Source of the DNA: a virus
DNA length: 64,000 nucleotides
Virus record (IMG/VR): IMGVR_UViG_3300028610_001072
Location: 37,524 to 101,523 of that record
Reading direction: 5' to 3' (one strand)
The notes below the pieces were generated by a model. The model made no database searches, had not been told where the DNA came from, and worked only from the letters and a program-made list of their open reading frames with translations. Shown one piece after another: positions 1 to 64,000 of this stretch. The translations under genes were made by a program, and so were the position numbers. Every line of letters starts with the position of its first letter. The stretch's first letter is position 1.

Positions 1-360
1 CGATGACAAATTTGTCTCCGCCCCGGTGACTTTTTTATCACTCTTACGGTGAAACTTCTTCGATTTGTGGATAACTATGGTCAGCCCATGATGGGTATTG
101 CGGGTGTGGATATAATCTCCATCGCGCAGAATATCCAAGTATCGCAGATACTGGCGTCTGGTGATGGGCAGCTCTTTTTCAAAGGTCTTGTACGTGACTG
201 GCGTTCCACCAAGCACGTAGCCGTTGCCATTCTCTTCCTTGGTTACTTTGTCAATCAGCATACCAAACAACCAGATGGCGTTGCCCATCTTTTTCCAGTG
301 CTTCGCCTTGAATAATCCACTCCAGATTAACAAGGGAAACGAGTCATCCGTTGAGGTCAT
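1..360 (-). CDS. Helix-turn-helix phage protein, replication-initiator-like (3' end outside window)
   Basis: This reading frame starts with ATG at 360 and stays open to the left edge of the window, giving about 120 residues without a stop. A G-rich ribosome binding site (GGGGGGT) lies just upstream. The protein begins MTSTDDSFPLLIWSGLF, then has KMGNAIWLFGMLIDKVTKEE, GYVLGGTPVTYKTFEKEL and RRQYLRYLDILRDGDYIHT followed by HHGLTIVIHKSKKF. That layout resembles phage winged-helix proteins of the DnaD or replisome-organiser type, in which a helix-turn-helix is followed by a beta wing that ends near a KSKKF motif. The gene follows the SbcD-SbcC fusion by 57 bases on the same strand, which fits a DNA-metabolism operon. 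The family is recognised from memory only and the missing C-terminus prevents a firm role. A plus-strand frame over the same bases looks like a shadow. Confidence 0.7.
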   Translation of the reverse strand, partial: MTSTDDSFPLLIWSGLFKAKHWKKMGNAIWLFGMLIDKVTKEENGNGYVLGGTPVTYKTFEKELPITRRQYLRYLDILRDGDYIHTRNTHHGLTIVIHKSKKFHRKSDKKVTGAETNLSS

Positions 361-417
361 AGGGACCCCCCAAGGGGACGAGCCAGCCGGACCCACCCCC
401 ATTGTTTAAGCAGCTTA

Positions 418-3400
418 TCATAGAATCTCTACGGCTGCTCCACCATCGACGGATATTACATGGATTGTGGTGTCAGCCACTTCCTGCAATACCGGGACAT
501 GGGTGATGTAGAAGAACTGGCCGAACTCAGCTCCCAGCTTCTCAATCATGCGGCGGGCCAGCAATAGATTGGGTGGATCAAATGCCCCCCAGCCCTCGTC
601 GAATATGCAGTGATTGATTGTTACGCCGGTGGCTTCGGCCTGAATCTTTGCCATAGCCGCCCTGAGTGAATAGCCGATGGCTACCCGTTGGAAGCCGGAC
701 GCTTCGCTCAGTGGATGATTACCACGATCATCATTGAACGTGATCACGACTTCATCCTTTTCCTTCCCGTCTTGAGTATCCTTAATTGGATCGATCTTGA
801 CCCGCAATGCTGAATCGAATCCTTCATCCACACATAGGAACTCATTAGCGAATTCCGCGAAACGTGGCAGGGATTTCTCCATCAGCAAATAAGGTATCCC
901 ATCCCGGCTGACTGCGGCCAAGTAATGTACGAAAGCGTTGATCCGGGACAGCCCTGATCTGTTGGTCTCTTCCAGCCCCCCAAGGTCAGCTCGAATTCCA
1001 TCCAGTCGCTCGAGGCTCTGCTTCAGTGCTCCAATTTGACCAACCACACTATCGCGCTGAGTTTCAATACTCGTAATGTTGGTGCTCAGGCTATCCACGG
1101 AGAGCGATAGGGTAGCTGTATCCACGGCTTCACCCATCGCTGCCAACTTGGAAATTACCTGAGCGAGATCGGTGTTCAGCTTATTCAGGTTGGATTGGGC
1201 ATTCTTCAATTCGGTATCGGCCACAAGGACCTTTGCCTGAACATCATCCCAATTCTGCTCTTTCTCTTTATTGAGATCGAAGCGCAACGTCAAAATCTCG
1301 GTTTTGGCAGTGTCGTACTGGGTTTGGTTGATCTCATGGGTAGTCTGCCGGGCATTGATCTGCTCAGTCAGTTCAGTGATCTCGGTATCAACCTTAGCCT
1401 TGGCATTAGCCTGTTGCTTGATGACCCGATCATTTTCGGAATGATCAGGGGGGTTGGCTACCAAATCATCATGGGTCTGCTTTAATGTGACCATTTCAGC
1501 TTTGGCCTCGTTGGCATTCTTCAGCAGCTTGCATTCGCTCTGGATGTCCATGCCAATACAGGGGACCTCAGCGGTTAGTGCAGCGGTCTCTTCAGCCCCT
1601 ATAACAGCAAGGTTCGCCGCACTGACTTGATTCCGATGCTGCTCATCGGCGTTATTTTTCTGATTTTGAATGGCATCGATACCCCCTTGGTGATTCGTGG
1701 ATGCGGTCTGAAGGCCATTGCGTTGGGTGAGCAGGGTAGTCTGTTCGGTGCTGAACTCCTGCATCAAGTTGGCTAGCTCAGTTTGAAGTTCCTGTTGAGT
1801 ATCGTGCTTGGATTGGAGATCGGCTTGCCGCTGGATACCAGCAGTGACCTGATCCTTTTTTGATAGGATGCTGGTCAGGCTGACAATCGATGTTGAGGTT
1901 GTCCCGACTGATCCTTCGAGTTCTGCTTTCTGGGTCTCCAGTGCAGTGCGATCATCCGTGATCTTTCGAGCGTCATCTATCTTGCGCTGAGCTTTAGTCC
2001 GTTGGGTACGCAGGGTTTCGATTTGCTCAACCTTTTGATCCTTGGACTCACCGAGCTGGGTCATTGATTTCCTGATGTCGGCTTCCTGCTCCAACTCAGT
2101 TTGCAGGTTCTCCATTTTCATGGTGACATTTTCATAATCACCACGGAGAGCCTTCAACTGATTCTCAGCGGCTTTGCGCCGAAGATCAAAGGCAGTGAAG
2201 TTCATAGCTTCTTGAAGAGTTTCCTTCATCTCAGATGGTGATAGGCCACACAGGCGATCAATATCCTGCTGTGATCCAAATCGGGTTGACCGATACATAT
2301 TGTAGCTGCCTACCAGTTTCTCAAGAGATATTTGGGTTTCTTTGGAATCGCCCTCATTCATTGGTTCCCAGCTCTCACCAACTTTCTTACTGAGGGTGAT
2401 CACGCTGCTGGCTTTCTCCCCCGTCTTATCCAGCTTTAAGGTTCGACTGGCCCGGTACTGCACAGCCGTCTCGTTCTGCTCACTGGCTGTAAACCAACTC
2501 GTTACCACTGTATCTGTGCAGCCAAGCCGGACAGCCGTATTGAGCTGGCTCCCCTTGCGGAGTTTCTTCCAGTTGACAAAACGTTCCAGTTCAGCCACCT
2601 GCGATTTACCGACGTGGTTGAGGCCGGTGATGCAGATAATGCTGCCCAGCTCATCAAAGTTGATGTCCACATCGATCAGCGGCTTGAAATTCACCCCCTT
2701 GATTCGCTGGAGCTTATAGTTGACCCCCTGAAGTTGATGGAGCACATCTGGGGGAATGTTGGCGGCCACTGCCTGATTGATCTCTTTCATCAGTGGGAGA
2801 CTGGCCGCTCGATCCTCGTCCAGCTCTGACCATATTGTGAGCATGTCATCCATGCCGCCTTCGGCGTTCAGTTTTTCTGCCCGGATGCGGATTGGGTCCA
2901 CGGTATCAACCATTACCTTATGACTGTGGACTTCGCGCTTATCCAGCATTCCCTCAATCATCGGGATGTCTATCAAGCTGCGCCGCTCGCTGGCGATTTC
3001 GATCCGTACCCGGACCTTGGCATCCTTGATTGCAATTGGCTCGATGGCCTTGAATACCACATCCACCGGGTCAACATTGAGATCGCTGAAACTTTCCTTG
3101 GGAACTTCCACCGTCAACATCTGGTGGGCCACCGGGATTTCAACAGGCACATGCTGCCCGGCTACGAGGTCCCAGAGCTCGAAACTGGGGATCATCTTTT
3201 CCTGTCCGAAAGTCATGGGTGCCGGTGCGCCGCTGTAGACTATTGATCCTACGCTCTGGCGCTTATGCAGATGGCCGTACATCACAGCATCAAAGTGATC
3301 ACCTATCCAGTGCCGGTCGATGACCAGATCATTCTCAGCCGTGAGGACTTTCTCGCTATCGGCCACACCGCCGTTGACCGTGCCATGCCCTACCAAGATC

Positions 3401-3939
3401 GGTATCTTGCCATTTGCCTTGAGTTCACCGGCCTCGACAGAGATTGCCAGTAAGATAGCTTCCATCTTTTTGGTCAGCTCTGCATCAACGTTGCGGGGTT
3501 CCACTTCATCGGTCTTCGCCAGATAAAGGTATTTGGACGGATGAGGCAAGGTGAAAAATCGTACATCTGGTAATTCAGGGCTAACAAGTAGCCCCGGCTT
3601 TGAACTTATCAATAGCCGATCATGCAGTGTTGGTACATCCGTTTTTAATCGCGCCAGTAGCCCCGTCACGGCATCAACCCGGTCATAGCGGTTAGATAGG
3701 TCGTGATTGCCCGGTATTACGATTGTAGGGGCAATCTCAGCACATCTGAGTACGCTCTCACGGATAATCAGAGCTTCCTGTGGGGATATGATTCCCCGCT
3801 TCATTATCAGATCGCCAGCTATTACAATGGCTTCTGGTTTGATGTCCTCAGCCTGTGCGACTATGAAGTCGATGGCGGGACCAATTACGTCGGCCAAGGC
3901 ATCGGTAAAATGCCAGTCAGCCGTATGTAGTATTCTCAT
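418..3939 (-). CDS. SbcD-SbcC (Mre11-Rad50-like) single-chain nuclease-ATPase
   Basis: This 1173-residue protein joins two subunits that are normally separate. The N-terminal third is a calcineurin-like metallophosphoesterase of the SbcD/Mre11/T4 gp47 type, with DWH at 8-10, GD at 42-43, GNHD at 77-80, GHG at 184-186 and GHLH at 222-225. From about residue 405 it is an SbcC/Rad50/T4 gp46-type ATPase. It has Walker A GLNHVGKS (439-446), a long coiled coil, a two-cysteine apex (C794 and C803), an ABC-signature-like SGFQR segment and Walker B ending in D1114-E1115. Such complexes process double-strand DNA ends and hairpins, so replication, recombination or host DNA breakdown are likely roles. 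The start has AAGGA nine bases upstream. The fused architecture and the C-x8-C apex in place of CxxC are unusual. The family call is firm; the exact role is inferred. Confidence 0.93.
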   Translation of the reverse strand: MRILHTADWHFTDALADVIGPAIDFIVAQAEDIKPEAIVIAGDLIMKRGIISPQEALIIRESVLRCAEIAPTIVIPGNHDLSNRYDRVDAVTGLLARLKTDVPTLHDRLLISSKPGLLVSPELPDVRFFTLPHPSKYLYLAKTDEVEPRNVDAELTKKMEAILLAISVEAGELKANGKIPILVGHGTVNGGVADSEKVLTAENDLVIDRHWIGDHFDAVMYGHLHKRQSVGSIVYSGAPAPMTFGQEKMIPSFELWDLVAGQHVPVEIPVAHQMLTVEVPKESFSDLNVDPVDVVFKAIEPIAIKDAKVRVRIEIASERRSLIDIPMIEGMLDKREVHSHKVMVDTVDPIRIRAEKLNAEGGMDDMLTIWSELDEDRAASLPLMKEINQAVAANIPPDVLHQLQGVNYKLQRIKGVNFKPLIDVDINFDELGSIICITGLNHVGKSQVAELERFVNWKKLRKGSQLNTAVRLGCTDTVVTSWFTASEQNETAVQYRASRTLKLDKTGEKASSVITLSKKVGESWEPMNEGDSKETQISLEKLVGSYNMYRSTRFGSQQDIDRLCGLSPSEMKETLQEAMNFTAFDLRRKAAENQLKALRGDYENVTMKMENLQTELEQEADIRKSMTQLGESKDQKVEQIETLRTQRTKAQRKIDDARKITDDRTALETQKAELEGSVGTTSTSIVSLTSILSKKDQVTAGIQRQADLQSKHDTQQELQTELANLMQEFSTEQTTLLTQRNGLQTASTNHQGGIDAIQNQKNNADEQHRNQVSAANLAVIGAEETAALTAEVPCIGMDIQSECKLLKNANEAKAEMVTLKQTHDDLVANPPDHSENDRVIKQQANAKAKVDTEITELTEQINARQTTHEINQTQYDTAKTEILTLRFDLNKEKEQNWDDVQAKVLVADTELKNAQSNLNKLNTDLAQVISKLAAMGEAVDTATLSLSVDSLSTNITSIETQRDSVVGQIGALKQSLERLDGIRADLGGLEETNRSGLSRINAFVHYLAAVSRDGIPYLLMEKSLPRFAEFANEFLCVDEGFDSALRVKIDPIKDTQDGKEKDEVVITFNDDRGNHPLSEASGFQRVAIGYSLRAAMAKIQAEATGVTINHCIFDEGWGAFDPPNLLLARRMIEKLGAEFGQFFYITHVPVLQEVADTTIHVISVDGGAAVEIL

Positions 3940-3951
3940 GGTTCGCAGTCC

Positions 3952-5082
3952 TTAGTGTGGTAGCCCGTCGGGCTTTGGTTGGTCGTATGCCCACATCAGA
4001 TTTTTCACCTGATCCTCACCGCTTCGCTTCTCCCAGTTAGCGACTTCGATAATGAGCACTTCATCGGTCCCTTTGGCCTTGAGCTGACGCGATTCAATCA
4101 GATGCTCCATTTGCCTGAAACGGGCCGTTATGTCCATTTCCTTACATTGCAGCTCGAACTCTTTCCGCAGGTCATCAGCATTAGGTTGGGTTATATCATC
4201 ATTATTAGACTCTGGGGAGTCATCGAAATCGGCATTAATAACACCCGGCATCCCACTGGGGGGATTGTCGCCAGCGGGATAGGTCATCCCGGTTGCATGT
4301 GACCCTGCGGCAATTACCTCAGCGCGGGTTTTAGGGTCGGCGGCCAGCTCTTCTACATTCCTGTCGATCCGGGCAACCACGAAGGGCTTTTCCAGCTCTG
4401 CTTTAGTGTACCACGGCTTCAGGTTTGTGATCTGGCGGACCAGTCGATTTTTCGCGCCGGTCTCAGCTAACTGGAGACCATGCTTCCGCATCTCGATCTC
4501 TCGAGCACGGCATTTTCGCTCGATGTGTACTTTAGCTTCGGCGTCGGTGAACGGTGTTAGCTTCCGCTTGGTTTTGGGGCCGCTCCATGTACCCAGATTT
4601 TTAGCCTCATGCTGCTGGGTCAGGTTCTCAAACATCTCTTCGACGTAGGCGCGGACATCAATACTCTTGGTGCCTGATACTTCCATCTTGCTGCCATCAG
4701 GTTTTGTCACCCGCCCAACAATAAGATACTCGAAGTAGTCCCGGTCAGACCGGTCATCCTTGCGCCCGCTCTTTTCAGGAACGGAGTCAATGCCCATTGC
4801 GAACCAGAGTTTATCCAATGCGGTTTTGGTGGGCGAGAGCTTATCAACCCATGTCTTTTTGCCCCCTATTGTTACTTCGGTTCTCCCAAGGGTAAAAACT
4901 TCTTGAGCGTCGGGGTCCGAGTTGATCACTACGGTTTCGACTGTCAGCTTACTAAATCGCTGGACGCTCTCCACCATTGTTTTGGAAGGTAGTAATGGGT
5001 TGTATTTGTCGATGGGATATTTGGTATCGAAATCGCTCACTGATACAAGTGCAGTCGAGATCGATGGTGTTTCTGTTGTCAT
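3952..5082 (-). CDS. Hypothetical protein, possible recombination or annealing factor
   Basis: This 376-residue soluble protein has a good GGAG site before its ATG and ends 12 bases before the SbcD-SbcC gene, so the two are probably co-transcribed. A conserved-looking central part runs from the charged HIERKCRAREIEMRKHG into LQLAETGAKNRLVRQ and KPWYTKAELEKPFVV. This resembles phage proteins of unknown function and loosely recalls the AET-x-A helix found in Rad52/ERF-type annealing proteins. The C-terminal part holds an acidic, low-complexity linker (about residues 270-300) and a helical tail. The neighbouring nuclease makes a recombination role attractive, but no catalytic motif is visible and I do not assign a function. 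One copy of the 46-bp promoter-like repeat lies about 45 bases upstream. Confidence 0.8.
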   Translation of the reverse strand: MTTETPSISTALVSVSDFDTKYPIDKYNPLLPSKTMVESVQRFSKLTVETVVINSDPDAQEVFTLGRTEVTIGGKKTWVDKLSPTKTALDKLWFAMGIDSVPEKSGRKDDRSDRDYFEYLIVGRVTKPDGSKMEVSGTKSIDVRAYVEEMFENLTQQHEAKNLGTWSGPKTKRKLTPFTDAEAKVHIERKCRAREIEMRKHGLQLAETGAKNRLVRQITNLKPWYTKAELEKPFVVARIDRNVEELAADPKTRAEVIAAGSHATGMTYPAGDNPPSGMPGVINADFDDSPESNNDDITQPNADDLRKEFELQCKEMDITARFRQMEHLIESRQLKAKGTDEVLIIEVANWEKRSGEDQVKNLMWAYDQPKPDGLPH

Positions 5083-5124
5083 TTGATTCTCCAGACGGTT
5101 GTTATTAAATCTGTTCTAACACCC

Positions 5125-5170
5125 TATACATCCAACATTCCCAGAGCCTACAAACGAGACTGTGTGAACG
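5125..5170 (-). promoter_or_regulatory. 46-bp promoter-like repeat, copy 1
   Basis: This is one of six dispersed copies. In minus orientation it reads TTCACACAGTCTC, then TTTGTAG, six or seven variable bases, then AATGTTGGATGTATAG. The TTGTAG and TATAGG hexamers lie 18 bases apart and could be the -35 and -10 of a weak sigma70-type promoter. The CACACAGTCTC block is extra and may bind an activator or a phage factor. The copy lies between the RHH gene and the 376-residue gene that starts at 5082. Confidence 0.65.
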
Positions 5171-5190
5171 AGAATTCCCATTATAGGGAG

Positions 5191-5379
5191 CTATTGCGGT
5201 GATTTCCCCCTTAAGCTTTTCATTCGCTTGTGCTTCTGAATATGCCCCTTAACCCCCCGGCGGATTTCCGCTGAAAGAGTTCGCTCTCCCTCGGTAGCCA
5301 TCTGCCGGAGATAGGTAATATCATCATCATCAAATCTTACAGGAATGGGGGACGTTTTGGACTTTTCCACATTTGGCAT
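5191..5379 (-). CDS. Ribbon-helix-helix (Arc/CopG-like) DNA-binding protein
   Basis: This 62-residue basic protein reads SPIPVRFDDDDITYLRQMA, then ERTLSAEIRRGVKGHIQK. That is the beta strand plus two helices of a ribbon-helix-helix repressor, a fold that dimerises and inserts its strand pair into the major groove. I chose ATG 5379 because GGAGAT lies just upstream. The frame is open further up to 5514, but the extra residues would cover the promoter region and overlap the divergent J-domain gene. Its position beside the only divergent gene suggests that it regulates this intergenic region and perhaps itself. The target is unknown. Confidence 0.8.
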   Translation of the reverse strand: MPNVEKSKTSPIPVRFDDDDITYLRQMATEGERTLSAEIRRGVKGHIQKHKRMKSLRGKSPQ

Positions 5380-5412
5380 AATATCTCCATTGGTGTATAA
5401 CAGCGTATAAAA

Positions 5413-5440
5413 TCTATATACCACTCCGGTATTTATGCAA
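5413..5440 (-). promoter_or_regulatory. Candidate sigma70-type promoter for the RHH gene
   Basis: On the minus strand TTGCAT (5435-5440) and TATAGA (5413-5418) are separated by 16 bases, upstream of the GGAGAT site and ATG of the RHH gene. The AT-rich stretch from 5380 to 5468 is the only divergent intergenic region in the window and must also hold a plus-strand promoter, which I cannot place with confidence. Confidence 0.35.
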
Positions 5441-5468
5441 GCATTATTTTTATTTAATTTGATCCTCG

Positions 5469-5795
5469 ATGGAGCTGCCTGCCATATTCTCAACCCTTGA
5501 ATTATCACCAGCAATCACTACGCTCCCCCCGGATTTTAATCCCCTCGATACCGTGAAACATCTGGCTGCACTGATGGATACAGCTAAGGCTAACTATCGG
5601 CGGCTATCAATGGAATACCACCCGGATAGGGGGGGGGATATTGAGGCTATGAAGCGGTTGAATGAAGCTTATGAACAGGTACAGAAACTGCGGATCGCCC
5701 CCCGGCAGATGCCGGTTGTATCAATCGTTATCGACGCCAGTGGCATGAGTGTTCACACCGCCACATCGACCGCTACCAGCGGTTGGTCTTTCTAA
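5469..5795 (+). CDS. J-domain (DnaJ-like) co-chaperone
   Basis: This 108-residue protein contains a J domain of about 45 residues: a helix around DTAKANYRRLSMEY, the invariant HPD at 51-53, then RGGD and a second helix IEAMKRLNEAYEQVQKL. J domains stimulate ATP hydrolysis by Hsp70 (DnaK), so the protein probably recruits the host chaperone. Lambda and other phages use DnaK/DnaJ for replication-complex remodelling. The C-terminal 30 residues have no recognisable zinc or substrate-binding domain. It is the only accepted gene on the plus strand and is divergent from the RHH gene. No strong ribosome binding site is visible before ATG 5469. Confidence 0.85.
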   Translation: MELPAIFSTLELSPAITTLPPDFNPLDTVKHLAALMDTAKANYRRLSMEYHPDRGGDIEAMKRLNEAYEQVQKLRIAPRQMPVVSIVIDASGMSVHTATSTATSGWSF

Positions 5796-5802
5796 AGCAA
5801 GA

Positions 5803-5846
5803 CCCCCGACAACAGAGCATAGGGATCTCCGTCACCGGGGGCTTAT
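5803..5846. terminator. Possible hairpin between convergent genes
   Basis: CCCCCG and CGGGGG are complementary but separated by a long loop, in the gap between the J-domain gene (plus) and the 187-residue gene (minus). No clear T run follows on either strand. It is a weak candidate for a terminator of the convergent transcripts. Confidence 0.2.
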
Positions 5847-5898
5847 GGGACTCAACCAGCATACAGTTCCAAGGGCATTGCCAGCGTCCCACTTTTAA

Positions 5899-6462
5899 TT
5901 AATAGTCTTCTTCAGGCTCCGTAAACAGCCAGTCCAGTTCGTTCAGCACAAACGGTTCGAGCCGTGGTTTGTCCTCTACAAGATCGCTGGCGCTGGGGTT
6001 GTTCTTATCTCCCTTCACAACCGTTGCCGGAAGAGCACTGAGTATATCTTCAAGGCTGAATTGCAGGATGCCGGTGAGTGTGACTTCCTGCTTTAGACCC
6101 TCTTCGCTGTATTCGGTTAGCTTCAGCATCTTCTCGTCGTAATTGTCGTCACCCTTCCTAATCTCATACCCATTCGGGCCGGGTGTGCCACCCAAATCCT
6201 TGATGAATTTGCTGACGGCTTCATTATACTTCTCAACCTCAGCCTTAACCTTTCCCAGTGCCTTGGATATGCGGTAGGTCATCTTTATAGTCAGCGGCTT
6301 TTCAGCTAAATAATTCAGTGCTCCGAAACTTGTGATGAGTTGTTTTATTGTCAATACCACCTCTTCACCGCCGCTTTTTTTGGCATCCGTTTTCTCGGCT
6401 TCAATTTTTTCCTTCCGAGTAGTGGTTTTTCCGTTGGTCTCTTCTTCGCTTTTGGTCCCCAT
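5899..6462 (-). CDS. Hypothetical protein with charged N-terminus
   Basis: This 187-residue protein has a lysine- and glutamate-rich N-terminal 30 residues, then a mainly helical body (KQLITSFGALNYLAEKPLT, YRISKALGKVKAEVEKYNEAV) and an acidic C-terminus (LDWLFTEPEEDY). The layout loosely recalls small DUF1617-type phage proteins found near tail genes, but I do not rely on this. It is the last gene of the virion operon and follows a 90-residue gene. AAGGG lies upstream of the ATG. Its function is unknown. Confidence 0.7.
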   Translation of the reverse strand: MGTKSEEETNGKTTTRKEKIEAEKTDAKKSGGEEVVLTIKQLITSFGALNYLAEKPLTIKMTYRISKALGKVKAEVEKYNEAVSKFIKDLGGTPGPNGYEIRKGDDNYDEKMLKLTEYSEEGLKQEVTLTGILQFSLEDILSALPATVVKGDKNNPSASDLVEDKPRLEPFVLNELDWLFTEPEEDY

Positions 6463-6499
6463 TGGTTAGTCCCTTTTTATTCGTGTATTACTGGACGGC

Positions 6500-6772
6500 C
6501 TATCCGTTCTTTAATAATTCCGCTGCTTCTGCTATGGCTTCGCGCTCAGCCCTGTTCATGTATTCTGGTTGTGCAAATACAGCCTCCAAAAGTTCATCCT
6601 CATTTGTCACCAGTGGGTTGGCCAACATTCGAGGCATTTCAGATTTAACTAATCTTTTTTTGCACTTGTTTGCCTTACCGTCTAGGGCTAGTTGAATCCA
6701 ACTCTCCACACTAATAACCTCATGTGCCATCACTTTATAATTTAAGTCTGAAATTTTTACTATAATTTGCAT
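6500..6772 (-). CDS. Small hypothetical protein downstream of the large fibre gene
   Basis: This 90-residue protein starts MQIIVKISDLNYKV and ends in a helical tail with PEYMNRAEREAIAEAAELL. AAGGAA lies six bases before its ATG, and it begins 10 bases after the large fibre gene ends. No domain is recognised. Its place directly after a fibre gene would fit a fibre chaperone or cap, but nothing in the sequence proves that. Confidence 0.65.
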   Translation of the reverse strand: MQIIVKISDLNYKVMAHEVISVESWIQLALDGKANKCKKRLVKSEMPRMLANPLVTNEDELLEAVFAQPEYMNRAEREAIAEAAELLKNG

Positions 6773-6781
6773 TGTATTTCC

Positions 6782-9700
6782 TTACGTTGCCAAAAACCCT
6801 GAGAAAACTGTGGTTTGATTGCTTGTCACTCCAACAATATCTGATTGCGGTAATCCACCACTTTGATAAAACTCAACAAATGCTGTATCACCATCATCCA
6901 TTTCAGTGGTAACGCTAATATTGGCAGTGAATTGAGCAAGGTCTGCTGTAAAATTTGGATCAATTATCCACTGGTATCTACGTTTTGTTGTAGTAATATA
7001 GATTCTATAATTTGAAGCACCAGTATCAAGAGAATCAATACGAACAGCAGTATTAAGTTGATACTTCCCGTCAACTGGCGCAGTAAATATGTCCGTACCA
7101 TTATTATAATCACCACCTTGGTCAAATACTTCAGTATTAAATTCTACTGGATGGTATGTATTTACCGATTTATTAGAGTCTGTGACACTATTGTAGGCCA
7201 AAAACGCTGGATTTAGTGGTAGCGTCCTCTCACCATCCGTAGTTATTTGCTCAAGTAATGTTCCACCACTTGTCCTGAGTTGGAACGGGTCGTCGATCTT
7301 TAATTCAACAGCAATATATCCACCTTGGGCAACATACGGATGGTGCAAGCCCCAAGCATTACCCGGCCCCATGAACCCTTCATTTGCGCCCTCGTCTGGT
7401 ACTGTATAGCTGTTGAATGTAGCATTGTATCCATTCATAGAAACGTGGGCATTATTGGGGATGTACGGATGCGTGTGACTGTTTTTGGATGTAGAGGTAT
7501 TGGCAACAAGATCAATCTCTGTTGGCGTAGAAGCAAGCGAGTCACCAGCAATCCTCAGACTGCCAACAGAAGCCTGCCCGTTAATCGCTGCTGCGCCAGC
7601 ACAAAGGATGCTGGCAAAGTCGCCAACACCAGCCGAAGTGATCCCATAGGTCGAGGCATTTCCAACGTACAATCCACCCTTGAGCCATAAATCACCAAGA
7701 GTACCCGTAAGCTGTGCCAGAGCAGTCGTGGCGTTCATAAAAACAAAGCCACGCGCTGTACCAGATTTCATGCGGAAATACATATTATAGTCAGCAGTGT
7801 TCGTGATGTACCCGCCCCAAGTGCCGTTACCGTCGGCACTCATATGAATGGAATAATCGTCGCTATTCCAAAATCTATACCCAGCTCCGTCGGCTCCTCT
7901 GGTACGCACTTCGTTAAGGTCGTATATATCGTAACCATCCATGTCGATAGAGCCAGCCATCGTACCGCCAGATAGGGGCAGGTATCCATGATCATGATTT
8001 CCACGCGCTACTTGAGTTGACCCAGCACCTATTCCAAGACTAATAAATCCTGAACTATTCCTGCCAACCACGGCATTGATGCCAATAGCTAATGCTGAAT
8101 AAGGCCCAGTGCTACCTGCATTTCGTAATCCTATAGTATATGCGCCGCCTGTATGGGAAGTAACCTGATGACTGCTCGGGACTCTTGCATCAGATAATCT
8201 GGCGTCATCTCCCTCACAAACCTTACCTGTAGTTGAACCGAAATCCGCAGATATAGTACCGACGCCTATGATGGGACTTGGCGATGCGATAATTCCTGTC
8301 CCTGCTCCTACTGAGGTTACTGTTCCGCCACCAGCAGTTAATGAGACCCACGCTGAATCTAATAAAGCTTCTATTTTATCAGGTGTGCCAGCAGTATATC
8401 TCATCGCGCCATTAACATTCGCTCCTGCTGTGCCCCCTAATATAAGGTGCCGAGTAACATATAAGTCCTCTTGGAAAAGTGAATCGCCTCGGAATGTTTT
8501 GATCGCCCAATTATCCCCTGAAGCACCAGCCGCTATTGGAGCATCAGCATATACCGCAACATTCTCTCCTGACCCAGAGTTTAGCGAATGAAACCACCCA
8601 CCATATCCATGCGAGGTTGAACTATTATTTTGAATGGTAGATGAGCCATAGAATGCGTATCTCCACTTCGCATAATTGTCCAGATCGGCACTACTGTAAG
8701 AAGCACTCACTACCGTTGTTGACCCAGTTGTATTTGTAAAGGCATTACTAAAGACCGCTGTATTACCTCGGGTGGCATTGTAAGCATATATATACCCCCC
8801 ATAAATATTCGTGTAATGGTTGGCATCAAGAGGATTACGAATTTTCATACCAGAGTTTCCACTGCCCTCAATGTTTTCATCAATTATAACCACTTCCCCA
8901 TCGTCATCGTAAAAGATAAGATTATTACCTGCGCCCCCCATTTCAATCCTCTGAAGAGAGGCGGCGGTCTTAAATATCCCCCCCTGAATAACATTACTCG
9001 CTGTTGCTATGAAGGTCCCGTCCAGTGTGAAGTCACCCTTCATGTAGAACTCGTCGTCTGCCCCTTCACTTGTGTTCGGATGATTATTCCAGTTGATAAA
9101 GCTGGTACTATTCCCGAGAAACATGCGCGGATCGCTGGGGTAAAATACTTCAAATCCTGAACCGAGTGTGGTTATGAGAGCTGCGTTGGTGTTGTTTAGT
9201 GACATTCCTATCGGTGGAGAACCTGAAACGCTTGCCATATAACCAGTATTTATTGTCCAGCCAGTCGGACCGCCTATATATCCTGTGTCAGCCGTGAGAT
9301 CGCCGCGAATTATCAATCCATCCGTGGGATTGTATTTCAGATACTTGGTTGATTCCCCGATGGCGATCCCATACCTAACATTGGTTTCCCCTAAAAATCC
9401 CTTGGTATTACCAATTCGGACCCGAGTGGTCAGGACTGACTGTGGCGCACCGGCATGAGTGAAAATATCTATGTAGGGAGCATTGGTCCGATCCGCCGTC
9501 AGGATGATTCCACCTTGTCCCGATATTCCATAATCTGCAATGGCCGTGCCAATGGTGAATGTGTGCGCTGCCCCAGCTACCCACGTTGCGGTATAGTTGT
9601 AATGGGTGCCGCCTGTTAATGTCCCAGCCCCCGGTGTGAACCAGACTTCATTTGTCCCGTCATCCATAACGCAGAATGATGCCGATCCCAATGGGTTGCT

Positions 9701-11221
9701 GCCGCTGGGTGGCTTCGTAACCTTGAGGTTGAATGTACCTGAGCCAGTAGTTACTGCATTTGCAAATAATTCCCCTGCTGAAACTGCTATAACCTGAGTA
9801 CCACGGGTGACGGCCATCTCCTGAAATACAAACATCTGCGCGGCTATGTTGCCGCGAACCACAGTATTGTTGAACTCTGAATTACCGGCACCATCAATCT
9901 CCCAGCCTGTAGACCCGGAGACAAAATCTTCCATCCCTATGACTTTGCCAGCACCATCGATCTTGATTCGGTTCGAGGTTGCCCCCACATATATTAGGCC
10001 AAGGAAGTTCCCCGTTGTCGCTGTGAGCACTCCGCCCATTGTGACATTGAATGGAGCACTGCCTATGGCGGTGGCTCCAGCCCAGATTCCAGCCCCAGCC
10101 TTCATCTGGACCCTTGTGGCATCTGCTCCCGCATAAATTCCCTCAGTTGGGTCTAGGGTCATCCCTGCGGCACTTAGAACACTCCCTGACCATGTGAGTC
10201 CCGCCCCCATGCTAAAGCGGCCTGAAGCATCTGCGTAGAAGCCTGTATCGGCATTCCCGTAGTTACCAGCTCCCGCATAAATCGCTGTTGTAGCTTCTGC
10301 TGCGGTTCCAATGATTGTGATCTTGTTGCTATGGGACCCAACTGTCAAGGTCCCTAAGATGTATCCGGTGGTGGCCGTCAGTACCCCTGAAATCTCTACG
10401 CCGGTGGCATGGAGCGTACCATCCTTTTCTACTGCGTAGGCTGCCAGTGTGGGATCAGTCTTGTGGCCGATCCACTGCCGGTAGCTGGCATGGGTTGCAT
10501 CCATCCGAACAACATCATTGCCCGCCTGATCTCCCAGTATGATGTAACCAGCACTATTTAGTTCTGCATTGTTTTTCGACAGGCTTGAGGGGTTTGCGTC
10601 CCAGCCGGATAGAGTTGCCAGCGATACTGCCTGACTGTCTACCCAGTTGGCATGTTGATACCCGGTATCTTCGTTGCTTCCGCCGACACCATTGAAATAG
10701 GCATAGACCTTGATCGTGACATAATTATCCGCTGGTATCTTGATTGAGAAGTCCCGTGCTGCACTGTCAATCTTCCGGGATGGTGATGTGCCCGAAATCG
10801 CTTGGCTTGAACTTGCTCCATGTTCCCACCTGACCACAAATCCTTGATGTTTGTTCGTGGCGTCCGGTGTATAGGTCCATTGGATATAAGCATCTGACTC
10901 GATCCGGGTAATAACGTGAGTGATGGGAGCGGCCCCGTCGCCAAACGTACCAGATGGGGGAGTGTCATTAAGGAATTGTTCGCTGGACTCGAACTCTGAC
11001 ATATCCACGATCTCGATGCCGTAAATATCATCAGAATCAATAGTGTTCCGCCCGGAGAATAGAACGTTATATTTCCCTGTACCCGGCTCGACAAACTCCC
11101 AGTAGCCATCGGCTATCGAATGAGTTGTGTTAATCGTTGCGCCGGTGGTGAAATCCACCAGTGCAACAGCCACACCGGACAGGCCGCGAATATAGCCGCT
11201 AATATTCTCCCGCTGGGTCAC
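6782..11221 (-). CDS. Large tail fibre or virion surface protein with C1q-like tip
   Basis: This 1479-residue protein has modular beta-rich architecture. The first ~60 residues (YIRGLSGVAVALVDFTTG, then YWEFVEPGTGKYNVLFSG) look like a small carboxypeptidase-regulatory or prealbumin-type sandwich. Residues ~95-195 resemble a fibronectin type III domain (YIQWTYTPDATNKHQGFVVRW). The middle has many GVLTATTG- and ADTGYI-type repeats typical of trimeric fibre shafts. The last ~140 residues (PAFLAYNSVTD, FTAPVDGKYQLNTAVRI) match the C1q/TNF-like jelly roll often found at receptor-binding tips. The start codon is GTG with GGAG eight bases upstream, just after the TAA of the previous gene. Host attachment is the likely role. 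Confidence 0.85.
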   Translation of the reverse strand: MTQRENISGYIRGLSGVAVALVDFTTGATINTTHSIADGYWEFVEPGTGKYNVLFSGRNTIDSDDIYGIEIVDMSEFESSEQFLNDTPPSGTFGDGAAPITHVITRIESDAYIQWTYTPDATNKHQGFVVRWEHGASSSQAISGTSPSRKIDSAARDFSIKIPADNYVTIKVYAYFNGVGGSNEDTGYQHANWVDSQAVSLATLSGWDANPSSLSKNNAELNSAGYIILGDQAGNDVVRMDATHASYRQWIGHKTDPTLAAYAVEKDGTLHATGVEISGVLTATTGYILGTLTVGSHSNKITIIGTAAEATTAIYAGAGNYGNADTGFYADASGRFSMGAGLTWSGSVLSAAGMTLDPTEGIYAGADATRVQMKAGAGIWAGATAIGSAPFNVTMGGVLTATTGNFLGLIYVGATSNRIKIDGAGKVIGMEDFVSGSTGWEIDGAGNSEFNNTVVRGNIAAQMFVFQEMAVTRGTQVIAVSAGELFANAVTTGSGTFNLKVTKPPSGSNPLGSASFCVMDDGTNEVWFTPGAGTLTGGTHYNYTATWVAGAAHTFTIGTAIADYGISGQGGIILTADRTNAPYIDIFTHAGAPQSVLTTRVRIGNTKGFLGETNVRYGIAIGESTKYLKYNPTDGLIIRGDLTADTGYIGGPTGWTINTGYMASVSGSPPIGMSLNNTNAALITTLGSGFEVFYPSDPRMFLGNSTSFINWNNHPNTSEGADDEFYMKGDFTLDGTFIATASNVIQGGIFKTAASLQRIEMGGAGNNLIFYDDDGEVVIIDENIEGSGNSGMKIRNPLDANHYTNIYGGYIYAYNATRGNTAVFSNAFTNTTGSTTVVSASYSSADLDNYAKWRYAFYGSSTIQNNSSTSHGYGGWFHSLNSGSGENVAVYADAPIAAGASGDNWAIKTFRGDSLFQEDLYVTRHLILGGTAGANVNGAMRYTAGTPDKIEALLDSAWVSLTAGGGTVTSVGAGTGIIASPSPIIGVGTISADFGSTTGKVCEGDDARLSDARVPSSHQVTSHTGGAYTIGLRNAGSTGPYSALAIGINAVVGRNSSGFISLGIGAGSTQVARGNHDHGYLPLSGGTMAGSIDMDGYDIYDLNEVRTRGADGAGYRFWNSDDYSIHMSADGNGTWGGYITNTADYNMYFRMKSGTARGFVFMNATTALAQLTGTLGDLWLKGGLYVGNASTYGITSAGVGDFASILCAGAAAINGQASVGSLRIAGDSLASTPTEIDLVANTSTSKNSHTHPYIPNNAHVSMNGYNATFNSYTVPDEGANEGFMGPGNAWGLHHPYVAQGGYIAVELKIDDPFQLRTSGGTLLEQITTDGERTLPLNPAFLAYNSVTDSNKSVNTYHPVEFNTEVFDQGGDYNNGTDIFTAPVDGKYQLNTAVRIDSLDTGASNYRIYITTTKRRYQWIIDPNFTADLAQFTANISVTTEMDDGDTAFVEFYQSGGLPQSDIVGVTSNQTTVFSGFLAT

Positions 11222-11223
11222 TA

Positions 11224-11622
11224 TTACACTCCGCCAAGATCGATAAATACCGTGGCATCAGCGCCGGTTGTATCATGGGAATTATTTGTGAGTTTGATCG
11301 ATGTTATATCGGTATCCACCAACATGAACTGAGTCCCAGTCATGGTGATCTCACCGCCGCCATCATTGATCAATAGTTCAATCGTGGCATCTGTCTCGGT
11401 ATAGGTCGTTGGAAACACCGCCTTGATATACAGGAACTTGACTGTAGTGATCCCACCCAGACCTACTACGACATTAGCGCCAGCCTTTGCCAGTACAATG
11501 TCGGTCTTCAGGGGCATGGTCAGACCGGTCATGGCAATCGAGTAACTGCCTTGCAACCGTACATCACCAAGCTCGGCCCCTTCGGCTTCCATTGAATAGT
11601 TGATTTTTCCTATATTTTTCAT
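11224..11622 (-). CDS. Beta-rich virion-associated hypothetical protein
   Basis: This 132-residue protein is mostly short beta strands (LQGSYSIAMTGLTMPL, VVVGLGGITTVKFLYIKAV, IELLINDGGGEITMTG). It has no cysteine motif or membrane segment. It lies between two large fibre-type genes, with AGGAG before its ATG, and its stop is only two bases from the GTG of the fibre gene. A fibre connector or tip-binding role is possible but unproven. Confidence 0.7.
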   Translation of the reverse strand: MKNIGKINYSMEAEGAELGDVRLQGSYSIAMTGLTMPLKTDIVLAKAGANVVVGLGGITTVKFLYIKAVFPTTYTETDATIELLINDGGGEITMTGTQFMLVDTDITSIKLTNNSHDTTGADATVFIDLGGV

Positions 11623-11634
11623 CCCTACAGCTCC

Positions 11635-13626
11635 TTATAAATTCGCACCTTGGTTACTAAATTGTACTGGGGCCTCTGTGAGTCCTTCAGCATAGATAAT
11701 GAACAGGTCTGCCGTGAAGGCCGCTTGGACCGAGCCTGACTCGGCAGAATCATAACAATCGACTGTTACAAATCCAGCAGTGAACTCTGCCGTGGTCATT
11801 TCTACCTCAGCTTGCCCTGTTGCATTAAAGGTAATGTTCACGGATCCCGCTTCAGCATTATCACGATATATCCTGACCAGTCCCCGTGCGGAGTCGTTCC
11901 GGGCGAAAGTTTTGACATCTATCGCCAGCTTGACGATCTTGGCTGAGTTAGGCAGATATACCTGTTTCTGATACCGAGCCACCTTGCCGTCATCCGTTGC
12001 ATCGACACTGAGGTCCGGTGCTGGCAATACCTTTTCATTCGAGCGGATTATCGTACCACCGGCAATTGCGGACCCTTCGACTTCATTGGATACACTGTTA
12101 TTCGCCCGGCGAATCCTAACCCGGATACCTACCTCTGTTCCGGGTGATGTCGTAACAACGAATTCGCTATTGCTGGTTGAACCTACTTGGCTACTTCCCC
12201 AACGTGGCCGCTTCCCGTCAAAAGCCCAGCAATATTCAAATGCTGTGATCACTTCAGTCAGGTCCGCCCAGTCAACCAACACACCATCCGTAACAGGGGT
12301 CATGGTGATCAATGGCATGAGTACGCTATCATTGGCGTCATCATCCGAGCCTGCCCAGATGTTCCCCAGATTGGTGAATGCACTGGTGTTCTGGCTCAGG
12401 GAGTTATCCTTCGCCGCCACATACACATCATATTTGTCACCTATAGGAACTACAATCTTGACCTGAAGCTCGCTGAGGGAAGTATCGAAGCCCTGCAAGG
12501 TGTATTCCTGCGGATCGGCATTTGCTACCGTTGTTCCGTTTCGATACGTCAGCACTAGCTGGATAATGTACTCCCTGATCCCTGACGCATCGGTAACAGC
12601 TTCCCAGCGGGGAATGATGTTGACCGTATTGTTTGAAACTCCCAGCCCTGCATTTATGATCTGCTCTTGGGTCAGGCTGACCAGCACAGGGGCTGGTGGT
12701 GGAGTTATGTCGATCTGGCGCTGTCCCTTCAGTTTCAAAATAATATCGCCCCGCTTATCTATGATAGTCAGGGTCCCGCCGGTATTGCTGACCTGTGCCA
12801 GCCATAGTTCGTGCTGGTCGGCATCATTGATTGGACCCACTGAAGAGAGCTGGACAGTGATATTGTAGGAGTCGTCTCTCCGGGTGTATTCGGTGTCGCC
12901 CCCTGTAGGATAGCCACCTTCAAAGTTCCCAGTGACACTTTCCACACTGGCATATTCAATGATCACATCGTAATTGGCCGAGTCAGCGGGGATCGTATAG
13001 CCGCTGCCACCATTATAGGTATGTGGATATGCTCCCTCGCTCAGACCGAATATCTCATTGGTGGCATCGAGACTGGCGGGAGCCACGAATTCAACTTCCG
13101 AGCTGCCGCCGGTAGTAGCTGACTTCACTAAGATGTAGTCCCCGGATGTTATGGGATTACCTACTGAGTCTGCCCTGAATGCTATTGTCCCAAATCCAGC
13201 AGCATTGATAGCCGCTACTATTTCATCGATGGTGGTGGCCGCCGGGGTAGCTCCCCGGCAATCAATTTCGGCAGCTCCGGCGTCATCTACATCAATCTTG
13301 ACATTGTAATTTGTCGAGAGGTCGATGGGACTAGATAAGTCAACTGTTCCGATGTATTCACCGCTGGCCGAATCATCTACTGCGAGATAGAGCCGCTGCC
13401 CAAATTTGTCGTATCCAACTCCGGCCTTGACATTAATCACTCCGCCACCGGCATCGACCACCTGAAGGTCAGTATCCGCCAATGAATCAATGATCAAGCC
13501 GCCTTCTGTTGACATAATATCGACCAAGCGATCTGTCACGGCATCCGATGTTAAATCCCGATGAGTCTTGAAAACATTATCGGTTAGCCCTGTTGGGAAT
13601 AATGCTGATGGTATCTTGCCGCTCAT
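11635..13626 (-). CDS. Tail fibre or baseplate appendage protein
   Basis: This 663-residue beta-rich protein starts MSGKIPSALFPTGLTDNVFKTH, a start typical of baseplate-attached fibres. A region around residues 95-205 (DLSTNYNVKIDVDDAG, INAAGFGTIAF, AYPHTYNG) is clearly related to a part of the 365-residue neck-region protein at 30321-31418, so the two share a domain. Later segments (PRWEAVTDASGIREYIIQL, VLVDWADLTEVITAFEYCW) look like fibronectin type III domains. The C-terminus carries a further beta domain. It lies between the 435-residue fibre gene and the 132-residue gene and probably belongs to the distal tail. Confidence 0.8.
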   Translation of the reverse strand: MSGKIPSALFPTGLTDNVFKTHRDLTSDAVTDRLVDIMSTEGGLIIDSLADTDLQVVDAGGGVINVKAGVGYDKFGQRLYLAVDDSASGEYIGTVDLSSPIDLSTNYNVKIDVDDAGAAEIDCRGATPAATTIDEIVAAINAAGFGTIAFRADSVGNPITSGDYILVKSATTGGSSEVEFVAPASLDATNEIFGLSEGAYPHTYNGGSGYTIPADSANYDVIIEYASVESVTGNFEGGYPTGGDTEYTRRDDSYNITVQLSSVGPINDADQHELWLAQVSNTGGTLTIIDKRGDIILKLKGQRQIDITPPPAPVLVSLTQEQIINAGLGVSNNTVNIIPRWEAVTDASGIREYIIQLVLTYRNGTTVANADPQEYTLQGFDTSLSELQVKIVVPIGDKYDVYVAAKDNSLSQNTSAFTNLGNIWAGSDDDANDSVLMPLITMTPVTDGVLVDWADLTEVITAFEYCWAFDGKRPRWGSSQVGSTSNSEFVVTTSPGTEVGIRVRIRRANNSVSNEVEGSAIAGGTIIRSNEKVLPAPDLSVDATDDGKVARYQKQVYLPNSAKIVKLAIDVKTFARNDSARGLVRIYRDNAEAGSVNITFNATGQAEVEMTTAEFTAGFVTVDCYDSAESGSVQAAFTADLFIIYAEGLTEAPVQFSNQGANL

Positions 13627-13641
13627 TGTTCTAATCCTTTA

Positions 13642-14949
13642 TTAATGTTGCTGATCCGGGCTGTAATCAATTTTAAGGACAACTGCGTAACGGGAGCCGT
13701 TTGCAGTGGCCTGTTTCCCAATCATTAAATCTCCAGAAGTTGAGTCTGCCCAAATATACAAATAATCATCTCCGGCAGAGGGCCTGAATCTCCAGCCCGG
13801 CAAAGTGCCTGCGCCTGATCTTCCACTCTCTGAATAAAATAGCCCGACAGCTAAATCGGCATCCGGTGTAACATCTTTTATCCCTGTTACTATATTATTA
13901 TCCTCTGCACCCCCCGGAATGCCCTTGGCTACGTCTGCGCCATCCTCTTTCATTCTGCCTAAGATGGTTATCATTCGATCTCGCCAGTTAATCGAATCAT
14001 CCAATGTAATAGCGTTTGTATCATTCGCCATCGCTTGGTCGGCCCATATCGTCCCACCGCCGTAGAGGTCCGGGTCTGGGGAGTCCCCCTGATTTAATGT
14101 GGATGTGCGGTGCCGGACGTTATCATTGATTGGAATCTTGCCCGCTTCAGCAGCCTCATTGGAATCAACAAGCTTCCCGGCCAGAGTTACTGAAATCTTT
14201 CCCGCTGCGCCTATTGTTGAAAGCTGGGGAATGTTCAGATTACCTGTCCCCACTTCCATGCCAAGTAAGGACGTATCTAACTGTCCTGCCGATGACCCTA
14301 ACTCGGGAATATCTCCAGCCACTTGGCCTACATCACGGCCATCTACCGAGTCGGCATCCTTGCCAGTCAAAGTAGCTGGTATATTAGAGAGCGGAAGATC
14401 ACCACTTGCATCGAGGATGGGAACATTCCCCGCTTCTGCACCTGCATGTCTTCCATCAACTTTATCGGCATTCAAATTCGTGACTACCGGCTTGGCCGCA
14501 TCAACTGACTGGCTGCTGTTGTCGGTTAGTATAGTGCCGGAACTATCCGCCTTGGCCGCCAGTGCTGCCCCGAGTTCCTGAATAGCTGCTTCAACATCCG
14601 TGCCGGAGATGTATGCACCGGCATCGACAATGGATACTTGTGCCGCTGCCATGCTATGCGGATCGGCCACACTATCAGCATGATCCTGTAGAGCTGTATA
14701 GCCGTGCTGGAATACCGCCTTGAAGACTCCCCCCACATAGACCTCGTATATGCCTTGAGGAAGAGCTGCTACCCCCCCAGCGGTTTCAATTTTATAATAA
14801 CCTGTGGCCCCTATTTCAGTTGTTGCAATGGCACCCCCCGGATAGGCATTTCCGTGCAAAACAAGTTCCACGGTTTCCCCGGTATCCAATCCGCCGGTGG
14901 AAAGGTCTATCAGTGGCAGGACTAAATTTGGTGACGCTAAAGTACCCAT
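13642..14949 (-). CDS. Tail fibre-like protein with DKVDGRHAG repeats
   Basis: This 435-residue protein starts with a small beta sandwich (GGAIATTEIGATGYYKIET, GIYEVYVGGVFKAVFQHGY) similar in pattern to the N-terminal domain of the 1479-residue fibre. It then has repeats of the NADKVDGRHAGAEAGNVP type. The DKVDG/DSVDGRD pattern is common in phage fibre shafts. The C-terminal ~130 residues are beta-rich with a WRDRMITILGRM segment. It follows the gpI-like baseplate gene by 11 bases and has GAGAGG before its ATG. It is probably the fibre or fibre adaptor attached to gpI. Confidence 0.8.
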   Translation of the reverse strand: MGTLASPNLVLPLIDLSTGGLDTGETVELVLHGNAYPGGAIATTEIGATGYYKIETAGGVAALPQGIYEVYVGGVFKAVFQHGYTALQDHADSVADPHSMAAAQVSIVDAGAYISGTDVEAAIQELGAALAAKADSSGTILTDNSSQSVDAAKPVVTNLNADKVDGRHAGAEAGNVPILDASGDLPLSNIPATLTGKDADSVDGRDVGQVAGDIPELGSSAGQLDTSLLGMEVGTGNLNIPQLSTIGAAGKISVTLAGKLVDSNEAAEAGKIPINDNVRHRTSTLNQGDSPDPDLYGGGTIWADQAMANDTNAITLDDSINWRDRMITILGRMKEDGADVAKGIPGGAEDNNIVTGIKDVTPDADLAVGLFYSESGRSGAGTLPGWRFRPSAGDDYLYIWADSTSGDLMIGKQATANGSRYAVVLKIDYSPDQQH

Positions 14950-14960
14950 TTTCTACCTCT

Positions 14961-15950
14961 CTAATTGCCGATAGTCGGCAGTATTGTAATTGCTTTCTCA
15001 GCTTCGCCATAGCGTTGCTGGGTAGCCGTCAAGCCCTTCAGGATGAAACTCCTGAAAATATAATGATTAAAACTGCGATAAGTGGTCATTGTCAGGGTCA
15101 GCCTGAATTGGGCATATTGCTCCAGTTGCACTCCCTGTACCCATTGGTTCCGCTGGTACGGAGTCCATGCGTTCCAAGCTACTTCATCCGATGAAAACCG
15201 GACCTCGATCAGCACATCATGGTCTAAATCCCATGCTGCATAATCAGCCCAATCTACCAACCATTGATAGTTTGCGTAAGTGGCTCCCAGATCGATATTC
15301 CCAAAGGTGTATACTGGACTTTCATTCTCGGGGATTAGGGTGTTTTTATCATTGATAAAGCCCGTATTGGTAATCGTGAATGTTACGCCATCGAGCAGGT
15401 TTGCGTCCCTGATTGACTCATAGCCCCCACTCGCTCCATAAGCATCAATGGAGTCGATCCCCGCCTGAACATGCAGGGGCATTATTGCGCTCAATTGCGC
15501 CTCGAGAGATGCTTCCGTTCCGGGAGTATCATTCCAAAATTGAATCCATTCTGATCCCACACCGCCTAAAGCCCAACCGGTTCCAAGCCCTGATACCCCC
15601 AGTACAAATCTCATCTTCTGATTGTACGGAGTAACCTGTGCTATCTCCCGCCCTTCCCTTTCCAATCCCGCCTGTGTGCCACGTTCCTGATGGGTCTTAA
15701 TGGCATTCATTATGCGAATGCCCATGATCTTATCAGTATCGTTGTAATGGCGTACAAGGCCGTAATCTGCCGCAAGGGCATCCAACATCGAGGGATTGCC
15801 GTTTTCGATGGCAAGCCCGTCTTTGAACGTATCTGTGTCCAGATTAAGCTGATCTATCGCGGCTCCAATTGGGCCTAGCAGACTATCAAGGCGGGTGCCC
15901 CGGGTGATGAATGCCGGTAGTTTCGCTTTGATGTTGTCCAGTGTGCTCAT
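14961..15950 (-). CDS. Baseplate protein, P2 gpI-like
   Basis: This 329-residue protein follows directly after the gpJ-like gene with a TAATG overlap. That is the J-I order of P2-like baseplates. The N-terminal half (SMLDALAADYGLVRHYNDTDKI, then IKTHQERGTQAGLEREGREI) carries the gpI signature, in which the protein is distributed along the wedge and anchors fibres. The C-terminal half is beta-rich and ends in a short helical tail. In P2, gpI joins the wedge protein gpJ to the tail fibre gpH, and the next gene here is a fibre, in agreement. Confidence 0.82.
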   Translation of the reverse strand: MSTLDNIKAKLPAFITRGTRLDSLLGPIGAAIDQLNLDTDTFKDGLAIENGNPSMLDALAADYGLVRHYNDTDKIMGIRIMNAIKTHQERGTQAGLEREGREIAQVTPYNQKMRFVLGVSGLGTGWALGGVGSEWIQFWNDTPGTEASLEAQLSAIMPLHVQAGIDSIDAYGASGGYESIRDANLLDGVTFTITNTGFINDKNTLIPENESPVYTFGNIDLGATYANYQWLVDWADYAAWDLDHDVLIEVRFSSDEVAWNAWTPYQRNQWVQGVQLEQYAQFRLTLTMTTYRSFNHYIFRSFILKGLTATQQRYGEAEKAITILPTIGN

Positions 15951-17020
15951 TACCAGTCCGTTATCTGTAGTGATGAAAAGCTGGGAAGTGAGTAATCACC
16001 AACAGTGATATTTGTCGAGGGACTGAATGCTGTTAGTGATACTTCATCCACGCCTAGAGTTGATCCCACTAATGAGTATAGGTCGGTCCAGTCAAGGTCG
16101 GTCCCCCAATCCCACTCCCTGTAGTCGAGATATAATCTGAGGTTCTTGGTAATCTTGCTGGTGACTTCTACCAACTCATATCCCGAAGCACGGCGCACCT
16201 GAGCAACGAGGGTGATGGCCGCCCAGACAATATTTGCACAAACTATCACTACTCCCAGTGGGGCCTTGCTCTGAATATAGTTTGCAATCTGGTCAAGGTC
16301 CGATGTCGTGAATAGTCCGGCGTTGGCCTTTACCAGATGAACCACGATTGTTTTATCGCTATAAGTTGGGTGTCCGTACTGGGGTCTCGCTCGGATTACA
16401 TCATCGCGGGCTTCCAATGCCCATGCTTCGTAACTGGCCTCAATCCCCTGAGATATTGTCGCCAACTGAATGATCGCCCGATTGCGGAGCTGTTCGTCAG
16501 CCTCAGCATTGTAGCCGCCGTCTGTGGGAGCAGCATTGCTTACGGCGGTCAAGCCGCTTACCTCGTCCACCATGACAGAAATTTCTCCGGCATTCACATT
16601 CCCTATCTCTCCTGCAACCGCTGCCTCAATATCCACGTCCACCCGCCCTATGGCCGGTACTGTGTCTCCCTCTGTAGTAACAAATCCAATCCCGTCAGGA
16701 GTTGCCAATTTCATGCCTGATGGAATCGCTGTTGTACTGGTGCCGGAAAAAGTTACAACCTTAGCTGCTTTCGTGGCCCCCCGCCGTATTATTGATCGAG
16801 GAGCTACCGCTGTATCGAGATCGGTCCCACTGGCATAGATGATCCGAGCTGAGCGATAGACCTTGTAGAGATTGTAGTACACTTGGGCCAGTATCGCTGC
16901 AATTGAATTATAGATACTTCGCATTACCCCCCCCTGATTGAAATCGGTGAGGTCTGAATTATTATTCCGCGCCCACTGGATCATATCAGCGAGAATTTGT
17001 TTGCGTGTTTTGATTATCAT
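15950..17020 (-). CDS. Baseplate wedge protein, gpJ-like (Baseplate_J family)
   Basis: This 356-residue protein shows the Baseplate_J family pattern: the helical N-terminus ends near YASGTDLDTAV, followed by RRGATKAAKVVTFSGTST, AIPSGMKLATPDGIGFVTT and the middle VAGEIGNVNAGEISVMV. The EADEQLRNRAIIQL and ASYEAWALEARDDVIRARP segments are also typical. In P2 and T4 (gp6) this protein forms the wedge ring that triggers sheath contraction. It overlaps the gp25-like gene upstream by ATGA and the gpI-like gene downstream by TAATG, indicating translational coupling. Confidence 0.92.
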   Translation of the reverse strand: MIIKTRKQILADMIQWARNNNSDLTDFNQGGVMRSIYNSIAAILAQVYYNLYKVYRSARIIYASGTDLDTAVAPRSIIRRGATKAAKVVTFSGTSTTAIPSGMKLATPDGIGFVTTEGDTVPAIGRVDVDIEAAVAGEIGNVNAGEISVMVDEVSGLTAVSNAAPTDGGYNAEADEQLRNRAIIQLATISQGIEASYEAWALEARDDVIRARPQYGHPTYSDKTIVVHLVKANAGLFTTSDLDQIANYIQSKAPLGVVIVCANIVWAAITLVAQVRRASGYELVEVTSKITKNLRLYLDYREWDWGTDLDWTDLYSLVGSTLGVDEVSLTAFSPSTNITVGDYSLPSFSSLQITDW

Positions 17021-18267
17021 GTCAACCTCAGACTTGCCTCTAAGTCAGCCTCTGTTAAATGGTTCACGGGTGTAACCTGATATTTCACCTTGAAGGCATC
17101 CTGCTCCCTTATTGCAGTAATCCCTGTAACGGATGCAATTCGAGGGTTGGTCATTAATGCCCGTTTTATTTCTGTTGAAATCATCTCCCCCGCTATCCGG
17201 GGAACGGCTCCGTTGCTTATCTGTAGAATCCTGTTGCCATACTCCGGGTCTTCGGGGATCGCTCCCGCCGGTGTTTGGATAATATTGTCGAGTGATTGGA
17301 ATAAGTTGGCTGTGTGCTGGTTGAGAACCAGATCGCCGCCTTGAACTTCGAGATCGTTGGTCAGGTCCCGCCCCAGAACCTTAACCCCGCTCTGTGAATC
17401 CAGCACAAAATTATTTGCCAGCCTCGCGTTGTTTGTTGGTTCTGAATAGGGTATCGAGAGCTCGCGTCCGTTCCAGTCGTCTGCAAATATATCTGATGGA
17501 GTCAGGTCGTTGAATTCCATGATTAGCGGAGCTTTATCTGCATCTCCTAATTCTCTTTGGGCCACTCGTTCTAATGACTCCCCGGTGCGGATAAATACTT
17601 TTTTCACCGGCACTTCGATCTTGTTTGTATTGCTATCGGTGGCCGTCCGGTAATATGCCGGTATGTTGAATAAGGTCTCAAGTTCCAGCCGGAGATTGTC
17701 CAGTATATTGAGCAGTCCATATAGGTTAGTCGTCGCCGGTGTTGCCCGTGTCTGAAGGCTCAGCCTACGTGCGCCGGTTATGTCGGGATTAAGTTCGGCT
17801 CCAGTGCGGTGCGCCCATGCCAGTAGGTCTTCTGTTCGACTTTCCCTACTGTCAAATTCCGCATTGGTATCCTTGACCTGATTGTCCACAAAATTGTATA
17901 TGTTCCTCACCAATTTCAGGGCTTGGGTGATATTATCCATCGATGTAGCTACCCTGCGAAGAGCTTTGCGGGTCTCCTCAATTACCGTCGAGTGCCGGGG
18001 GGGATTAGTTGTCCCAAACAGAGCTTGATCATCGAATGGATTCAGCGATCCCGGTGTCTCAAATATGTTAATTAAATCCCTGAAGAGCTCCCCGCTGCCA
18101 TAGGCATGAATATCTTTTTCAGCATCTCTAATCTTGAGCAGCAGGACTTGTAATTGAATGAATCGTTTCCTGACTCCTGCTCGGACAATAGTAGCTGCAA
18201 AATTGTTAGAGCGAATCGGGTCACGGCTTTCCATCTCTTTAGTGATCTCAATCTCGAGAAAATTCAT
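17017..18267 (-). CDS. Baseplate protein with LysM-like and gp25-like domains
   Basis: This 416-residue protein appears to join two baseplate modules. After a helical N-terminal half, a LysM-like segment (KVFIRTGESLERVAQRELG, ADKAPLIMEFNDL) lies around residues 215-270. The last ~115 residues (NRILQISNGAVPRIAGEMI, STEIKRALMTNPRIASVTG) match the gpW/gp25 baseplate wedge family, which nucleates sheath assembly. Gp25 homologues are usually about 130 residues, so this is an enlarged version. It overlaps both neighbours by four bases (ATGA). The assignment of the C-terminal part is good; the N-terminal half is not recognised. Confidence 0.82.
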   Translation of the reverse strand: MNFLEIEITKEMESRDPIRSNNFAATIVRAGVRKRFIQLQVLLLKIRDAEKDIHAYGSGELFRDLINIFETPGSLNPFDDQALFGTTNPPRHSTVIEETRKALRRVATSMDNITQALKLVRNIYNFVDNQVKDTNAEFDSRESRTEDLLAWAHRTGAELNPDITGARRLSLQTRATPATTNLYGLLNILDNLRLELETLFNIPAYYRTATDSNTNKIEVPVKKVFIRTGESLERVAQRELGDADKAPLIMEFNDLTPSDIFADDWNGRELSIPYSEPTNNARLANNFVLDSQSGVKVLGRDLTNDLEVQGGDLVLNQHTANLFQSLDNIIQTPAGAIPEDPEYGNRILQISNGAVPRIAGEMISTEIKRALMTNPRIASVTGITAIREQDAFKVKYQVTPVNHLTEADLEASLRLT

Positions 18268-18857
18268 AAGACTACATTCCCTAGATTGTTGATTGTATTC
18301 GAGACGGTTTGCGTTACCTGCTCAACCACGCTCCCAAGTATTACATCCTCGAGAGGGCTGCCTGTGATGGGACGCAGAACGGTTGACTTAACCGTATAGG
18401 TCCAGAGCATGTTTCTGGATATGCTCTCCCCCAGTGACATGCTTATCAATTCGACCTCGAGGAAATGCTGTGACACATGGCTCATCAACCAAACTTCCGG
18501 TAATTCCCCGTCGTCATCCCTCTCATGGGATAAATCGACCAGCCATTCCAGAAACTGTATCCAGCCAAATCCGTTATATAGCCCCCCGTTAAAATAGCCC
18601 TTCGTGTTATATCCGAAGGTTCCACTTATATCGAAAGGACTGGGGGCCGGGCCAAAGTCATCCACCCAACCGCCTTCCTGAGTAGATGTTACGGTTGTTA
18701 AATATTGCTTGAGATATGTCAGTGTCTCAGGCATTACCGGGAACTGCATGATGACTGGCGTTGCTATCCCGAGTATCTTCTTCCACACTATCAGCGATAG
18801 CATATTCGGCGGCTGTCGCTCGTTCACACCGTAGACCAGTGGCGGCAAGAGGGGCAT
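18264..18857 (-). CDS. Baseplate-associated hypothetical protein
   Basis: This 197-residue protein (start at ATG 18857) begins MPLLPPLVYGVNERQPPNM and contains PVMPETLTYLKQYLTTVTS, GWVDDFGPAPSPFDISGTFGY and HFLEVELISMSLGESISRN. The DIS-GTFGY pattern is seen in baseplate proteins that sit next to hub or LysM proteins. I preferred ATG 18857 over 18872 because it has GAGG upstream and forms a TAATG overlap with the previous gene. It may contribute to the hub-wedge junction; the function is inferred from position only. Confidence 0.75.
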   Translation of the reverse strand: MPLLPPLVYGVNERQPPNMLSLIVWKKILGIATPVIMQFPVMPETLTYLKQYLTTVTSTQEGGWVDDFGPAPSPFDISGTFGYNTKGYFNGGLYNGFGWIQFLEWLVDLSHERDDDGELPEVWLMSHVSQHFLEVELISMSLGESISRNMLWTYTVKSTVLRPITGSPLEDVILGSVVEQVTQTVSNTINNLGNVVL

Positions 18858-19078
18858 TACGATACCTCGCAATCAATTGTTTTTAAATTCTTCGTCACTA
18901 CTATCTGCCCTGTAGCATTCGTAACCACTTCACCCGCTGGGACCTTTACCTCGAGATTGACTTTTAGATAATCTACAATGGCCCCTGCCATGAGTTCTAT
19001 TGCGTCATCTTGGTTGTCCGGCTTGCCCGCCATCGCGGTAAGCATCGCACTTTTTAATCCGTCCTTCGAGATACCCAT
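18857..19078 (-). CDS. Small baseplate-region hypothetical protein
   Basis: This 73-residue protein (GKPDNQDDAIELMAGAIVDYLK, then beta-rich AGEVVTNATGQIVVTKN) resembles small proteins encoded next to gpV-type spikes. It starts one base after the spike gene stop and ends in a TAATG overlap. Helix-then-strand structure without any catalytic motif. Function unknown. Confidence 0.7.
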   Translation of the reverse strand: MGISKDGLKSAMLTAMAGKPDNQDDAIELMAGAIVDYLKVNLEVKVPAGEVVTNATGQIVVTKNLKTIDCEVS

Positions 19079-19079
19079 C

Positions 19080-19754
19080 TCATGCCTTCACGTTTTTATT
19101 CCCAATGGAATGCTTGGCCCCTGTAATTATGCAGACAGGCAGATTATTCACCAACAACTTTGTCAAGTTATCCCCGAGCTCGACAGTAGCGCCATCTACT
19201 TTCGCGGTGCCTTTGGCAACGGCACTTATATCACCATCGGCTGTTGCCGAGATATTCCCCTTGGCCGTCACCGTTGCGCTCCCATCCGTACCCACATACA
19301 CATTCCCATCTGATATGATGGTTGTATCACCGGCGGCCTCGATGTTGATCTTACCCTCTTTCCCCTGAGCTTTTATGTTCAGGCTTCCCAATTCCCCCGA
19401 TAGGGTGAGGGTTAAGTTGCCGTTGGTATCAGTATGCACCTCAATCTTGCCTGTCACTTCAGTAAGGATACCCTTATCATCTCTCGGACCAACTTCGTGG
19501 ATCAGATGAATGTCGTCTCGCTCTGAACCTTCAATCCGGGGATCGCCGTGGAGCAGTACCTTGTCGAGCACTACCGGATTGTCGTTGCTCTCGATGTATC
19601 CAACCAGCACATAATCGCCCGGCTGGAGATTCCAATACACCCGGCCAGCAATTTTCACATCAGGGATTATCTCACTGGTGGATCGGAACTCAATATCAAC
19701 GCTATGATGAGCTGGGTTGACCTTTACGACTTTGGCATCTCGGAGCACTATCAA
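19080..19754 (-). CDS. Baseplate spike, gpV-like with OB fold and beta-helix
   Basis: This 224-residue protein has an N-terminal OB-type domain (GRVYWNLQPGDYVLVGYIE around 37-56) and then short repeats (LSGELGSLNIKAQGKEG, TATADGDISAVAKGTAK type) that form the triangular beta-helix of phage spikes. GpV in P2 and gp5 in T4 sit at the tail tip and pierce the outer membrane, so this protein is expected under the hub. It overlaps the hub gene by ATGA. No lysozyme insertion as in T4 gp5 is present. Confidence 0.88.
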   Translation of the reverse strand: MIVLRDAKVVKVNPAHHSVDIEFRSTSEIIPDVKIAGRVYWNLQPGDYVLVGYIESNDNPVVLDKVLLHGDPRIEGSERDDIHLIHEVGPRDDKGILTEVTGKIEVHTDTNGNLTLTLSGELGSLNIKAQGKEGKINIEAAGDTTIISDGNVYVGTDGSATVTAKGNISATADGDISAVAKGTAKVDGATVELGDNLTKLLVNNLPVCIITGAKHSIGNKNVKA

Positions 19755-21127
19755 ATTCCTTTCAGGAAGTTCATTCCGGCCTCGTAGAGATTATCGCGGG
19801 TGTCCCGCCGCAATCCCCTACTGATGGCAACATTGGTGGTGAAGGGCTGGCCGAAAGCCCAATTATTGCTGACCCCTGTAACGTAAAATTCTGTATTCAG
19901 GTCCTCACGGAAAATCCTATCACCGGCTCGAATGTTTGAGTTGCCCATTAAGGTCATCGAGCCACCTTCCATTCGGTGATTATCCCTATTCCAGAGATAC
20001 AGCTTATTCCGATAATACTCATACCGTTCCAGTGATCCGTCGGTGGTTTTACCGTCTCCCACAATAGGGATATAATTCAGGCTAACCTGATTATCTCTGG
20101 TGCCAATTTCTTTTACCAGCGGGGAGTCAATCAGCGGATGGAACGTGGCATATTCCGCATCCGCCCCTGTAAACTTATCCGATGAGAGGACCGCAAACAC
20201 TGAGTAGGCATTGCCATGATCTCTTGATATGCGCTCTTCCCGGATGTCACTGGGGTTGATCACATGAAACGCACTGCCCCCAATCCAGTTTTTGGTGTCG
20301 TGCCAACTGCTGATTCGGGATTCGCCCAGCGCACTTTCCGCACTTTCGGGGTCCTTTTTTCCGTGGCTGAATGGTGTCGGTCTGGACCTCAGTACCAATT
20401 TCCCATCCCTCGAATCTGTCCACAACTCGTTGAATGGTTCTTGGATATACGTTTTGAAATAATCCCATACGCTACCGGCGTAAGGACTAATTCCCCGTGC
20501 AAATATTTTCTCGTCTTTACGGACAAATAACTCGCTGCCAACATCGAGGAAATCCTCTGCTGTTTTCCCCCCGTACAGCTCCATGCTGAACATAGGCAGA
20601 TGGGTATATATTTCTATGATGGCTTCATAAGGCGGCTTCTCTGCGAAGTTGAGTAATATCTGCCCCTGCTGAAGTAGTAGATTTCGATGTGCCAGATCAT
20701 CGGATAGCCCCAGTGCATTGGTGAAATACTTGATCAGGTCGAATTCCCAGATGGCCGATAATGACCTGCCGGTGATCTGCACCCCCCGCTTAACGTTCTT
20801 GGTCCCCACGACCGTACTTTTCTCCACCTTGTCAACGATCCCGATCATCGTGGTGGTGCCTTCCTCTAATTCGATCTCCACCACATCTAACGGATGGATC
20901 GTATCGTAGTAGTACGACTCTACATCGCTGGGGGGAACCTTATAATAGACCAGTTCGATGCTGAAGGTTCCTGATGCCGCTCCCATCTTGTTATCGGTCA
21001 TAATCCTAATAACATCCTTCATGGGAAACTTGGTAATTGCTGGATTGCTGCCAATGCCAAATGATCGCTCTTTCTTCGTGTGAAAAAGCAAATATGGGCT
21101 GGGCCGTCTTTTGGTATAATTTGCCAT
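19751..21127 (-). CDS. Baseplate hub protein, gpD/gp27-like
   Basis: This 458-residue protein has features of the hub family. A beta-barrel N-terminus (GTFSIELVYYKVPPSD, DVVEIELEEGTTTMIGIVD) is followed by a segment with VKRGVQITGRSLSAIWEFD. A large middle region ends in typical hub C-terminal sequence (NSNIRAGDRIFREDLNTEFYV, TGVSNNWAFGQPFTTNVAI, RGLRRDTRDN). Hub trimers connect the tube to the spike encoded next. The gene lies directly between the tape measure and spike genes. No strong Shine-Dalgarno is visible before its ATG, which lies seven bases after the tape measure stop. Confidence 0.85.
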   Translation of the reverse strand: MANYTKRRPSPYLLFHTKKERSFGIGSNPAITKFPMKDVIRIMTDNKMGAASGTFSIELVYYKVPPSDVESYYYDTIHPLDVVEIELEEGTTTMIGIVDKVEKSTVVGTKNVKRGVQITGRSLSAIWEFDLIKYFTNALGLSDDLAHRNLLLQQGQILLNFAEKPPYEAIIEIYTHLPMFSMELYGGKTAEDFLDVGSELFVRKDEKIFARGISPYAGSVWDYFKTYIQEPFNELWTDSRDGKLVLRSRPTPFSHGKKDPESAESALGESRISSWHDTKNWIGGSAFHVINPSDIREERISRDHGNAYSVFAVLSSDKFTGADAEYATFHPLIDSPLVKEIGTRDNQVSLNYIPIVGDGKTTDGSLERYEYYRNKLYLWNRDNHRMEGGSMTLMGNSNIRAGDRIFREDLNTEFYVTGVSNNWAFGQPFTTNVAISRGLRRDTRDNLYEAGMNFLKGI

Positions 21128-21133
21128 TATAAA

Positions 21134-22870
21134 TTACCGAGGCGGATACATTAACTTTCTTTTGGTTGTTGCATCATCACGGGGAATATCGTACTGTGAT
21201 AATATCGACTTCGCTGCTTCCGAGCCAAGACCCATTTCCGCAATTGCCAGTGCTCCCCGCAGGAATAGTTCATTGGCTTTTTCAAATGCCAGTGCTGCAA
21301 CTTCGATTTTTCCAATCTCGGTAGCAACTGCCCGCATCTGAACCTCGAATCCGGTAGCGCCTCGCATCTCTTCAACTCGCTTTGCAAAGTCTATTGGGAG
21401 TCCCTGATCGCTCATATCACCGAGCATTTTCCCGCCTAGAGATTTCCTTAATTCCAGCCAACTATTAATACCTTTGTCTGGATTATACAACGCTGAAATT
21501 GGTATCCCTCGACCGAGGCCACCAGTCCATTGATTCAGCAACATAGCTTGGCTGTAAGGATCATCTCCCCCCAGTTCCCCAGCTATCGCAAAAAATTCTT
21601 CCAGTAGTCGCGGGTCCTGTAACCCCTGTTCCTGTAACGCCATCACTTGCCCTATGGAATAATTCCCCGCTCCCTCTGTCCGGTCCAGTATCCTTCGAGC
21701 TGCTTGAAAGCCCATGCCGCCGCCGGTGATCGCCTGATTGAAACTGGTCAACTGCTGCATACCTCGTTGACCTTGGAATGGAGTCCCCAGAGTCCCAAGC
21801 CTACCGGCGTAACGCCCCATTAAGCCTGAGTCAGCGGTGACTGAGGTTCGCATCACCGTTTCTGTGAGGGTCATCACCCCTTGCAGAAATTCCGGCAAGC
21901 GGCCCTGCCCTATCCCGGAGCGGACCCCTTCAATGATGGCTTCTTGGAGTCGCCCGAGCGGAATTGGGTCCCTGCGATAGCCAGTCATTCCCATCCGGCC
22001 AGCAAACTCAACTCCCACCCCTTTATCGATCCCCAAACTTTGAGCCACGTTAACCACATCGTCCATCACGGTGCCATGCAATCGCTGACCAGTGAGGCGG
22101 ATGTAGGATTGCTCCAGTCCGCTCATCTCCTGCAAGGTGGTTGCCGTCAGCATTGCCACTGCTTCAAACTCTTCGCGGAATGCAGCAGCATCACCCCCCA
22201 GCCTTCCAGTCATCGCTGCAATCTGCATCAGGTCGGGAGCGATCTGCTTGAAAGCGTCTTTCCCCTCGACCATCCCTGAAATAAGTTTATATGCCCCAAA
22301 ACCTACCAGCCCGGCACCGGCTCCCACCCCCAGCTTAGCGAGGGTCCCCATCCCGGCCATCTTCCCTGTCACCCTGCTGGCGAACCTGCCCAATCCTGCT
22401 TGAGCCATGCTTCGGCCACCGGCCCCACGAATTCCCATTCCAGTGAGATCAGACAATAAATCAGGTGCGGCGGGGTCTCCGAATCCCTGCTCGGATGCCC
22501 ACTCTTTTCGGTATGCTTCGCCTTGGACTGAGGTAGTGGTATCAGAGATGTGCTCCTTCCTCAGTTGGTGCATTTCCTTGTCGATCCGGGCCTGAGCAAA
22601 TTTGCTACTGGTCCGTTTGCGTTGGTATGCAAGATCGGCCATCCTGTCCTGATGACCTACAGACTCCAAGCGGCTCATTAGAGCTATCTGCTCACGGATG
22701 TATTGGTTTTGCTTCTTTAGACTATCAGGATGTTGCTGCTCAGCTTCCCGTCGAACTTCATTGAAGTGACCCCAACCCGCATTCATCTGCCCCAGTGCCG
22801 CGATATGCTCTCGCATACCCTCGCCGCCGGTGGTCTTGGCATCTATAGTGATTCCTATGCGGTTTTCCAA
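21134..22870 (-). CDS. Tail tape measure protein
   Basis: This 578-residue protein is alanine-, glycine- and methionine-rich, with a long helical N-terminus and a hydrophobic stretch (LAKLGVGAGAGLVGFGAYKL, about residues 180-200) typical of tape measures. Later parts are helical with many GMGF/GGM turns. It sits just downstream of the two overlapping tail chaperone-like genes and upstream of the hub, which is the canonical place. At about 0.15 nm per residue the length would predict a tail near 85 nm, a rough estimate. The start is TTG with AAAGGA nine bases upstream. Confidence 0.85.
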   Translation of the reverse strand: MENRIGITIDAKTTGGEGMREHIAALGQMNAGWGHFNEVRREAEQQHPDSLKKQNQYIREQIALMSRLESVGHQDRMADLAYQRKRTSSKFAQARIDKEMHQLRKEHISDTTTSVQGEAYRKEWASEQGFGDPAAPDLLSDLTGMGIRGAGGRSMAQAGLGRFASRVTGKMAGMGTLAKLGVGAGAGLVGFGAYKLISGMVEGKDAFKQIAPDLMQIAAMTGRLGGDAAAFREEFEAVAMLTATTLQEMSGLEQSYIRLTGQRLHGTVMDDVVNVAQSLGIDKGVGVEFAGRMGMTGYRRDPIPLGRLQEAIIEGVRSGIGQGRLPEFLQGVMTLTETVMRTSVTADSGLMGRYAGRLGTLGTPFQGQRGMQQLTSFNQAITGGGMGFQAARRILDRTEGAGNYSIGQVMALQEQGLQDPRLLEEFFAIAGELGGDDPYSQAMLLNQWTGGLGRGIPISALYNPDKGINSWLELRKSLGGKMLGDMSDQGLPIDFAKRVEEMRGATGFEVQMRAVATEIGKIEVAALAFEKANELFLRGALAIAEMGLGSEAAKSILSQYDIPRDDATTKRKLMYPPR

Positions 22871-22889
22871 ACCTCAATTCCTTTCAATC

Positions 22890-23273
22890 TTATTTCAGGT
22901 GGCTGGGAAGCTCAATACCGAGTTCGTTTTTCACGGTCTGAGCAAAATCATCATCGCGGTATTCGGTCTGATCGGATTCCTTTCCGGGAATCGTCATTTC
23001 AGCGCCGCATCGCGGGCAGAGGTCGTCCGAGCCGGGATGAGGCGGCCCCTCATACTTACAATCTTCACAATGCGGTATGAGAGCCTTGCGTTGTTCCTCG
23101 ACCCGACGGTCTAATTCCTGATGAATATAGAATTCTTGGTGAATTCCTTCATCAGTCATATCCAAATAGCGTTGGTCGGTTGGGGGGAAATTGTATTTTC
23201 TCCTGAACCAAATCCGAGTAAAGTCTTTATCTAGGAGCGATAATGCCTCAGCTTTGATCCTTTCCCTCTCCAT
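22890..23273 (-). CDS. Tail assembly chaperone second frame, zinc-ribbon protein
   Basis: This frame lies directly before the tape measure gene and overlaps the 120-residue frame upstream by 26 bases, the arrangement of lambda G/GT-type tail chaperones. From ATG 23273 it has 127 residues, with CEDC and CPRC (about 69-88) forming a probable zinc ribbon. No Shine-Dalgarno precedes this ATG. The frame is open upstream to about 23322, so it may be expressed by programmed frameshifting. It would need a +1 (or -2) shift. The chaperone role is inferred from position. Confidence 0.65.
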   Translation of the reverse strand: MERERIKAEALSLLDKDFTRIWFRRKYNFPPTDQRYLDMTDEGIHQEFYIHQELDRRVEEQRKALIPHCEDCKYEGPPHPGSDDLCPRCGAEMTIPGKESDQTEYRDDDFAQTVKNELGIELPSHLK

Positions 23274-23610
23274 CGCCGGAGTCTGGATCGGTAGATTTCT
23301 CTTTCCTGAGAAACAACCCGGACTTTACAGTCCATTCCTTCCATAACTCATCAAACTGATCGGATTGCAAGGACTCGACGCCTTCAAAATCCTCCGGCGC
23401 TTTAACCAATCGACCTTCCATCTCACTGGTTCTGAGCAGATTAAATGCTGCATTTACTTCTGTCGTATTTGGCGACTGCATCATCTGGCCGTACATGCCA
23501 TTTGAGATAGTCGCCCTATGAACCGCGATCTGGTTTTGTTCTCCAATAGTGAGGATATTTTTGAAGGTGAATCCTCCAAATGATACCTTCACTGTCGTAG
23601 TTTTATCCAT
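23248..23610 (-). CDS. Tail assembly chaperone (G-like)
   Basis: This 120-residue protein (KVSFGGFTFKNILTIGEQN, TTEVNAAFNLLRTSEMEG, DFEGVESLQSDQFDELWKEW) lies between the tube gene and the tape measure gene. Tail chaperones occupy this position and bind the tape measure during assembly. AGGGAA precedes its ATG. It ends in a charged, disordered tail (DPDSGDGEGKDQS) that overlaps the next frame. An in-frame G GGA AAG heptamer at 23260-23266, identical to the lambda slippery site, lies inside the overlap. Confidence 0.75.
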   Translation of the reverse strand: MDKTTTVKVSFGGFTFKNILTIGEQNQIAVHRATISNGMYGQMMQSPNTTEVNAAFNLLRTSEMEGRLVKAPEDFEGVESLQSDQFDELWKEWTVKSGLFLRKEKSTDPDSGDGEGKDQS

Positions 23611-23637
23611 TTTATTTTTCCCTATGTGGATAATTTA

Positions 23638-24072
23638 CTATGGTGAATTTACTGGCTCACCATACATACCTGAACCGCTCCGCTGAGTGATCGCATTCTC
23701 CCCTACCGTTAGGCTGAGGTTGCCAACCTTGCAGCCGGAAATGGTTGCAATATTCTCACCTGTGTACTTGTCCTCGATAACAATAATAAATCCCTCTTGT
23801 GTGAGGATATATTTCACTATGTCCTTGACGGTTTTACCCGCCCGTGGCCCAAATTTGAGGTCCGCGACAGTGCTCTCAGTCAGCACAAGTGATGTGAAAT
23901 TGAAGTTGCCAGAGAACCGAAGAGCCACGATCTCAAAGGGTTCCATTTGCCCGATGGCATAGGCCCCTTGAAGCCCATAGTCTTCATTCTCGGTGATGGT
24001 GCTCATCACACCAACTTTGGTGCCCCCGAAGAACACCAAGACTCTGGCACCGTGTACTACTTTTTTACTCAT
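23638..24072 (-). CDS. Tail tube protein
   Basis: This 144-residue protein directly follows the sheath gene. It is beta-rich (ARVLVFFGGTKVGVMSTI, FEIVALRFSGNFNFTSLVL, GFIIVIEDKYTGENIATISG), matching the gpFII/XkdM-type tube fold with a DNA-lining ring. TAGGAGA precedes its ATG. Length and gene order (sheath, tube, chaperones, tape measure) support the call. Confidence 0.85.
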   Translation of the reverse strand: MSKKVVHGARVLVFFGGTKVGVMSTITENEDYGLQGAYAIGQMEPFEIVALRFSGNFNFTSLVLTESTVADLKFGPRAGKTVKDIVKYILTQEGFIIVIEDKYTGENIATISGCKVGNLSLTVGENAITQRSGSGMYGEPVNSP

Positions 24073-24099
24073 GAGTATAGTCTCCTAATTTTGGGCTAA

Positions 24100-25824
24100 T
24101 TACAGGACCGCGACGGTCTCAATTAAGAAGAAATTGAATGGATTATTTAGCCTGATTGGAACCTTCACGCTCCAGCCATCATCCAATCTGGTAGCCGCCA
24201 CCGGCTCCCATGCTGGCAAGGGATTATCTGGATCAGAATCATCTCCTGCTAATACACCCTCGGCTTCCTTGGCCTTGCAGTGGGCTTCGACGAATCCAAT
24301 TATGGTTGCCCGGCCTACCCCAACCGTCCCGCCAACGAATTCTCTAGCAGCGGCGACTTCCAGCTCTTTATTGAACTGTCCCGCAGATCGCATTAACGAA
24401 ATCTCCGGGGATGACTGACTAGCCACATCCCACAAGTTCAGATTGTTCTGGAGAGTATTCACCCCTTGGGTGATCACCAGCCCAACACTTTCCATATTCT
24501 TCGGAGAAATCGCACCGGCACGAATCAATGTTTCCCGTTGTGCTTTGCTGAATTCGTATTGCAATCCCTGAGCACTGAAGACCTTCAGGGTTAATGGCTC
24601 CTGTACCGGCAGCCCCGCTGCCAGTCCCGCACATTTTGCGGCAAAGAATTTGGGAGCGATGGCTTCTGCTCCTGATCCGTCATCCGCAAAGTCATCAATC
24701 CCACAGGCCACCAATGCCCCGTAGGCAGTATTCATCACTGCCGCTGCCGCTGCCGTTACTGAAACTGATAATGCGGCTGTGGCCTGAGTGACAAGGCCGA
24801 AAAATCCCATACGGAAAAAGGTATTCGACTGGCAATGGGCTGTGACCAAGGCATGATCTGCTGCTGTCTCTGAATCGATCCAGATGACCTGACAGTTTGC
24901 CTCTTCAATCAGGGTCAGAGCAGCGGTGATTGCTGATGTATCCATCGCAGGGGATGTCCCGCCTGCAAGTAAGGCCCACGTAGCCTGTGTAGTAAGCTGA
25001 GTCCCATCGACGACTACCGTACCGTCCACGTATGCACTGAGGCTATCCAGAGCATGTTTGGCGATATTCGGATAAGCTTCCAAGTTCACCGCAGCGGTTT
25101 TCACGTCCGCCGCCGCCAGAGTGTTCAGGAAGATACTGGTCAATGTGCCGGTGCCTGATGGTGCAAGACCGAAAATCGTACATTCCCAATCCGCCAAGGC
25201 ATCGATAATCGCTACCAGTTTCGAGATGGTATTGTAATCTGACTGGGTGAGATCATAATCGAATTCGACCTCGTCTGTGGCCGTGGCCCCAGACGCCCCG
25301 ATTATATGATCCCCTGCTGTGACCTCAATATCTGCCAAGGTTGCGGCCCCGACATATTGAATCGTCATCGCCAGATCAAGGTTATCAAAAACCTCAAGGT
25401 CGTCGGCATAGGCCACGGAGATTTTTGTTGAGTTGGCTGTGGTTCCATCTTCGATTTTAATCTTGATGCTATTAACCCACAGACCATAATCTTTTGATAC
25501 TATTTTACCGCTGGTAGCATCATGCTCAGCGGTCGTTGCTGTTTGAGCACGGACAAATCCGCAATAGGGCGCTCCGTTATGCTGGGGAGAGGGGTTAAAA
25601 ATATACCCCATCGCCCGCAAGGCGTCACCGCCTCTGAGCACATCTTTTGCACCCGGTTTATCGGTGAACCAGTGAATTTCGCTGGGTGCTCCCCCCTCGC
25701 TTTCACCAATTACGATCACCCTGCCCGTAGCCAACGGATTGGCTTTGGGTGTGACCCCGACAGTAATTTTGCTTGCTGCCTGTGGCTCAACCAGAATTCT
25801 GTTGTCAAATTTCTGTTGGCTCAT
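24100..25824 (-). CDS. Contractile tail sheath protein
   Basis: This 574-residue protein is the outer layer of the contractile tail. It has the XkdK/gp18-like C-terminal core: YEFSKAQRETLIRAGAISPK, ESVGLVITQGVNTLQNNLN, SPEISLMRSAGQFNKELEV and the final VRLNNPFNFFLIETVAVL. An alanine-rich inserted region (about residues 150-370) forms the variable protease-resistant domains. AAGGAG lies upstream of ATG. It establishes that the phage has myovirus morphology. Confidence 0.93.
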   Translation of the reverse strand: MSQQKFDNRILVEPQAASKITVGVTPKANPLATGRVIVIGESEGGAPSEIHWFTDKPGAKDVLRGGDALRAMGYIFNPSPQHNGAPYCGFVRAQTATTAEHDATSGKIVSKDYGLWVNSIKIKIEDGTTANSTKISVAYADDLEVFDNLDLAMTIQYVGAATLADIEVTAGDHIIGASGATATDEVEFDYDLTQSDYNTISKLVAIIDALADWECTIFGLAPSGTGTLTSIFLNTLAAADVKTAAVNLEAYPNIAKHALDSLSAYVDGTVVVDGTQLTTQATWALLAGGTSPAMDTSAITAALTLIEEANCQVIWIDSETAADHALVTAHCQSNTFFRMGFFGLVTQATAALSVSVTAAAAAVMNTAYGALVACGIDDFADDGSGAEAIAPKFFAAKCAGLAAGLPVQEPLTLKVFSAQGLQYEFSKAQRETLIRAGAISPKNMESVGLVITQGVNTLQNNLNLWDVASQSSPEISLMRSAGQFNKELEVAAAREFVGGTVGVGRATIIGFVEAHCKAKEAEGVLAGDDSDPDNPLPAWEPVAATRLDDGWSVKVPIRLNNPFNFFLIETVAVL

Positions 25825-25834
25825 AATTCGCTCC

Positions 25835-26110
25835 TTATGACTTTAAGTATTCCTCAATAAGTTTTTCCCAGTCGCCAAAGGTCCGGGAACGTAGCGGCTC
25901 TTGTTTGGCCGTCTTCATCCAGACTCTAAATCCCTGCTCGAGCACGAATGTAATATCATCACGCTTGGCATTTTCCTTATACTCAGAAAACGAAATCAAC
26001 TGCAAAGGTTTCTGCTCCGGCTTTTCCTTTGGGGCTGTTTTTTTGGCTTCAGCCTTTGGGGTATCGGATGCTGCCTCTGGAGTAATATCCTGCTGCTCAT
26101 TTTTTGCCAT
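25835..26110 (-). CDS. Small charged hypothetical protein before the sheath gene
   Basis: This 91-residue protein has a lysine-, alanine- and proline-rich disordered N-terminal 35 residues, then a compact segment (LISFSEYKENAKRDDITFV, RSRTFGDWEKLIEEYL). It lies between the neck-region protein and the sheath. A helper role in sheath or neck assembly is conceivable, but no family is recognised. Confidence 0.7.
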   Translation of the reverse strand: MAKNEQQDITPEAASDTPKAEAKKTAPKEKPEQKPLQLISFSEYKENAKRDDITFVLEQGFRVWMKTAKQEPLRSRTFGDWEKLIEEYLKS

Positions 26111-26121
26111 TGGTTTTGTCC

Positions 26122-27012
26122 CTAGTTCTGAGGCTCGCCCTTACCTTCCAGCCATGATGCAAGGTTGGGCTGCAATGTGACCTCTGAGGAGATGGCGCAG
26201 GAAAGCATCATCATGCCCCCTACTTGGACCCTATCCCTCACCGCCTCATTTATCACATCGCCCTCAATTAAAATTTCTACCCATTCCATATCACCGCCCT
26301 CTCCACGTATGCAATATTGGCGGATGAACTCTTTTGATTCTCGGAACATCTTGGTGATCGTGTCCCGACGTATCGAGTTGGGGTCTTCCCAGACCACCTG
26401 AATATTATCCATCTCCAGCTCGCCGTAGGTATTCTTTAGGTCTGCTTCGAGCTGCCTGAAATAACCCATGTACTGATGCAGCACTTGGCCGCCTACGCGA
26501 GTGACGTAAAGTGTGGGTGGCTGCATCCCCGGAAGCGCATACTCTCGCATGAGCTGATAGTGCTGGTCTTTCTTCATCCCGTAAGCTTCCATCACCCGCT
26601 CAATCACAGCTAGTATAACTTCCTTCGCATCGATGATACTGGTCTCCACGGTTTTCTTGCACAGGGCATTCGTACTGGCATTTGTGGATACTGCATCATC
26701 ACTCGAATCTTGTAGCACTGCCTTGTAGTAATAGGTGCTGTTATTTTCCGGTGCGTAGTCAGAAATCCCTGTAACCCCGTCGGGATATAGTTCATTATCA
26801 ATCGAGTCCGCTGTCATATCCGCTGGTAACGAATTTGGATCAGCAAAGTAACTGGTGATCTCTGCATCTAGCACATCTGATCCCTCTCTGCGGAACAACC
26901 AGATTCTCCACCCGCTCGGCATGGTCGATGGTAATGTCCATACCATTTCGATTTCCTGACCGAGCGGATGGCCGAATGCTTGAAAGTTCGTAAGTGGACT
27001 TGGTGACGGCAT
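26122..27012 (-). CDS. Neck or tail-terminator-region protein with FNIII-like domain
   Basis: This 296-residue protein begins with a fibronectin-type-III-like domain (EIEMVWTLPSTMPSGWRIWLF, STYYYKAVLQDSSDDAVST, residues ~20-110). The C-terminal part (ILAVIERVMEAYGMKKDQHY, ALPGMQPPTLYVTRVGGQVL, MEWVEILIEGDVINEAV) is not recognised, but its place just before the sheath gene suits a tail terminator or completion protein. The last 20 residues are polar. Role by position only. Confidence 0.7.
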   Translation of the reverse strand: MPSPSPLTNFQAFGHPLGQEIEMVWTLPSTMPSGWRIWLFRREGSDVLDAEITSYFADPNSLPADMTADSIDNELYPDGVTGISDYAPENNSTYYYKAVLQDSSDDAVSTNASTNALCKKTVETSIIDAKEVILAVIERVMEAYGMKKDQHYQLMREYALPGMQPPTLYVTRVGGQVLHQYMGYFRQLEADLKNTYGELEMDNIQVVWEDPNSIRRDTITKMFRESKEFIRQYCIRGEGGDMEWVEILIEGDVINEAVRDRVQVGGMMMLSCAISSEVTLQPNLASWLEGKGEPQN

Positions 27013-27015
27013 CGG

Positions 27016-27321
27016 TTAGAGTTTCTTTTTAATCTCCTCGAGCCAAGTGTCGTCAACTTTTGTCTTGGTGCTGTCAACCAGCTTCTGAGCGATCTCGAGG
27101 AAGATTTTCTTCAACACCGCCTCACTGACCAGCGTTTTCAGCGCCAGCACCATTATGGTTCGTAATCCCGGTATCCAGAACATTCCGAATACTGCGATCA
27201 GTACCCCTACGATTGTTTTCCAGCTATCCTGTAGGTATCCCATGATGCCGCCGTCAGCTCCGAAGAGCATCACCGGCAGTAATAGGATTGCCAATACCAC
27301 TATGAGATTGAATCGCTTCAT
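27016..27321 (-). CDS. Membrane protein, holin candidate
   Basis: This 101-residue protein starts with a signal-peptide-like segment (MKRFNLIVVLAILLLPVMLFG) and a second hydrophobic span (WKTIVGVLIAVFGMFWIPGL), followed by a charged helical tail (ALKTLVSEAVLKKIFLEI ... KTKVDDTWLEEIKKKL). Two spans plus a charged tail fit a class II holin, which opens the inner membrane for lysis. AGGGGG precedes ATG. It is three genes downstream of a lysozyme-like gene. A secreted membrane protein of another type is possible. Confidence 0.65.
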   Translation of the reverse strand: MKRFNLIVVLAILLLPVMLFGADGGIMGYLQDSWKTIVGVLIAVFGMFWIPGLRTIMVLALKTLVSEAVLKKIFLEIAQKLVDSTKTKVDDTWLEEIKKKL

Positions 27322-27325
27322 CTTA

Positions 27326-27646
27326 TCAGCCCCCTGTTTTACTCAAATTAGTGATCAGTGCCACCACAAGGGAAGTCACGATCACGTTTGCTACCAAAAT
27401 TATTATACCTACCCACATCCGGGACATCTCGTCTTCTTTTTTCTCCCGGAATGCCGTGTTCGCCTTATGGTCTGCTGCATTAAACTGTTCCAGCTCGACC
27501 ATCGCCCCTATCAAATTGCCCTTCATCCCGGTATCGTTGGGATCGAAAGGGTCCCCACTGATCATTTTGCACAGGTCTTTAACCTCTTGTGCAAGTTTCG
27601 CTACTGCATCAGACAGGGCTGCTAAGATTACCGCTTCCGTTGGCAT
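27326..27646 (-). CDS. Tail-anchored membrane protein of the lysis cluster
   Basis: From ATG 27646 (AGGAA upstream) this is a 106-residue protein. It has a helical soluble region (ILAALSDAVAKLAQEVKDL), a middle VELEQFNAADHKANTAFREKK and one C-terminal membrane span (MWVGIIILVANVIVTSLVVAL). This pattern recalls XhlA-type hemolysin-like lysis proteins. The longer frame up to 27709 would overlap the response-regulator gene by 101 bases, and the chosen start still overlaps it by 38. Confidence 0.65.
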   Translation of the reverse strand: MPTEAVILAALSDAVAKLAQEVKDLCKMISGDPFDPNDTGMKGNLIGAMVELEQFNAADHKANTAFREKKEDEMSRMWVGIIILVANVIVTSLVVALITNLSKTGG

Positions 27647-28103
27647 AGGCCAGTTCCTTCGATAATTGTTGCTTCGCTTCGCTGACGTTTGCCACAGCTT
27701 CCTGCACAATAGTTAGGTTGTGCATCAGGAGCAGGAATCGCTCCACCCGACTGAGAAAGTATGCCCTTCGGCCTTTGATCGGTTTCTGAAAGTATTCAAC
27801 TCCCGGATACCGTTTCTCTAGTTTTCTTTTACCGCCCGGCCCCGAGATGAAAATGACTGGCGTACTGCCATAATTCTCGATGCTTCCCAGAGCTGAGGCT
27901 GTATCAAGGCCATCGATCTCCGGGAGCTCCAGCTCTATAATGAATAGATCGTAACGCTTGGCAGTAGCCCAGATAATTGCATCATGGGCATGGCCTGCTC
28001 GATCCACCCGCACACCCGGAAGCTTGTCGTTCAGCATTGCAGATAACTGCTGCCGGGTTGGCTGGTCTCCATCAACAATTAATACATTGCCGCTAATGAT
28101 CAT
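27609..28103 (-). CDS. Response-regulator receiver-like protein without phospho-aspartate
   Basis: This 164-residue protein is a CheY-like receiver domain with a short helical tail. VLIVDGDQPTRQQL (7-20) is the acidic-pocket strand, with D11 and D13. YDLFIIELELPEIDG (51-65) is the phosphorylation loop, but the residue four before the conserved proline is E57 in place of aspartate. S87 and K107-P108 match the conserved Ser/Thr and Lys-Pro. It cannot be phosphorylated in the usual way, and glutamate may mimic the active state. No output domain follows apart from a coiled-coil tail (about 125-155). It overlaps the lysozyme-like gene by ATGA and lies within the putative lysis cluster. The family call is good; the role is unknown. 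Confidence 0.85.
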   Translation of the reverse strand: MIISGNVLIVDGDQPTRQQLSAMLNDKLPGVRVDRAGHAHDAIIWATAKRYDLFIIELELPEIDGLDTASALGSIENYGSTPVIFISGPGGKRKLEKRYPGVEYFQKPIKGRRAYFLSRVERFLLLMHNLTIVQEAVANVSEAKQQLSKELAYANGSGNLSSPV

Positions 28104-28654
28104 TGTACTGCCGTCCTCGCTGCTGCTCTACGGAACTTTGCTACCGTGCCCTTACCGCCAGCATTGTAATATTTCAGATAGTATTTGGCTTGGCCCAATA
28201 TATCGTTGGCTGACGGTATGGGACGGGGTACGGGGCGATACTTCATTCTGATCAGGGCGATATTCAGCAGGATGTTGCCCTGTAGTTGTAGGTCCATCAG
28301 CGCCATCTCTTGGGGGGTCTCGTCATCGATCATTGATAGATCGCAGAGACATATCCCCTCGATGTCCTCTTTCAGAGATGGACGGTAATCTAAATAATCA
28401 TTGATCACTGATCGAGCTACCCACGGTTCAAACTGGGCTATCCCCCGCGCCACCCCGATCCGGCCACCACCTAATTTTTGTCGTAGATGAAAATTATTGC
28501 CGATTAATCCCTCGGCTGCTATGCTTCTCAGCACAAGCTCAATAGCACCCTCTGATGCCATGCTGCTACTGTTTTTCGCTCCGATTGCCAACCCCTCAAG
28601 TACCTTCGTGACGAGGTTGCGTAAATCATCTTTATGGATTCCGGTATTGCTCAT
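28100..28654 (-). CDS. Lysozyme-like or lytic transglycosylase-like protein, endolysin candidate
   Basis: This 184-residue protein has VLRSIAAEGLIGNNFHLRQ followed by GVARGIAQFEP. This pattern (an early glutamate, then RQ, G-rich turn and ARG-x-x-QFEP) matches small phage muramidase-like proteins in which the glutamate is catalytic, here E48. The rest is helical with a basic C-terminus (GKGTVAKFRRAAAR). No signal peptide is visible, consistent with holin-dependent release. It is followed by the receiver-like gene and two membrane protein genes, together a possible lysis cassette. It could alternatively be a virion-bound muralytic enzyme. Confidence 0.65.
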   Translation of the reverse strand: MSNTGIHKDDLRNLVTKVLEGLAIGAKNSSSMASEGAIELVLRSIAAEGLIGNNFHLRQKLGGGRIGVARGIAQFEPWVARSVINDYLDYRPSLKEDIEGICLCDLSMIDDETPQEMALMDLQLQGNILLNIALIRMKYRPVPRPIPSANDILGQAKYYLKYYNAGGKGTVAKFRRAAARTAVQ

Positions 28655-28758
28655 TAGAACATCCTATTCACTGCTGCTGTATGGTCTTCAGGTCTCCGAG
28701 TTGCCGGTGTTGATTCCGGCAGGCTCGCTTTTTTTCTTAGCCTATCTGAAAATTTCAT
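28654..28758 (-). CDS. Small ORF (34 aa), translationally coupled to the lysozyme-like gene
   Basis: An ATG at 28758 opens a 34-codon frame beginning MKFSDRLRKKASLPE and ending in NRMF. AGGGA lies seven bases upstream, and the TAA overlaps the next ATG as TAATG. It fills an otherwise empty 119-base gap in a tightly packed operon. The peptide is basic and without a membrane span. It could be a real small protein or only a coupling leader. Confidence 0.45.
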   Translation of the reverse strand: MKFSDRLRKKASLPESTPATRRPEDHTAAVNRMF

Positions 28759-28773
28759 ACCTGATTCCCTATG

Positions 28774-29442
28774 TTAATCGATCAGCCAATTATCTCCGTC
28801 ACAGTGGTATCTCTGTACGGCTTTATCTACATTGATGACATCATTGGCTCCGCCATCCAAAGTTTCGCTGTCAGCACCTACCACTGTAATGTTGTTAGTG
28901 TTTGCATTGAATCCAGCATCCTTCACCAATAAAGTATTACCGGCAACTACGTGCTGCCCGCCGCCGGTGAAGTCCGGGACAAGGAAGTCTGGGTCTGTGA
29001 TCCCCTCAGAATTCGCCCGGTTGCCTGCGGCTCCCTTGGTTGCCTGCACGGCTGTTACCGCTGCTACTGAGGATGTAGCTGTGAAACTTGCATGGCCGTC
29101 AATATCTGTAGCTGTCTTGGTGCCTACCTGAGTGGGGGTATCCGCACTGTTGATGGCAATGGCAACATCTTCTCCAGATACTCCACCACCATCAATATTA
29201 TACTTGAATACCACGGAAGTCCCGGCTGCATTGACAAGGGTGAATCCTTCGTCATTGACCAGATCGGCTCCCCCAAGTACGGTCAGGATCGATTGAGCTG
29301 CCAGTACGATCTCCGGCAATGTGACCTGAATAGCCTTTGACGAGGTATCCACATCGATTATATCATCACTGGGGACCGCCAGATAATCATCGCTGATGGC
29401 TATATAAACCGCATCATCTGTTAGCCTACGTACAATTCCCAT
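28774..29442 (-). CDS. Beta-rich virion protein
   Basis: From ATG 29442 (AAGGAG eight bases upstream) this is a 222-residue protein. It contains VYIAISDDYLAVPSDDIIDVD, the repeated-looking GGADLVNDEGFTLVNAAGTSV and a block with AIAINSADTPTQVGTKTATD that resembles flagellin/hook-type or fibre beta modules. The C-terminal part (NNITVVGADSETLDGGAND) ends in RYHCDGDNWLID. It belongs to a set of small structural genes between neck and lysis genes. A decoration or neck fibre role is possible. Confidence 0.7.
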   Translation of the reverse strand: MGIVRRLTDDAVYIAISDDYLAVPSDDIIDVDTSSKAIQVTLPEIVLAAQSILTVLGGADLVNDEGFTLVNAAGTSVVFKYNIDGGGVSGEDVAIAINSADTPTQVGTKTATDIDGHASFTATSSVAAVTAVQATKGAAGNRANSEGITDPDFLVPDFTGGGQHVVAGNTLLVKDAGFNANTNNITVVGADSETLDGGANDVINVDKAVQRYHCDGDNWLID

Positions 29443-29444
29443 GA

Positions 29445-29783
29445 TTATGAGCTCCTTCCGAGACCTGTCCAAATCATAATTTCAAGTTTCTGACTGGCAG
29501 ATGCCGTGGCAAAGTAAAGGGTTAGCCCATCTTCCCGAGTTTGACTCTCTGCCCTTGGTTCCCGTAGATCATCCTCGTCCCAACTTGCATCGGCAGGAAG
29601 GGTAAAATGAGGATCGGCTGAGGTTGCCACCTTACCTGCGATATGAGACACCCGTAGTTTCACACTGGTATCGCGGAGCTGGACCCGATACTTCTCAGTA
29701 TTGGTCGGGAGCTGATACGAATATTCCGTGTTGGCCGTAGTGAGCGCCAGTGTATCAAATTTAAGTTCGTTTTTCGATCCCAT
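29445..29783 (-). CDS. Small beta-rich virion protein
   Basis: This 112-residue protein (LKFDTLALTTANTEYSYQL, RVQLRDTSVKLRVSHIAGKV, LTLYFATASASQKLEIMIW) looks like a single beta sandwich. It lies between the C1q-like gene and the 222-residue gene and ends two bases before the next start. Probably structural; the exact part of the virion cannot be assigned. Confidence 0.7.
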   Translation of the reverse strand: MGSKNELKFDTLALTTANTEYSYQLPTNTEKYRVQLRDTSVKLRVSHIAGKVATSADPHFTLPADASWDEDDLREPRAESQTREDGLTLYFATASASQKLEIMIWTGLGRSS

Positions 29784-29793
29784 AGTTTTGCTC

Positions 29794-30318
29794 CTATCCT
29801 ATTCTGACGGCCACAAGTTGTCCATCGGTCATTGTAATCGTGCAATCGTTATCCGCCTCAATTAGTATACTCAACACTTCTGCTGCGTTAATTAGCACAA
29901 TGTCGAAGCAGGCCCCTGACCCAACATCGCCGCCGGGTGCAATTTTTTGATGGAATCCTCCATCCTCAATACCGGCATCAATCGCAAAGTGAGCATATAT
30001 CGTTGTATTTACTACATTGCTCTCTATCGATGCCGCGAAACATAAAACATACACCCCCGTCTTATCGACGGTAATCTGATTATTGTCCTTGTCTGGGGTC
30101 ATTCCTACAGCAAGGCCATTTGTGCAGAAGTTCTCCAACTTCTCTGCGACACCATCTGCCACGGTCTGAGGGGTGGAGCGATCAATACACTTAATGACCC
30201 CATAGACCCCAAATATTGAGACTAGCATATCTCTCAGGTCCTGTGCGCTGATCTCTCCGGTAGTATTATCCGCCAGTAAGGCAAGTAGTGCTGCTCTGGT
30301 TCTGATTGTATCCGCCAT
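29794..30318 (-). CDS. Virion protein with C1q/TNF-like domain
   Basis: This 174-residue protein starts with an N-terminal helix motif (TRAALLALLADNTTGEISAQ, then DLRDMLVSI) that is common in phage fibre or head-fibre proteins. Residues ~60-174 (TVDKTGVYVLCFAASIES, TIYAHFAIDAGI, ILIEADNDCTITMTDGQLV) look like a C1q/TNF-like jelly roll. Such trimers often decorate neck or head. This is the second C1q-like domain in the window after the large fibre tip. Confidence 0.72.
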   Translation of the reverse strand: MADTIRTRAALLALLADNTTGEISAQDLRDMLVSIFGVYGVIKCIDRSTPQTVADGVAEKLENFCTNGLAVGMTPDKDNNQITVDKTGVYVLCFAASIESNVVNTTIYAHFAIDAGIEDGGFHQKIAPGGDVGSGACFDIVLINAAEVLSILIEADNDCTITMTDGQLVAVRIG

Positions 30319-30320
30319 AG

Positions 30321-31418
30321 TTAATTCCCCAGTTGAAATCCGTGATCGAAGCTGTTATCGAATTGTGGTAGCCGATCAATGGGTAGGTTCATCACCAGTC
30401 CAGCCTCAACATAGTTCCTCAGTGCCAGATGAATTCTTTTTGCTATGATGTCGGTGTCAGCTCCCCGATCCGTGGGCAGCTCCTCGAATACCACATAGTT
30501 AGGCTGGGCAAGATATTCCACCATGTAATTTTCACCAGTCGCCGGTCCCTTGTTTGCCAGCCATGTAATTATCGATCCATCGAAAGTGAAATCGATGTTC
30601 TCTCTGTAGAATGTCTCCCCCTTGGCAACTTGCGTGATTCGGGTCACATTAAATGATTTGATCCGATCCAAAGTCCCCCGCTTCAGGACCGCATTGTCCC
30701 GGCGGCCCCGGTCATCGATCACCATGACATCGCCACGGCTTACCCGGTCGTAAAGTCTCAGGAACTGCATATCTACTGTGTGTGGAACATACCGGTACGG
30801 ATAAGTAGCTGGATTCAGATCGAAAATTGCATTAATCCCATCGCTCGTATCTGGGGGTAAGAATACAAGGCTGGAGCTGCTACCGGCCTTCAGCGAAATT
30901 ATGCTGACATAGCCTGCACTGTCTGGGTCCCCGTCGGACCCTGATTCATAGGCAACCTCACCCAGTCCGGCACTGTTGATGCTCCAGATAATCTCGGCCA
31001 CACTTACATCGGTTTCATCGGCGGCCTTGAGCTTGCAGTTGATCCGGGTAGAGGTCCCCCCGTCAACCATCACTTGGATATTGAACTTGGTAGACAGGTT
31101 CACCCCTGCTGACAGGTCCGTGCTGGTCAGTATGGCGTGATGACTTAGCTGCACTCTGGGGATCGTGATTTGACAACCGCCCTGTAGGATCATTCCGGCC
31201 TTTTCACTCACCCGGCGGAAATCAATCGAGGTCCGCAAAAGATTGTATTCCACAACCGGCTTGTATCGAAATCCATTAATGCAGTTATCCCCCGGATCAT
31301 AGCTGCCATGATTTGCACCTACGCAATCACACATCCGGGCTTCATAATAGAGCACTTTCACATTCAGATCATTGATCAGTTTAGCGGTTTCCCTTGATAT
31401 ATTCAGAGAGGATGTCAT
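30321..31418 (-). CDS. Neck or connector-region structural protein
   Basis: This 365-residue protein starts with a helix and a cysteine-containing loop (CDCVGANHGSYDPGDNC), continues with YRYVPHTVDMQFLRLYDRVSR and ends in a helical segment. The middle (STDLSAGVNLSTKFNIQVMVD, SINSAGLGEVAYESGS, PATYPYRY) is homologous to part of the 663-residue fibre-type protein. It follows the HK97 gp10-like gene by a TAATG overlap, so it probably builds the neck or an appendage near it. The cysteine loop could bind metal. Confidence 0.72.
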   Translation of the reverse strand: MTSSLNISRETAKLINDLNVKVLYYEARMCDCVGANHGSYDPGDNCINGFRYKPVVEYNLLRTSIDFRRVSEKAGMILQGGCQITIPRVQLSHHAILTSTDLSAGVNLSTKFNIQVMVDGGTSTRINCKLKAADETDVSVAEIIWSINSAGLGEVAYESGSDGDPDSAGYVSIISLKAGSSSSLVFLPPDTSDGINAIFDLNPATYPYRYVPHTVDMQFLRLYDRVSRGDVMVIDDRGRRDNAVLKRGTLDRIKSFNVTRITQVAKGETFYRENIDFTFDGSIITWLANKGPATGENYMVEYLAQPNYVVFEELPTDRGADTDIIAKRIHLALRNYVEAGLVMNLPIDRLPQFDNSFDHGFQLGN

Positions 31419-32278
31419 TACGCCACACCAAGAAAATTTCGCATATCAGTATCGAAGCCCATCTCGATGATCCGCACCACTACTGGATTCATCTCGTCGG
31501 CTGTCTTTTTCGCCAGATTCAACGGTGGTGTTCCGGGGTGCATCCAGCCGTTGCTGTCTTCGTGCATCACCCGGAAAGTCAGATATGTGCTCTGGCCGGT
31601 TGCTTCATGTCTGGGGAATCGCACCATGCCCGCATAGGGGCTGGATTTCCAGTGTGGCCGTCTGTTCTTATCCCCGATACCGGCGGCATCTAAATCCCCC
31701 TGAGTCAGCTTACTTGCCCACTGGTATGAGTAGCGGATTGCTGTTTTGTTCGTGGCTGGATTATGAACCTGATATGCACCGGCCATCCGGCTTCGGTTCA
31801 TATTTTTCGCCATCGCATACACAGCTTGCGGCATGGTCTGAAGGGTGGCCCGGTTAGTTCCGACTCCCCCTTCATGGCTGCCCGCACTGGGCGTACCATG
31901 CCGGAAAGGAATAATCAGATACCGTTTCCCCTTCGCTGAAATTCTGACTTGTGCAGATGTGTATAACGCTCTTTTGAGATCGTGAGCTGGTGTTCCGTGT
32001 TCTACCCATTCAGCATGACGGACAGTATTGATAACCGCCCCTTTGTAGACATCCTGCTCGTAAGGGTATTGGAGACCATCCTTGATCCCCTGTAGGTAAT
32101 CACCCTTTGGACGCTTGAATGCCCCTTCAGAGTTGTCAATCCATCGCTGCTGAACTGCTGCGGTGGAACGCTCGACAGCCTGTGCAGTCGCTGGGAGCTT
32201 GTTAGCTCCCAACGCCTGCAAAGCGAAGACTACATCGGCAAGGCGCTTGGTTTCAACCTGCGCTGTAACATTAAACAT
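31418..32278 (-). CDS. Head-tail joining or tail completion protein (HK97 gp10-like)
   Basis: This 286-residue protein has the helical N-terminus (LADVVFALQALGANKLPATA, AQAVERSTAAVQQRWIDNS) and the AVINTVRHAEWVEHGTPAHDL loop that recalls the VE-x-GT signature of HK97 gp10-type completion proteins. The remainder is basic and proline-rich with FRHGTPSAGSHEGGVGTN. Position after the connector-like genes supports a neck role. It is longer than the usual 110-150 residues. Confidence 0.7.
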   Translation of the reverse strand: MFNVTAQVETKRLADVVFALQALGANKLPATAQAVERSTAAVQQRWIDNSEGAFKRPKGDYLQGIKDGLQYPYEQDVYKGAVINTVRHAEWVEHGTPAHDLKRALYTSAQVRISAKGKRYLIIPFRHGTPSAGSHEGGVGTNRATLQTMPQAVYAMAKNMNRSRMAGAYQVHNPATNKTAIRYSYQWASKLTQGDLDAAGIGDKNRRPHWKSSPYAGMVRFPRHEATGQSTYLTFRVMHEDSNGWMHPGTPPLNLAKKTADEMNPVVVRIIEMGFDTDMRNFLGVA

Positions 32279-32284
32279 CGGCTG

Positions 32285-33958
32285 CTAGTCACCAACAGCG
32301 CCCGTAATGTCTTCAACTGCGGCAGCATCAACCGCTTGGACACCTTCTCCAATCAGACGCATTCTGAATAGGCTCTCAGTCACATCCCCTCCGTCAGTGA
32401 TGTCATCAGTCTGTGCGGTCCACGGTGCCTTGACTCCGTTATGGATGAAGAGCACACCGAGCACCACAAAACGATTGGGCATCGCGGCGATCATTGCATC
32501 GGCTGGAACCTTCGCCAGAACAAAGGTATCGTATGCCATGAGTGATGCAGCCATATCACCATCAACTGATTGGACATAATGAGCCGTCCCAGCCAGATCG
32601 CTTACGACCAGCCATGCTCCCCATTTCAGGGCAGTCACAGTGTCAATAAGCGGGAATGGTAATGTCAGATCGGCAGCAACTTCTGCCAACTGGACACCAT
32701 TCACCTTGATAGTCGCGGCCCCGATATTCAACTCTTCTGGTGTACCACTTACTGCACCTGTAGCGGCTGCAACAAGGCCAGTATCACCACTCACATCATA
32801 GTAAGTAGCGGCTGTGACATTTGCATCGGATGTGATTGGTAAGTCAGTGCCGATGGTAAAGCCTGAGCCAGTTGCTTCGATCACCAGATAACCCACCACG
32901 ACAGTATTGGCAGTCAGAGATTGAGTAGCGAGTGCCAGCAGTGCGAGCTCCGCAGACTCATAAGCCATCGTGCCTGTTCCGCCGTTGGAATTGGTTGTGG
33001 TCAGTGCGCCAGTCTTACTGATCTGGAAACGCCATGCACCAAACTTGGCAGCAGTAATATCTTCGGCAGCTCCATCAAGCACCGCTTCTGCGGCACCATC
33101 AAGAACGTCGGCAGCAGCAGCAGCAAGTGAACCGGGAGCTGATGTACCAACAGCAGCACCCATAATGGCATCACCTACATATTGATTATTAACATAGGTG
33201 GTTGAGTTAGCTACGTCACCTCCAGAACCACTTGTCAGAGCGTCAGTACCAGCTTCCCAAGGTTCGCTTGCGCCACCCTTGGCTTCAACGATTACATAAC
33301 CGCAAACTACAGCTCCGGCTGCTGTCACAGCCGCCAGATTTGTGAGGGCTGTAGCTGCGTCAACAGCCTCTGCACCCCAGTCAACATGGGTAGTTGCATT
33401 GGCATCGATGGACAGTATAGCCCCAGCGAAATATGCGTCTGTTGCGATTTTCACACCAGTACCTGTATCAAAATTCTGGTCGATTGAGATTGTCACCAGA
33501 ACACCGGCAACAATGATCTCGAATGCAACACTATTCTTAATGTCGAAGTCGGTATCGATTACAAAAGTTGGCGGTGTGACACACCGGGTTAATTCCTGTG
33601 TACGTAGAGCATTTACCAGTGTTTTGATGTCGGTCACAACTGTCTTGGATGTGGCGTGATCGGTTCTGAGCTCATTCGCCATTGCAATTAACTGAGCTAT
33701 TTTTTCCGACAGGCCAACATCAGCAGATGAATATCGCTGCCCGCCAATCTGATATTGGATCGGGCCGTTCATCCTGACTTTCGTGGCTGTGCCTATGCCA
33801 AATCCACAACCCGGCATACCCGCCAAGATTTTATTCTCAACCACTACAGCGGTTCGTAGTTGGTTGCTCAGTGTTATGATTCGTTTCAACTTATCCCCGA
33901 AACGCATATCGTGGAATAATTTGTTGATCCGATGGTTAAGGTTATAAACTTGTGACAT
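32285..33958 (-). CDS. Virion structural protein with three internal repeats
   Basis: This 557-residue protein has a helical N-terminus (about 120 residues, VYNLNHRINKLFHDMRFG) followed by three related beta modules of about 100-130 residues. Each contains a W/F-G-A segment (DWGAEAVDAATALTNLAAV, KFGAWRFQISKTGALTT, KWGAWLVVSDLAGTAHYVQ), a hydrophobic strand (CGYVIVEAKG, VVVGYLVIEATG, VVLGVLFIHNG) and an end with WEAGTDALT, TIGTDLPITSD or WTAQTDDITD. It is probably a decoration or neck-associated appendage protein. Acidic overall; no catalytic motif. Confidence 0.75.
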   Translation of the reverse strand: MSQVYNLNHRINKLFHDMRFGDKLKRIITLSNQLRTAVVVENKILAGMPGCGFGIGTATKVRMNGPIQYQIGGQRYSSADVGLSEKIAQLIAMANELRTDHATSKTVVTDIKTLVNALRTQELTRCVTPPTFVIDTDFDIKNSVAFEIIVAGVLVTISIDQNFDTGTGVKIATDAYFAGAILSIDANATTHVDWGAEAVDAATALTNLAAVTAAGAVVCGYVIVEAKGGASEPWEAGTDALTSGSGGDVANSTTYVNNQYVGDAIMGAAVGTSAPGSLAAAAADVLDGAAEAVLDGAAEDITAAKFGAWRFQISKTGALTTTNSNGGTGTMAYESAELALLALATQSLTANTVVVGYLVIEATGSGFTIGTDLPITSDANVTAATYYDVSGDTGLVAAATGAVSGTPEELNIGAATIKVNGVQLAEVAADLTLPFPLIDTVTALKWGAWLVVSDLAGTAHYVQSVDGDMAASLMAYDTFVLAKVPADAMIAAMPNRFVVLGVLFIHNGVKAPWTAQTDDITDGGDVTESLFRMRLIGEGVQAVDAAAVEDITGAVGD

Positions 33959-33976
33959 TGTTGTAATCTCCCTTAG

Positions 33977-35062
33977 TTACTGATACCCGTCGAGTATCAA
34001 TCGTTTTAAATATCTTCCCTTGAACTCGTCAACCCATGCTTTTTCCAGAACCTGATATTCCTTGATCGCTGCTGAATGCTCCCCGAAGGTCGCACTCGAA
34101 GTATAGGAAACTGAAGCACTGGCTCCATCAATGGATTTTGATTCAGAGGCTTTCCCCCGGTGAACGTCAAGGTTGGGCAGCATATTCAGCGCCACCCGTC
34201 GGCCTATCGCATTCTTTATACTGGTCGTTTCATCAGTTTCAAGGTTGTCCCAGTCCAGCCCCCCTACATAGGTGTATAGGAAAAAGTCGGGATAATAATG
34301 TACTCCCCCCTGCAAGATTGCCAGTGTATGCCCCACCGTCATTATGAGACGGAAAGCAAAGCCTGATGCTCCACCGGCATAGGGGATCACCTTGACCAAC
34401 CCTTGTTTTTTATTTCCCACCTGTAGCCATTCGGCTGGAATCTCTGCAAGCTCCTGATCCTTAAGCATGAGCTTCATGCTCGAAACAGATTGCACAGGAA
34501 AATGAAACAACCTCTGGGTCCAGAACTTCTCATAGAGCGGAGTCTTATCATAATCGTGAGCTTCGTCCGTGATCGTTCTGGATGTGAAATAGGTCTTGGT
34601 CTTGGTCTGCATCTCAGCAGTGGCAACCTGAATCTGGCTCCTGATTGTTTCCCTGAATCCCAGCCCCGGATAGGTGGCTTCAATTTCGGCTTCATTGATG
34701 CCCCGGAGAAAGTTATCAAGGATAAATGAGGGAGATACTAAATAGCGGTCGGTGCTGACTGTTTCAACTACGACTGCATCTTCGGGATCGAATTTGGACT
34801 CCAGCTTAACTGTAATTGAGCTGATCGTTGCTTCCCAATACAGGTAGGCATCGTCAGCAGTTGCTGAACTGGAGAATGTTACATCGAGGTAAAATCTTCC
34901 GCTGGAACCATCGAGCGTACAATCTTTCTGACTGAGATCGGCATCACCTGAGTCTTGCATGAAAACTCCGGTGGGATCAACTATCGAAAGCTTTACCGCA
35001 TCGACACTCTCATCGGTGTCCAAAAAGACCCGATTAGACCTCCCGAGGAATAGCTTTTGCAT
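33977..35062 (-). CDS. Head-tail connector-like protein
   Basis: This 361-residue protein combines a beta-rich N-terminal ~110 residues (RVFLDTDESVDAVKLSIVD, GRFYLDVTFSSSATADDAYLYW) with a helical and beta C-terminal part (LYEKFWTQRLFHFPVQSVSSM, FLYTYVGGLDWDNLETDE, SIKNAIGRRVALNMLPNLD). The C-terminal part recalls head-completion or adaptor proteins found after the capsid gene. It follows the acidic SAP-like protein by six bases. Assignment rests on position and general layout. Confidence 0.65.
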   Translation of the reverse strand: MQKLFLGRSNRVFLDTDESVDAVKLSIVDPTGVFMQDSGDADLSQKDCTLDGSSGRFYLDVTFSSSATADDAYLYWEATISSITVKLESKFDPEDAVVVETVSTDRYLVSPSFILDNFLRGINEAEIEATYPGLGFRETIRSQIQVATAEMQTKTKTYFTSRTITDEAHDYDKTPLYEKFWTQRLFHFPVQSVSSMKLMLKDQELAEIPAEWLQVGNKKQGLVKVIPYAGGASGFAFRLIMTVGHTLAILQGGVHYYPDFFLYTYVGGLDWDNLETDETTSIKNAIGRRVALNMLPNLDVHRGKASESKSIDGASASVSYTSSATFGEHSAAIKEYQVLEKAWVDEFKGRYLKRLILDGYQ

Positions 35063-35068
35063 AGGCCC

Positions 35069-35926
35069 TTATTTTTTCTTAAAGCGCTCATCAGCATAAA
35101 TTCGTTCAAGCATTACTGCTTTGTTTCCACTATCATCAATATCATGCTTCCGGCAGAACTGACGTATGTATTTCTTTTTGTTCTGTGTAGTTGGAAGCGT
35201 GACTTCTTCAGAGGTTTTTCCACCAGCACCGTCAGCGGCGGTTGCGCCGCCTTCATCGGCGGGGGCATCGCCATCGCCAGCAGGCGGGATTACGTCAATA
35301 CCGACCGGGCCTATAAACGAATCTTCTCCAGAAACTTCCTCACCTTCAAATCGCACTTCGTAGGCACAATCTTTTGGTTCGGGTAATTCCCAGTCTCCGT
35401 TATCATCGGACGTTGTAGAATCTACAAGGGTATCCGTATCCGTATTATAGGAAGTGATGGTGATCCCGGCAAGTCCTCTAATATTGCCCCCTAGTGTGAA
35501 GCCGTCTCCATCCCCATCTTGACCGTCATCTTGGCCGTCGCCATTATTTTGGTCGCCTTCCCCGTCATCTTGACCCTCAGTGCCTTCGTCGGAAGAAGTG
35601 CCTGTAGGGGCCGCCTGTGCGCCTTCTGGGGCATCCTGTGATGCTTCAGTGGCAGCTTCGGTTTTTTCGGTTTTGGGCGGATCGACCTCAGCAGCGGATT
35701 CCTCCGGCTTCGGAGCCTCATCCGTTGCTTTTTCAGTTTTGGCTTCCGCCGCTGGGGGAGCGGCCTCATCCTCGATTTCCTGAAGCTCGAAGCCCCTCTG
35801 TCTTTCACAGAAAAACTGGGCTTGCTCATCATTGAAATTTGTGGCGATGCCGTTCTCAAAGTGAACTGTCCCCACCGACGTTACTCTGTCAAGAGTATGC
35901 TTGTTGGGTGCTACTAAAACTTTCAT
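35069..35926 (-). CDS. Acidic head-region protein with SAP/HeH-like C-terminus
   Basis: This 285-residue protein has a short ordered N-terminus (MKVLVAPNKHTLDRVTSVGT), a long acidic disordered region rich in E, P, A, D, Q and G (about 50-145), a beta sandwich (GGNIRGLAGITITSYNTDTD, GDWELPEPKDCAYEVRFEG, residues ~147-205) and a C-terminal helical segment (KYIRQFCRKHDIDDSGNKAV) resembling HeH/SAP DNA- or connector-binding motifs. The sandwich resembles the N-terminal domains of the 1479- and 435-residue fibre proteins. AGGGA precedes ATG. It lies directly after the capsid gene and may be a head-completion or decoration protein. Confidence 0.68.
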   Translation of the reverse strand: MKVLVAPNKHTLDRVTSVGTVHFENGIATNFNDEQAQFFCERQRGFELQEIEDEAAPPAAEAKTEKATDEAPKPEESAAEVDPPKTEKTEAATEASQDAPEGAQAAPTGTSSDEGTEGQDDGEGDQNNGDGQDDGQDGDGDGFTLGGNIRGLAGITITSYNTDTDTLVDSTTSDDNGDWELPEPKDCAYEVRFEGEEVSGEDSFIGPVGIDVIPPAGDGDAPADEGGATAADGAGGKTSEEVTLPTTQNKKKYIRQFCRKHDIDDSGNKAVMLERIYADERFKKK

Positions 35927-35954
35927 CTCGTATCCCTATTTTGAAGTTGAGGAT

Positions 35955-35982
35955 ATGCCCAGTGAGCTTTCTCACTGGGCAT
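35955..35982 (-). terminator. Perfect 12-bp hairpin downstream of the capsid gene
   Basis: ATGCCCAGTGAG and CTCACTGGGCAT pair perfectly around a four-base loop, 23 bases after the capsid stop. No T run follows on the minus strand, so full termination is unlikely. It is more likely an mRNA-stabilising or partial-termination hairpin that keeps capsid mRNA abundant relative to downstream genes. Confidence 0.55.
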
Positions 35983-36004
35983 AATTCCTTCAGTTTATAG
36001 TAAC

Positions 36005-37597
36005 CTATACAACTGGATTGAATGTTGATTCGGTCCAGCGAATGTTTGTGTATAGGACATGGTATGTCCCGCCCACCCGTTCATTGATCAACTTCTGAAC
36101 TCGTAGATACATATACAGCATGTAGAGATATGGGAATCCCACGATGTTGTTAAGACCAAAGGCAAGTTCCATCCTTACGAATGGCATGAGCTGCCTGTAG
36201 TCCAACGCATCGGTTTCTTCTGCATTGGAGATCAAGATTGCACATGACGTTCCGGGCAGAATTAGGTTCAGGTCTACATACGCTGTGGTACTCACCGGGT
36301 TGGTGACTGCAACGTCCCCGATCCAGCGGCAATCGGTTGCGGCAGCCGCATTCATTGCACTACGATATACTGACAGGCCGGTAATGGTTGCGTCATTACA
36401 GGTAATTGTCAGGGTGACTTTTTGGCCCTGTGCCACAGTGATAGCTGCGGCTGTGGCTGTACCTATTGAAATACCGTCGGGATCAACCGAAGATACCACG
36501 TACCAGTAATCGCCTGCATCTCCTGCCCCAAACTTGGAGCTGGCATCGCTGGCGGTTGCGCCGGTTACGCCGGTAGGCTCTGCCGGTGCATTGGTAGTGT
36601 CCGGGAAGTCGGCTACCGGTGCCACTACATCGGCGGCTTCTCCACTCGGGAAGAAGGTATCAATCGAGCTTACAAATTTGAAGTGAGGATCGGCCTCACC
36701 ACCCCAACCTTGGAAAGCGAAATCGCTGTAGTAACCCGATGCGGGCTGACCAAGCAGTAAGTCTCGCGCTCCGGCCTGCTGGGCACCGGGTAGGTTTACC
36801 CGGCGGCTGACCGGCAAAATCTTGTTAAGGTCAGATTTGACCTTCGTTGGCATAAGCATGTGAGTTGCAATTCCGAGGTTAGTCAGAATGCGCTCGGCAC
36901 CCGTTTCCAACTTGTCTTCAGTAATGTCGCCCCCCTTACTGTAACTGGCAGTGCCAATGGCCCGGCAGTCTACGATACCGTCAGTCGCCCCTGCATTATA
37001 GGCGGCTAGTATCTTGGTGTAAAGGCCATCAAACTGGGTCGGCATCATTGCCGCATTCCCAAAGATGGTTGCCAGCTCGACACCTTCCAAAACGGTGACG
37101 GCTGCGGCGTTGTTGATGATCTGATGTTTCTCGGCGTAAGTCTTTGTAGTTTCAGCTACATGGGATAAATCTCGCATATCGCGGATAAATTTCGTCGAGT
37201 CAACTTTACGTTCTAATGTCACGTCGGAAACAATCGGGAATGCTGTTTCTGAACGCCACTTACCGTAGGCATGGCGCTTGACATTAGTACCGTGATCTGA
37301 TAATACCATCCACTGGTCAAGGACCGCATAGATGGGCTTTTTGCGAAGAAGGTTATAAACCTTCAATTGGCTCTTATTCTCGGCAGTCACTTTGAGCTCG
37401 GTATCGATATTCTCCACTGTGATCGCCCGGCCACCTGTCAGGGTGTCCAGATCGGTCATGTCGGAGCCAACACCTTCGCCCGCCACGAATGCTTTTTCGA
37501 GGCCGCGAGCCGAGAATTGAAGTGAGCCATTATCGAGCAACGACTTATTCAGTTCGTTGATCTGCTCGAAGCTCATACTCGGATTCAAGAGTTGCAT
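36005..37597 (-). CDS. Major capsid protein, HK97-type with inserted Ig-like domain
   Basis: This 530-residue protein lies directly after the protease-scaffold gene. The N-terminus (NKSLLDNGSLQFSARGLEKAF, then VAGEGVGSDMTDLDTLTGGRA) resembles capsid proteins with a KA-x-x-AG cleavage-type start. The body (YNLLRKKPIYAVLDQWMVLSD, TKFIRDMRDLSHVAETTKTYA, GYYSDFAFQGWGGEADPHFKF) and the C-terminus (RMELAFGLNNIVGFPYLYMLY) fit an HK97 fold. Residues ~332-450 form a threonine- and alanine-rich beta domain (GDYWYVVSSVDPDGISIGTA) inserted before the last part, probably an Ig/FNIII-like surface domain. TAGGAG precedes ATG. The cleavage site is proposed at K35-A36. Confidence 0.85.
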   Translation of the reverse strand: MQLLNPSMSFEQINELNKSLLDNGSLQFSARGLEKAFVAGEGVGSDMTDLDTLTGGRAITVENIDTELKVTAENKSQLKVYNLLRKKPIYAVLDQWMVLSDHGTNVKRHAYGKWRSETAFPIVSDVTLERKVDSTKFIRDMRDLSHVAETTKTYAEKHQIINNAAAVTVLEGVELATIFGNAAMMPTQFDGLYTKILAAYNAGATDGIVDCRAIGTASYSKGGDITEDKLETGAERILTNLGIATHMLMPTKVKSDLNKILPVSRRVNLPGAQQAGARDLLLGQPASGYYSDFAFQGWGGEADPHFKFVSSIDTFFPSGEAADVVAPVADFPDTTNAPAEPTGVTGATASDASSKFGAGDAGDYWYVVSSVDPDGISIGTATAAAITVAQGQKVTLTITCNDATITGLSVYRSAMNAAAATDCRWIGDVAVTNPVSTTAYVDLNLILPGTSCAILISNAEETDALDYRQLMPFVRMELAFGLNNIVGFPYLYMLYMYLRVQKLINERVGGTYHVLYTNIRWTESTFNPVV

Positions 37598-37652
37598 GAT
37601 TAACTCCTAATCATAAGGTTTAAAAAAAAATTTTACTGTTCAGGAAAGGGCA

Positions 37653-39269
37653 CTAGGCAGTACCCTTATCCAGTATCGTTTTCACTGTATCATATTCGCG
37701 TGTGCGATATGCATTCTCCGCTGTTGACATTTCGGAAGTCGTGATCTTCCCCGCCTCATTGGCAGTAGTCAAGCTCTTGGTGAGCTCACCGAAGGTTTTC
37801 GGAATACCTTCAGGACGACCAGTGGATGCGGCATTGCCGTCACCGGCACCCTCTTCGCCTAAGCCGAATTGTGAAAGGTCAACTGGTCCACCGGGACGCG
37901 ATTTCAGGATGACCTGAAAAGCTGTGCCTATCGGGACTTTTTTGTCGCCCTCACCGATATAGAGTGATTTCTCGACTATATCAATTTTGGACGCCAAGGT
38001 TTCACGCATTACTTCTACCTCACCCAGAGCCTTTGCCATAGCCTGATCTCTTTCGTGATCATAGGCAACTTTCTGGGTCAGGAGATTGGCTACATCACCA
38101 ACGCTTTTCTGGATGTCCATCAGCATCGGTCCTGCATCCAAGTATTCTTCACCATCTCCGTCACCGGGGATGGTTACAATTTCGTCTGCTTCTTCAAGGC
38201 CGCCACCGTCACCGGCTGGAACGGACTTGAATATACGTTCCCTGATTTCTGACATATTGGTAACAAGGCTCTTCAGTAATGAAGTGGGGGTCTCCGGGCC
38301 ACCACCACCGCCATCGCCGCCGCCATCGCCGCCGCCATCGCCGCCGCCATCGCCGCCGCCATCGCCGCCGCCATCGCCGCCGCCCTCTTCGGGGAACAGG
38401 GATTTTGCGAGCCTGCCCGCAACTTCTTCGTCATGTCCTTCATCGACAAAATGTTGTTTGGCCTGTTCTTCGGTTTCAAAAGTCTTCATCGGTAAACTCC
38501 CGTTTTCAGATTTTTTGAGTTTGTTTTTCTTCCGTGTTTTATCCTTAGAACCGGCTGCCTTAATCTGCTCAGCGGTCTCTTTGATCTCGTCGTCGATATT
38601 TTCCTTGGTAATGGCATCCACTCCAGTTTTCGATGCAAGATCGGTACTGGTTGGTGTGGCCGTCATTGCCTTTTCGACTTCTTCCTTGTAACCCAAGGAT
38701 TTGGCAAATCGTGCATGGTTCTCCTGAAGTGCATGGAGATATACAGATTTATTCACTGGGCTGGGGGTGATTACTACATTGACCACTTTCGCTTTGCGAT
38801 AGCCGCCTTTTTCGACTTTGCCGTCGGTGTAATTGCCTTCAACAGACCAGCCCAAAGTTTTTTGATTGTTGGGAAATTGGCGATTGTGCGTCTCGATGTT
38901 CTGGATCAACTGCCATACATCGTTTGAATATTTTCCGTCCGCGAACAGTGCCCCTTTGATCAGCGTCCCGCCTTCAGGGGTGGTGGCTCGCTCATGGGGA
39001 CACCCAATAATATGAGCCGGGTCATTCGCAACATGCTCATATTTGATCCAGCCCTGATCATCGAAGTATGAGAAATCGAGCGATTTACTGATCAGCCTCT
39101 CTTTGTCCTCATCCTCATTGGAGTTGGTTATCTCTCCCCAGATCAGTCGCCGGGTGATCAGTTTACCGCTGTCATCCGCCACCTTTTCCTTGGCCGAATC
39201 TACGGACTTTTGGAGATTGATCATCCCGTGTAGTATGAAGTCAGGTTGCTGCTGTTGTTCATTACTCAT
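37653..39269 (-). CDS. Prohead protease-scaffold fusion
   Basis: From ATG 39269 this is 538 residues; a TTG at 39287 in the same frame is an alternative. The N-terminal ~200 residues look like a prohead serine protease: DQGWIKYEHVANDPAHIIG with H79, and QKTLGWSVEGNY with S142 in a G-x-S-x-EG motif. The rest is helical, acidic scaffold-like sequence with a (GGGD)6 linker at about 295-320 and over ten hydrophobic-x-K-S/A tetrapeptides (FAKSL, VEKAM, LLKSL, IQKSV, MAKAL, VEKSL). These may be self-cleavage sites. Protease plus scaffold before the capsid gene is a standard order. No Shine-Dalgarno is visible before ATG; a terminator-like hairpin ends three bases upstream. Confidence 0.82.
   Translation of the reverse strand: MSNEQQQQPDFILHGMINLQKSVDSAKEKVADDSGKLITRRLIWGEITNSNEDEDKERLISKSLDFSYFDDQGWIKYEHVANDPAHIIGCPHERATTPEGGTLIKGALFADGKYSNDVWQLIQNIETHNRQFPNNQKTLGWSVEGNYTDGKVEKGGYRKAKVVNVVITPSPVNKSVYLHALQENHARFAKSLGYKEEVEKAMTATPTSTDLASKTGVDAITKENIDDEIKETAEQIKAAGSKDKTRKKNKLKKSENGSLPMKTFETEEQAKQHFVDEGHDEEVAGRLAKSLFPEEGGGDGGGDGGGDGGGDGGGDGGGDGGGGGPETPTSLLKSLVTNMSEIRERIFKSVPAGDGGGLEEADEIVTIPGDGDGEEYLDAGPMLMDIQKSVGDVANLLTQKVAYDHERDQAMAKALGEVEVMRETLASKIDIVEKSLYIGEGDKKVPIGTAFQVILKSRPGGPVDLSQFGLGEEGAGDGNAASTGRPEGIPKTFGELTKSLTTANEAGKITTSEMSTAENAYRTREYDTVKTILDKGTA
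38310..38384. repeat. 12-bp tandem repeat encoding (GGGD)6
   Basis: The 12-base unit gccgccgccatc is repeated about six times in frame within the protease-scaffold gene and encodes Gly-Gly-Gly-Asp. It forms a flexible linker. Such a perfect nucleotide repeat can change copy number by slippage without breaking the frame. Confidence 0.9.
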
Positions 39270-39272
39270 GGT

Positions 39273-39307
39273 AAAAAAAATGCCCAATCCCCCTGTGGGA
39301 ACTGGGC
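39273..39307 (-). terminator. Terminator-like hairpin (possible attenuator) before the head operon
   Basis: On the minus strand GCCCAGTTCCC pairs with GGGGATTGGGC (11 pairs, two G-U) around ACAG, followed by A and eight T. This is a textbook intrinsic terminator. It ends only three bases before ATG 39269 and lies downstream of the candidate promoter at 39367-39395. Transcripts from that promoter would stop here unless antiterminated. Confidence 0.7.
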
Positions 39308-39366
39308 CTATGACCTTATTACTATGCTTCGCAAATTGAAGCTGTGATGTCCTTGCCTCGGATGAG

Positions 39367-39395
39367 AATGTACTATCCTATATTTGGCAAGTCAA
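39367..39395 (-). promoter_or_regulatory. Candidate promoter of the head/tail operon
   Basis: On the minus strand TTGACT (39390-39395) and TACATT (39367-39372) are spaced by 17 bases. The site lies in the 217-base gap between the terminator of the accessory region and the protease-scaffold gene, with two palindromes just upstream. It is the best sigma70-type match in this gap. Confidence 0.5.
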
Positions 39396-39404
39396 TACTT
39401 CTGA

Positions 39405-39418
39405 TGACATTTTTGTCA
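39405..39418. promoter_or_regulatory. Operator-like palindrome TGACA-N4-TGTCA, site A
   Basis: TGACA, four T, TGTCA. Its centre lies 22 bases from that of site B, two helical turns, and about 16 bases upstream of the candidate -35. Two dimers could bind on the same face of the DNA. Confidence 0.55.
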
Positions 39419-39424
39419 GGAGCT

Positions 39425-39442
39425 GATGACAATATTGTCATC
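39425..39442. promoter_or_regulatory. Operator-like palindrome, site B
   Basis: GATGACAATATTGTCATC is a perfect 18-base palindrome with the TGACA-N4-TGTCA core at 39427-39440. The bases that follow on the plus strand (CGCG, then TCTATTGTTTT) are shared, at the same spacing, with a third palindrome at 46345. Confidence 0.6.
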
Positions 39443-39462
39443 GCGTCGTCTATTGTTTTGGA

Positions 39463-39490
39463 AATAAAAAAGGCCCCGGATGGGGCCTTT
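39463..39490 (-). terminator. Intrinsic terminator closing the accessory operon
   Basis: On the minus strand GGCCCC, loop ATCC and GGGGCC are followed by six T. It lies 15 bases after the stop of the 39505-39957 gene and separates the accessory genes from the virion operon. Confidence 0.85.
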
Positions 39491-39504
39491 CTATTGCGGT
39501 GGGA

Positions 39505-39957
39505 TTATGGGAAATGGGGTTGGAAGTGGTTCAGTGCCTGATACACCAAGTTTTGCATCTTGACAAATAGGTGGTGTGATTCAATGCTGAGCTGTACTCC
39601 AGCGAAGGGGATGTTGCGGATTGCTATCAATGCCGTAGCCAGTTTTGGGGCTGACTTCCGCAGACACTTGAGCGTACACCAGTAGCCGATGCCGTGGATA
39701 CCGTACTCGATTGAGTTCAGTTCCACGTTACTGGTTTCGTTGTTGATCTTCACCCGGACCCGCTTGAGCAGGACCTTGCCACAGGTCAGGCAGTGCCGTG
39801 GTGGAGCTTCCATCCGGGCCAGTTTTTCCAGCTCCGCCTGCTTGGGATATTTGATCGTGGGTTTATATGGACTCCGGCCCTCTTCCATAACCCCGATGAC
39901 ATGCCGGTTGTCTACCAATGGGAAAACTTCATTATCCCAGTAGTTGGTTTTACTCAT
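39505..39957 (-). CDS. Zinc-finger-like hypothetical protein
   Basis: This 150-residue protein has a CLTC motif (RHCLTCGKVLLKRVRVKI) and a second CTLKC about 38 residues later (IGYWCTLKCLRKSAPKLA), together a probable zinc site. The N-terminus (DNRHVIGVMEEGRSPYKPT) is polar. I chose ATG 39957 over the in-frame TTG at 39966; it overlaps the preceding gene by eight bases. It is the last gene before the terminator at 39463. Target and role unknown. Confidence 0.75.
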   Translation of the reverse strand: MSKTNYWDNEVFPLVDNRHVIGVMEEGRSPYKPTIKYPKQAELEKLARMEAPPRHCLTCGKVLLKRVRVKINNETSNVELNSIEYGIHGIGYWCTLKCLRKSAPKLATALIAIRNIPFAGVQLSIESHHLFVKMQNLVYQALNHFQPHFP

Positions 39958-40780
39958 TCCAGCCAATCCTTTCTGACTGCTGCTTGGAGATTTCCATCCA
40001 GCCTTCCGGTATCTCAGTTTCCATGATGTTGTAAGTCAACCGTGGATCGGCTGTCCATTCGATACCGCGCACCTTGCAATCATAGAGCAATATGTCGATC
40101 AGCTCTGTCAGGTCATCGTACAGCATCCCTCGATCTAGGGGATACCTCAACTCCAATGGCTTCCCGTTGGAGCGTTGCACCTGCACCCTGCCTTCCCACT
40201 GATCCCCCCATGCCCATACTTCGAGCAGGGTGGCGCTTTGCTCCAGCGGGTACAGGGTCAATGCTCCGGGACTGTGTATATCCATCCGGGCCAGCATTTC
40301 TTTATCGTAGCTGATGCCGCACTGATCCAATAGCCATGTCATTCCTGTGAAGCCGGTCCCTTGAAATCCAATCCCAAAGCCGGACAGGCTTATGATGCTG
40401 CCATCAGCGCCATGCACTTGGGTTTCGGTTTGCACCATTTCTCCATCCCAACTGATCGTAACCTGCTGGATCGGGTAGACAAGATGCCGGTTCTCCTGAA
40501 ACACCCTCTCGGATTTTCTGGTCTCTCCCGAGCCGTCGTCATCGATGTAGGTTAAGGTTTGCAGGTCCTCTTCCATGCCCGTACATATTGCACATCCCCC
40601 GGCGAGGATCAGGAAGCCGCCGGGTTTGCAGCGTTCCATCCAGCCCCGCAACTCTTCACGCTCAGGGGCGGTTGCCCGCTCCAGCAATGCCTTGATCTCA
40701 TCGCCGGACCATTGCCATTTCTGGGTCATCCCTATGCTGAAGACGAATGCGAAGGTCTTGTGTTGATTCATCTCATTCAT
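39950..40780 (-). CDS. Hypothetical accessory protein
   Basis: This 276-residue protein follows the GHKL-HExxH gene with an eight-base overlap. AAAGGA lies eight bases before ATG. It contains a helical N-terminus (WSGDEIKALLERATAPEREE), a GG-rich segment with two cysteines (ILAGGCAICTGMEEDLQTLT) and many aromatic residues in the second half (EVWAWGDQWEGRVQVQRSNG). No family is recognised. Tight coupling suggests that it works with the GHKL protein. Confidence 0.75.
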   Translation of the reverse strand: MNEMNQHKTFAFVFSIGMTQKWQWSGDEIKALLERATAPEREELRGWMERCKPGGFLILAGGCAICTGMEEDLQTLTYIDDDGSGETRKSERVFQENRHLVYPIQQVTISWDGEMVQTETQVHGADGSIISLSGFGIGFQGTGFTGMTWLLDQCGISYDKEMLARMDIHSPGALTLYPLEQSATLLEVWAWGDQWEGRVQVQRSNGKPLELRYPLDRGMLYDDLTELIDILLYDCKVRGIEWTADPRLTYNIMETEIPEGWMEISKQQSERIGWNE

Positions 40781-42230
40781 TCGTCATTTCCTTTATTGAA
40801 AATCCTAAGTGACTGTCGTTATTCTTCATCACTTCGAGCACCAGCAGATTCATTATCTTGCCAGTCACCCGCAGTAATTCTTTTTGCCAGCCCTCGTCGT
40901 GAGCGATCCCTTTTTCGTGAGAGAACTCATGTGCCAGCAGGGACATGAACCAGTAGGGGTCCGCCTCTGCTGCACCGGGCATGAAATGGGCTATGTTGAT
41001 CACCAATGTTTTACTGCCTCGCACATATCCAGCTTGTATTGTTGCTCTACCTTCGCGGATAAAGTCCACCGATAAAGCAGCATCAAATGGGTAGAGGTTT
41101 CTCCAAACGTACCGGGCTGCCCGGTCCATGATGGTCATGTGCTCATCCCATTCATGTCGATCTATTGGATCAACCGCTCTTCCGGCACTATTACCAAACT
41201 GGACACTGGAATGCTCCATACCTACATGCTCGAATCTGGTCCGCTCGCTGGGGGACATGGTTCTGGGGTGGATCACTTCCAGCCCTTTTTCCATTGCCAG
41301 TTGATTGGCTTCCAGATCGGATGACCAGAGTACAGCATTGCCGTAACGTTTTTGCCGGACCTTGCTTATGGTCTCATCAGTTACCATCTCGTCTTCGCTG
41401 GCAATCCGCACCCACTCGTCAGAGATGTCCTCTTCATCCATATCATCAATTGTGACCTCGAGAGCCAGCGCATAGACATCCCTGAGATAGCCACTGGAGA
41501 CGCTTTCGCGGTTAGGTGACAGGGGGATTTTCTGCATCACATTGATATGATGTCGGCTCTCGATAGGTTGGACCGGGATTCCCATTTCATAGAGCCACGG
41601 CTGCACTTGGATCGGGCAGTCATATAGCTCGATGGCGGTCTTCCGCTTGGTTGGCCGGATCGCACCATCGTTAAAAATCACGGTGGGCAGAGTTCCTTCG
41701 GTCTGGTATTCGACTGGCATTCTGTGCAAGGTCTTCCCATTCACCGCGAATGCGATCCCCGCCGGTGGTAAGAATAATCGCAGCATCTTTACCACTTCTT
41801 CAACCTCAGCCTTGGTCCAGTTGATGTGCGCTTGGATGAATGTCCCTTGAGGAGTTTTGAAAGCCTTCCCCTTTTTGACTACGCACTGGCGAGACTTCGT
41901 GAAAAATACCGATCCCTTGGTGGTCCTGATTTCCATATCATTTGCAATCGCAGCCAGCTCTTTTTCACCCAAATTGAACCGACCTCGGACACTAGGATCA
42001 CCCCGCTTGGGTGTGTGACCGAAAAGGGTGTAGGCATCTGCCAGATCGGCAAAGCCGGGACCGTCATCGATGATCCTGATCTCAGCTAATCTATTCCCTT
42101 CCTTTTCCACAGCCACGGAGCAGGTTTCAATATTTTCATCCCAAGCATTTGATACCAACTCCCGGACGAAATTCCATGCAGGTCTACCAGCTTGCAGCTC
42201 GGCAAAGCCTGCGGTATTTATCTTCAGCAT
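40773..42230 (-). CDS. GHKL ATPase fused to HExxH metallopeptidase-like domain
   Basis: This 485-residue protein starts with a GHKL (Hsp90/MutL/histidine-kinase-type) ATP-binding fold: N-box RELVSNAWDEN (E24, N28), G1 box DDGPGF (55-60) and G2-like GRFNLGEKEL (83-92). A middle domain follows. The C-terminal ~110 residues contain HEFSH at 434-438 in LLAHEFSHEKGIAHDEGW, a zinc-metallopeptidase HExxH, with H444 as a possible third ligand in a SprT-like HDEGW. ATP-driven dimer clamping that controls a protease is one possible mechanism. The start follows copy 2 of the 46-bp promoter-like repeat. Substrate unknown. Confidence 0.82.
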   Translation of the reverse strand: MLKINTAGFAELQAGRPAWNFVRELVSNAWDENIETCSVAVEKEGNRLAEIRIIDDGPGFADLADAYTLFGHTPKRGDPSVRGRFNLGEKELAAIANDMEIRTTKGSVFFTKSRQCVVKKGKAFKTPQGTFIQAHINWTKAEVEEVVKMLRLFLPPAGIAFAVNGKTLHRMPVEYQTEGTLPTVIFNDGAIRPTKRKTAIELYDCPIQVQPWLYEMGIPVQPIESRHHINVMQKIPLSPNRESVSSGYLRDVYALALEVTIDDMDEEDISDEWVRIASEDEMVTDETISKVRQKRYGNAVLWSSDLEANQLAMEKGLEVIHPRTMSPSERTRFEHVGMEHSSVQFGNSAGRAVDPIDRHEWDEHMTIMDRAARYVWRNLYPFDAALSVDFIREGRATIQAGYVRGSKTLVINIAHFMPGAAEADPYWFMSLLAHEFSHEKGIAHDEGWQKELLRVTGKIMNLLVLEVMKNNDSHLGFSIKEMTNE

Positions 42231-42257
42231 AGGTACTTCCTTTCTGTTATACGTTAC

Positions 42258-42303
42258 AATACACCCAATATTTTTATCCCTACAAATGAGACTACGTGAA
42301 TAT
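42258..42303 (-). promoter_or_regulatory. 46-bp promoter-like repeat, copy 2
   Basis: This is the most diverged copy (ATATTGGGTGTATTGT and TAGTCTCATTTGTAG in minus orientation). It lies between a terminator and the GHKL-HExxH gene, exactly where a promoter is needed. Confidence 0.6.
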
Positions 42304-42307
42304 CAGT

Positions 42308-42355
42308 TACATAAAATAAAACATCCCCCCTCGGTGGCCTGCCAAAGGGGGGATG
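42308..42355 (-). terminator. Intrinsic terminator after the membrane-anchored gene
   Basis: CATCCCCCCT pairs perfectly with AGGGGGGATG over a 14-base loop. On the minus strand it is followed by TTTTATTTTA. It ends the unit that includes the 42389-42784 gene, and copy 2 of the promoter-like repeat follows at once. Confidence 0.8.
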
Positions 42356-42388
42356 CAAAGTCTCGAACCAATAGATACAGGTGATCGA

Positions 42389-42784
42389 CTAAGCCAGATA
42401 ACGCATGGTGTAACTAATTATAGCTTTCCTCGCGCCAAGTCCGTATGATGTCATATATCTATTATCTTCTCGCAGTTTCGTCTCGGGATACGACCAGAAT
42501 TCATGCTGGTGTCGTTCCGGTTTCGCTACTGAAAAGCTGCCTAACCCGGCAGTAGGTTGTAGCGTGTTGTCTAAGATAGAAGCAACAATTTCCTCTGCCG
42601 TGGTCGTTCTCTCAACCCCCCCTACTATTAGGTTCGCCGTGGTTCCATCCTCGAATACCACTTCGGCTATTGCGAGTGGGGCAAACTCAGCATCGACCAT
42701 GCTGAGTTCCGGCCCCCTGATCCAGCCTGCAAATGCGACTAACGCCACAATGAAGACCGTGATAATTCCGAGTATATATCTCAT
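42389..42784 (-). CDS. Membrane-anchored hypothetical protein
   Basis: This 131-residue protein starts MRYILGIITVFIVALVAFAG, a single N-terminal membrane anchor or uncleaved signal. It continues with a soluble domain (AEVVFEDGTTANLIVGGVER, TAEEIVASILDN) that ends in RYMTSYGLGARKAIISYTM. I chose ATG 42784 because AGGAG is six bases upstream; the ATG at 42790 is too close to that site. It probably faces the periplasm. Possible roles include superinfection exclusion, but nothing in the sequence shows it. Confidence 0.7.
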   Translation of the reverse strand: MRYILGIITVFIVALVAFAGWIRGPELSMVDAEFAPLAIAEVVFEDGTTANLIVGGVERTTTAEEIVASILDNTLQPTAGLGSFSVAKPERHQHEFWSYPETKLREDNRYMTSYGLGARKAIISYTMRYLA

Positions 42785-42850
42785 ACTCATCTCCTGTTTT
42801 TTGGGTTTGTCTTACTGTCTTCGTAAGCCTCTGGAATCTAATAAATTTTT

Positions 42851-42879
42851 GGGGCCGAGAGCAAGTGCTCAACGGCCCC
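42851..42879. other. Strong hairpin in the leader of the membrane-protein gene
   Basis: GGGGCCG and CGGCCCC pair over an inner GAGC/GCTC stem. No T run follows on the minus strand, so it looks like an RNA-stability or processing structure and not a terminator. Confidence 0.45.
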
Positions 42880-42892
42880 TTTACCACAGGGA

Positions 42893-43636
42893 TCAAGCGG
42901 CTACAACGGAAGCGAATTCGCCTTCGATGAAATATTCATGGAGCCGCTGGTGGTGCTCGATGATTTTGCCGGGTGGTGTCCGCTTCAATGCTGCTGTGAG
43001 AGCATTGTAGAGGCTCCATTTATTACGTGGCTCGAAGTCAACATGGGTGGGATTCTCCCATTCCTTCCGAGCTTCTGACATCATAGGATTGGTCAGTAGA
43101 CGCTCTCCGTAGAGTTCGCCCATTACCCGGTATGCACACAGATCACTGATGTTCACAGTGCGCATTTTGTTGGCATCTTCCACCACCGTCTCGAAGTTTA
43201 TCTCAGCCTGAGCGATCCTCTCCATAATTGCTTTTTCGAGGTCTTCCCAGACATTCGAGGTATGCTTGCGAGCATAGGTGATCCCACCGGACAGCGCCAG
43301 ATTGTCACAGACAAATATACTGGCACCGGCGGCCAGCCTAACCTGTAGGGATTTGTTGTAGCTGTTTACCAGCCCGACACACAATCCCATCACGTTATTG
43401 CCCTTGCCGTTTTTGAATCGTAAGTGAGCGAACAACTGATCGCCGTCCCGCGCCAGTCCAAAAGCTTCCGCTTCCAGTTTGACAGGTAGTACATCCTGCG
43501 TGATCTCGATCACCTTGTCCACCAGTAGATTGTGGGCCACTGGCTTGTAGGTGTCGGTCTCCGCCGGGAGTCCTACCGCAATGATTTCATCGCGGGTGGC
43601 TACTTTGCCGCCACAGTGCATCATTAATCCATCCAT
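42893..43636 (-). CDS. DUF932-like phage protein
   Basis: This 247-residue protein resembles the DUF932 group of phage and plasmid proteins. Typical segments are GLARDGDQLFAHLRFKNGKG, VGLVNSYNKSLQVRLAAGAS and IFVCDNLALSGGITYARKHT. The family is widespread on mobile elements; its biochemical role is not settled. CGGAGA lies upstream of ATG. It is the first of several small genes in the accessory operon that ends at 42308. Confidence 0.75.
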   Translation of the reverse strand: MDGLMMHCGGKVATRDEIIAVGLPAETDTYKPVAHNLLVDKVIEITQDVLPVKLEAEAFGLARDGDQLFAHLRFKNGKGNNVMGLCVGLVNSYNKSLQVRLAAGASIFVCDNLALSGGITYARKHTSNVWEDLEKAIMERIAQAEINFETVVEDANKMRTVNISDLCAYRVMGELYGERLLTNPMMSEARKEWENPTHVDFEPRNKWSLYNALTAALKRTPPGKIIEHHQRLHEYFIEGEFASVVAA

Positions 43637-43664
43637 AGGATTTTCTCCGTTTCGTTGTTGTGGT

Positions 43665-43979
43665 TTACTTGAATGCAGCCACGATCTTGGAAAGCTTCGC
43701 TTCCGTTAGATCGTTGATGCTTATTTCTATCCTGCCGAATGCGTCCATGACAATACCGCCTTTGCACTTCCGGCTTTTAGTTCCCGGTATTCCGAGTGCG
43801 AGCTCGAATTCGGATTTCTTCCAGACCTGCTTTGGCCTGATACCGAATGCCTTCTTTACTCGCTTCACTGATGCCGCGAATCTGTCCCATGTGATCGTGT
43901 CCTTTTTAACTCGCTGGACAGCTTCGTCATATAGGACCTGTCGATTTTGCAGGAGCCTTACAATCGCATTGGCCTGCAC
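43665..43979 (-). CDS. Hypothetical protein (start uncertain)
   Basis: From GTG 43979 this is a 104-residue basic protein (RLLQNRQVLYDEAVQRVKKD, KRVKKAFGIRPKQVWKKSEF, FGRIEISINDLTEAKLSKI). The GTG has no ribosome binding site. The coding-like sequence continues upstream (NDNEITFDRSRARHVQAN) for 20 codons to an in-frame TAA, which is the stop of the gene at 44040-44384. It may use an unusual start, stop-codon readthrough or coupling. Function unknown. Confidence 0.65.
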   Translation of the reverse strand: MQANAIVRLLQNRQVLYDEAVQRVKKDTITWDRFAASVKRVKKAFGIRPKQVWKKSEFELALGIPGTKSRKCKGGIVMDAFGRIEISINDLTEAKLSKIVAAFK

Positions 43980-44039
43980 ATGGCGGGCACGGCTGCGATC
44001 AAAGGTGATCTCGTTGTCATTACCCCTACCCCAAATAGA

Positions 44040-44384
44040 TTACTGGAGTGTGTGGCTATATGGCTCAGTGATCTCTACTCGGGCTTCCCCGCTGATACGG
44101 GCAACTACTCGTTCCTGTCGATTGTTGTGGTTCCAGTTACGGCCAGCCGTCTCAAATGACAGGTGTAGTAATTGGTACAAGCGATCTTTTTTCGCGCTCT
44201 CGATCAGGGCGTACACAGCACGGTAGCCATCACGATGGCCGCCATACTCTTCATCGGTCCTGCGGAACTTGTACCGCTTGGCATCCTTGCCAAGATTCGT
44301 GATCATCCCATTGATGATCTCCCGGATGAGCTTGCGCTCTTTTGCCAGTTCCGGGGAACCGGCTCTGATTAGATTATCATTCAT
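44040..44384 (-). CDS. Hypothetical protein
   Basis: This 114-residue protein is basic and helical in its first half (PELAKERKLIREIINGMITN) and contains RTDEEYGGHRDGYRAVYALI. It ends SHTLQ and a TAA that is in frame with the next gene. CAGGGG lies before its ATG, and an unusually structured leader (44386-44469) precedes it. No family is recognised. Confidence 0.7.
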   Translation of the reverse strand: MNDNLIRAGSPELAKERKLIREIINGMITNLGKDAKRYKFRRTDEEYGGHRDGYRAVYALIESAKKDRLYQLLHLSFETAGRNWNHNNRQERVVARISGEARVEITEPYSHTLQ

Positions 44385-44385
44385 G

Positions 44386-44469
44386 TTGATGATCCCCTGT
44401 GAGTGAGAATCCGGGGAAGCGTCGGAATGTTTCAGATTCCAATGCGCCCCCCCCGAGTCTCGTTACGGC
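44386..44469 (-). other. Structured leader with anticodon-arm-like hairpin
   Basis: On the minus strand TTGGAAT, a seven-base loop CTGAAAC and ATTCCGA form a stem-loop. It is flanked by a G-rich run and a CCCCGG block that can pair around it. The loop has the layout of a tRNA anticodon loop, but no D or T arm is visible. It looks like a folded 5' leader of the 44040-44384 gene. Confidence 0.35.
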
Positions 44470-44685
44470 CTACTTCTTACGGTCCAGCGTCACGTCGGAC
44501 GCTCCCCGGTTTCGGCAGTATTGAATGCACCGTCTGAGGGTATCGGCTGAGAGGTCATCGCCACGCCTCTCGGCAAAGCCTATGGCTTGCTCATAGTGCG
44601 TGATCGCGGCTTCTACGCTACCTTCGTGTTTGATGGTTAATTCGGCTGCTATCTCGATGTTGGCCTTGGTTGGTTTTTTGGGCAT
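44470..44685 (-). CDS. Small helical hypothetical protein
   Basis: This 71-residue protein (KANIEIAAELTIKHEGSVEA, YEQAIGFAERRGDDLSADTL, RCIQYCRNRG) is a likely helical bundle, somewhat TPR-like in pattern. It follows copy 3 of the promoter-like repeat by about 20 bases. Unknown function. Confidence 0.65.
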   Translation of the reverse strand: MPKKPTKANIEIAAELTIKHEGSVEAAITHYEQAIGFAERRGDDLSADTLRRCIQYCRNRGASDVTLDRKK

Positions 44686-44707
44686 TACCCCTTCCTTCCA
44701 CTTATAC

Positions 44708-44753
44708 TATACATCCAACATTTCAGTCCCTACAAATGAGACTGTGTGAATGT
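44708..44753 (-). promoter_or_regulatory. 46-bp promoter-like repeat, copy 3
   Basis: In minus orientation TTGTAG and TATAGT are 18 bases apart, the best -10 match of the six copies. The repeat overlaps the 3' end of the 44723-44983 gene and provides its stop codon. Confidence 0.65.
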
Positions 44754-44983
44754 AATTCACACTCATTGGGTGATAACAGGTTGAGAACTTCCTGCAATTC
44801 CTGATCGTTGTCGGGTTGCACTGTATATCCCCATGGGTGTTGCGACCATAGCACACCTATCTTGGATAGTCCTAACTGGTCAACAGTATCGCTGCCAGTA
44901 ATATCAACCACGACCTCTAAATCATTCATAATTGCGATGGTGTAGTCCTCCTCTGTAATACACCGTAGTTCTGTCTGACTCAT
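44723..44983 (-). CDS. Small acidic hypothetical protein
   Basis: From ATG 44983 (GGAGG upstream) this is an 86-residue acidic protein (TEEDYTIAIMNDLEVVVDI, GVLWSQHPWGYTVQPDNDQ). The last ~10 residues (LHSHSLICRD) are encoded by the promoter-like repeat, so gene end and promoter overlap. A longer frame to 45040 would overlap the PP-loop gene. Unknown function. Confidence 0.65.
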   Translation of the reverse strand: MSQTELRCITEEDYTIAIMNDLEVVVDITGSDTVDQLGLSKIGVLWSQHPWGYTVQPDNDQELQEVLNLLSPNECELHSHSLICRD

Positions 44984-44999
44984 ATTGCCTCCGTGTGTT

Positions 45000-46001
45000 T
45001 TAGCAGGCTCTGACATCCAGAGCGTTATCAGCTTCTTCATTCAAGGTAATTGCACGATCCAGTAATTCGTCACGGTTGCCGATGTAGTTTCCTAATCTGT
45101 CCGTGATACCGTTCACCCGTGCCCATTGGCCCCATGCTACTTTCCGCCCCAGTCCAACAGTGGTATTGGTGCTGGGGAAACTGTCGGCGTCTCTCACCAT
45201 GTCTTCCCATGATGCGCCGAACTCTACTTCATCGTATCTGGAGTGATGCCCGGTAAGCGCTACATACTCCATATTCAATGCCCGCATAAACAGGTCCGGG
45301 TGCATGGCCGCGAGCCAAAACATTTCCCACTGCTTACTTGCCGGGCAGAAGAAACATGCACTTTTAATCGGGATCGGTAATCCTTCCTCAGTGATTGCTT
45401 TTACGCAATCCCTGCGATCCCAGCCAAGTTGCTGGAGTGGATACCGATACCTGAAATTTGTGTCAAATTTCTTCAAGCTCTTCGACCTGCGGATGTCCGC
45501 CTTGCCAGCATCATAGCCGATTAATTTTATCGGCTTTATGCCGCGCTTTTTGCACTCCGTCCAAACTGGGTGCGGGTCATACTGTATGAGACTCCGCTTG
45601 CTGGTTCCCATTATGAATTTATCCTGTGGTGTCTGCTTCCATTTCACTGAACAGCTTTTCATGCCAAAGGCCAAACTGGGTAAAGTCTCGTTGCTGATAC
45701 AATTTCCCTCGAGGTTGTTGTATGGCGTCTCTGGTTTCGTGGTCAGCTTGCATACCGTAGTCTTGGGGAAGCTTACGCTATCCAGCCAGTCATCCAGTAT
45801 TGCCAGTGCGTCATAGGTCTCGGGTTTTTCGCATTCCAGATCGGCAAAGGTGATTACTTCGGGCCTGATCTTTTTGCGGTTCATTGCTATGAGCATGGCG
45901 TAGGAATTGACTCCCACTCCATTACAAACTATCAAAGGTTCATTGGCGGGGAGCCTGATGTATCCCCGCCGTTTTTTCTTCTCAAATAATGCTGTCTGCA
46001 T
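45000..46001 (-). CDS. PP-loop/PAPS-reductase-like protein with altered P-loop
   Basis: This 333-residue protein resembles phage proteins of the PAPS reductase/adenine nucleotide alpha-hydrolase superfamily. The ATP-binding loop is altered to IVCNGVGVNSYAMLIAM (NGVGVNS at 27-33, where SGGxDS is canonical). Later segments are VKWKQTPQDKFI, IKPIKLIGYDAGKADI, GWDRRDCVKAITEEGLP and SACFFCPASKQWEMFWL, with a cysteine pair probably for metal. Members adenylate substrates in sulfur or nucleoside chemistry. A second family member with an intact loop lies at 47617-48591. It overlaps its upstream neighbour by TAATG. Confidence 0.8.
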   Translation of the reverse strand: MQTALFEKKKRRGYIRLPANEPLIVCNGVGVNSYAMLIAMNRKKIRPEVITFADLECEKPETYDALAILDDWLDSVSFPKTTVCKLTTKPETPYNNLEGNCISNETLPSLAFGMKSCSVKWKQTPQDKFIMGTSKRSLIQYDPHPVWTECKKRGIKPIKLIGYDAGKADIRRSKSLKKFDTNFRYRYPLQQLGWDRRDCVKAITEEGLPIPIKSACFFCPASKQWEMFWLAAMHPDLFMRALNMEYVALTGHHSRYDEVEFGASWEDMVRDADSFPSTNTTVGLGRKVAWGQWARVNGITDRLGNYIGNRDELLDRAITLNEEADNALDVRAC

Positions 46002-46297
46002 TAGTTGCTGCGTTGCTTCGCGGCCTCAAGTTTCAGGTCGCGTGTTTTGATGTCAACCAACTTTTCTGCTGCTTCGGTCGCACTGTGCTTGCTGATGTAT
46101 CTATACAGGTTCAGGGCAAGCTTGCCGCCGGGATTCTTTTTTGCCCGACGTACAAGGGCAGTGGCAACCGCATCGCCGTCTCCCATCTCGAAGCACGTAT
46201 CGAAGGTCCGTGATGTATTTCGGCCCTTACTGATATACGATGCTGCAAGATTGACCCGGCCAGCAAAGTTGTCTGATTGATAAACTGCTGGTGTCAT
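46001..46297 (-). CDS. Small basic hypothetical protein
   Basis: This 98-residue protein (SYISKGRNTSRTFDTCFEMG, VATALVRRAKKNPGGKLALN, YRYISKHSATEAAEKLVDI) is helical and basic. CACAGGAG precedes ATG. It is followed by the altered PP-loop gene with a TAATG overlap, so the two are coupled. A palindrome shared with the head-operon promoter region lies in its leader. Confidence 0.7.
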   Translation of the reverse strand: MTPAVYQSDNFAGRVNLAASYISKGRNTSRTFDTCFEMGDGDAVATALVRRAKKNPGGKLALNLYRYISKHSATEAAEKLVDIKTRDLKLEAAKQRSN

Positions 46298-46340
46298 GGT
46301 GATTCTCCTGTGGTTGTTATCGAAATCTTTCAGGGAAGAG

Positions 46341-46362
46341 GCGGTGACATTTCTGTCACCGC
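46341..46362. promoter_or_regulatory. Palindrome TGACA-N4-TGTCA, site C
   Basis: GCGGTGACA, TTTC and TGTCACCGC form nine-base arms around four bases. The core matches sites A and B near 39.4 kb. The adjacent CGCG and TCTATTGTTTT (to 46377) match the flank of site B at identical spacing. It lies between the 46376-46657 and 46001-46297 genes. Confidence 0.55.
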
Positions 46363-46375
46363 GCCCTCTATTGTT

Positions 46376-46657
46376 TTAGTGATCGCCTGCCGGTCCCAGC
46401 CTGTAGCCTTCGCACTGCACTCGAAAGCCTTGCCCACCAAGCAATCCCGTTTTCCGGTCATCCTCGATGTTTAAGCTGACTTGCGGTTTCGTGGCCGTGA
46501 AAAAGTCGATGGCCGCGATTGTCACGTCGATCTGTGGACCCAGCACAACTGCATCGATTTCAGCTCTCCAGTCTTCTGGATCACTGACATTATCGAATGC
46601 CTGTTTTAGTTCGCCTCGGGAAAATCCCGCATGGACGATCTCTGTCGCTTCGCTCAT
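46376..46657 (-). CDS. Small hypothetical protein
   Basis: From ATG 46657 (AAGGAG upstream) this is a 93-residue protein: TEIVHAGFSRGELKQAFDN, EDWRAEIDAVVLGPQIDVTI, ATKPQVSLNIEDDRKTGLLG. A mixed alpha/beta fold is likely. The longer frame to 46750 lacks a binding site. No family is recognised. Confidence 0.7.
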   Translation of the reverse strand: MSEATEIVHAGFSRGELKQAFDNVSDPEDWRAEIDAVVLGPQIDVTIAAIDFFTATKPQVSLNIEDDRKTGLLGGQGFRVQCEGYRLGPAGDH

Positions 46658-46742
46658 TGTGAGCTCCTTTCCCTGTGTTGAAAGTAGTGCGAGCATCGGA
46701 GATGAATCCGCTCGCGGCCTAACCGCTTGCTCGCTGTTGGTG

Positions 46743-46850
46743 CTATCCAACTATTGCATGGTATATCAGGATTACGACTGGTGCCGCTTTCGCTGCTATA
46801 CTCTCCCAAGGATGATGAATGAAAAACCGTTTGATCTGACTGTGCTTCAT
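46743..46850 (-). CDS. Small membrane peptide (35 aa)
   Basis: ATG 46850 with GGAGA upstream opens a 35-codon frame that starts MKHSQIKRFFIHHPWES and ends in a hydrophobic stretch AAPVVILIYHAIVG. It is the first frame after copy 4 of the promoter-like repeat. A basic head and hydrophobic tail suit a small membrane protein. It fills most of a 317-base gap. A leader peptide is an alternative. Confidence 0.5.
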   Translation of the reverse strand: MKHSQIKRFFIHHPWESIAAKAAPVVILIYHAIVG

Positions 46851-46911
46851 TTCGCTATCTCCCTATGTGATTAGCATCGAGGGGGAAAACCTCTCCCCCT
46901 CTCACTAATAC

Positions 46912-46956
46912 TATACATCCAACATTTGAAAGCCTACAAACGAGACTGTGTGAACG
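46912..46956 (-). promoter_or_regulatory. 46-bp promoter-like repeat, copy 4
   Basis: In minus orientation CACACAGTCTCGTTTGTAG, then AATGTTGGATGTATAGTAT. TTGTAG and TATAGT hexamers at 18-base spacing. It precedes the small membrane peptide and the 46376-46657 gene. A GAGGGGG/CCCCCTC hairpin follows in the leader. Confidence 0.65.
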
Positions 46957-46974
46957 TAATAACGCTGACAGGGG

Positions 46975-47220
46975 TTAACTAGGCTCTATGCCGTTGTGAC
47001 CCGGTTGAGAGTTATGCAGGCCGAAGTCGTCAATGATCTCATGCTCTGACATTTCGACATCGCTGCCGGTCACGACTAAGCTGGCTGTAAGTGCCTCAGC
47101 ACCTACCCGGCCCTTGGTGTCGATCTCGACTCGGTTATCGTCGTCGTCATAGACCACAACGCTGTACGCTTCGGAGCGGTCGCTCAGCATCCTGACGAGG
47201 ATTTTGGCTTGAATGCTCAT
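46975..47220 (-). CDS. Small acidic hypothetical protein
   Basis: This 81-residue protein (AKILVRMLSDRSEAYSVVVY, DDDDNRVEIDTKGRVGAEAL, ASLVVTGSDVEMSEHEIIDD) has AAGGAG before ATG. It overlaps the preceding frame by 74 bases. Unknown function. Confidence 0.65.
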   Translation of the reverse strand: MSIQAKILVRMLSDRSEAYSVVVYDDDDNRVEIDTKGRVGAEALTASLVVTGSDVEMSEHEIIDDFGLHNSQPGHNGIEPS

Positions 47221-47368
47221 CGGTTAGACTCCTTCCTTCTTTGGTATTGAGTTTGAATAGGTGATAGTCAACCGTCCGATTGAACCACGTCCACGGTTTG
47301 TACCATTTTCGCTGTGGCACAAACTTATCGGAGAGGGTCGGATGGTCGCTCTTTACAACAATTCGCAT
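47147..47368 (-). CDS. Small basic hypothetical protein, long overlap with next gene
   Basis: This 73-residue frame starts MRIVVKSDHPTLSDKFVPQR with KWYKPWTWFNRTVDYHLFKL, has GAGG before ATG and begins seven bases after the previous gene. Its last 25 codons overlap the 81-residue gene in another frame. The N-terminal two thirds look like real protein. The overlapping tail could be an extension after loss of an earlier stop. Confidence 0.55.
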   Translation of the reverse strand: MRIVVKSDHPTLSDKFVPQRKWYKPWTWFNRTVDYHLFKLNTKEGRSLTDEHSSQNPRQDAERPLRSVQRCGL

Positions 47369-47375
47369 GACTACC

Positions 47376-47606
47376 TCATAATCCGTGATTGGTTTCCAGC
47401 TCTTCTACCACTTCATCGGGTAGATAATCATTGGCGTCTCGGTCGATACAAATATAGGTTATACTATTTTTCTCAACCGCCGTCACAACGGGATATTCCA
47501 AAGGGTCTCTCATTCGCTGTAGCAGCGCCAGTGCAACCGGATTGTCCCCATCGCACTGTTGCAGAAAACCAATCAATTCCGTTGTGTTAATTTGATTCAT
47601 TGACAT
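47376..47606 (-). CDS. Small hypothetical protein
   Basis: This 76-residue protein (INTTELIGFLQQCDGDNPVA, ALLQRMRDPLEYPVVTAVEK, YICIDRDANDYLPDEVVEEL) has GGGAGA before ATG 47606 and follows the PP-loop gene by 10 bases. Acidic; unknown function. Confidence 0.68.
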   Translation of the reverse strand: MSMNQINTTELIGFLQQCDGDNPVALALLQRMRDPLEYPVVTAVEKNSITYICIDRDANDYLPDEVVEELETNHGL

Positions 47607-47616
47607 CGCTTTCTCC

Positions 47617-48591
47617 CTAAGATGGTCCGGCGGATTCTCCGAAAGCTCCCGCCGGTAGTTCCCATTGTCCTGTACCGATGATCGGCAGATCGTAAGTCAG
47701 TCCCTGTGAAATCTGGACCAACTCAGGATGATCCGCAACCGCTTGGTAAGGTGTTCCTTCAGCCACCATCTCCCGGACAGTTTTCGTCCTGTTGATGGTG
47801 TGCTCGAATTCGTCTTCGTACTGTGCGATCCGCTTCACTTTATCCGGAGCAATCGCGTTGTACGATGCCCACTGGTTAGGTGATCCGAATATGCACGTTG
47901 CACATGACAGCCGTCCCCAGCCAAGACGGTAAGCTGGGTGAGGTATGATGTTGTTCCCCTCGAGGATGTCCCATACCTTTTTTTCCTTCCACTTGTGGAC
48001 TGGCCGCCAGTGGTCAATATGGCGTTTGACTTTGCCATTTCGTAGATCAGCCCTGTCCGGCTCGAAGGTTTTATACTTCGCTCTGGCCGCTGACTCTTCT
48101 GCCCGTTCCCCAGTTACTGCCAAGGTCCGGGAATCTCGGAATCTCTCCTGATTTCTCAATGCCGCCGATGCTGGGTCTATCTTGCAATAGGCACTGCACC
48201 AGCGGGTTTTGAGATCGGCTGCCTGTTGGGGGAACATCCGGCGAGTTGATAACTTGCCACGATCCCCCCCAACAGTACAGCTACCACAGGGAGATTCAAA
48301 TGTGGTGGGTTTTGTGAGCGCATTTTCCCGGAGCATTTCCCCGAGAAATCCGTCCACTTTCCAACTGAAGTAAATCGGTAATCCGAGGGCTTGCGCGAAT
48401 GCTCGGCAATATGCCCCTGTGACCGGCCAATCCATAAAAGTCGGCCCCTGTCCATCAACTAAGTGATGCCAGAGCTCGAGCTTCGACGGATCGACTCCAA
48501 GGTCTAATAGGTGCAGGACCTCAGCGGTGGAATCCTTCCCACCGCTGTACATCGCTACAATCCTGTCGTATGAATTGAGATCGATTTTCAT
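47617..48591 (-). CDS. PP-loop/PAPS-reductase-like protein
   Basis: This 324-residue protein has a canonical PP-loop IVAMYSGGKDSTAEVLHLL (SGGKDS at 16-21). It continues with cysteine pairs (PCGSC at 101-105, CSAYCK, and LSCATCIFGS) and RDSRTLAVTGERAEESAARA. It belongs to the PAPS reductase/DndC-like superfamily, in which ATP activates a substrate and cysteines may bind an Fe-S cluster. In DndC this supports DNA phosphorothioation, but no other dnd gene is seen here. Its substrate may be a nucleotide, sulfate or modified base. It overlaps the zinc-ribbon gene by four bases. Confidence 0.85.
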   Translation of the reverse strand: MKIDLNSYDRIVAMYSGGKDSTAEVLHLLDLGVDPSKLELWHHLVDGQGPTFMDWPVTGAYCRAFAQALGLPIYFSWKVDGFLGEMLRENALTKPTTFESPCGSCTVGGDRGKLSTRRMFPQQAADLKTRWCSAYCKIDPASAALRNQERFRDSRTLAVTGERAEESAARAKYKTFEPDRADLRNGKVKRHIDHWRPVHKWKEKKVWDILEGNNIIPHPAYRLGWGRLSCATCIFGSPNQWASYNAIAPDKVKRIAQYEDEFEHTINRTKTVREMVAEGTPYQAVADHPELVQISQGLTYDLPIIGTGQWELPAGAFGESAGPS

Positions 48592-49235
48592 TGTCCCGGC
48601 AACATACTGGTATGACCGCCGCAGTCGGGGTCATCACAATATTCGCAAGCGTTGAGATCGATTTCTCTCATCTTGCCAGTGAGATGCAATACTCCGTCAT
48701 CGTCGGGCTTCGCTTCAGCTTCAATCGTTTTGTCCTTACCTGAAGCTAAATCGATACCGTGGAATAGGTCCTTACCGGCTGTGCAGCCTTCGTCGTGATC
48801 AGGCTCTGGTGCGCCGCAAACTATACACGGTGCCTCTTCCAGCACCGCGAGAGCCTTATCCCGATTTGCCCAACAAACTACCGTTTGCTCGGGTAATAGG
48901 ACGAAGGGTAGCACGGTGTCGAACTTCCCGCACTCTTCGCAGAGCTCAAAGTCACTGCCAATATGGCCGCAGTTTTGACATCTGCCCTTACCGGGCCGGG
49001 CGTCATCGATGACCTCTTCAACATAGCGAGCGTGAATCCTTATTCCCTTTTCGCTGATGCTGTAGATAGGCACTGTATTGAATTGATCCCCGAACAGATG
49101 CTCGGTTTCAACTTCAATGATCTTGCCTTGGATTTTGAGTAGAGTCTGTCGGCGTTCCTCGCTGTAGGTCTCATTGCCGCAATTGACATGCCCTACAAAG
49201 AGACTACCGGCATTCTCCGTGATCTTGATTTTCAT
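48588..49235 (-). CDS. Multi-zinc-ribbon hypothetical protein
   Basis: From ATG 49235 (AGGAG upstream) this is a 215-residue protein. It contains at least two cysteine-rich modules: CQNCGH followed by CEECGK (about 85-103), then CIVCGAPEPDHDEGC, and a final CEYCDDPDCGG. The N-terminal ~75 residues are alpha/beta (KITENAGSLFVGHVNCGNET). It could bind nucleic acid or bridge proteins. It is coupled to the PP-loop gene. The upstream 65 codons of the open frame cover promoter and leader and are not used. Confidence 0.72.
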   Translation of the reverse strand: MKIKITENAGSLFVGHVNCGNETYSEERRQTLLKIQGKIIEVETEHLFGDQFNTVPIYSISEKGIRIHARYVEEVIDDARPGKGRCQNCGHIGSDFELCEECGKFDTVLPFVLLPEQTVVCWANRDKALAVLEEAPCIVCGAPEPDHDEGCTAGKDLFHGIDLASGKDKTIEAEAKPDDDGVLHLTGKMREIDLNACEYCDDPDCGGHTSMLPGQ

Positions 49236-49265
49236 GGTTTTACTCCTGTGGTTTAACTGTGATAA

Positions 49266-49330
49266 TCGTGCCAGCCCCAGAAACGATCTGGGGCCAGAAC
49301 CGTTGTGCGCTCTGGATACCAATCTGGCTT
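49266..49330 (-). ncRNA. tRNA-like leader element E1
   Basis: On the minus strand GCCAG near 49328 pairs with CTGGC near 49271. The inside has a T-arm-like stem GCCCCAG/CTGGGGC with seven-base loop ATCGTTT and a second stem CCAGAGC/GTTCTGG. The element ends CTGGCACGA and lies in the leader between promoter copy 5 and the zinc-ribbon gene. It looks like a reduced tRNA and not an intact one: there is no clear anticodon loop or CCA. Confidence 0.45.
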
Positions 49331-49405
49331 GTGTGGTTTGTTGTACGGTCAGGATGACCGCATGGCAGACTCCTATGTTAGTTGCCGGTTTCTTCTCACA
49401 GATAC

Positions 49406-49450
49406 CATACATCCAACCTCTCAGCATCTACAAATGAGACTGTGTGAACG
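49406..49450 (-). promoter_or_regulatory. 46-bp promoter-like repeat, copy 5
   Basis: It shares about 60 bases of identity with copy 6, including an upstream GCGTACTGCCG and downstream TGTGAGAAGAAA. In minus orientation TTGTAG and TATGGT hexamers. It precedes element E1 and the zinc-ribbon gene. Confidence 0.65.
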
Positions 49451-49458
49451 GCAGTACG

Positions 49459-50217
49459 CTATCCGTAGGTGATTTCCCCCAGTACAGCTAGTTGCAGCCA
49501 TGCGTCGGCAGTGTTGGCATCCCAGTTTTCTGCCAGTAAATCATCCCAGTGATTTGGGCATTGTTTCTTCAGCAGATGGAAGCCCCGCTCGACTTCGGCC
49601 ATTGTCAGTAGATGCTTAGCGGCACCGTCTCCAGTGTCATCAACTTCTCGCAGTTCTATTTTGAAATCATCTCCATAGAATTTGCCATCCGAATACCACG
49701 GCTTTTCCATACCCTCGGTTGATGTAATAGCATCAGCACCTTCCAGCCAATGATTGCTCGCGCCCTCAAAGGCTGTCACAATCAGGTCCGCAATGGTCTG
49801 CGGGCTTTGCGGATCGTACTCCGGGTATTCCGGCGGTTTGATTGGTGCCGGGCCTGAAGACTTTTCCAGTTGAGTATAACTGCCGGTGATCGGTCTTAGG
49901 TTATCTTTCCGGTAACTATCTGGATCAGCGCCGGGTACTCCCCAACCGAACATTGAGCCGATTTCCATAGCCGTGGCCTGAAAAGCATCAACTCCTATTC
50001 GGTGATTGAATTTATCCGGGTCTGCGATAATCCCTTCCATCGGGACGTACCCCAATTCCCCCCGGATGATCAGGGTTGGCTTTCCATCCACATTATTCCG
50101 ATGAGCGCAGAGTGCTGGCAACTTCGTGAGGATGAAGTGATCTATCGACTTATGCTTGGCTACCTCTCTCCTGAGCTGGTCTCGCTCCCGTTCAACTTTT
50201 TCGTATGTCTCGGCCAT
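49459..50217 (-). CDS. Hypothetical phage protein
   Basis: From ATG 50217 this is a 252-residue protein. A helical N-terminus (YEKVERERDQLRREVAKHKS) is followed by an unknown domain (GELGYVPMEGIIADPDKFNH). The C-terminal part (TIADLIVTAFEGASNHWLEG, HLLTMAEVERGFHLLKKQCP, NTADAWLQLAVLGEITYG) resembles a widespread phage family that ends in DA-x3-LQ-x3-FG-x-I-x-YG. The role of that family is not known to me. It follows the 129-residue gene closely. Confidence 0.72.
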   Translation of the reverse strand: MAETYEKVERERDQLRREVAKHKSIDHFILTKLPALCAHRNNVDGKPTLIIRGELGYVPMEGIIADPDKFNHRIGVDAFQATAMEIGSMFGWGVPGADPDSYRKDNLRPITGSYTQLEKSSGPAPIKPPEYPEYDPQSPQTIADLIVTAFEGASNHWLEGADAITSTEGMEKPWYSDGKFYGDDFKIELREVDDTGDGAAKHLLTMAEVERGFHLLKKQCPNHWDDLLAENWDANTADAWLQLAVLGEITYG

Positions 50218-50219
50218 AA

Positions 50220-50609
50220 TCAGTTTGCCTCTCTGCTGTAGGACGCCCGGCTCCAGCACATTTCAACGAGCTGGGCAAAGCGGCCACGGTTATCATTATC
50301 CAGAAAATCACGGGTCTTCTTCTGGTTCTCTGGTTTAAGCATGTCATGCAATTGGATTAGCAGACTTGCCGTTCCCATGTCAACAATCAATGGCTCAAAC
50401 TTGGTCGGCGTTGTGTGGGCTTCATTGAAGGTCCAATTACCACCTTCGTCGAATTCGCCCTCGTCTGCCCATACTACGGACAGTGAGCACTTATTCTCAG
50501 CCATCGATTTAAAGAGCTCGAAACTGGCAAGGTGGCAATGTGCGATTGCATCCGCCACAGCAGCTTCATGCTCTGGTGATTCGATCTGTGTGTAGTCCAT
50601 GTGATTCAT
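50220..50609 (-). CDS. Hypothetical protein
   Basis: This 129-residue protein (HEAAVADAIAHCHLASFELF, LSVVWADEGEFDEGGNWTFN, ASLLIQLHDMLKPENQKKTR) is probably alpha/beta. CACAGGAG precedes ATG 50609. Its leader contains element E3 and two palindromic hairpins, suggesting post-transcriptional control. Unknown function. Confidence 0.7.
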   Translation of the reverse strand: MNHMDYTQIESPEHEAAVADAIAHCHLASFELFKSMAENKCSLSVVWADEGEFDEGGNWTFNEAHTTPTKFEPLIVDMGTASLLIQLHDMLKPENQKKTRDFLDNDNRGRFAQLVEMCWSRASYSREAN

Positions 50610-50631
50610 AGGTTATTCTCCTGTGATTGGA

Positions 50632-50680
50632 GTCCCGCATTTTCGGGATTCCCGTTTTTGATTTCCCGAATTTTCGGGAT
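50632..50680. repeat. Paired palindromic hairpins in a leader
   Basis: TCCCGAAAATTCGGGA and TCCCGAAAATGCGGGA (minus orientation) occur in tandem, each able to form a short CCCG/CGGG hairpin. They lie between element E3 and the Shine-Dalgarno of the 129-residue gene. Confidence 0.6.
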
Positions 50681-50681
50681 T

Positions 50682-50717
50682 TCGTACCGGCAGAGGGAGT
50701 CGAACCGCCTGCCGGTT
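50682..50717 (-). ncRNA. tRNA minihelix-like leader element E3
   Basis: On the minus strand ACCGGCA, GGCGG, loop TTCGACT, CCCTC and TGCCGGT form a 7-bp plus 5-bp helix with one mismatch and one G-U. That is the exact geometry of a tRNA acceptor/T-arm minihelix, with the canonical GTTCRANYC T-loop pattern. It is followed by ACGA, not CCA. It starts a few bases after the stop of the 50724-51116 gene. Confidence 0.5.
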
Positions 50718-50723
50718 ATCATT

Positions 50724-51116
50724 TCAGCCTTGCAGTCTGCCAGATGCCCGTGCATCCTTCGTCCAGCTTTCGCCGGGTTGCAGAGTCTCTTCCATTAGGA
50801 ATTCGTAAGCCTCTGGGCAGTATTTCCGCAATGTATCCACTGCGATCTGCTGCAACTCCTCGAATGGATATTCCATATCGTGAGTCTCCTCGAATATCTC
50901 CGGGAAGGTCAGAAATGGGATTGCCCATTCACAATCCTCTTCATACCAGCCGCCACGTTTACGCATCTCCGCTGGGACCTGTGCATTAAGCTTTCGGTCC
51001 AACTTGAAGCCGCCATGACCTGCTGTGCTGGCAAAGAGAATTCCGGGGGCCACATTGGATATGATCTGTGACCATCCCCAAGGTGTTCTGATTTGATCGT
51101 ATATCGTTGTTGACAT
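50724..51116 (-). CDS. DUF7007-like protein
   Basis: From ATG 51116 (AGGAG seven bases upstream) this is a 130-residue protein. It starts TTIYDQIRTPWGWSQIISNV then APGILFASTAGHGGFKLDRK. The TPWG...APGI...STAGHGG pattern matches DUF7007-type proteins found on phages and plasmids. The second half is acidic and helical (FEELQQIAVDTLRKYCPEAY). Function of the family unknown. Element E2 lies directly upstream. Confidence 0.75.
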   Translation of the reverse strand: MSTTIYDQIRTPWGWSQIISNVAPGILFASTAGHGGFKLDRKLNAQVPAEMRKRGGWYEEDCEWAIPFLTFPEIFEETHDMEYPFEELQQIAVDTLRKYCPEAYEFLMEETLQPGESWTKDARASGRLQG

Positions 51117-51135
51117 TTTGATCTCCTGTGTTAAA

Positions 51136-51179
51136 TCGTGCCAGCCGGAGAATCGAACTCCGGCGGAACCGTTCTGGCT
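51136..51179 (-). ncRNA. tRNA-like leader element E2
   Basis: On the minus strand GCCAG, a ten-base linker, CCGGAG, loop TTCGATT, CTCCGG and CTGGC form a nested stem with a canonical T-arm loop (GTTCGATTC), followed by ACGA. The linker AACGGTTCCG resembles part of E1 (AACGGTTCTG). It lies between the stop of the 51178-51402 gene and the CACAGGAG of the DUF7007-like gene. Confidence 0.5.
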
Positions 51180-51402
51180 ATTCTTCTTGAATACCCCCCT
51201 CACCAAGGCATTGGTTCAGTAAATGGAACGCATCCCTGTATTCCACCACCACTTTTTTAGGTGGTCTGTAAATTGAGATTCCCGGCAATTCAGGATCGCC
51301 TTGAGTATCAATCATTTTCTGTACTGCTTTTTTGGTTTTGGCTCGCAAGTGATATGCTGGTCTATCAGCGTTTTGCGTTGCTACCCAATAAATGAGCTTC
51401 AT
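51178..51402 (-). CDS. Small hypothetical protein
   Basis: From ATG 51402 (TAGGAG upstream) this is a 74-residue protein (LIYWVATQNADRPAYHLRAK, KKVVVEYRDAFHLLNQCLGE). It is the first gene after promoter-like copy 6. A mixed alpha/beta fold is likely. Unknown function. Confidence 0.68.
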   Translation of the reverse strand: MKLIYWVATQNADRPAYHLRAKTKKAVQKMIDTQGDPELPGISIYRPPKKVVVEYRDAFHLLNQCLGEGGIQEE

Positions 51403-51434
51403 CTGTTCTCCTATGGTTTTCTTCTCACAAATAT

Positions 51435-51479
51435 CATACATCCAACATTTTTTTATCTACAAACGAGACTGAGTGAACG
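51435..51479 (-). promoter_or_regulatory. 46-bp promoter-like repeat, copy 6
   Basis: In minus orientation TTGTAG and TATGAT hexamers 18 bases apart, preceded by TTCACTCAGTCTC. It follows the terminator of the sigma-factor operon and starts the accessory operon. Confidence 0.65.
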
Positions 51480-51545
51480 GCAGTACGCTTTTAGGGGTAC
51501 AAATTGATCTTCTTTCGTAATCGGTGGGTCATTTGTGGGTACATG

Positions 51546-51578
51546 AAAAAGCCCCAGAGATGGGAGGCTCTGGGGCTT
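51546..51578 (-). terminator. Intrinsic terminator after the sigma-like gene
   Basis: AAGCCCCAGAG and CTCTGGGGCTT pair perfectly over an eight-base loop and are followed on the minus strand by a run of five T. It closes the 51.6-64 kb operon. Confidence 0.88.
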
Positions 51579-51579
51579 G

Positions 51580-51604
51580 AGGACCTTCCTGCGCTGAAGG
51601 TCCT
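51580..51604 (-). terminator. Second hairpin upstream of the terminator
   Basis: AGGACCTTC and GAAGGTCCT pair perfectly around CTGCGCT, immediately before the main terminator. It has no T run of its own and probably supports termination or protects the mRNA end. Confidence 0.6.
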
Positions 51605-51622
51605 GTGGTCCGGCTGGAAAAT

Positions 51623-52945
51623 CTACAGGCGGATCGGGATGATCACCCTGATTGACTTCTGCACTAATGCTAGTGCTCGTTTCAAATTTTCTGGCGCACT
51701 GGCATGTTCTAATATCTTTTCGACTCCAGCCTGATAGGTTCGATAGACATCCATCTGGCCGGTGGCTTTTTCCTTGAATGGCGGCGTACCGATGATCCGC
51801 CATTTCTGCCCGCCACGCTCGACAATGAATGACTTCCCTGTCACGTTGACTATTTCAGCACGGATGGGATGCTTATAGCGTTCATTGACATAGGTGGTAT
51901 AGCGTTTCTTTTTAACAGTGCGCCGCCCCCGTTGATCCTTGCCCCGGACAACTCTCGTCACATCCTTGCGAACTTTCTTCATCGGCTTGAACCGGTGGAA
52001 ATCACCTACCGTCTTCCTGACCTTGATTTTTCTAATGCCGCGCTTTTGGTCGAGCAACTTTGCCACAGTCTCGAATGATCGCGGATTCATCCCCCGGCTG
52101 CTTTCCGGCTTATCCACATAGAACCTGAGATACAGGACATCCCGCTCATCCGGGGTCAAGGCTTTCTCTTTTACCAGACTGGTTATTACCCTGTGGGTGG
52201 TCTCCCTGAGTTCCCGCTCCTCAATAGTCCACTTGCTCCAGAAAGCCACATCCTCTTCTTCAATGTGGGGAGTGGTGTCCATGTCATCGGTTAGCTGAGC
52301 GCCTTTGTAACCTTCCAGTGCTTCTATTCGGACAAGTTTTTCTTCCGGGCTTAATTCTACATATTCGCCATCGCGGGTTCGCTTATGCAGGATCACCATG
52401 TCGGCAAGGTCTTCCCGGCTGGGCTTCTCCCCGTTATTGAGCTTCATATATTTTTCAGTGGCACTGGAGATGATTGCCAATTGCCTGATCATATCTCTGG
52501 GGAGCTGGACCCCGCTACCCCGGAGCTTCTTAGCCATGAGCCGCATCCGTTGCTTGGCTCTGGTCTTCATCTGCATAAATTTCAGATCGCCGGTTTTCTT
52601 CGACCTGATTGCTTCCATCCCGCCAATGAGCATTCCCTGCTTGCCCTCAGAGATCAGGTCCGCAACATCTCCCACCGGCTGACCATCGATGAACCTCACA
52701 TCCAGCCCATGCACTCGAGCGATCTCTTTCCCCATGTAAACCAGATAGGCGATATTCTTTTGAATAATCCGCCCCAGTTCCTGCATCTGTGGCATGGTGG
52801 CTTTTAGCCGCATTTTCGGTGTTTTCCGGGCCTGTTTTGGTTTGCCGGTACGAATGTGTGCAGCAACCGGTTTCCCGCTCCTGACGTGCGCCCTGACGTG
52901 CTCAGGCTGGGCTTTTAGGAGTGTGGGGAGTTTAACGCGCTGCAT
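51623..52945 (-). CDS. Sigma70-like transcription factor with virion-type linker
   Basis: This 440-residue protein has sigma-factor features. DVADLISEGKQGMLIGGMEA (93-112) matches region 2.1/2.2, followed by a basic region (TRAKQRMRLMAKKLRG) and GVQLPRDMIRQLAIISSATE with NNGEKPSREDLADM (171-183), like regions 3.0/3.1. KALTPDERDVLYLRFYVDK (261-279) and a helix-turn-helix-like segment near 286-320 match region 4. The N-terminus (LLKAQPEHVRAHVRSGKPVA) and C-terminus (LALVQKSIRVIIPIRL) carry the linker and K-S/A patterns of the polyvalent proteins upstream, so it may be packaged and injected. It may direct host RNA polymerase to phage promoters such as the 46-bp repeats. The sigma call is good but distant. 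Confidence 0.75.
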   Translation of the reverse strand: MQRVKLPTLLKAQPEHVRAHVRSGKPVAAHIRTGKPKQARKTPKMRLKATMPQMQELGRIIQKNIAYLVYMGKEIARVHGLDVRFIDGQPVGDVADLISEGKQGMLIGGMEAIRSKKTGDLKFMQMKTRAKQRMRLMAKKLRGSGVQLPRDMIRQLAIISSATEKYMKLNNGEKPSREDLADMVILHKRTRDGEYVELSPEEKLVRIEALEGYKGAQLTDDMDTTPHIEEEDVAFWSKWTIEERELRETTHRVITSLVKEKALTPDERDVLYLRFYVDKPESSRGMNPRSFETVAKLLDQKRGIRKIKVRKTVGDFHRFKPMKKVRKDVTRVVRGKDQRGRRTVKKKRYTTYVNERYKHPIRAEIVNVTGKSFIVERGGQKWRIIGTPPFKEKATGQMDVYRTYQAGVEKILEHASAPENLKRALALVQKSIRVIIPIRL

Positions 52946-53159
52946 TATTTTTCTTTCTGACCTTCCGTGGCATTTTCACCGCTGGCATTTCCAATTCGGT
53001 CTTGCAATGCGAGCACATGCAAATTACAGCTCCGTTGACCTGATTGATAGTCATCGACTTAACCCGGTAGAACATTCGTTGGGGGTCCTTCGCGTCGGGC
53101 TTGGCAATCTTCAACGTGCAGGTAGGGCATCTACCGTCGGCTGTAAGTTTAACCGCCAT
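52932..53159 (-). CDS. Zinc-ribbon protein
   Basis: From ATG 53159 (AAGGG upstream) this is a 75-residue basic protein with CPTC and CSHC pairs about 36 residues apart (RCPTCTLKIAK, VICMCSHCKTELEMP), a probable zinc ribbon. It overlaps the previous gene by 11 bases and the sigma-like gene by 14. A nucleic-acid or RNA-polymerase-binding accessory of the sigma factor is possible. Confidence 0.75.
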   Translation of the reverse strand: MAVKLTADGRCPTCTLKIAKPDAKDPQRMFYRVKSMTINQVNGAVICMCSHCKTELEMPAVKMPRKVRKKNNAAR

Positions 53160-53451
53160 CCTGCCCTTCATTCTCAATTAATGCAGTATTCAGCTCCGCT
53201 GCATGGTGAAACATCTTCCGCCCACTCACAGCACCGGCGTATTCTTTTTGGAGCTTCTTATTCTCCGGGTTCTTTTCAAGTTGTTTCCCCAGAGTTACCG
53301 CCGCCCGTGCGGTCTGGTCATGTTTGCTGATGGCCTCTCCCCTGAGAGTCTTTAGGTCCTGTATGGCTTCGCTGCGCACTGTATCGCAGGTCTCCATCCG
53401 CTTGAGCAGTTTCGAGGTCATGGTTTTTTGCAGTTTCTCAGGCTTGGACAT
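53149..53451 (-). CDS. Small helical protein
   Basis: This 100-residue protein is almost wholly helical and charged (KLQKTMTSKLLKRMETCDTV, LGKQLEKNPENKKLQKEYAG). TAGGAGA precedes ATG, which overlaps the SNF2 gene by 14 bases. It might form a coiled coil. Unknown function. Confidence 0.7.
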   Translation of the reverse strand: MSKPEKLQKTMTSKLLKRMETCDTVRSEAIQDLKTLRGEAISKHDQTARAAVTLGKQLEKNPENKKLQKEYAGAVSGRKMFHHAAELNTALIENEGQDGG

Positions 53452-56400
53452 GAATTCTCCTATTTATCATAATTCGGGGGGACATCGATTTGGCTACTGG
53501 TTGGGATGCTGCTGCAACTTTCTGCTTCAGGACATTCATATCATCCAACTTCGATCCTTCATGCAGCATATTCATTACCGCTTTCTTTTCGCTTAACCGC
53601 TCCTCGGTAGCCATATCGTGCGGCGTATCGGTTAAGATTATGTGGCCGTGGACATCCTTATTCGCTCCCTTGCGATAGCCGCGACTGAAAAACTGATCCA
53701 TTGTTGACCAGCTGTGAGCACCGGACCCCATCGCTATTGCGGTTGTGGCTCCGTATGGGCGATCCGCTTCCCCAGTGTGCTGGAGATTTAATCCCTCAGT
53801 ACCGGCATCGGTATGGATCGCAAATAATACTTTGGGGTCTTTCAGGTAGGTTTCTTTAGCCTTGGCAATAGCTGCTTGACTTATGGCACGGCCATTCTTA
53901 TCCTGCCCGGCGAATCGCACCATCTTCTTACCCGGGTAGTTCGCCCGGATAAATTTCTCAATCTCATTCACCGTGCTGTAATTTTTCGCATACATCAAGA
54001 CCTTTTCCGTCGCTGCCTTGGTGGCAATATGATCATCGATGATCGATTTCATCTGGGCATATTTAGGATTAGTCTTGTGATCGGAGTCATTCAGAATCCG
54101 GCTGATGTGCTGGTCCCGGCTCATGGGATTGATCCGTCCCTTCAGGTATTTCTTCTGGATTTTCTGATAGTCGGCTTTCTGCTTTGGGGACAGCTCGGCG
54201 GTGTGGGTATTCATATGGAAGTTTGATCCTTCAACCTTTTTCTTTACGGTGAATATCCGGTCATCCAGCTCGGCATTCAGGATGTCTTGTAATTTCTCTT
54301 TCAGACCAGCTCCCTTGTGGAGATTTCGGTACTTCTCCATGAAGGCTTTTTTATTACCATATTTTTCCGGGTCCATGATATTCAGATGGAAATATAGCTC
54401 GCTCAGGTCGTTGGGAGTGGGGGTCCCGGACCCCGTTACATAGTACGGTACTTCCTTGGCGATCTTCGCTAACCCACGGCTCATTTGACTGCCAGTTTCG
54501 GGACCTTTAGTTCCGGCAACATCCCGTTGGGTGATCTTATGCCCCTCATCAGCCACCACCATATCGAAGCCAGCGTCTTTAACCAGATCGTGATCGAAGT
54601 AGAATTTTTCCTTATTCACCAGCACAATATAAGAGGGGTCCGCCTTGTAGGCTTCGGCGCGTTTCGATTTATCGGCGTAATCTACTTGCACCACTTTATA
54701 ATCGGAAAACTTCTCCACTTCCTCAGCGAAATTGGGCATCAACTTTTTAGGCATGGCAATAACTGTTTTCACCGGTTTACCGGTGGTCTCTTCAAGGTGT
54801 GCTTTCTGAAGGAGATACGCCAGCGATTTCCCGGTTCCCGCCTCGAAATTCAAATAGACCTTTTTCTGGAGTCCGATAAATCGGGCGGCGGCCTGTTGCT
54901 CGGGTGTCGGTATGATCTTGGTCATGGTGCCATCGGCATTTTCGATATAGGGCTTGATGCCGGTGGGTAGCCAGTCCTGCTCATTTTCACGGAGACTCTT
55001 AATGCTCTGGGGACTCGGCTCCCTTCCTAGTTCCTTGAATTGAGCCACGACTTTTTCATTGATTAGTTTTTCGTATGCCTTCGCTTTGATGATCATCGTA
55101 TAATCGCCGTGGCCGTGGCGCTCGATGTTGACATCACCCTTATTTAATCCCAGTTTATCGATCTTGGCATTTAATGCCTGTCGATTCGAGCTCTTGATTG
55201 TCAGGTCCTTTTTGTGGCTCTGAAATTGGTACAGGAGCTCGGCGGCCATGTGCAGACCACCTTCGGCTTGACCATACGCGAGGTATGCCCGATTTACATA
55301 AGCCAGCTTGGCGGCTGATCCCTGCTGACGGGTAGCGAATAGCATATCCTTGCCCTTGGCAAATTTCGTGACGTGCTGCGCTCGCTCGAGATACTTATCA
55401 CCTTTATTGACGGCATCGAGGGCAATCTCATTACCCTTGTCCTCAATGTATTTCTGATAGCGGCCAACCGATCCGGCGTAATCCTCTTCCCCTAGAGTAT
55501 TCCGTAGATAGTAGTCTGCCAGTATGGCGGCGTTAGCTGCGCCAAGTTCATTCATAAAGTCTTCATTGATGATACTGGTGCCAGCCATTTCGCCGGTGAT
55601 GCCGTTGATGGCTTCGATTGATCCCTGAGCGATCATCTTATCCATATCCTTCCGCTCAGCACCTTTGCTCTCAATTTCCTTACCATTCTGATCGATCCCG
55701 CCACGGGTGTTGACAATCAGGGTATAGTGAGCGGCAATCTCATCCCGCAATGCTTTCTCATCCTCGACCATCCGCATTAGGTCCGCACTGGTAATATCAG
55801 AGACTCCTACAATGTCTGAGCCAGCGTGTGTTACCATGCCGGTACGGAGCTGCTTATTAATGACCTTCAACTCCCGCTCATGCCCCTTGATGGCATAATG
55901 GGCTTTCAGGAATTCTTCTGCATTCTCCCGGATCACCTGAGCAATACGTTTCTTCTCGGCATCGTGCTGGTCATCGATACCAACCTCATCCCCCAACATG
56001 ACCTTTTTGGCATCCTCGATGATGCTATTCAATGCCCGGCGGCGTTCATTGGCAATCTTGTTGATTTCCTTCAGTCGCTCCCCCCGCTGCTCGGGCTTGG
56101 ACATCTTCTCAATTCTTTTCTCGATGGCCGCCCGTTCCTTGGCAGTGACTTCAGTTTCGACGCCAGCTTTTTCCCGAACCATTTCATGTAGTTTCCCCTT
56201 GGCCTCAGTGCGCTTCGCACCTACCTCTTCCTTGCGAGTTGCGAGTTTTTCAACATCTTCTTCGGCCATCTCTTCCCGGCGTTTCGCACGGGCGTCTTCC
56301 TTCGCCTGTTTGGATTTTTCCCGTGCCAGCTTGGCCTCTTCGGTGTCAGCCTCTTTTTTCTTCGGCTGTAGGATTTTGTGGGTGAGACCTGATTGCTCTG

Positions 56401-57145
56401 GTGCCCAGACTATTGAGGCGGTCCCGTTGGCATGAGGCATTATCAGGATATGGCGGCCATGTAGAGGACTGCTGGCATCCGTGATCGTAACCCAGCGAGC
56501 ACCGGGATGCTGGCGCATGATATTTGCACTCCAGCTCTTTTCCATCTCCTGCGGATTTCCGTGCCGCCCAGCTTTTACCCTGTATTTCTTTTTCGATTTG
56601 GGATGCGTGAGATAGAACTCACCCCCCTTACAAGTATGATCCTTGTGCATCGAATAGTAGCAGCCCTTCCGCATAATCGATGATCCCCGAGCCACCAATA
56701 GAGGGCCGACTTTATTGAGATTGAGGTTTGCTGTTCTGCCCTTTTGTAGATCGGGGACCATTGAGATCGACTTCCCAAAATTCTTTAGTTTCTCCTGATA
56801 GATACCGGCGGCTTTCTTCCAGAATGCCTTATACTCATCCTTGGCCCATTTCGGAGCCATGGCACTGTCATATACTGACCACTGCTGCATCGACTGTTCG
56901 CTACCGTTCATGTGTGGCTTCAGCCAGATAAACGATGATCCCACCATCTTGGCGCTCTGCTGGGCCAGTGCCAATTTCTTCTGCAACTCCTGCTTGGTTT
57001 CACAGGCATTCGCCCATTTGCGGTGAGCACTGATACCGGTATTCATGGCCGCCTGTCGGACCTGTTGCGCTGCCCGGTTATAGGATGATACCCGGATCAT
57101 CAATCCTGATCTCAGCTTACGTGCATGTCCTTTGACTTGACTCAT
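53438..57145 (-). CDS. SNF2-family helicase-like polyvalent protein
   Basis: This 1235-residue protein has three parts. Residues 1-270 are basic and include KGCYYSMHKDHTCKGGEFYL and SPLHGRHILIMPHANG. Residues ~275-740 are long, charged helices and coiled coils. From ~745 it is an SNF2 superfamily 2 translocase: Walker A EAGTGKS (K773), DEGH (866-869), VTGSGTPTPNDLSEL (motif III), HTDAGTEGLNLQHTG and QFFSRGYRKG (motifs V/VI). The C-terminus has PVAKSMSPRIMINRR. SNF2 engines move along DNA and remodel protein-DNA complexes; in phages such large proteins can be injected to counter host defence, as DarB of P1 is. Located between ParB-like and sigma-like genes, overlapping the former by ATGA. Confidence 0.88.
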   Translation of the reverse strand: MSQVKGHARKLRSGLMIRVSSYNRAAQQVRQAAMNTGISAHRKWANACETKQELQKKLALAQQSAKMVGSSFIWLKPHMNGSEQSMQQWSVYDSAMAPKWAKDEYKAFWKKAAGIYQEKLKNFGKSISMVPDLQKGRTANLNLNKVGPLLVARGSSIMRKGCYYSMHKDHTCKGGEFYLTHPKSKKKYRVKAGRHGNPQEMEKSWSANIMRQHPGARWVTITDASSPLHGRHILIMPHANGTASIVWAPEQSGLTHKILQPKKKEADTEEAKLAREKSKQAKEDARAKRREEMAEEDVEKLATRKEEVGAKRTEAKGKLHEMVREKAGVETEVTAKERAAIEKRIEKMSKPEQRGERLKEINKIANERRRALNSIIEDAKKVMLGDEVGIDDQHDAEKKRIAQVIRENAEEFLKAHYAIKGHERELKVINKQLRTGMVTHAGSDIVGVSDITSADLMRMVEDEKALRDEIAAHYTLIVNTRGGIDQNGKEIESKGAERKDMDKMIAQGSIEAINGITGEMAGTSIINEDFMNELGAANAAILADYYLRNTLGEEDYAGSVGRYQKYIEDKGNEIALDAVNKGDKYLERAQHVTKFAKGKDMLFATRQQGSAAKLAYVNRAYLAYGQAEGGLHMAAELLYQFQSHKKDLTIKSSNRQALNAKIDKLGLNKGDVNIERHGHGDYTMIIKAKAYEKLINEKVVAQFKELGREPSPQSIKSLRENEQDWLPTGIKPYIENADGTMTKIIPTPEQQAAARFIGLQKKVYLNFEAGTGKSLAYLLQKAHLEETTGKPVKTVIAMPKKLMPNFAEEVEKFSDYKVVQVDYADKSKRAEAYKADPSYIVLVNKEKFYFDHDLVKDAGFDMVVADEGHKITQRDVAGTKGPETGSQMSRGLAKIAKEVPYYVTGSGTPTPNDLSELYFHLNIMDPEKYGNKKAFMEKYRNLHKGAGLKEKLQDILNAELDDRIFTVKKKVEGSNFHMNTHTAELSPKQKADYQKIQKKYLKGRINPMSRDQHISRILNDSDHKTNPKYAQMKSIIDDHIATKAATEKVLMYAKNYSTVNEIEKFIRANYPGKKMVRFAGQDKNGRAISQAAIAKAKETYLKDPKVLFAIHTDAGTEGLNLQHTGEADRPYGATTAIAMGSGAHSWSTMDQFFSRGYRKGANKDVHGHIILTDTPHDMATEERLSEKKAVMNMLHEGSKLDDMNVLKQKVAAASQPVAKSMSPRIMINRRIHVQA

Positions 57146-58305
57146 GCTGCGGCTCCAACTTTAATTATGGTCTCCAATGATTTGCGAGCTTTCCGGCGGC
57201 GGCGTTTCCCCTTAATCCCCTTGGCATTCAGGTAGCCGTCAATGGTGCCGCCACTCTCGAAAAACTTCTGAGCGAATTGCATTTCCCGGTCCAGTTTCTT
57301 CATCTCTTCATTGATGAGAGCCACCTTGCGGGCAGTGACGGCCAGCTTGCCTTTTTCCTTCGCTAGTGCAGGAATGATCTTCGCGCCGTTCTTTTCGCTT
57401 ACTCGATCCATTAGGCTTCCGAAGTCATCCAGTAATTTCCCAAGGTCGCGCTCCAGTGAATTCCTGCGCTGCTTTGTGATCCGCTGGCCGATGGTGTTAC
57501 CCTCGATGCTAAATAGCCCGGTCTGGGTCTGTGAACTTTGATAGCGGCCAACCATCCCCCGTAACGCTTCAGTGGAGATTTTTCCCATATTCAGCCGCTT
57601 GATAATATTCTGCTGGTAAGCTGGTTTAAGGTTTGCGGTGGATATGATTTCCGCCCGGCGTACTGTCATTGAGCCATGCCTCACCATCTCCTGCAACTGG
57701 GGGATCAGGCTCAGGAATGATATGCGCCGCTCAACCGTCACTTTGGATGTGCCAACCGCCTCAGCTATATCGTCCGCCGTTGCGCCGGTGTCAACCAACT
57801 TTTGATAGGCTGTGGCCTCTTCCATCGGATTCATTTCCTCACGGCCAACATTCTCCGCCACCTGAATCTCAGCAATTTCTTTCTCGTCGGTAATGTGATA
57901 AACCTTCGCATTGGCGATTTCAACCCCTGCGATCTGCATGGCTCTCCAGCGCCGCTCCCCTGCGATCAGCATGTAGTCGCCTTTAAGGTCCGGGTGTGGC
58001 CGGATTACAATATCCTGTAGTAGTCCTATTTTTTTAATACTGGCGGCCAGCTCCTTCAATTTGCCTTCATCGAAGTGCTCCCGTGGCTGGGTAGGATCGC
58101 GGTGGATCGCGCCAACCGGCACCTGAGCCTTACTGGTTTTCGCCTCGACCTTGACAAGCTGCTTCCCGCCGAAAAGGTCCTCTGGATATTCGTACTGGTA
58201 ATGGCCGGGCGCACCGATTCGCTTGGTGTATTTATGACCGGGCTTCATTGTGCCGGTAGCACTCTTCCTGAGTCTCGACTTGATTAAGATTTGAACGCCT
58301 TCCAT
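57142..58305 (-). CDS. ParB-like DNA-binding protein
   Basis: This 387-residue protein has a ParB/Srx N-terminal domain with the PTQPREHF box (71-78), GERRWRA (116-122) and ENVGREEMNPMEEA (151-164), the motifs that bind CTP in ParB. These are followed by a helix-turn-helix (ATADDIAEAVGTSKVTVERR) and a long helical C-terminus. The N-terminal 45 residues (LIKSRLRKSATGTMKPGHKY, then RIGAPGHYQYEYPEDLFGG) form a linker found on phage polyvalent proteins, with a K-S site. In phages ParB-like proteins may act in DNA segregation, gene regulation or anti-restriction. AAGGAA precedes ATG; there is a 22-base overlap with the upstream gene. Confidence 0.88.
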   Translation of the reverse strand: MEGVQILIKSRLRKSATGTMKPGHKYTKRIGAPGHYQYEYPEDLFGGKQLVKVEAKTSKAQVPVGAIHRDPTQPREHFDEGKLKELAASIKKIGLLQDIVIRPHPDLKGDYMLIAGERRWRAMQIAGVEIANAKVYHITDEKEIAEIQVAENVGREEMNPMEEATAYQKLVDTGATADDIAEAVGTSKVTVERRISFLSLIPQLQEMVRHGSMTVRRAEIISTANLKPAYQQNIIKRLNMGKISTEALRGMVGRYQSSQTQTGLFSIEGNTIGQRITKQRRNSLERDLGKLLDDFGSLMDRVSEKNGAKIIPALAKEKGKLAVTARKVALINEEMKKLDREMQFAQKFFESGGTIDGYLNAKGIKGKRRRRKARKSLETIIKVGAAA

Positions 58306-58571
58306 AATTCCTTCAGTATATATCCCAGTCCTGTTAATGCCAGCAGCGCAGTGCCGCTATCTTTTGCCATATTCGTAACTACTTGCGTAACCGTCTTGAC
58401 TTCATCGGCGGCCACATGAATTGCATCCGGCATAAATACTCTGACCGTGATAATCGCGCCTGCCAACATAACCCCAACGGTTATATGTTGCCGGTGTTTC
58501 TTGATAGCAGCCAGCTTTGCAGCCTCTCGTTTTTTAGCCCGCTCACGCTTGGCTTTGGTTGACAATTTCAT
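58284..58571 (-). CDS. Small membrane protein
   Basis: This 95-residue protein has a very basic N-terminus (KLSTKAKRERAKKREAAKLA), then a membrane span (HITVGVMLAGAIITVRVFM) and a second weak one (SGTALLALTGLGYILKELW). It could sit in the inner membrane. It overlaps both neighbours. A DNA-entry or superinfection role is possible but not shown. Confidence 0.7.
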   Translation of the reverse strand: MKLSTKAKRERAKKREAAKLAAIKKHRQHITVGVMLAGAIITVRVFMPDAIHVAADEVKTVTQVVTNMAKDSGTALLALTGLGYILKELWKAFKS

Positions 58572-60274
58572 CGTGCGCCTGCTTTGGTCCTGCCCATAAT
58601 TATTATGGATTTCTGGACTCCGGTATAGGTCATACCCCGAGCACTGTAATAGCCCTGCCCTGTCTCGAATACTGCATCGAGTAACTGGTATCCTGATGGT
58701 TTGAAATATTTCTCAGCCGTTTCTCGATAGGCGTGTGCATCTCGGGCGCTGGGATGTGATCCCACCGTGATGCAATTCACGGACCCTGTATCGAGCATGT
58801 GCTTCATTAGGGCCTTGCTGTACTTCGTCTGGGTGGCACTGAGATTCAGGTGATTATCTCCCAGTAGAAAAAATCCCGTGACATTATTCTGCCCGTTTAG
58901 GGTGATCCCCCAGACCCCCTTCCCATGCTCGGCTTGTATCCATTTCCCTAACCGAGCAGCGTCTTGGGCTGAAGTGACCGCCATATCTGGCATACCTGAA
59001 GGAGCTGATTCTCGGCTTGTCACCTTGATTTCGGAAATGGGATGCTCAACCCAGCTACGTTTTTGCGTTGGGACGTAATCGTCTTTAGCCCTGTCAATGT
59101 ATGGCTCAAATGTGGTGAAGGTTAGCTTGCCACCATGAATGATAACATCGCCCTGATGTTCAATCCCGAATTTCTTGGCGAAGGCTTTTATCCTGTCAGT
59201 GATGGCATAGTCGTCCCGTGAGGGATTAGGGCTGCCTGATGGGTGATTGTGAATTCCCCAATACTTCTTTGCCTTATTGGCTCTCAATACGCTGAGGATC
59301 ACCCGTGGATCAACTGTTGAATCGGTTATGCCGCCCATGCTATGCAGTTCGACTGATATGAGTTTATCATCCTTATCCGTGCCAACTACCCAGTATTTTT
59401 CCCGTGCGTCATCCCGCATACTTTTAAATATCGCGGCTATATCTCCAGCCTTCGTGATCTTGGTTCCCGGTACTTTAATTGACCCGGTTGGCATGGCTCC
59501 GACTTTTACGAAGGACATTCCCTTGATTTTACGGGACTTACCTTTTTTGGTCCGGCTGTCCTGATGCTCACGGACAGTTGTAATCTTACCAGATTTCGTG
59601 TGCCGGAGATGGGTTTTAATCTTGGCCTTGATCATCTGGGGCTTATTCGCCGTCGCCAGTACCTTCGGCTTGAACTTATCGAAGGTCATGGTGGTGCAGC
59701 TCATAAACATATCGCGGCGGTCATAATTCTTTAGATAATCCTCAATGGCCTGCTCTCTCGATCTCCAGCCCAACATGCACTTGTCTTCATCATACTTGCC
59801 GGTTTTCACATTCCTTTGATGGATCACGTACACCTTTGGAGCATTCGGCTCGGGACCCATAAAGCAGTCTACATGATCTTTATCAACTCCAGTAGTCCCC
59901 CGGATGTAGCCATAATCGAAATGGAGCAGGCTTCGCCATTCGTTCCCGTCGGGGTCTTTCCCAGTTCGATAGGTCCCGGCGGGATTCTCTATGGAAATTT
60001 TCAGACCCCTGAAAGTCAGACGTTTGCGGATAGGATGCCCGCTCCATGTTTTCGACTTCAGTAAAATTTGGGGGATAGGCGGAATACGGTTATCACCCCG
60101 CACCCCGTCCCTATCCCCTCCGCCCTTGGAAGCACTCACACTCAAAGCTTTTTCCAGTTGTCCAGATATAATCAGATCATGGACATCCGGCACTCCAGCT
60201 AAGGGGACGCCTAAATAGACATCCCCCTCTGCACTCAGGCAGAACCGGTCGCCGTTTGGGGTAGAATTATTCAC
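58568..60274 (-). CDS. Inorganic pyrophosphatase-like plus JAB/RadC polyvalent protein
   Basis: This 568-residue protein, GTG start, is modular. Residues ~75-215 (GLKISIENPAGTYRTGKDPD, HFDYGYIRGTTGVDKDHVDC, then KCMLGWRSREQAIEDYLKNYD) match the pyrophosphatase-like domain seen in polyvalent proteins. Residues ~270-390 are a RadC/JAB domain with HNHPSGSPNPSRDD (about 341-354), the JAMM metal motif. Residues ~455-565 look like a second JAB-like unit with GSHPSARD and no first histidine. Between them is the linker KTHLRHTKSGKITTVREHQ. Several K-S/A sites occur (LLKSK, IFKSM, VQKSI). It overlaps the 896-residue gene as TAGTG. Likely delivered with the genome; exact substrate unknown. Confidence 0.82.
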   Translation of the reverse strand: MNNSTPNGDRFCLSAEGDVYLGVPLAGVPDVHDLIISGQLEKALSVSASKGGGDRDGVRGDNRIPPIPQILLKSKTWSGHPIRKRLTFRGLKISIENPAGTYRTGKDPDGNEWRSLLHFDYGYIRGTTGVDKDHVDCFMGPEPNAPKVYVIHQRNVKTGKYDEDKCMLGWRSREQAIEDYLKNYDRRDMFMSCTTMTFDKFKPKVLATANKPQMIKAKIKTHLRHTKSGKITTVREHQDSRTKKGKSRKIKGMSFVKVGAMPTGSIKVPGTKITKAGDIAAIFKSMRDDAREKYWVVGTDKDDKLISVELHSMGGITDSTVDPRVILSVLRANKAKKYWGIHNHPSGSPNPSRDDYAITDRIKAFAKKFGIEHQGDVIIHGGKLTFTTFEPYIDRAKDDYVPTQKRSWVEHPISEIKVTSRESAPSGMPDMAVTSAQDAARLGKWIQAEHGKGVWGITLNGQNNVTGFFLLGDNHLNLSATQTKYSKALMKHMLDTGSVNCITVGSHPSARDAHAYRETAEKYFKPSGYQLLDAVFETGQGYYSARGMTYTGVQKSIIIMGRTKAGAR

Positions 60275-62964
60275 TACAGCCCGTACTCATGGAGATCATA
60301 CTCCGACAGTTTGTACTTCTTTTTCGGGTCCAGATTCCGGGCGATCCTATCCAGCTTCTCGATCCTCTGGCGTAGGTTGCGAAGCCTGTACGGCTCTACG
60401 GGTGGCTTCGCGTCTGTCTCCACAGATGCCGCCATGTCGGGTGCCATTTCATTATTATCGGTTGGCGTCGGCTTTAGCCCGGCCCGCCATTCAGCTAACC
60501 CTCGCAGGAGATCGCCCTGACATTCACCAATTTTGCAGCGTGTGGCAAATATAATATCCTTCCCGCTCTTCGTGAATTCGAGAGACTTGGAAAGCTTGCC
60601 AACCTCGACCGCTTTTTGAAGGACTGGATATTGATTCATGTCGATGGATTTCTTTGCGGGCTGTTTCCGAGCGGCTTCAATCATAGCTGCTTCTTTGGCG
60701 GCAGCCCTTTCAGGATTCTTTTTTCGATCTGCCTTGGTCGGGAGACCTGCATCGGCCCTATGCCCCTCCCATTTGCTTTCATGGTGAGCCGACCTTTCAT
60801 AGTGATGTTCATATTTGGATGAACCTTTTTTATGCCTTTTTAGCCGCTCGTCGTGATGCTCCATTCTGGCTTTATGGTGCTCAGCCATCTCTACAAAATG
60901 ATGTGTCCCCCCGTATTGATGGGCTGACACGAATCCACGCTGACCCGGTTTCCGAGTCTTTTGATGTTCCCGGACGGTTGTAATCGTTCCTGATTTGGTC
61001 CGGCGCTGATGTTGCTTGACTGTCCCGACTGCTTTTTGCAGTAGGGGGTATTTATCGAGATCATTCATTGTTCCGCTCTCCATTGATTTCTTAGCTGATG
61101 TGTATGCCGCTCTGAATTCCTTGAGTCCAAGATAGCCCTCTGTTTGTGCTGGAGTTAAGCCAAATTCTTCCCCCTTCTTATGGAGATTGGTGAGCGTATC
61201 CGCAGCACCTTTTTTGTTACCAGCCTTGAATTGCTGGATGTACTCATTGGCCCATTTTCGCATTCCTACCCTATCCTCGAGGGGGATTTTATTTTCCTGT
61301 CCTCGGTGCTGGGTTTGATGTTCCCGGACGGTTGTGATCTTCCCTGATTTGGTCCGGCGTTGATGCTGCTTGACCGTGCCGACTGCCTTTGCCAGCAGGG
61401 GGTAATTTTCGAGGCCATTCATATCTGACTCCATTGACTTCGTGAATCGGGGTGTGCCATGCTTCTTTTTTAGCAGCTCGAATGCCAGATCGGATACCTT
61501 ATAGATATTGAATCCATCGCCGGTTGTATCGGTTTTTTTAATACCCCGGCCTTTCAATTCGATATTGGTCGTGAGATAAATCGATCCATAATGACCGTAT
61601 TCATAGTCCCATACTCCGGGACGATCACCGGTGTACTTTTTCTTGTATTCGGATTCCATGTTATCAATTCTGGTCTGGAGTAGTTTTCTCTTCCCAGATT
61701 CTTTATCACCGATCCGGTTCCGTTTTTCCTTCAGGCTATTGATAGCCTTTCTGGCTGTGAGCTGCTGGGCAGCTTTTTGGGATTCAGCGTGACCAATATC
61801 CGCTTTTTCTCGGGCTGTTATTAGCGCCTTATCTTTGCGCCGTTGCTCGTCATGGGTTAAGGATTCTCCCGTATTATTATACTGAAATTCCCCGTGCTGC
61901 TGCTGTATCTTTTTAAGTGCTGCCTCGGTGACACTATAGGTTTTCAGCCCGAGCCGGTGATCACTGCCATCCCCTGACTGTCTGATTCCCCGCCCTTTAA
62001 GGTCCAAGTGTGTTGTGACGTAGTAGTCTCCCCCGTGGGATACTTTATATTCCCGGACCTGTGCCGGTTTCCCTGTGAATGGCTTCAAGTCGGATTCCTT
62101 GGGCAGTGCTTCTCTCAGAAAGTGGCTCCGTTGATTAACATAGTGCTTCGCCTCAGCGTTGGTCATCTTGCCGGTGTATTTGAAATGATCTATTATTTCG
62201 GCGTCTGATGAGCTCTCGTCATTGGATAGGACGGACGCAATCCATTGACGTTTCAGGCCATCTTTTTGCTTCTTAGTCCGGCTATCGGTGTGCTCCCGGA
62301 CAGTGCCAGTTTTACCGCTTTTGTAATGACGGATGTGCGCTACAACCTTGCCCTTCCGCAATAACATCATTGCTTTGCCCATAGTCCCCAGACTGGTAGC
62401 CATTCCGGTGTGCATCTCAATGACATCCGTGAGCATATCGTTATAGATACCCTTGGCGTCAGTGACCTTTTTGTACGTTGGTCCTTTGGTGATCCGTCCA
62501 AATTCCACATCGTAGGTATCCACCGCATTTAGGGTGATCCTGATCATGTGGATGCTGCTGGAGTTCCGGCCAATCCTGAATTGGAGATAGGCATCGCCGT
62601 TCTCATGGGTCCCGGCTCCGTAGCCTTTGGCACCGATCATGTACAGGGCTTGCCTACCAATTTGCTTCTGGATAGTGTGAGCCACAGCCAGCGCATATTT
62701 ATTATCGGCGGCTCGCCTCTTCTGGCGGCTGTCTTCATGCTCCCTGACATTGACCACCTTACCCGCTTGGCGGCGCTGGTGAGCCTTAACATGAGCTTTG
62801 AGTAATATGGGTTGCATGGCTTTCTTCCCCTTCATCTGTTGGTAGATGCCCATCGTGTAAGCATAGAATTCGTCGGAGCCTTCGGATTTCGTTTTCCGGG
62901 CAATTCCCTTCGCCTTATTCCACAGGTGCTCATCACGTTCGTTTTTGACGACGTTGGTTGGCAT
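60274..62964 (-). CDS. Modular repeat protein, polyvalent protein-like
   Basis: This 896-residue basic protein is built of modules joined by four copies of an H-x-R...GK...VREH linker (near 57-80, 210-230, 530-550 and 650-670). Two copies share longer repeats with YPLLAKAVGTVKQHQRRTKS and YPLLQKAVGTVKQHQRRTKS. Two related domains contain DYYVTTHLDLKGRGI (about 310-350) and SIYLTTNIELKGRGI (about 455-495). The N-terminus (ERDEHLWNKAKGIARKTKS, EFYAYTMGIYQQMKG) resembles MuF-associated polyvalent proteins. A His-rich region (about 690-750) follows, and the last ~90 residues are acidic then basic. It may be a polyprotein cut by the head protease. No enzyme motif is visible. Confidence 0.75.
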   Translation of the reverse strand: MPTNVVKNERDEHLWNKAKGIARKTKSEGSDEFYAYTMGIYQQMKGKKAMQPILLKAHVKAHQRRQAGKVVNVREHEDSRQKRRAADNKYALAVAHTIQKQIGRQALYMIGAKGYGAGTHENGDAYLQFRIGRNSSSIHMIRITLNAVDTYDVEFGRITKGPTYKKVTDAKGIYNDMLTDVIEMHTGMATSLGTMGKAMMLLRKGKVVAHIRHYKSGKTGTVREHTDSRTKKQKDGLKRQWIASVLSNDESSSDAEIIDHFKYTGKMTNAEAKHYVNQRSHFLREALPKESDLKPFTGKPAQVREYKVSHGGDYYVTTHLDLKGRGIRQSGDGSDHRLGLKTYSVTEAALKKIQQQHGEFQYNNTGESLTHDEQRRKDKALITAREKADIGHAESQKAAQQLTARKAINSLKEKRNRIGDKESGKRKLLQTRIDNMESEYKKKYTGDRPGVWDYEYGHYGSIYLTTNIELKGRGIKKTDTTGDGFNIYKVSDLAFELLKKKHGTPRFTKSMESDMNGLENYPLLAKAVGTVKQHQRRTKSGKITTVREHQTQHRGQENKIPLEDRVGMRKWANEYIQQFKAGNKKGAADTLTNLHKKGEEFGLTPAQTEGYLGLKEFRAAYTSAKKSMESGTMNDLDKYPLLQKAVGTVKQHQRRTKSGTITTVREHQKTRKPGQRGFVSAHQYGGTHHFVEMAEHHKARMEHHDERLKRHKKGSSKYEHHYERSAHHESKWEGHRADAGLPTKADRKKNPERAAAKEAAMIEAARKQPAKKSIDMNQYPVLQKAVEVGKLSKSLEFTKSGKDIIFATRCKIGECQGDLLRGLAEWRAGLKPTPTDNNEMAPDMAASVETDAKPPVEPYRLRNLRQRIEKLDRIARNLDPKKKYKLSEYDLHEYGL

Positions 62965-62965
62965 C

Positions 62966-63283
62966 TCAGCTACCCCCGTCTCCCCCTATTTTACTGTAAT
63001 GGTACTGGAGTGTGGCATCGATCTCAGCCTTGAGCTTATCCAGTGTCTCGATGTCCAATTGGGCCAGATCACAATCACGGGCCACCATAAGTATCCCCGG
63101 ATCGTGGCCGGTTTTTTCATGGACAACTTGCCTGATTAAATCTAGGGTATATTTCCCCTCTTCCTTGCTCATCTCCATTGGCACCCGGACCAGTAGCACA
63201 GTATCATCTTTAACGTCCAAAGCTGATAGATGGTCGTCAGTGACCATAAACTGGGTTTCGTTGGCGAGGCGTTCTTCCATCAT
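62966..63283 (-). CDS. Small hypothetical protein
   Basis: From ATG 63283 this is about 105 residues (MVTDDHLSALDVKDDTVLLV, RQVVHEKTGHDPGILMVARD, IETLDKLKAEIDATLQYHYS). The start overlaps the previous stop as ATGA; the longer open frame to 63433 lacks a good site. An alpha/beta fold is likely. Unknown function. Confidence 0.68.
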   Translation of the reverse strand: MMEERLANETQFMVTDDHLSALDVKDDTVLLVRVPMEMSKEEGKYTLDLIRQVVHEKTGHDPGILMVARDCDLAQLDIETLDKLKAEIDATLQYHYSKIGGDGGS

Positions 63284-63507
63284 TTCACACCTACTTCCGG
63301 TGTGATCTCCAGAGCCGGTTTTCCCCTGAACGGCTTTGTGAGTACCCGCCAGATTGCCACTACTAAATCCTTGAGCCGGATGTACCAGAATCGTTTCAGC
63401 CGTAGTGGTGCTCTCAGGAATTCCGGCACCCACATTTCTGGATAGTCCCCATCGATGACAATTGATACATAGTTTTTATTGGCCTTGCCTCTATTTTTCT
63501 TCGCCAT
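63280..63507 (-). CDS. Small basic hypothetical protein
   Basis: This 75-residue protein (KKNRGKANKNYVSIVIDGDY, VPEFLRAPLRLKRFWYIRLK) is basic, with an amphipathic or weakly hydrophobic middle (LVVAIWRVLTKPF). It is coupled to both neighbours. Unknown function. Confidence 0.66.
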   Translation of the reverse strand: MAKKNRGKANKNYVSIVIDGDYPEMWVPEFLRAPLRLKRFWYIRLKDLVVAIWRVLTKPFRGKPALEITPEVGVK

Positions 63508-63878
63508 TATTCAGCCTCTCCCTTCCGCACCATTTTCTTGAACTGTTTTTCGCGCTTCCCAGTGAGTGTAGCGCGATCTTTTTCAGCGGCCTTGGTTTTA
63601 ATCTGCTCCTCTACCTCACGGAGAGCTCGCTCCTGCTGCCGCATTTCAATATTGCGGAGTTCGGCTTCGAGATCATTGATCTTAACCTTTTCGGCCTCGA
63701 TCTTCCATTGGGCGAACCAGCGGGTGAGAATCCAACTACCGTTGATAATATTCTCATAGGCCCGGATTGTTAGGATGTGAGAGGATGTAGCTGATGTTAG
63801 GGTATTGACCGCCTGAGTGAGCTTATCACATCGCAGGTGCAATTCCTTGAATTCTAATATCTGCTGTGCATCATTCAT
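63507..63878 (-). CDS. Coiled-coil protein
   Basis: This 123-residue protein is nearly all helix: QILEFKELHLRCDKLTQAVN, then a less charged middle (NIINGSWILTRWFAQWKIE) and a long charged coiled coil (NDLEAELRNIEMRQQERALR) ending in basic KREKQFKKMVRKGE. It overlaps the upstream gene as ATGA. The role is unknown; its place near the start of this operon would fit a head-assembly helper. Confidence 0.7.
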   Translation of the reverse strand: MNDAQQILEFKELHLRCDKLTQAVNTLTSATSSHILTIRAYENIINGSWILTRWFAQWKIEAEKVKINDLEAELRNIEMRQQERALREVEEQIKTKAAEKDRATLTGKREKQFKKMVRKGEAE

Positions 63879-64000
63879 GCTGGGACCTCAAACTTTTCCA
63901 GTAATGTATTGATGGTGTCGCGCAGTCGGGTAAGTTCCTCACGATCTTGGATTGCCGATACATCAGCACCTTTCCCAAGGAATAGGGCCGGGAAAATAAT
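63875..64000 (-). CDS. C-terminal end of an unidentified protein (5' end outside window)
   Basis: A minus-strand frame enters from the right edge and ends with TGA at 63875, overlapping the next ATG. The 41 visible residues include FPALFLGKGADVSAIQDREE, LTRLRDTINTLLEKFEVPA. Helical C-terminus. A portal or other head gene would be expected in this position, since none is present in the window, but the fragment is too short to identify. Confidence 0.6.
   Translation of the reverse strand: MIFPALFLGKGADVSAIQDREELTRLRDTINTLLEKFEVPA

What the first reader, a model, noticed from the sequence alone, without database searches (positions are those of the whole stretch)
51623..62964. A cluster of possible virion-delivered proteins marked by shared linkers and K-S/A tetrapeptides
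Five successive large genes (896-residue repeat protein, pyrophosphatase-JAB, ParB-like, SNF2, sigma-like) each carry hydrophobic-x-K-S/A tetrapeptides at termini or domain junctions (ILLKAH, LLKSK, LIKSR, VAKSM, LLKAQ, VQKSI). Three of them also carry variants of an H-x-R...GK...VREH linker. The same tetrapeptides occur more than ten times in the protease-scaffold and as LEKAF at the capsid N-terminus. From established knowledge, head proteases cut scaffold, capsid and packaged proteins at common sites, and polyvalent proteins are thought to travel with phage DNA. I infer that these proteins are packaged, cut at K-[SA], and released into the host as a takeover set: transcription, DNA remodelling and anti-defence.
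Basis: partly seen in the sequence, partly recalled or inferred. Interest (0 to 1): 0.9.

Follow-up and report, generated by a model that had tools for sequence, protein, structure and literature searches.

The report
Head-protease-cut cargo polyproteins of a phage
This virus of bacteria appears to mark a set of helper enzymes with the same short cut site that its head-building protease uses on the shell and scaffold, so that the enzymes can be packed into the particle, trimmed, and probably sent into the next host with the DNA; this would let us read a phage's delivered proteins directly from its genome.

Summary
Hydrophobic-x-K-[SA] occurs 14 times in the 544-aa protease-scaffold (1.4 expected) and 25 times in the five cluster proteins (12.4 expected; P=0.003). 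It is not enriched in tail or accessory proteins. Four of five cluster proteins carry it near a terminus, against 6 of 103 others (P=0.0002). Total counts are enriched only in the 568- and 896-aa proteins.

Comparative evidence identifies the motif as the maturation cut site. Capsid Lys35 aligns with the Lys after which Listeria phage A511 capsid is cut; phage 812 and HK97 mature capsids also begin with Ser after Lys. All 77 relatives with a callable capsid gene have LxK[AS] near its N-terminus. In relatives with the same gene order, unrelated enzymes between portal and protease (SNF2, pyrophosphatase, methylase, HD) and others elsewhere (Nudix, ADP-ribosyltransferase) begin with a short peptide ending hydrophobic-x-K|[SA]. 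The H-x-R...V-x-x-H "linker" usually follows such a site directly.

Best reading: cargo tags and polyprotein junctions cut in trans by an SPO1/HK97-type head protease. Packaging is likely; ejection and takeover are inferred, without virion data. P1, whose protease lacks these sites, lacks the tag on DarB. I found no earlier description of this cargo code.

The parts
60274..62964 (-). 896-aa cargo polyprotein: N-terminal helical segment, phrog_9437 domain (94-192), two copies of a ~70-aa domain (around 305-375 and 453-520), His-rich region, 4 H-x-R..VREH modules and 8 hydrophobic-x-K-[SA] sites
62794..62805 (-). predicted cut site LLK|A (residues 54-57 of the 896-aa protein), start of mature N-terminus AHVKAHQRR
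62725..62790 (-). module 1, VKAHQRRQAGKVVNVREHEDSR
   Evidence: E=1.6e-5 (seed member)
62278..62346 (-). module 2, VVAHIRHYKSGKTGTVREHTDSR, 10 residues after K197
   Evidence: seed member
61384..61446 (-). inter-domain spacer with a site at each end, FTK|SMESDMNGLENYPLLAK|A (507-527), followed by module 3
61309..61374 (-). module 3, VKQHQRRTKSGKITTVREHQTQ
   Evidence: seed member
61030..61095 (-). second spacer, AKK|SMESGTMNDLDKYPLLQK|A (624-645); first site has Ala at P3
60952..61020 (-). module 4, VKQHQRRTKSGTITTVREHQKTR
   Evidence: seed member
60610..60657 (-). third spacer, AKK|SIDMNQYPVLQK|A (770-785)
58568..60274 (-). 568-aa InPase - RadC/JAB cargo polyprotein
   Evidence: Pfam InPase 6e-42 and RadC 7e-25
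60053..60064 (-). predicted cut site LLK|S (71-74), N-terminal edge of the InPase domain
   Evidence: aligned hydrophobic-x-K-S in nearly all embedded homologues; edge of the confident fold in the model
59666..60025 (-). inorganic pyrophosphatase domain (residues 84-203)
59624..59635 (-). predicted cut site MIK|A (214-217), C-terminal edge of InPase; homologues P-x-M-[IV]-K-[SA]
59552..59620 (-). H-x-R module IKTHLRHTKSGKITTVREHQDSR, 3 residues after the cut Lys
   Evidence: E=2e-7 (seed member)
59126..59455 (-). RadC-like JAB domain (274-383)
58607..58618 (-). predicted C-terminal cut site VQK|S (553-556), releasing SIIIMGRTKAGAR
57142..58305 (-). 387-aa ParB-like cargo (ParB_N + HTH_ParB)
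   Evidence: Pfam 4e-22 and 2e-13
58276..58287 (-). predicted N-terminal cut site LIK|S (7-10)
53438..57145 (-). 1235-aa SNF2 helicase cargo
   Evidence: Pfam 6e-13; phrog_62 3e-40
57071..57136 (-). divergent H-x-R module at the SNF2 N-terminus, VKGHARKLRSGLMIRVSSYNRA
   Evidence: E=1e-4 (seed member)
56534..56545 (-). predicted cut site MEK|S (201-204) just upstream of the GARWVTI segment, the place where relatives' SNF2 proteins carry the N-terminal tag
   Evidence: SW score 60; 0 of 2000 shuffles reach it
53486..53497 (-). predicted C-terminal cut site VAK|S (1217-1220)
51623..52945 (-). 440-aa sigma-like cargo (weak sigma region 4 match)
   Evidence: Pfam E=0.007, below cut-off
52910..52921 (-). 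predicted N-terminal cut site LLK|A (9-12), best-scoring cargo site under a matrix built from relatives only
   Evidence: 8.66 bits
52844..52897 (-). divergent H-x-R module VRAHVRSGKPVAAHIRTG, 6 residues after the cut Lys
   Evidence: E=1.5e-3 (seed member)
51653..51664 (-). predicted C-terminal cut site VQK|S (428-431)
37653..39287 (-). head maturation protease fused to scaffold; 14 sites
   Evidence: phrog_1028 2e-20
36005..37597 (-). major capsid protein
   Evidence: phrog_752 3e-49; homologue of SPO1/812 capsids in PDB
37490..37501 (-). capsid maturation site LEK|A (33-36)
   Evidence: Lys35 invariant and aligned with the A511 mature-end Lys

Best explanation
The cluster encodes head cargo, some of it as polyproteins, processed in trans by this phage's SPO1/HK97-type head maturation protease, which cuts hydrophobic-x-K|[S/A]. 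Step 1 (shown by homology): the protease matures capsid and destroys scaffold at this site. Step 2 (strongly inferred): short N- and C-terminal peptides ending or starting at the same site on ParB, sigma-like, SNF2 and InPase-RadC act like T4 capsid-targeting sequences, bringing the proteins into the prohead, and are then trimmed. Step 3 (strongly inferred): internal sites at domain junctions split the InPase-RadC and 896-aa proteins into single-domain products, some with an excised ~15-20-residue spacer. Step 4 (inferred): the 20-25-residue V-x-x-[HY]-x-R...[GD]G/GK...V-x-x-[HY] module that follows the cut becomes the new N-terminus and may be a packaging, DNA-binding or ejection handle. Step 5 (inferred, unproven): the products are ejected with the DNA and act early (transcription, DNA remodelling, nucleotide and anti-defence functions).
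For: Enrichment and terminal placement in this genome. Anchors for cutting after Lys: A511 annotated mature capsid starts S after ALK; the 812 mature chain lacks exactly 24 residues and so starts S25 after VVK; HK97 mature chain starts S104 after FNK. Lys35 of the window capsid is one of 20 invariant columns in nine capsids. 77/77 metagenomic relatives have LxK[AS] near the capsid N-terminus; their proteases carry 18.5 sites/kaa vs 1.8 in tail-side genes, while the R version is 0.7. Same gene order in Bordetella phage PHB04 and partly in others, with tags on non-homologous cargo. 28/28 SNF2-like proteins have the site 7-11 residues before the conserved RWITV segment, with variable flanks. InPase: hydrophobic-x-K-S at the 5' edge in nearly all embedded homologues; at the 3' edge when another segment follows, mostly absent when the protein ends there. 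The module follows a site within 12 residues in 27 of 31 hits, including nearly all hits not used to build the model. Closed genome (144-bp terminal overlap) puts the cluster right after portal/minor head.
Against: No virion proteomics for this phage. The per-gene comparison of relatives (76/211 vs 17/456, P=3e-27) is inflated by homology; with families counted once it is 17/104 vs 10/125 (P=0.04). Many upstream 'ORFs' there are mechanical. Sites also occur inside folded domains. Part of the K-S at the InPase 5' edge could belong to the domain: the free-standing L118 starts MAKTFSGY. Total site counts in SNF2, ParB and sigma are not above chance. Two of the three 896-aa spacers start AKK|S, which does not fit hydrophobic P3.
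Confidence: 0.8

Rival explanations
1. The hydrophobic-x-K-[SA] segments on cargo are docking motifs that bind the scaffold or protease during prohead assembly and are not cut; only scaffold and capsid are cleaved.
For: Terminal hydrophobic tags would suit docking; scaffold and portal carry the same motif. P3 hydrophobic and P2' Leu could be a helix-binding pattern.
Against: The same Lys is the actual cut position in A511, 812 and HK97 capsids. Internal copies fall at InPase domain edges and are largely missing where the protein ends at the domain, which fits processing better than docking. Docking and cutting are not exclusive.
Confidence: 0.12
2. The K-[SA] tetrapeptides in the cluster are chance matches in lysine-rich proteins, and the shared linkers are remnants of duplication.
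For: SNF2, ParB and sigma have no more sites than shuffled copies; the two VKQHQRRTKSG repeats in the 896-aa protein look like recent duplicates.
Against: Terminal placement P=0.0002; conservation at the same junctions in distant phages while flanks change; control motifs with R, D, Q for K show no positional enrichment, E only weakly.
Confidence: 0.03
3. Cargo is processed and packaged but stays in the particle, with structural or assembly roles (for example prohead core, DNA condensation), and is not an injected takeover set.
For: P1 DarA/Hdf line the inner capsid and affect head size (PMC12810830). The His- and Lys-rich 896-aa protein has no recognisable enzyme.
Against: SNF2, pyrophosphatase, RadC, ParB, methylase, Nudix, ADP-ribosyltransferase and HD domains in the tagged sets are enzymes that would act in a cell; P1 and T4 internal proteins are ejected (PMC12810830; T4 from general knowledge).
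Confidence: 0.2

Closest known systems
T4 internal proteins (IPI-III, Alt) with capsid-targeting sequences cut by gp21 (own knowledge; reviews listed)
   Same: Head protease shares one motif among scaffold, capsid and packaged proteins; short N-terminal targeting peptide removed; the packaged set can include an ADP-ribosyltransferase
   Different: Cut after Glu (L/I-x-E) in T4; here after Lys before Ser/Ala; different protease and scaffold lineage; here multi-domain polyproteins with internal junction sites and C-terminal tags
phiKZ / SPN3US ejection proteins cut by gp245-type protease (PMC10052503)
   Same: Many internal proteins, several with propeptides cut by the prohead protease at a common motif; presumed ejected
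   Different: Motif A-x-E, mostly long N-terminal propeptides; no polyprotein junction cutting described in the passages read
Polyvalent proteins (Iyer et al. 2017, PMC5512222)
   Same: Multi-domain proteins with InPase, RadC, ParB, SNF2 and methylase domains, thought to travel with phage DNA
   Different: That paper proposes self-processing by a fused metallopeptidase domain; none was found here and the cuts are predicted in trans by the head protease. [quoted passage not shown] here both are in one polypeptide
P1 Dar system (DarA, DarB, DdrB, Hdf)
   Same: Packaged, ejected antidefence set; DarA cut by the head protease Pro; DarB is a methylase-helicase comparable to the tagged methylase-helicases of PHB04, L040 and L041
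   Different: P1 Pro has no K-[SA] sites and the DarB N-terminus has no tag
SPO1 / A511 / phage 812 (Herelleviridae) and HK97 head maturation
   Same: Homologous capsid (and protease, for SPO1-type) with capsid cut K|S; scaffold full of the same sites in SPO1 (11 in 244 aa)
   Different: I did not look for a tagged cargo cluster there and know of none reported

Membership tests
SPO1/HK97-type head maturation protease system (K|S/A) | Homologous protease upstream of a homologous capsid | tested here: met
   phrog_1028 E=2e-20; phrog_752 E=3e-49; tblastn to SPO1-like proteases; PDB capsids SPO1 and 812
SPO1/HK97-type head maturation protease system (K|S/A) | Capsid matured by cutting after Lys before Ser/Ala | tested here: met
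   By alignment only: Lys35 invariant and at the A511 mature-end Lys; not shown biochemically for this phage
Head-protease-processed internal (ejection) proteins, T4/phiKZ kind | Scaffold, capsid and cargo share one cut motif | tested here: met
Head-protease-processed internal (ejection) proteins, T4/phiKZ kind | Cut after Glu (T4 L-x-E; SPN3US A-x-E) | tested here: not met
   Motif here is x-K|[SA]; so it works like this kind but is not a member of the T4 or phiKZ protease lineage
Head-protease-processed internal (ejection) proteins, T4/phiKZ kind | Proteins present and processed in virions | not testable with these tools
   Only indirect: depositors' 'particle associated' notes on tagged ART and Nudix of phage fHe-Yen8-01, in a broad list
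Head-protease-processed internal (ejection) proteins, T4/phiKZ kind | Ejected into the host | not testable with these tools
   No infection data
Polyvalent proteins (Iyer 2017) | Several unrelated effector domains in one polypeptide next to late genes | tested here: met
   InPase + RadC in one protein; relatives InPase + helicase, methylase + SNF2, LPD1
Polyvalent proteins (Iyer 2017) | Fused metallopeptidase (MPTase) domain for self-processing (common, not universal, in the family) | tested here: not met
   No such Pfam match in the five proteins
P1 Dar system | DarA/Hdf/DdrA/DdrB/DarB/Ulx homologues | tested here: not met
   No Pfam or PHROG match to DarA, Hdf or Ulx in the cluster

The most novel reading that the evidence does not exclude
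Across a wide range of SPO1-like and PHB04-like phages, hydrophobic-x-K|[S/A] is a general address-and-cut code for head cargo. Any late protein with the site at its termini or domain junctions is packaged and split in trans by the head protease into single-domain effectors, many of which then expose a conserved N-terminal handle (V-x-x-[HY]-x-R...G...V-x-x-[HY]). The code would allow the injected protein set of such phages to be read from sequence, and it may have been missed because trypsin cuts at the same residue.
Probability: 0.6. Interest if true: 0.88.

Novelty: new variant of a known kind. Interest (0 to 1): 0.78.

Why it matters
Phage-delivered proteins that disarm a host at the first minute are mostly unknown because they cannot be told from ordinary genes. 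A short, checkable cut code tied to the head protease would name them from the genome alone, in phages of Bordetella, Pseudomonas, Aeromonas, Morganella, Yersinia and many uncultured relatives. It proposes a new way to process polyvalent proteins (the head protease in trans rather than a fused peptidase). It also warns that ordinary tryptic proteomics cannot see the cuts, since trypsin cuts after Lys too. The tag would be a natural starting point for loading foreign proteins into such phage heads.

Tried and rejected
Searches for close relatives of the 896-aa, protease-scaffold and sigma proteins in viral contigs found none. The sigma-like protein: no PDB sequence match, NCBIfam only a spurious hit, single-sequence model at pLDDT 38, so its identity stays open. 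P1 as a positive control failed: no K-[SA] tag on DarB and no sites in Pro; used as a contrast instead. InPase proteins of phages with other head genes (Serratia WR01, Agrobacterium Atu_ph07, Bacteroides BF1-TP2) have no flanking sites, while Leptospira LE1, whose proteins next to the annotated capsid are rich in F-x-K-S, has F-x-K-S in its InPase protein. The HxR module has no Pfam family. Signal peptide or membrane anchor considered and rejected for tags such as MKPILFLKA (7-8 residues before the cut). Literature searches found no description of a K-[SA] cargo code; most subscription papers are not held.
Full report
Where it is. The window is the last 64 kb of a 101,523-base virus record. 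The record's ends share an exact 144-base overlap, so the genome is closed. Read on the minus strand, the order is: portal and minor head (at the record start), then across the join to a few small genes, the 896-aa protein, InPase-RadC, ParB, SNF2, sigma-like, about 12 kb of other genes, protease-scaffold, capsid and tail.

Observation. All quoted peptides exist. The motif [LIVMF]-x-K-[SA] is ten times more frequent than expected in the protease-scaffold (14 vs 1.38) and twice as frequent in the five cluster proteins (25 vs 12.4, P=0.003). It is slightly below expectation in tail, accessory and other genes. The total count is significant only for the 568- and 896-aa proteins. For ParB, SNF2 and sigma the point is position: a site within 15 residues of the N-terminus or 20 of the C-terminus in 4 of 5 cluster proteins against 6 of 103 others (P=0.0002). 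A weight matrix built only from relatives' proteases and scaffolds places sigma K11 as the best cargo site and SNF2 K1219 and K203 among the top ones.

What the motif is. The protease belongs to the SPO1-like head maturation proteases (phrog_1028; tblastn) and the capsid to the SPO1/812 type. In Listeria phage A511 the annotated mature capsid starts SFTTGYG after ALK. For Staphylococcus phage 812 the PDB chain of the mature capsid lacks exactly the first 24 residues of the full-length entry, so it starts at Ser25 after VVK. In HK97 the mature chain starts at Ser104 after FNK. In an alignment of nine capsids, Lys35 of the window capsid is invariant and lies at the A511 cut. So Lys at P1 with Ser/Ala at P1' is the maturation site of this protease group. 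That is shown by homology, not by experiment on this phage.

Relatives. Bordetella phage PHB04 has the same order (portal, minor head, cargo, protease, scaffold, capsid; small genes between) and its cargo starts MKPILFLK|AS (SNF2), MIILLTK|AQ (methylase), MGAVVLLK|AD (InPase) and MIVFLK|AQ (the annotated (p)ppGpp synthetase/hydrolase). In the whole PHB04 genome the tag is 5/15 in this block against 4/109 elsewhere (P=0.001), and one of those four begins LFLK|SHVAGYMR, the tag plus module. Aeromonas ST4, Morganella Mecenats66 and Yersinia fHe-Yen8-01 carry tagged Nudix proteins, and the last two tagged ADP-ribosyltransferases; protease and scaffold have 5-7 sites each in all of them and in the Pseudomonas phages. 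SPO1 scaffold has 11 sites in 244 aa. Of 80 metagenomic loci, 77 had a callable capsid and all 77 have LxK[AS] near its N-terminus. Proteases have 18.5 sites per kaa against 1.8 in genes on the tail side, and the tag is in 76/211 upstream against 17/456 downstream genes. Replacing K by R, D or Q abolishes the contrast; E gives only a weak one. That count is inflated by homology: with each family counted once it is 17/104 against 10/125, P=0.04, and many mechanical ORFs are included. The stronger argument is site conservation within and across families. In 28 of 28 SNF2-like proteins the site lies 7-11 residues before the conserved RWITV segment while the residues before it vary in sequence and number. 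The window SNF2 has that segment internally (alignment score 60, no shuffle of 2000 reaches it), with MEK|S about 14 residues ahead of the RW.

Junctions. The InPase domain is the best test of polyprotein cutting because it occurs alone and fused. Its C-terminal edge is P-x-M-[IV]-K-[SA] or a close variant in most homologues near this phage. In a second, distant set of contigs its N-terminal edge is hydrophobic-x-K-S in nearly all embedded copies. A site follows at the C-terminal edge when more protein follows and is mostly missing when the protein ends there. One caution: a free-standing copy (L118) starts MAKTFSGY, so part of the K-S conservation may belong to the domain. In a structure model of the 568-aa protein the confident region runs from about 74 to 218, bounded by K73|S and K216|A. 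The alignment rows cover only that part, so low confidence elsewhere is not evidence of disorder. InPase proteins of phages with other head genes lack flanking sites. P1, whose protease has no such sites, has no tag on DarB.

The module. A small profile found 31 distinct copies at E<0.1; 27 have a site within 12 residues upstream, commonly the Lys 3 residues before the module. Seed sequences are among them by construction, but nearly all the hits outside the seed show it too. It is in four of the five cluster proteins and has no Pfam family. After cutting it would be the new N-terminus. Its function is unknown; a packaging or ejection handle is my guess.

Mechanism. Protease-scaffold and cargo assemble in the prohead; terminal tags bring cargo in; the protease, activated in the prohead, destroys scaffold, matures capsid and trims and splits cargo. 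The 896-aa protein even has spacers with a site at each end (FTK|SMESDMNGLENYPLLAK|A and two like it). Cutting of capsid and scaffold rests on homology. Cutting and packaging of cargo is a strong inference. Ejection and takeover are inference from domain content (SNF2, ParB, InPase, RadC; methylase, HD, Nudix and ART in relatives) and from P1 and T4. Tagged ART and Nudix of fHe-Yen8-01 are labelled particle-associated by the depositors, but so are many other of its genes, so this is weak.

Against known systems. It works like T4 and phiKZ/SPN3US internal proteins, but the motif has Lys, not Glu, at P1 (SPN3US A-x-E, PMC10052503), so it is not of those lineages. It fits the polyvalent idea (PMC5512222), but that work invokes a fused metallopeptidase, absent here by Pfam. 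I found no report of a K|[SA] cargo code; subscription papers could not be checked.

Verdict. Observation confirmed; interpretation supported up to processing and probable packaging, open beyond. A new variant of a known kind with a sharp experimental test.

Noticed in passing
window 1-64000 with L002 (record start): The virus record has an exact 144-base overlap between its two ends, so the 101.4-kb genome is closed and portal/minor head abut the cargo cluster.
   Followed up: yes
window 40773-42230 (-): A GHKL/HSP90-type ATPase-like protein near the protease gene (Pfam HATPase_c_3, E=4e-5, just below the cut-off).
   Followed up: no
window 45000-46001 and 47617-48591 (-): Two PAPS-reductase-like genes between cargo cluster and protease.
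   Followed up: no
window 60274-62964 (-), residues about 305-375 and 453-520: Two copies of a ~70-aa domain (GG-x-YY-x-TT...LKGRGI) in the 896-aa protein, without a Pfam or PHROG match.
   Followed up: no
L051:1492-7803: A tagged InPase-helicase polyprotein of a relative appears to contain an intein (PF14890) in the helicase part.
   Followed up: no
L009:1390-6341, L011:1811-9556: In Mecenats66 and fHe-Yen8-01 a tagged giant ADP-ribosyltransferase protein is near a tagged Nudix hydrolase, recalling T4 Alt and NudE.1.
   Followed up: partly
relatives' portal C-termini, e.g. L006:4551-6218, L071:217-1938: Portals end with a conserved [LM]-x-K-[SA]-F-G-[LI]-P peptide: a possible C-terminal cut or docking tag on the portal.
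   Followed up: partly
L099:4193-10019 (Leptospira phage LE1): Two proteins just upstream of the annotated capsid and the InPase protein favour F-x-K-S, hinting that cargo sites co-vary with protease preference.
   Followed up: partly
L007:402-1193, L117: Some tags read LLKGH or FLKGH followed by the module, so Gly may also be allowed after the cut Lys.
   Followed up: no

What the first reader, a model, noticed from the sequence alone, without database searches (positions are those of the whole stretch)
51623..52945. A distant sigma70-like factor that may be packaged
Regions resembling sigma 2, 3 and 4 are visible, but the protein also has a basic linker N-terminus and a K-S site at each end like the neighbouring polyvalent proteins. 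It is the last gene of that operon, next to a zinc-ribbon gene. A virion-carried sigma factor would let the phage reprogram host RNA polymerase immediately on entry. I know virion RNA polymerases (N4, phiKZ-like) but no well-described virion sigma factor.
Basis: partly seen in the sequence, partly recalled or inferred. Interest (0 to 1): 0.8.

Follow-up and report, generated by a model that had tools for sequence, protein, structure and literature searches.

The report
Divergent phage sigma factor, possibly packaged
This uncultured phage carries, in an operon of proteins thought to travel inside its particle, a very distant relative of the bacterial sigma factor that tells RNA polymerase where to start, and related phages share a matching promoter-like DNA signal; packaging and promoter use still need a bench test.

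Summary
The 440-aa ORF at 51623-52945 (-) is real and the sigma reading holds: the 13 best of 102 Foldseek hits of its (modest) model are all sigma factors, though none reaches E 0.001. Sigma-2 and sigma-3 are supported, sigma-4 only weakly. The core-binding motif is kept; the residues that open the -10 element in E. coli sigma70 are not. I found homologues in two other IMG/VR contigs (69%, 37%), in the same gene order.

Packaging is inferred. The gene ends a run of overlapping genes for polyvalent proteins downstream of portal and MuF-like genes, and it belongs to a nine-protein head/polyvalent set enriched in [LVIM]xK[SA], a candidate head-protease site, with one near each end (K-A, K-S). 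A strict linker profile did not match it.

The six copies precede genes without structural matches, with sigma70-like spacing and a GATGTATA resembling the element of phage phiEco32's sigma. It is a candidate cognate promoter. One relative also has it before its polyvalent operon, so a late-sigma role stays open.

The parts
51623..52945 (-). sigma70-like gene, 440 aa
   Evidence: ORF; homologues L005:14273-15571 and L007:9956-11194; fold
52811..52915 (-). N-terminal basic linker (residues 11-45) with the K11-A12 candidate processing site and two VxxHxR units
   Evidence: alignment of 3 homologues; loose motif count; strict linker HMM negative
52514..52798 (-). sigma region 2 (residues 50-144), core-binding signature DLISEGKQG at residues 96-104
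   Evidence: VIA 4ljz_F residues 369-447, 79 aligned, rmsd 2.5, Z 6.9; hhalign
52352..52513 (-). sigma region 3 (residues 145-198)
   Evidence: VIA 1rp3_E sigma28, model 48-228, Z 10.3; hhalign to residue 184
51986..52168 (-). candidate sigma region 4 (residues 260-320)
   Evidence: sub-threshold Pfam Sigma70_r4; not recovered by fold
51626..51985 (-). C-terminal extension (residues 321-440): predicted beta-rich part, then two helices, K430-S431 near the end; fold not identified
51549..51578 (-). terminator-like hairpin (11 pairs, T-run) just after the sigma-like gene
   Evidence: scan total not above shuffles
52932..53177 (-). small zinc-ribbon-like gene, overlaps the start of the sigma-like gene
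   Evidence: same place in L005 and L007
53149..53451 (-). 100-aa gene of the same run
53438..57145 (-). SNF2-type helicase of polyvalent kind, 1235 aa
   Evidence: Pfam SNF2-rel_dom E 6.3e-13; phrog_62 E 2.8e-40
57142..58305 (-). ParB-like protein
   Evidence: Pfam ParB_N E 4.2e-22
58568..60274 (-). InPase-RadC polyvalent protein
   Evidence: Pfam InPase E 6.1e-42, RadC E 6.6e-25
60274..62964 (-). 896-aa protein with repeated VKxHxR linkers
51431..51447 (-). promoter-like core, inside repeat copy 51418-51489
49402..49418 (-). promoter-like core, inside repeat copy 49389-49460
46908..46924 (-). promoter-like core, exact consensus, inside repeat copy 46895-46966
44704..44720 (-). promoter-like core, exact consensus, inside repeat copy 44691-44762
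42254..42270 (-). weak copy of the promoter-like core before the GHKL-type ATPase gene 40773-42230, inside repeat copy 42241-42312
   Evidence: found only by the profile or matrix that includes own sites
5121..5137 (-). promoter-like core before gene 3952-5082, which is followed by the SbcCD-like gene 418-3939
   Evidence: 11.0 bits in the independent matrix, within the control range
39282..39307 (-). terminator-like hairpin (11 pairs, T-run) between the motif block and the head-protease gene
   Evidence: scan total not above shuffles
37653..39287 (-). head maturation protease, with 13 [LVIM]xK[SA] sites
   Evidence: phrog_1028 E 1.9e-20

Best explanation
It is a highly diverged sigma70-like initiation factor (sigma-2 and sigma-3 fold, probable degenerate sigma-4, own C-terminal extension), made in the late head operon together with polyvalent proteins, probably processed by the head protease at K-[SA] sites and packaged, and ejected with the DNA. 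In the cell it would bind host core RNA polymerase through the kept region 2.2 surface and direct it to the TGTTGGATGTATAGTAT-type promoters. Shown by computation: fold of regions 2-3, gene order, K-[SA] enrichment, conserved DNA element. Inferred: packaging, core binding, and that this protein reads that element.
For: Fold: the 13 best PDB matches are all sigma factors, prob 0.87-1.00, next hit prob 0.10; VIA Z 10.3 to sigma28 over 149 residues, and rmsd 2.5 over 79 residues to E. coli sigma70 region 2. Sequence: hhalign to E. coli RpoD/RpoS/FliA E 1.8e-4 over residues 59-184, unrelated control E 0.58; N64, D96, E100, G101, G104 align to E. coli N383, D403, E407, G408, G411 (numbered by me). 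No other sigma found in the record by Pfam r2 or r4. Packaging: overlapping genes from ParB to sigma, downstream of portal and MuF-like genes, same order in L005 and L007; [LVIM]xK[SA] 44 observed against 16.2 expected in 9 head/polyvalent proteins, 36 against 39.4 in 92 other genes, and near both ends in 4 of 9 against 0 of 92. Promoter: a matrix from 6 sites of related contigs gives 26-41 bits to 4 of the 6 own sites, control maximum 11.6; 18 nt between a phage-specific box and TATAGT, counted by me; GATGTATA, compared with tAATGTAtA and start sites 6-8 bp downstream for phi32_gp36 (PMC8948821, passages). Sigma-2 is the best-kept part (92% and 51%) and candidate sigma-4 less so (70% and 31%), as the core element is kept and the upstream box is not.
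Against: I have no virion proteomics. The model is modest (pLDDT 57.1, pTM 0.35), no Foldseek E reaches 0.001, and the aligner warns that helical models can reach Z of about 13 without kinship. Pfam r2 has no match, r4 is below cut-off in 1 of 3 members; with two phage sigmas added the hhalign E is 0.097, with FliA alone 0.19. Sigma-4 is not recovered by fold. The aromatic residues at E. coli Y430 and W433-W434 are not kept. The neighbours' linker profile misses it. The K-[SA] pattern was chosen after reading the proteins, and the sigma-like protein is in the set tested. The terminator-like hairpins come from scans that find no more than shuffles. In the L007 phage one element stands before the polyvalent operon itself, which fits a late factor. 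The link of element and protein rests on co-occurrence in three contig sets, of which L005 and L039 are joined only by inference.
Confidence: 0.42

Rival explanations
1. It is a divergent phage sigma factor made during infection and not packaged: it sits in the late operon and drives the motif promoters as a middle, late or delayed factor, like phi32_gp36 or SaPh711_gp47.
For: phi32_gp36 is the product of a middle gene and SaPh711_gp47 serves late promoters (PMC8948821, passages). In the L007 phage one motif site precedes the polyvalent operon that holds its sigma gene, an autoregulatory layout. The protein is not itself multi-domain in the polyvalent sense and the linker profile misses it.
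Against: It lies in a run of genes of the kind predicted to be injected and has candidate processing sites near both ends, as MuF-like, protease and InPase-RadC proteins do. In the window phage none of the 6 motif sites directly precedes a portal, protease or capsid gene, and a terminator-like hairpin stands between the block and the protease gene.
Confidence: 0.35
2. It is a packaged sigma-fold protein that no longer initiates transcription: it binds core polymerase (or DNA) and blocks or retunes host transcription, as an anti-host factor.
For: Core-binding signature kept while the -10 melting aromatics are missing in the 3 homologues and sigma-4 is weak.
Against: A conserved promoter-like element with sigma70-like spacing co-occurs with it; FliA also lacks the tryptophan pair at that place in the alignment and is an active sigma factor (recalled).
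Confidence: 0.13
3. The repeats are host-sigma70 or repressor-operator sites that have nothing to do with this protein (compatible with any reading of the protein itself).
For: TATAGT resembles a -10 hexamer; the upstream box differs between phages, as operators or host-adapted -35 boxes could.
Against: The 9 nt upstream of TATAGT (TGTTGGATG) are shared across phages whose sigma-like proteins are 37-69% identical; the sigma70 consensus scans, which covered 5 of the 6 sites, list none of these on the genes' strand.
Confidence: 0.3

Closest known systems
sigma28/FliA and other sigma70-family factors (1rp3, E. coli RpoD)
   Same: Predicted sigma-2 and sigma-3 folds in order; region 2.2 motif DLxxEGxxG; a region 3 stretch NGEKPSREDLADM against MGREPTPEELAERM
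   Different: Sequence below Pfam cut-offs; about 12 extra residues before region 2.2; Y430/W433/W434 equivalents lost; weak region 4; basic N-terminal linker and 120-residue C-terminal extension
phi32_gp36 of phage phiEco32 and SaPh711_gp47 of phage 7-11 (phage sigma factors on host core)
   Same: Phage-encoded sigma for host core with phage-specific promoters; the phi32_gp36 element tAATGTAtA resembles GATGTATA here (PMC8948821, passages)
   Different: phi32_gp36 is a 214-aa protein without useful similarity to this one and comes from a middle gene; in SU10 its identical counterpart was seen with one peptide in PEG-precipitated, not gradient-purified phage (PMC4281155, passages)
Virion RNA polymerases of N4-like and phiKZ-like phages
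   Same: A transcription component carried in the particle to start early genes (PMC5512222 section 18; PMC13282480 passages)
   Different: Those are whole polymerases; here only the specificity factor would travel and host core would be used
Polyvalent proteins (Iyer et al. 2017)
   Same: Run of genes with ParB, InPase, RadC and SNF2 domains near late virion genes
   Different: The sigma-like protein has no disparate second activity that I could find; 'sigma' occurs 0 times in the main text of that paper

Membership tests
sigma70 family | sigma-2 and sigma-3 domain folds in sequence order | tested here: met
   Foldseek ranks 1-13 all sigma factors; VIA Z 10.3 to 1rp3_E over model 48-228; model confidence is modest
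sigma70 family | region 2.2 core-binding signature | tested here: met
   DLISEGKQG aligns to DLIQEGNIG of RpoD; D, E, G, G kept in 3 of 3 homologues
sigma70 family | sigma-4 helix-turn-helix | tested here: inconclusive
   Pfam r4 below cut-off in 1 of 3; no sigma row in the fold search of residues 225-440
sigma70 family | Pfam Sigma70_r2 or r4 above curated cut-off (a detection limit rather than a definition) | tested here: not met
   r2 no match, r4 16.3-18.3 bits against 24.1
sigma70 family | region 2.3 aromatics for -10 melting (a group 1 feature, recalled; not general to the family) | tested here: not met
   Y430 aligns to M126, W433 to a gap, W434 to R129
sigma70 family | binds core polymerase and directs initiation | not testable with these tools
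   needs purified protein
polyvalent (injected) phage proteins | gene near late virion genes | tested here: met
   portal and MuF-like genes upstream, head protease and major capsid genes downstream beyond the motif block
polyvalent (injected) phage proteins | 2 to 15 domains of disparate activity in one protein | tested here: not met
   only sigma-like domains and an unidentified C-terminal part
polyvalent (injected) phage proteins | carried in the virion | not testable with these tools
   I know of no proteomics for this uncultured phage
phi32_gp36-type phage sigma factors | sequence similarity to phi32_gp36 | tested here: inconclusive
   hhalign aligns 12 columns only, E 0.045

The most novel reading that the evidence does not exclude
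A virion-carried sigma factor: the phage packages a head-protease-trimmed sigma70-fold protein with its genome and, on entry, turns host core polymerase to its own TGTTGGATGTATAGTAT promoters without first needing host sigma70, a third solution beside virion RNA polymerases and phage sigma factors made in the cell.
Probability: 0.38. Interest if true: 0.88.

Novelty: new variant of a known kind. Interest (0 to 1): 0.7.

Why it matters
Phages are known to carry whole RNA polymerases or to make sigma factors after entry. A packaged specificity factor would be an intermediate strategy, and the pairing proposed here (one protein, one conserved DNA element, named coordinates) makes it directly testable. 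The protein would also be a natural case of a sigma-like factor without the usual -10 melting aromatics.

Tried and rejected
Sequence searches that did not help: PHROGs, no family for this protein; PDB by single sequence, 0 rows, and by the three-row profile, three unrelated rows at E 0.33 to 1.9; phages by tblastn, no match, and for the L007 homologue one chance row at E 8; IMG/VR patterns from the single protein, none. Genome contigs: 135 and 77 pattern stretches, none confirmed as a relative of the sigma-like protein or the helicase. A further IMG/VR scan for ADLxxEGxxGM returned 34 stretches; by hmmsearch and tblastn only the two known contigs hold a homologue.

Linker: a profile of ten linker instances from neighbours (one of them, in the L005 helicase, a poor choice) was searched against 140 own genes, two homologues and 200 shuffles; none of the three sigma-like proteins is among the rows printed (the list was cut at 40), while some shuffles are. 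A tblastn of the linker peptide in phages found nothing.

The motif pattern in IMG/VR gave 27 stretches; only two (L012, on the L007 contig, and L015) match the extended element with E below 1e-3, the other 25 look like chance.

5' hairpins after the element: of 12 leaders folded, three have z of -2.9 or lower, so this is not general; those shuffles kept single-base composition only.

The 12-column match to residues 11-22 of phi32_gp36 was judged chance. Cultured distant relatives PHB04 and phiMa: a gene shortly after their helicase looks like the head protease by eye; of 7 genes tested there none matches the sigma profile (best E 0.19) and none is named a sigma factor by Pfam. Sigma-4 and the C-terminal part: the fold searches gave no sigma row among those shown and only weak unrelated ones; this does not exclude a sigma-4.

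Full report
What is there. The window is the last 64,000 bases of a 101,523-base virus record. The first and last 144 bases of the record are identical, so the map looks complete and circular, and I read genes across that join. PHROG matches to terminase small subunit, portal, minor head protein, head maturation protease, major head protein and tail sheath make it a contractile-tailed phage; 'MuF-like' for the minor head protein is my label. By a simple ORF caller 122 of 140 genes lie on the minus strand.

Is it a sigma factor? By sequence alone it is at the edge. Pfam gives only Sigma70_r4, 16.3 bits against a cut-off of 24.1, at residues 262-299, in 1 of 3 homologues. Sigma70_r2 gives no match in the record. 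With a three-sequence alignment (A2), AlphaFold2 gave a modest model, pLDDT 57.1 and pTM 0.35. Even so, the 13 best of 102 Foldseek matches in the PDB are all sigma factors (sigma70, sigmaA, sigmaS, sigma28, WhiG), prob 0.87 to 1.00, E 0.003 to 0.078; rank 14 is unrelated with prob 0.10; none passes E 0.001. VIA-align gives Z 10.3 to sigma28 over 149 residues (model 48-228), and 79 residues at 2.5 A (Z 6.9) to E. coli sigma70 369-447; by title 49 of the 50 listed rows are sigma factors or chains of RNA-polymerase complexes, and the tool warns that helical models can reach Z of about 13 without kinship. In BFVD, ranks 4, 5 and 6 are named phage sigma factors, rank 1 a 'DNA binding protein' of a Streptomyces phage; again none passes E 0.001. 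A profile comparison with E. coli RpoD, RpoS and FliA aligns residues 59-184 with E 1.8e-4; with two cyanophage sigmas added the same region aligns but E is 0.097, with FliA alone 0.19, and the unrelated helicase alignment gives 0.58.

Which parts are kept. On the alignment (E. coli numbers counted by me), DLISEGKQG (96-104) lies on the DLIQEGNIG core-binding segment and N64 on N383. M126 lies on Y430, a gap on W433 and R129 on W434, and QMKTRA is invariant in the three homologues. So the polymerase-contacting surface looks kept and the usual -10 melting residues are gone; the roles of those E. coli residues are recalled, not from a call. Identity to the two homologues falls along the protein: region 2, 92% and 51%; region 3, 80% and 41%; candidate region 4, 70% and 31%; C-terminal part, 52% and 22%. 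Folding residues 225-440 alone (pLDDT 60.8) did not give a sigma-4 match.

Relatives. I found homologues in two IMG/VR contigs only: L005 (69%) and L007 (37%), none in 50,697 phage records and none in genome contigs by the patterns tried. The order helicase, zinc-ribbon-like gene, sigma-like gene is the same in all three, with ParB, InPase, MuF-like and portal genes upstream. Two further contigs (L008, L010) hold the helicase but end before the place of the sigma-like gene.

Is it packaged? For: it is the last of a run of overlapping genes from ParB on, downstream of portal and MuF-like genes. Its neighbours carry InPase, RadC, ParB and SNF2 domains, the kind that Iyer et al. 2017 predict to be injected and find near virion genes (PMC5512222, sections 14, 18 and 32 read). 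The record has a head maturation protease (phrog_1028). The pattern [LVIM]xK[SA] occurs 44 times against 16.2 expected in nine head and polyvalent proteins and 36 times against 39.4 in the 92 other minus-strand genes of 100 aa or more (Fisher p 3.5e-12); it lies within 45 residues of both ends in 4 of 9 (MuF-like, protease, sigma-like, InPase-RadC) and in 0 of 92. The protease protein alone has 13. That fits protease sites, though I chose the pattern after reading the proteins and the sigma-like protein is one of the nine. The C-terminal K-S is kept in 2 of 3 homologues. Against: a loose VxxHxR pattern occurs in four genes of the polyvalent/sigma run but also in three other genes, and the strict linker profile misses the sigma-like N terminus. 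I have no virion data.

A candidate promoter. A profile built on these five finds one more, six in the whole record. The core TGTTGGATGTATARTAT has 5 matches with up to 3 mismatches in the window against 0.33 expected. In L007 it is present with 2 mismatches 95 bases after the sigma-like gene and exactly 2.3 kb after it. It is also exact in L015/L039, a contig from the same metagenome as L005 with 44-80% identical proteins in the same order as the window; L005 itself ends 57 bases after its sigma-like gene and shows no copy. A matrix made only from the six sites of those other contigs scores four own sites at 26.2 to 40.7 bits; the fifth gets 11.0, within the range of the reversed control (maximum 11.6), and the sixth is not among the 16 rows listed in its register. 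Upstream of the TATAGT hexamer, 18 nt away by my count, lies a box that differs between the phages: TTGTAG here, CTGTAC in L039, ATACAT or ATTCAT in L007. Just downstream GTGA stands in 9 of the 12 copies. The phiEco32 sigma uses tAATGTAtA with start sites 6-8 bp downstream (PMC8948821, passages), close to GATGTATA here.

What it would control. Five sites lie in the block 51.45-39.3 kb and precede small genes and a GHKL-type ATPase gene (HATPase_c_3 E 4.1e-5, just below cut-off). The sixth, at 5121, precedes a gene of unknown function followed by an SbcCD-like gene. Ten genes of these parts were scanned and none matches a structural family, though several match nothing. Eleven-pair terminator-like hairpins lie on both sides of the block, at 51578-51549 and 39307-39282, but the scans as a whole find no more than shuffles do (22 against 23.0; 7 against 8.3), so they rest on stem length and place. 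The GHKL gene is preceded by a (weak, 4-mismatch) copy in L007 too. No site directly precedes the portal, protease or capsid gene of this phage. In the L007 phage, however, one site (L040:10677) stands between the MuF-like gene and the polyvalent operon, so that phage may use it to express the sigma-like gene itself. I therefore keep a late or autoregulated sigma as a serious rival.

Prior work. In my searches I found no paper on a virion-carried sigma factor: 'virion sigma factor' 0 papers; six similar phrases gave 11 papers, of which the 10 listed concern viruses of animals, or a virology meeting, by title and abstract start, and one was not listed; further listings showed none by title. 'sigma' occurs 0 times in the main text of the polyvalent-protein paper. 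The nearest hint is phage SU10, whose sigma factor was seen with one peptide in PEG-precipitated phage that the authors say was not gradient-purified (PMC4281155, passages). In cyanophage PSS2 the paper's table lists 0 peptides for both sigma factors (PMC2784084, passages). Most subscription papers and all bioRxiv preprints are outside that library.

Verdict. Sigma70-like fold: likely (about 0.85). Cognate element: about even. Packaged: about even to slightly likely. The whole chain, packaged sigma acting on entry, about 0.4.

Noticed in passing
window 63857-64000 and record 1-144: Identical 144-base ends of the record: the genome looks complete, about 101.4 kb unique.
   Followed up: partly
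window 40773-42230: GHKL-type ATPase gene directly after a weak motif copy; its orthologue in L007 also follows a weak copy.
   Followed up: partly
window 45000-46001 and 47617-48591: Two PAPS-reductase-like genes (phrog_424) in the motif block.
   Followed up: no
L007:54-5789 and L041:3355-8835: In relatives the ParB-like part is fused into proteins of 1826-1928 aa, while it stands alone in the window (387 aa): polyvalent proteins split and fuse between related phages.
   Followed up: no
window about 38308-38382: Tandem 12-base repeats code for a GGD run inside the head-protease protein.
   Followed up: no
window 46908 downstream, L007 11289 and 15245 downstream: Leader hairpins just after three motif copies (z -2.9 to -4.0); most other leaders show none as strong.
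   Followed up: partly
L086 (PHB04) 4957-5628: A protein beside the capsid gene of a cultured distant relative, scaffold-like by eye, also has many K-[SA] pairs, so the proposed cleavage pattern may be wider; not counted.
   Followed up: no
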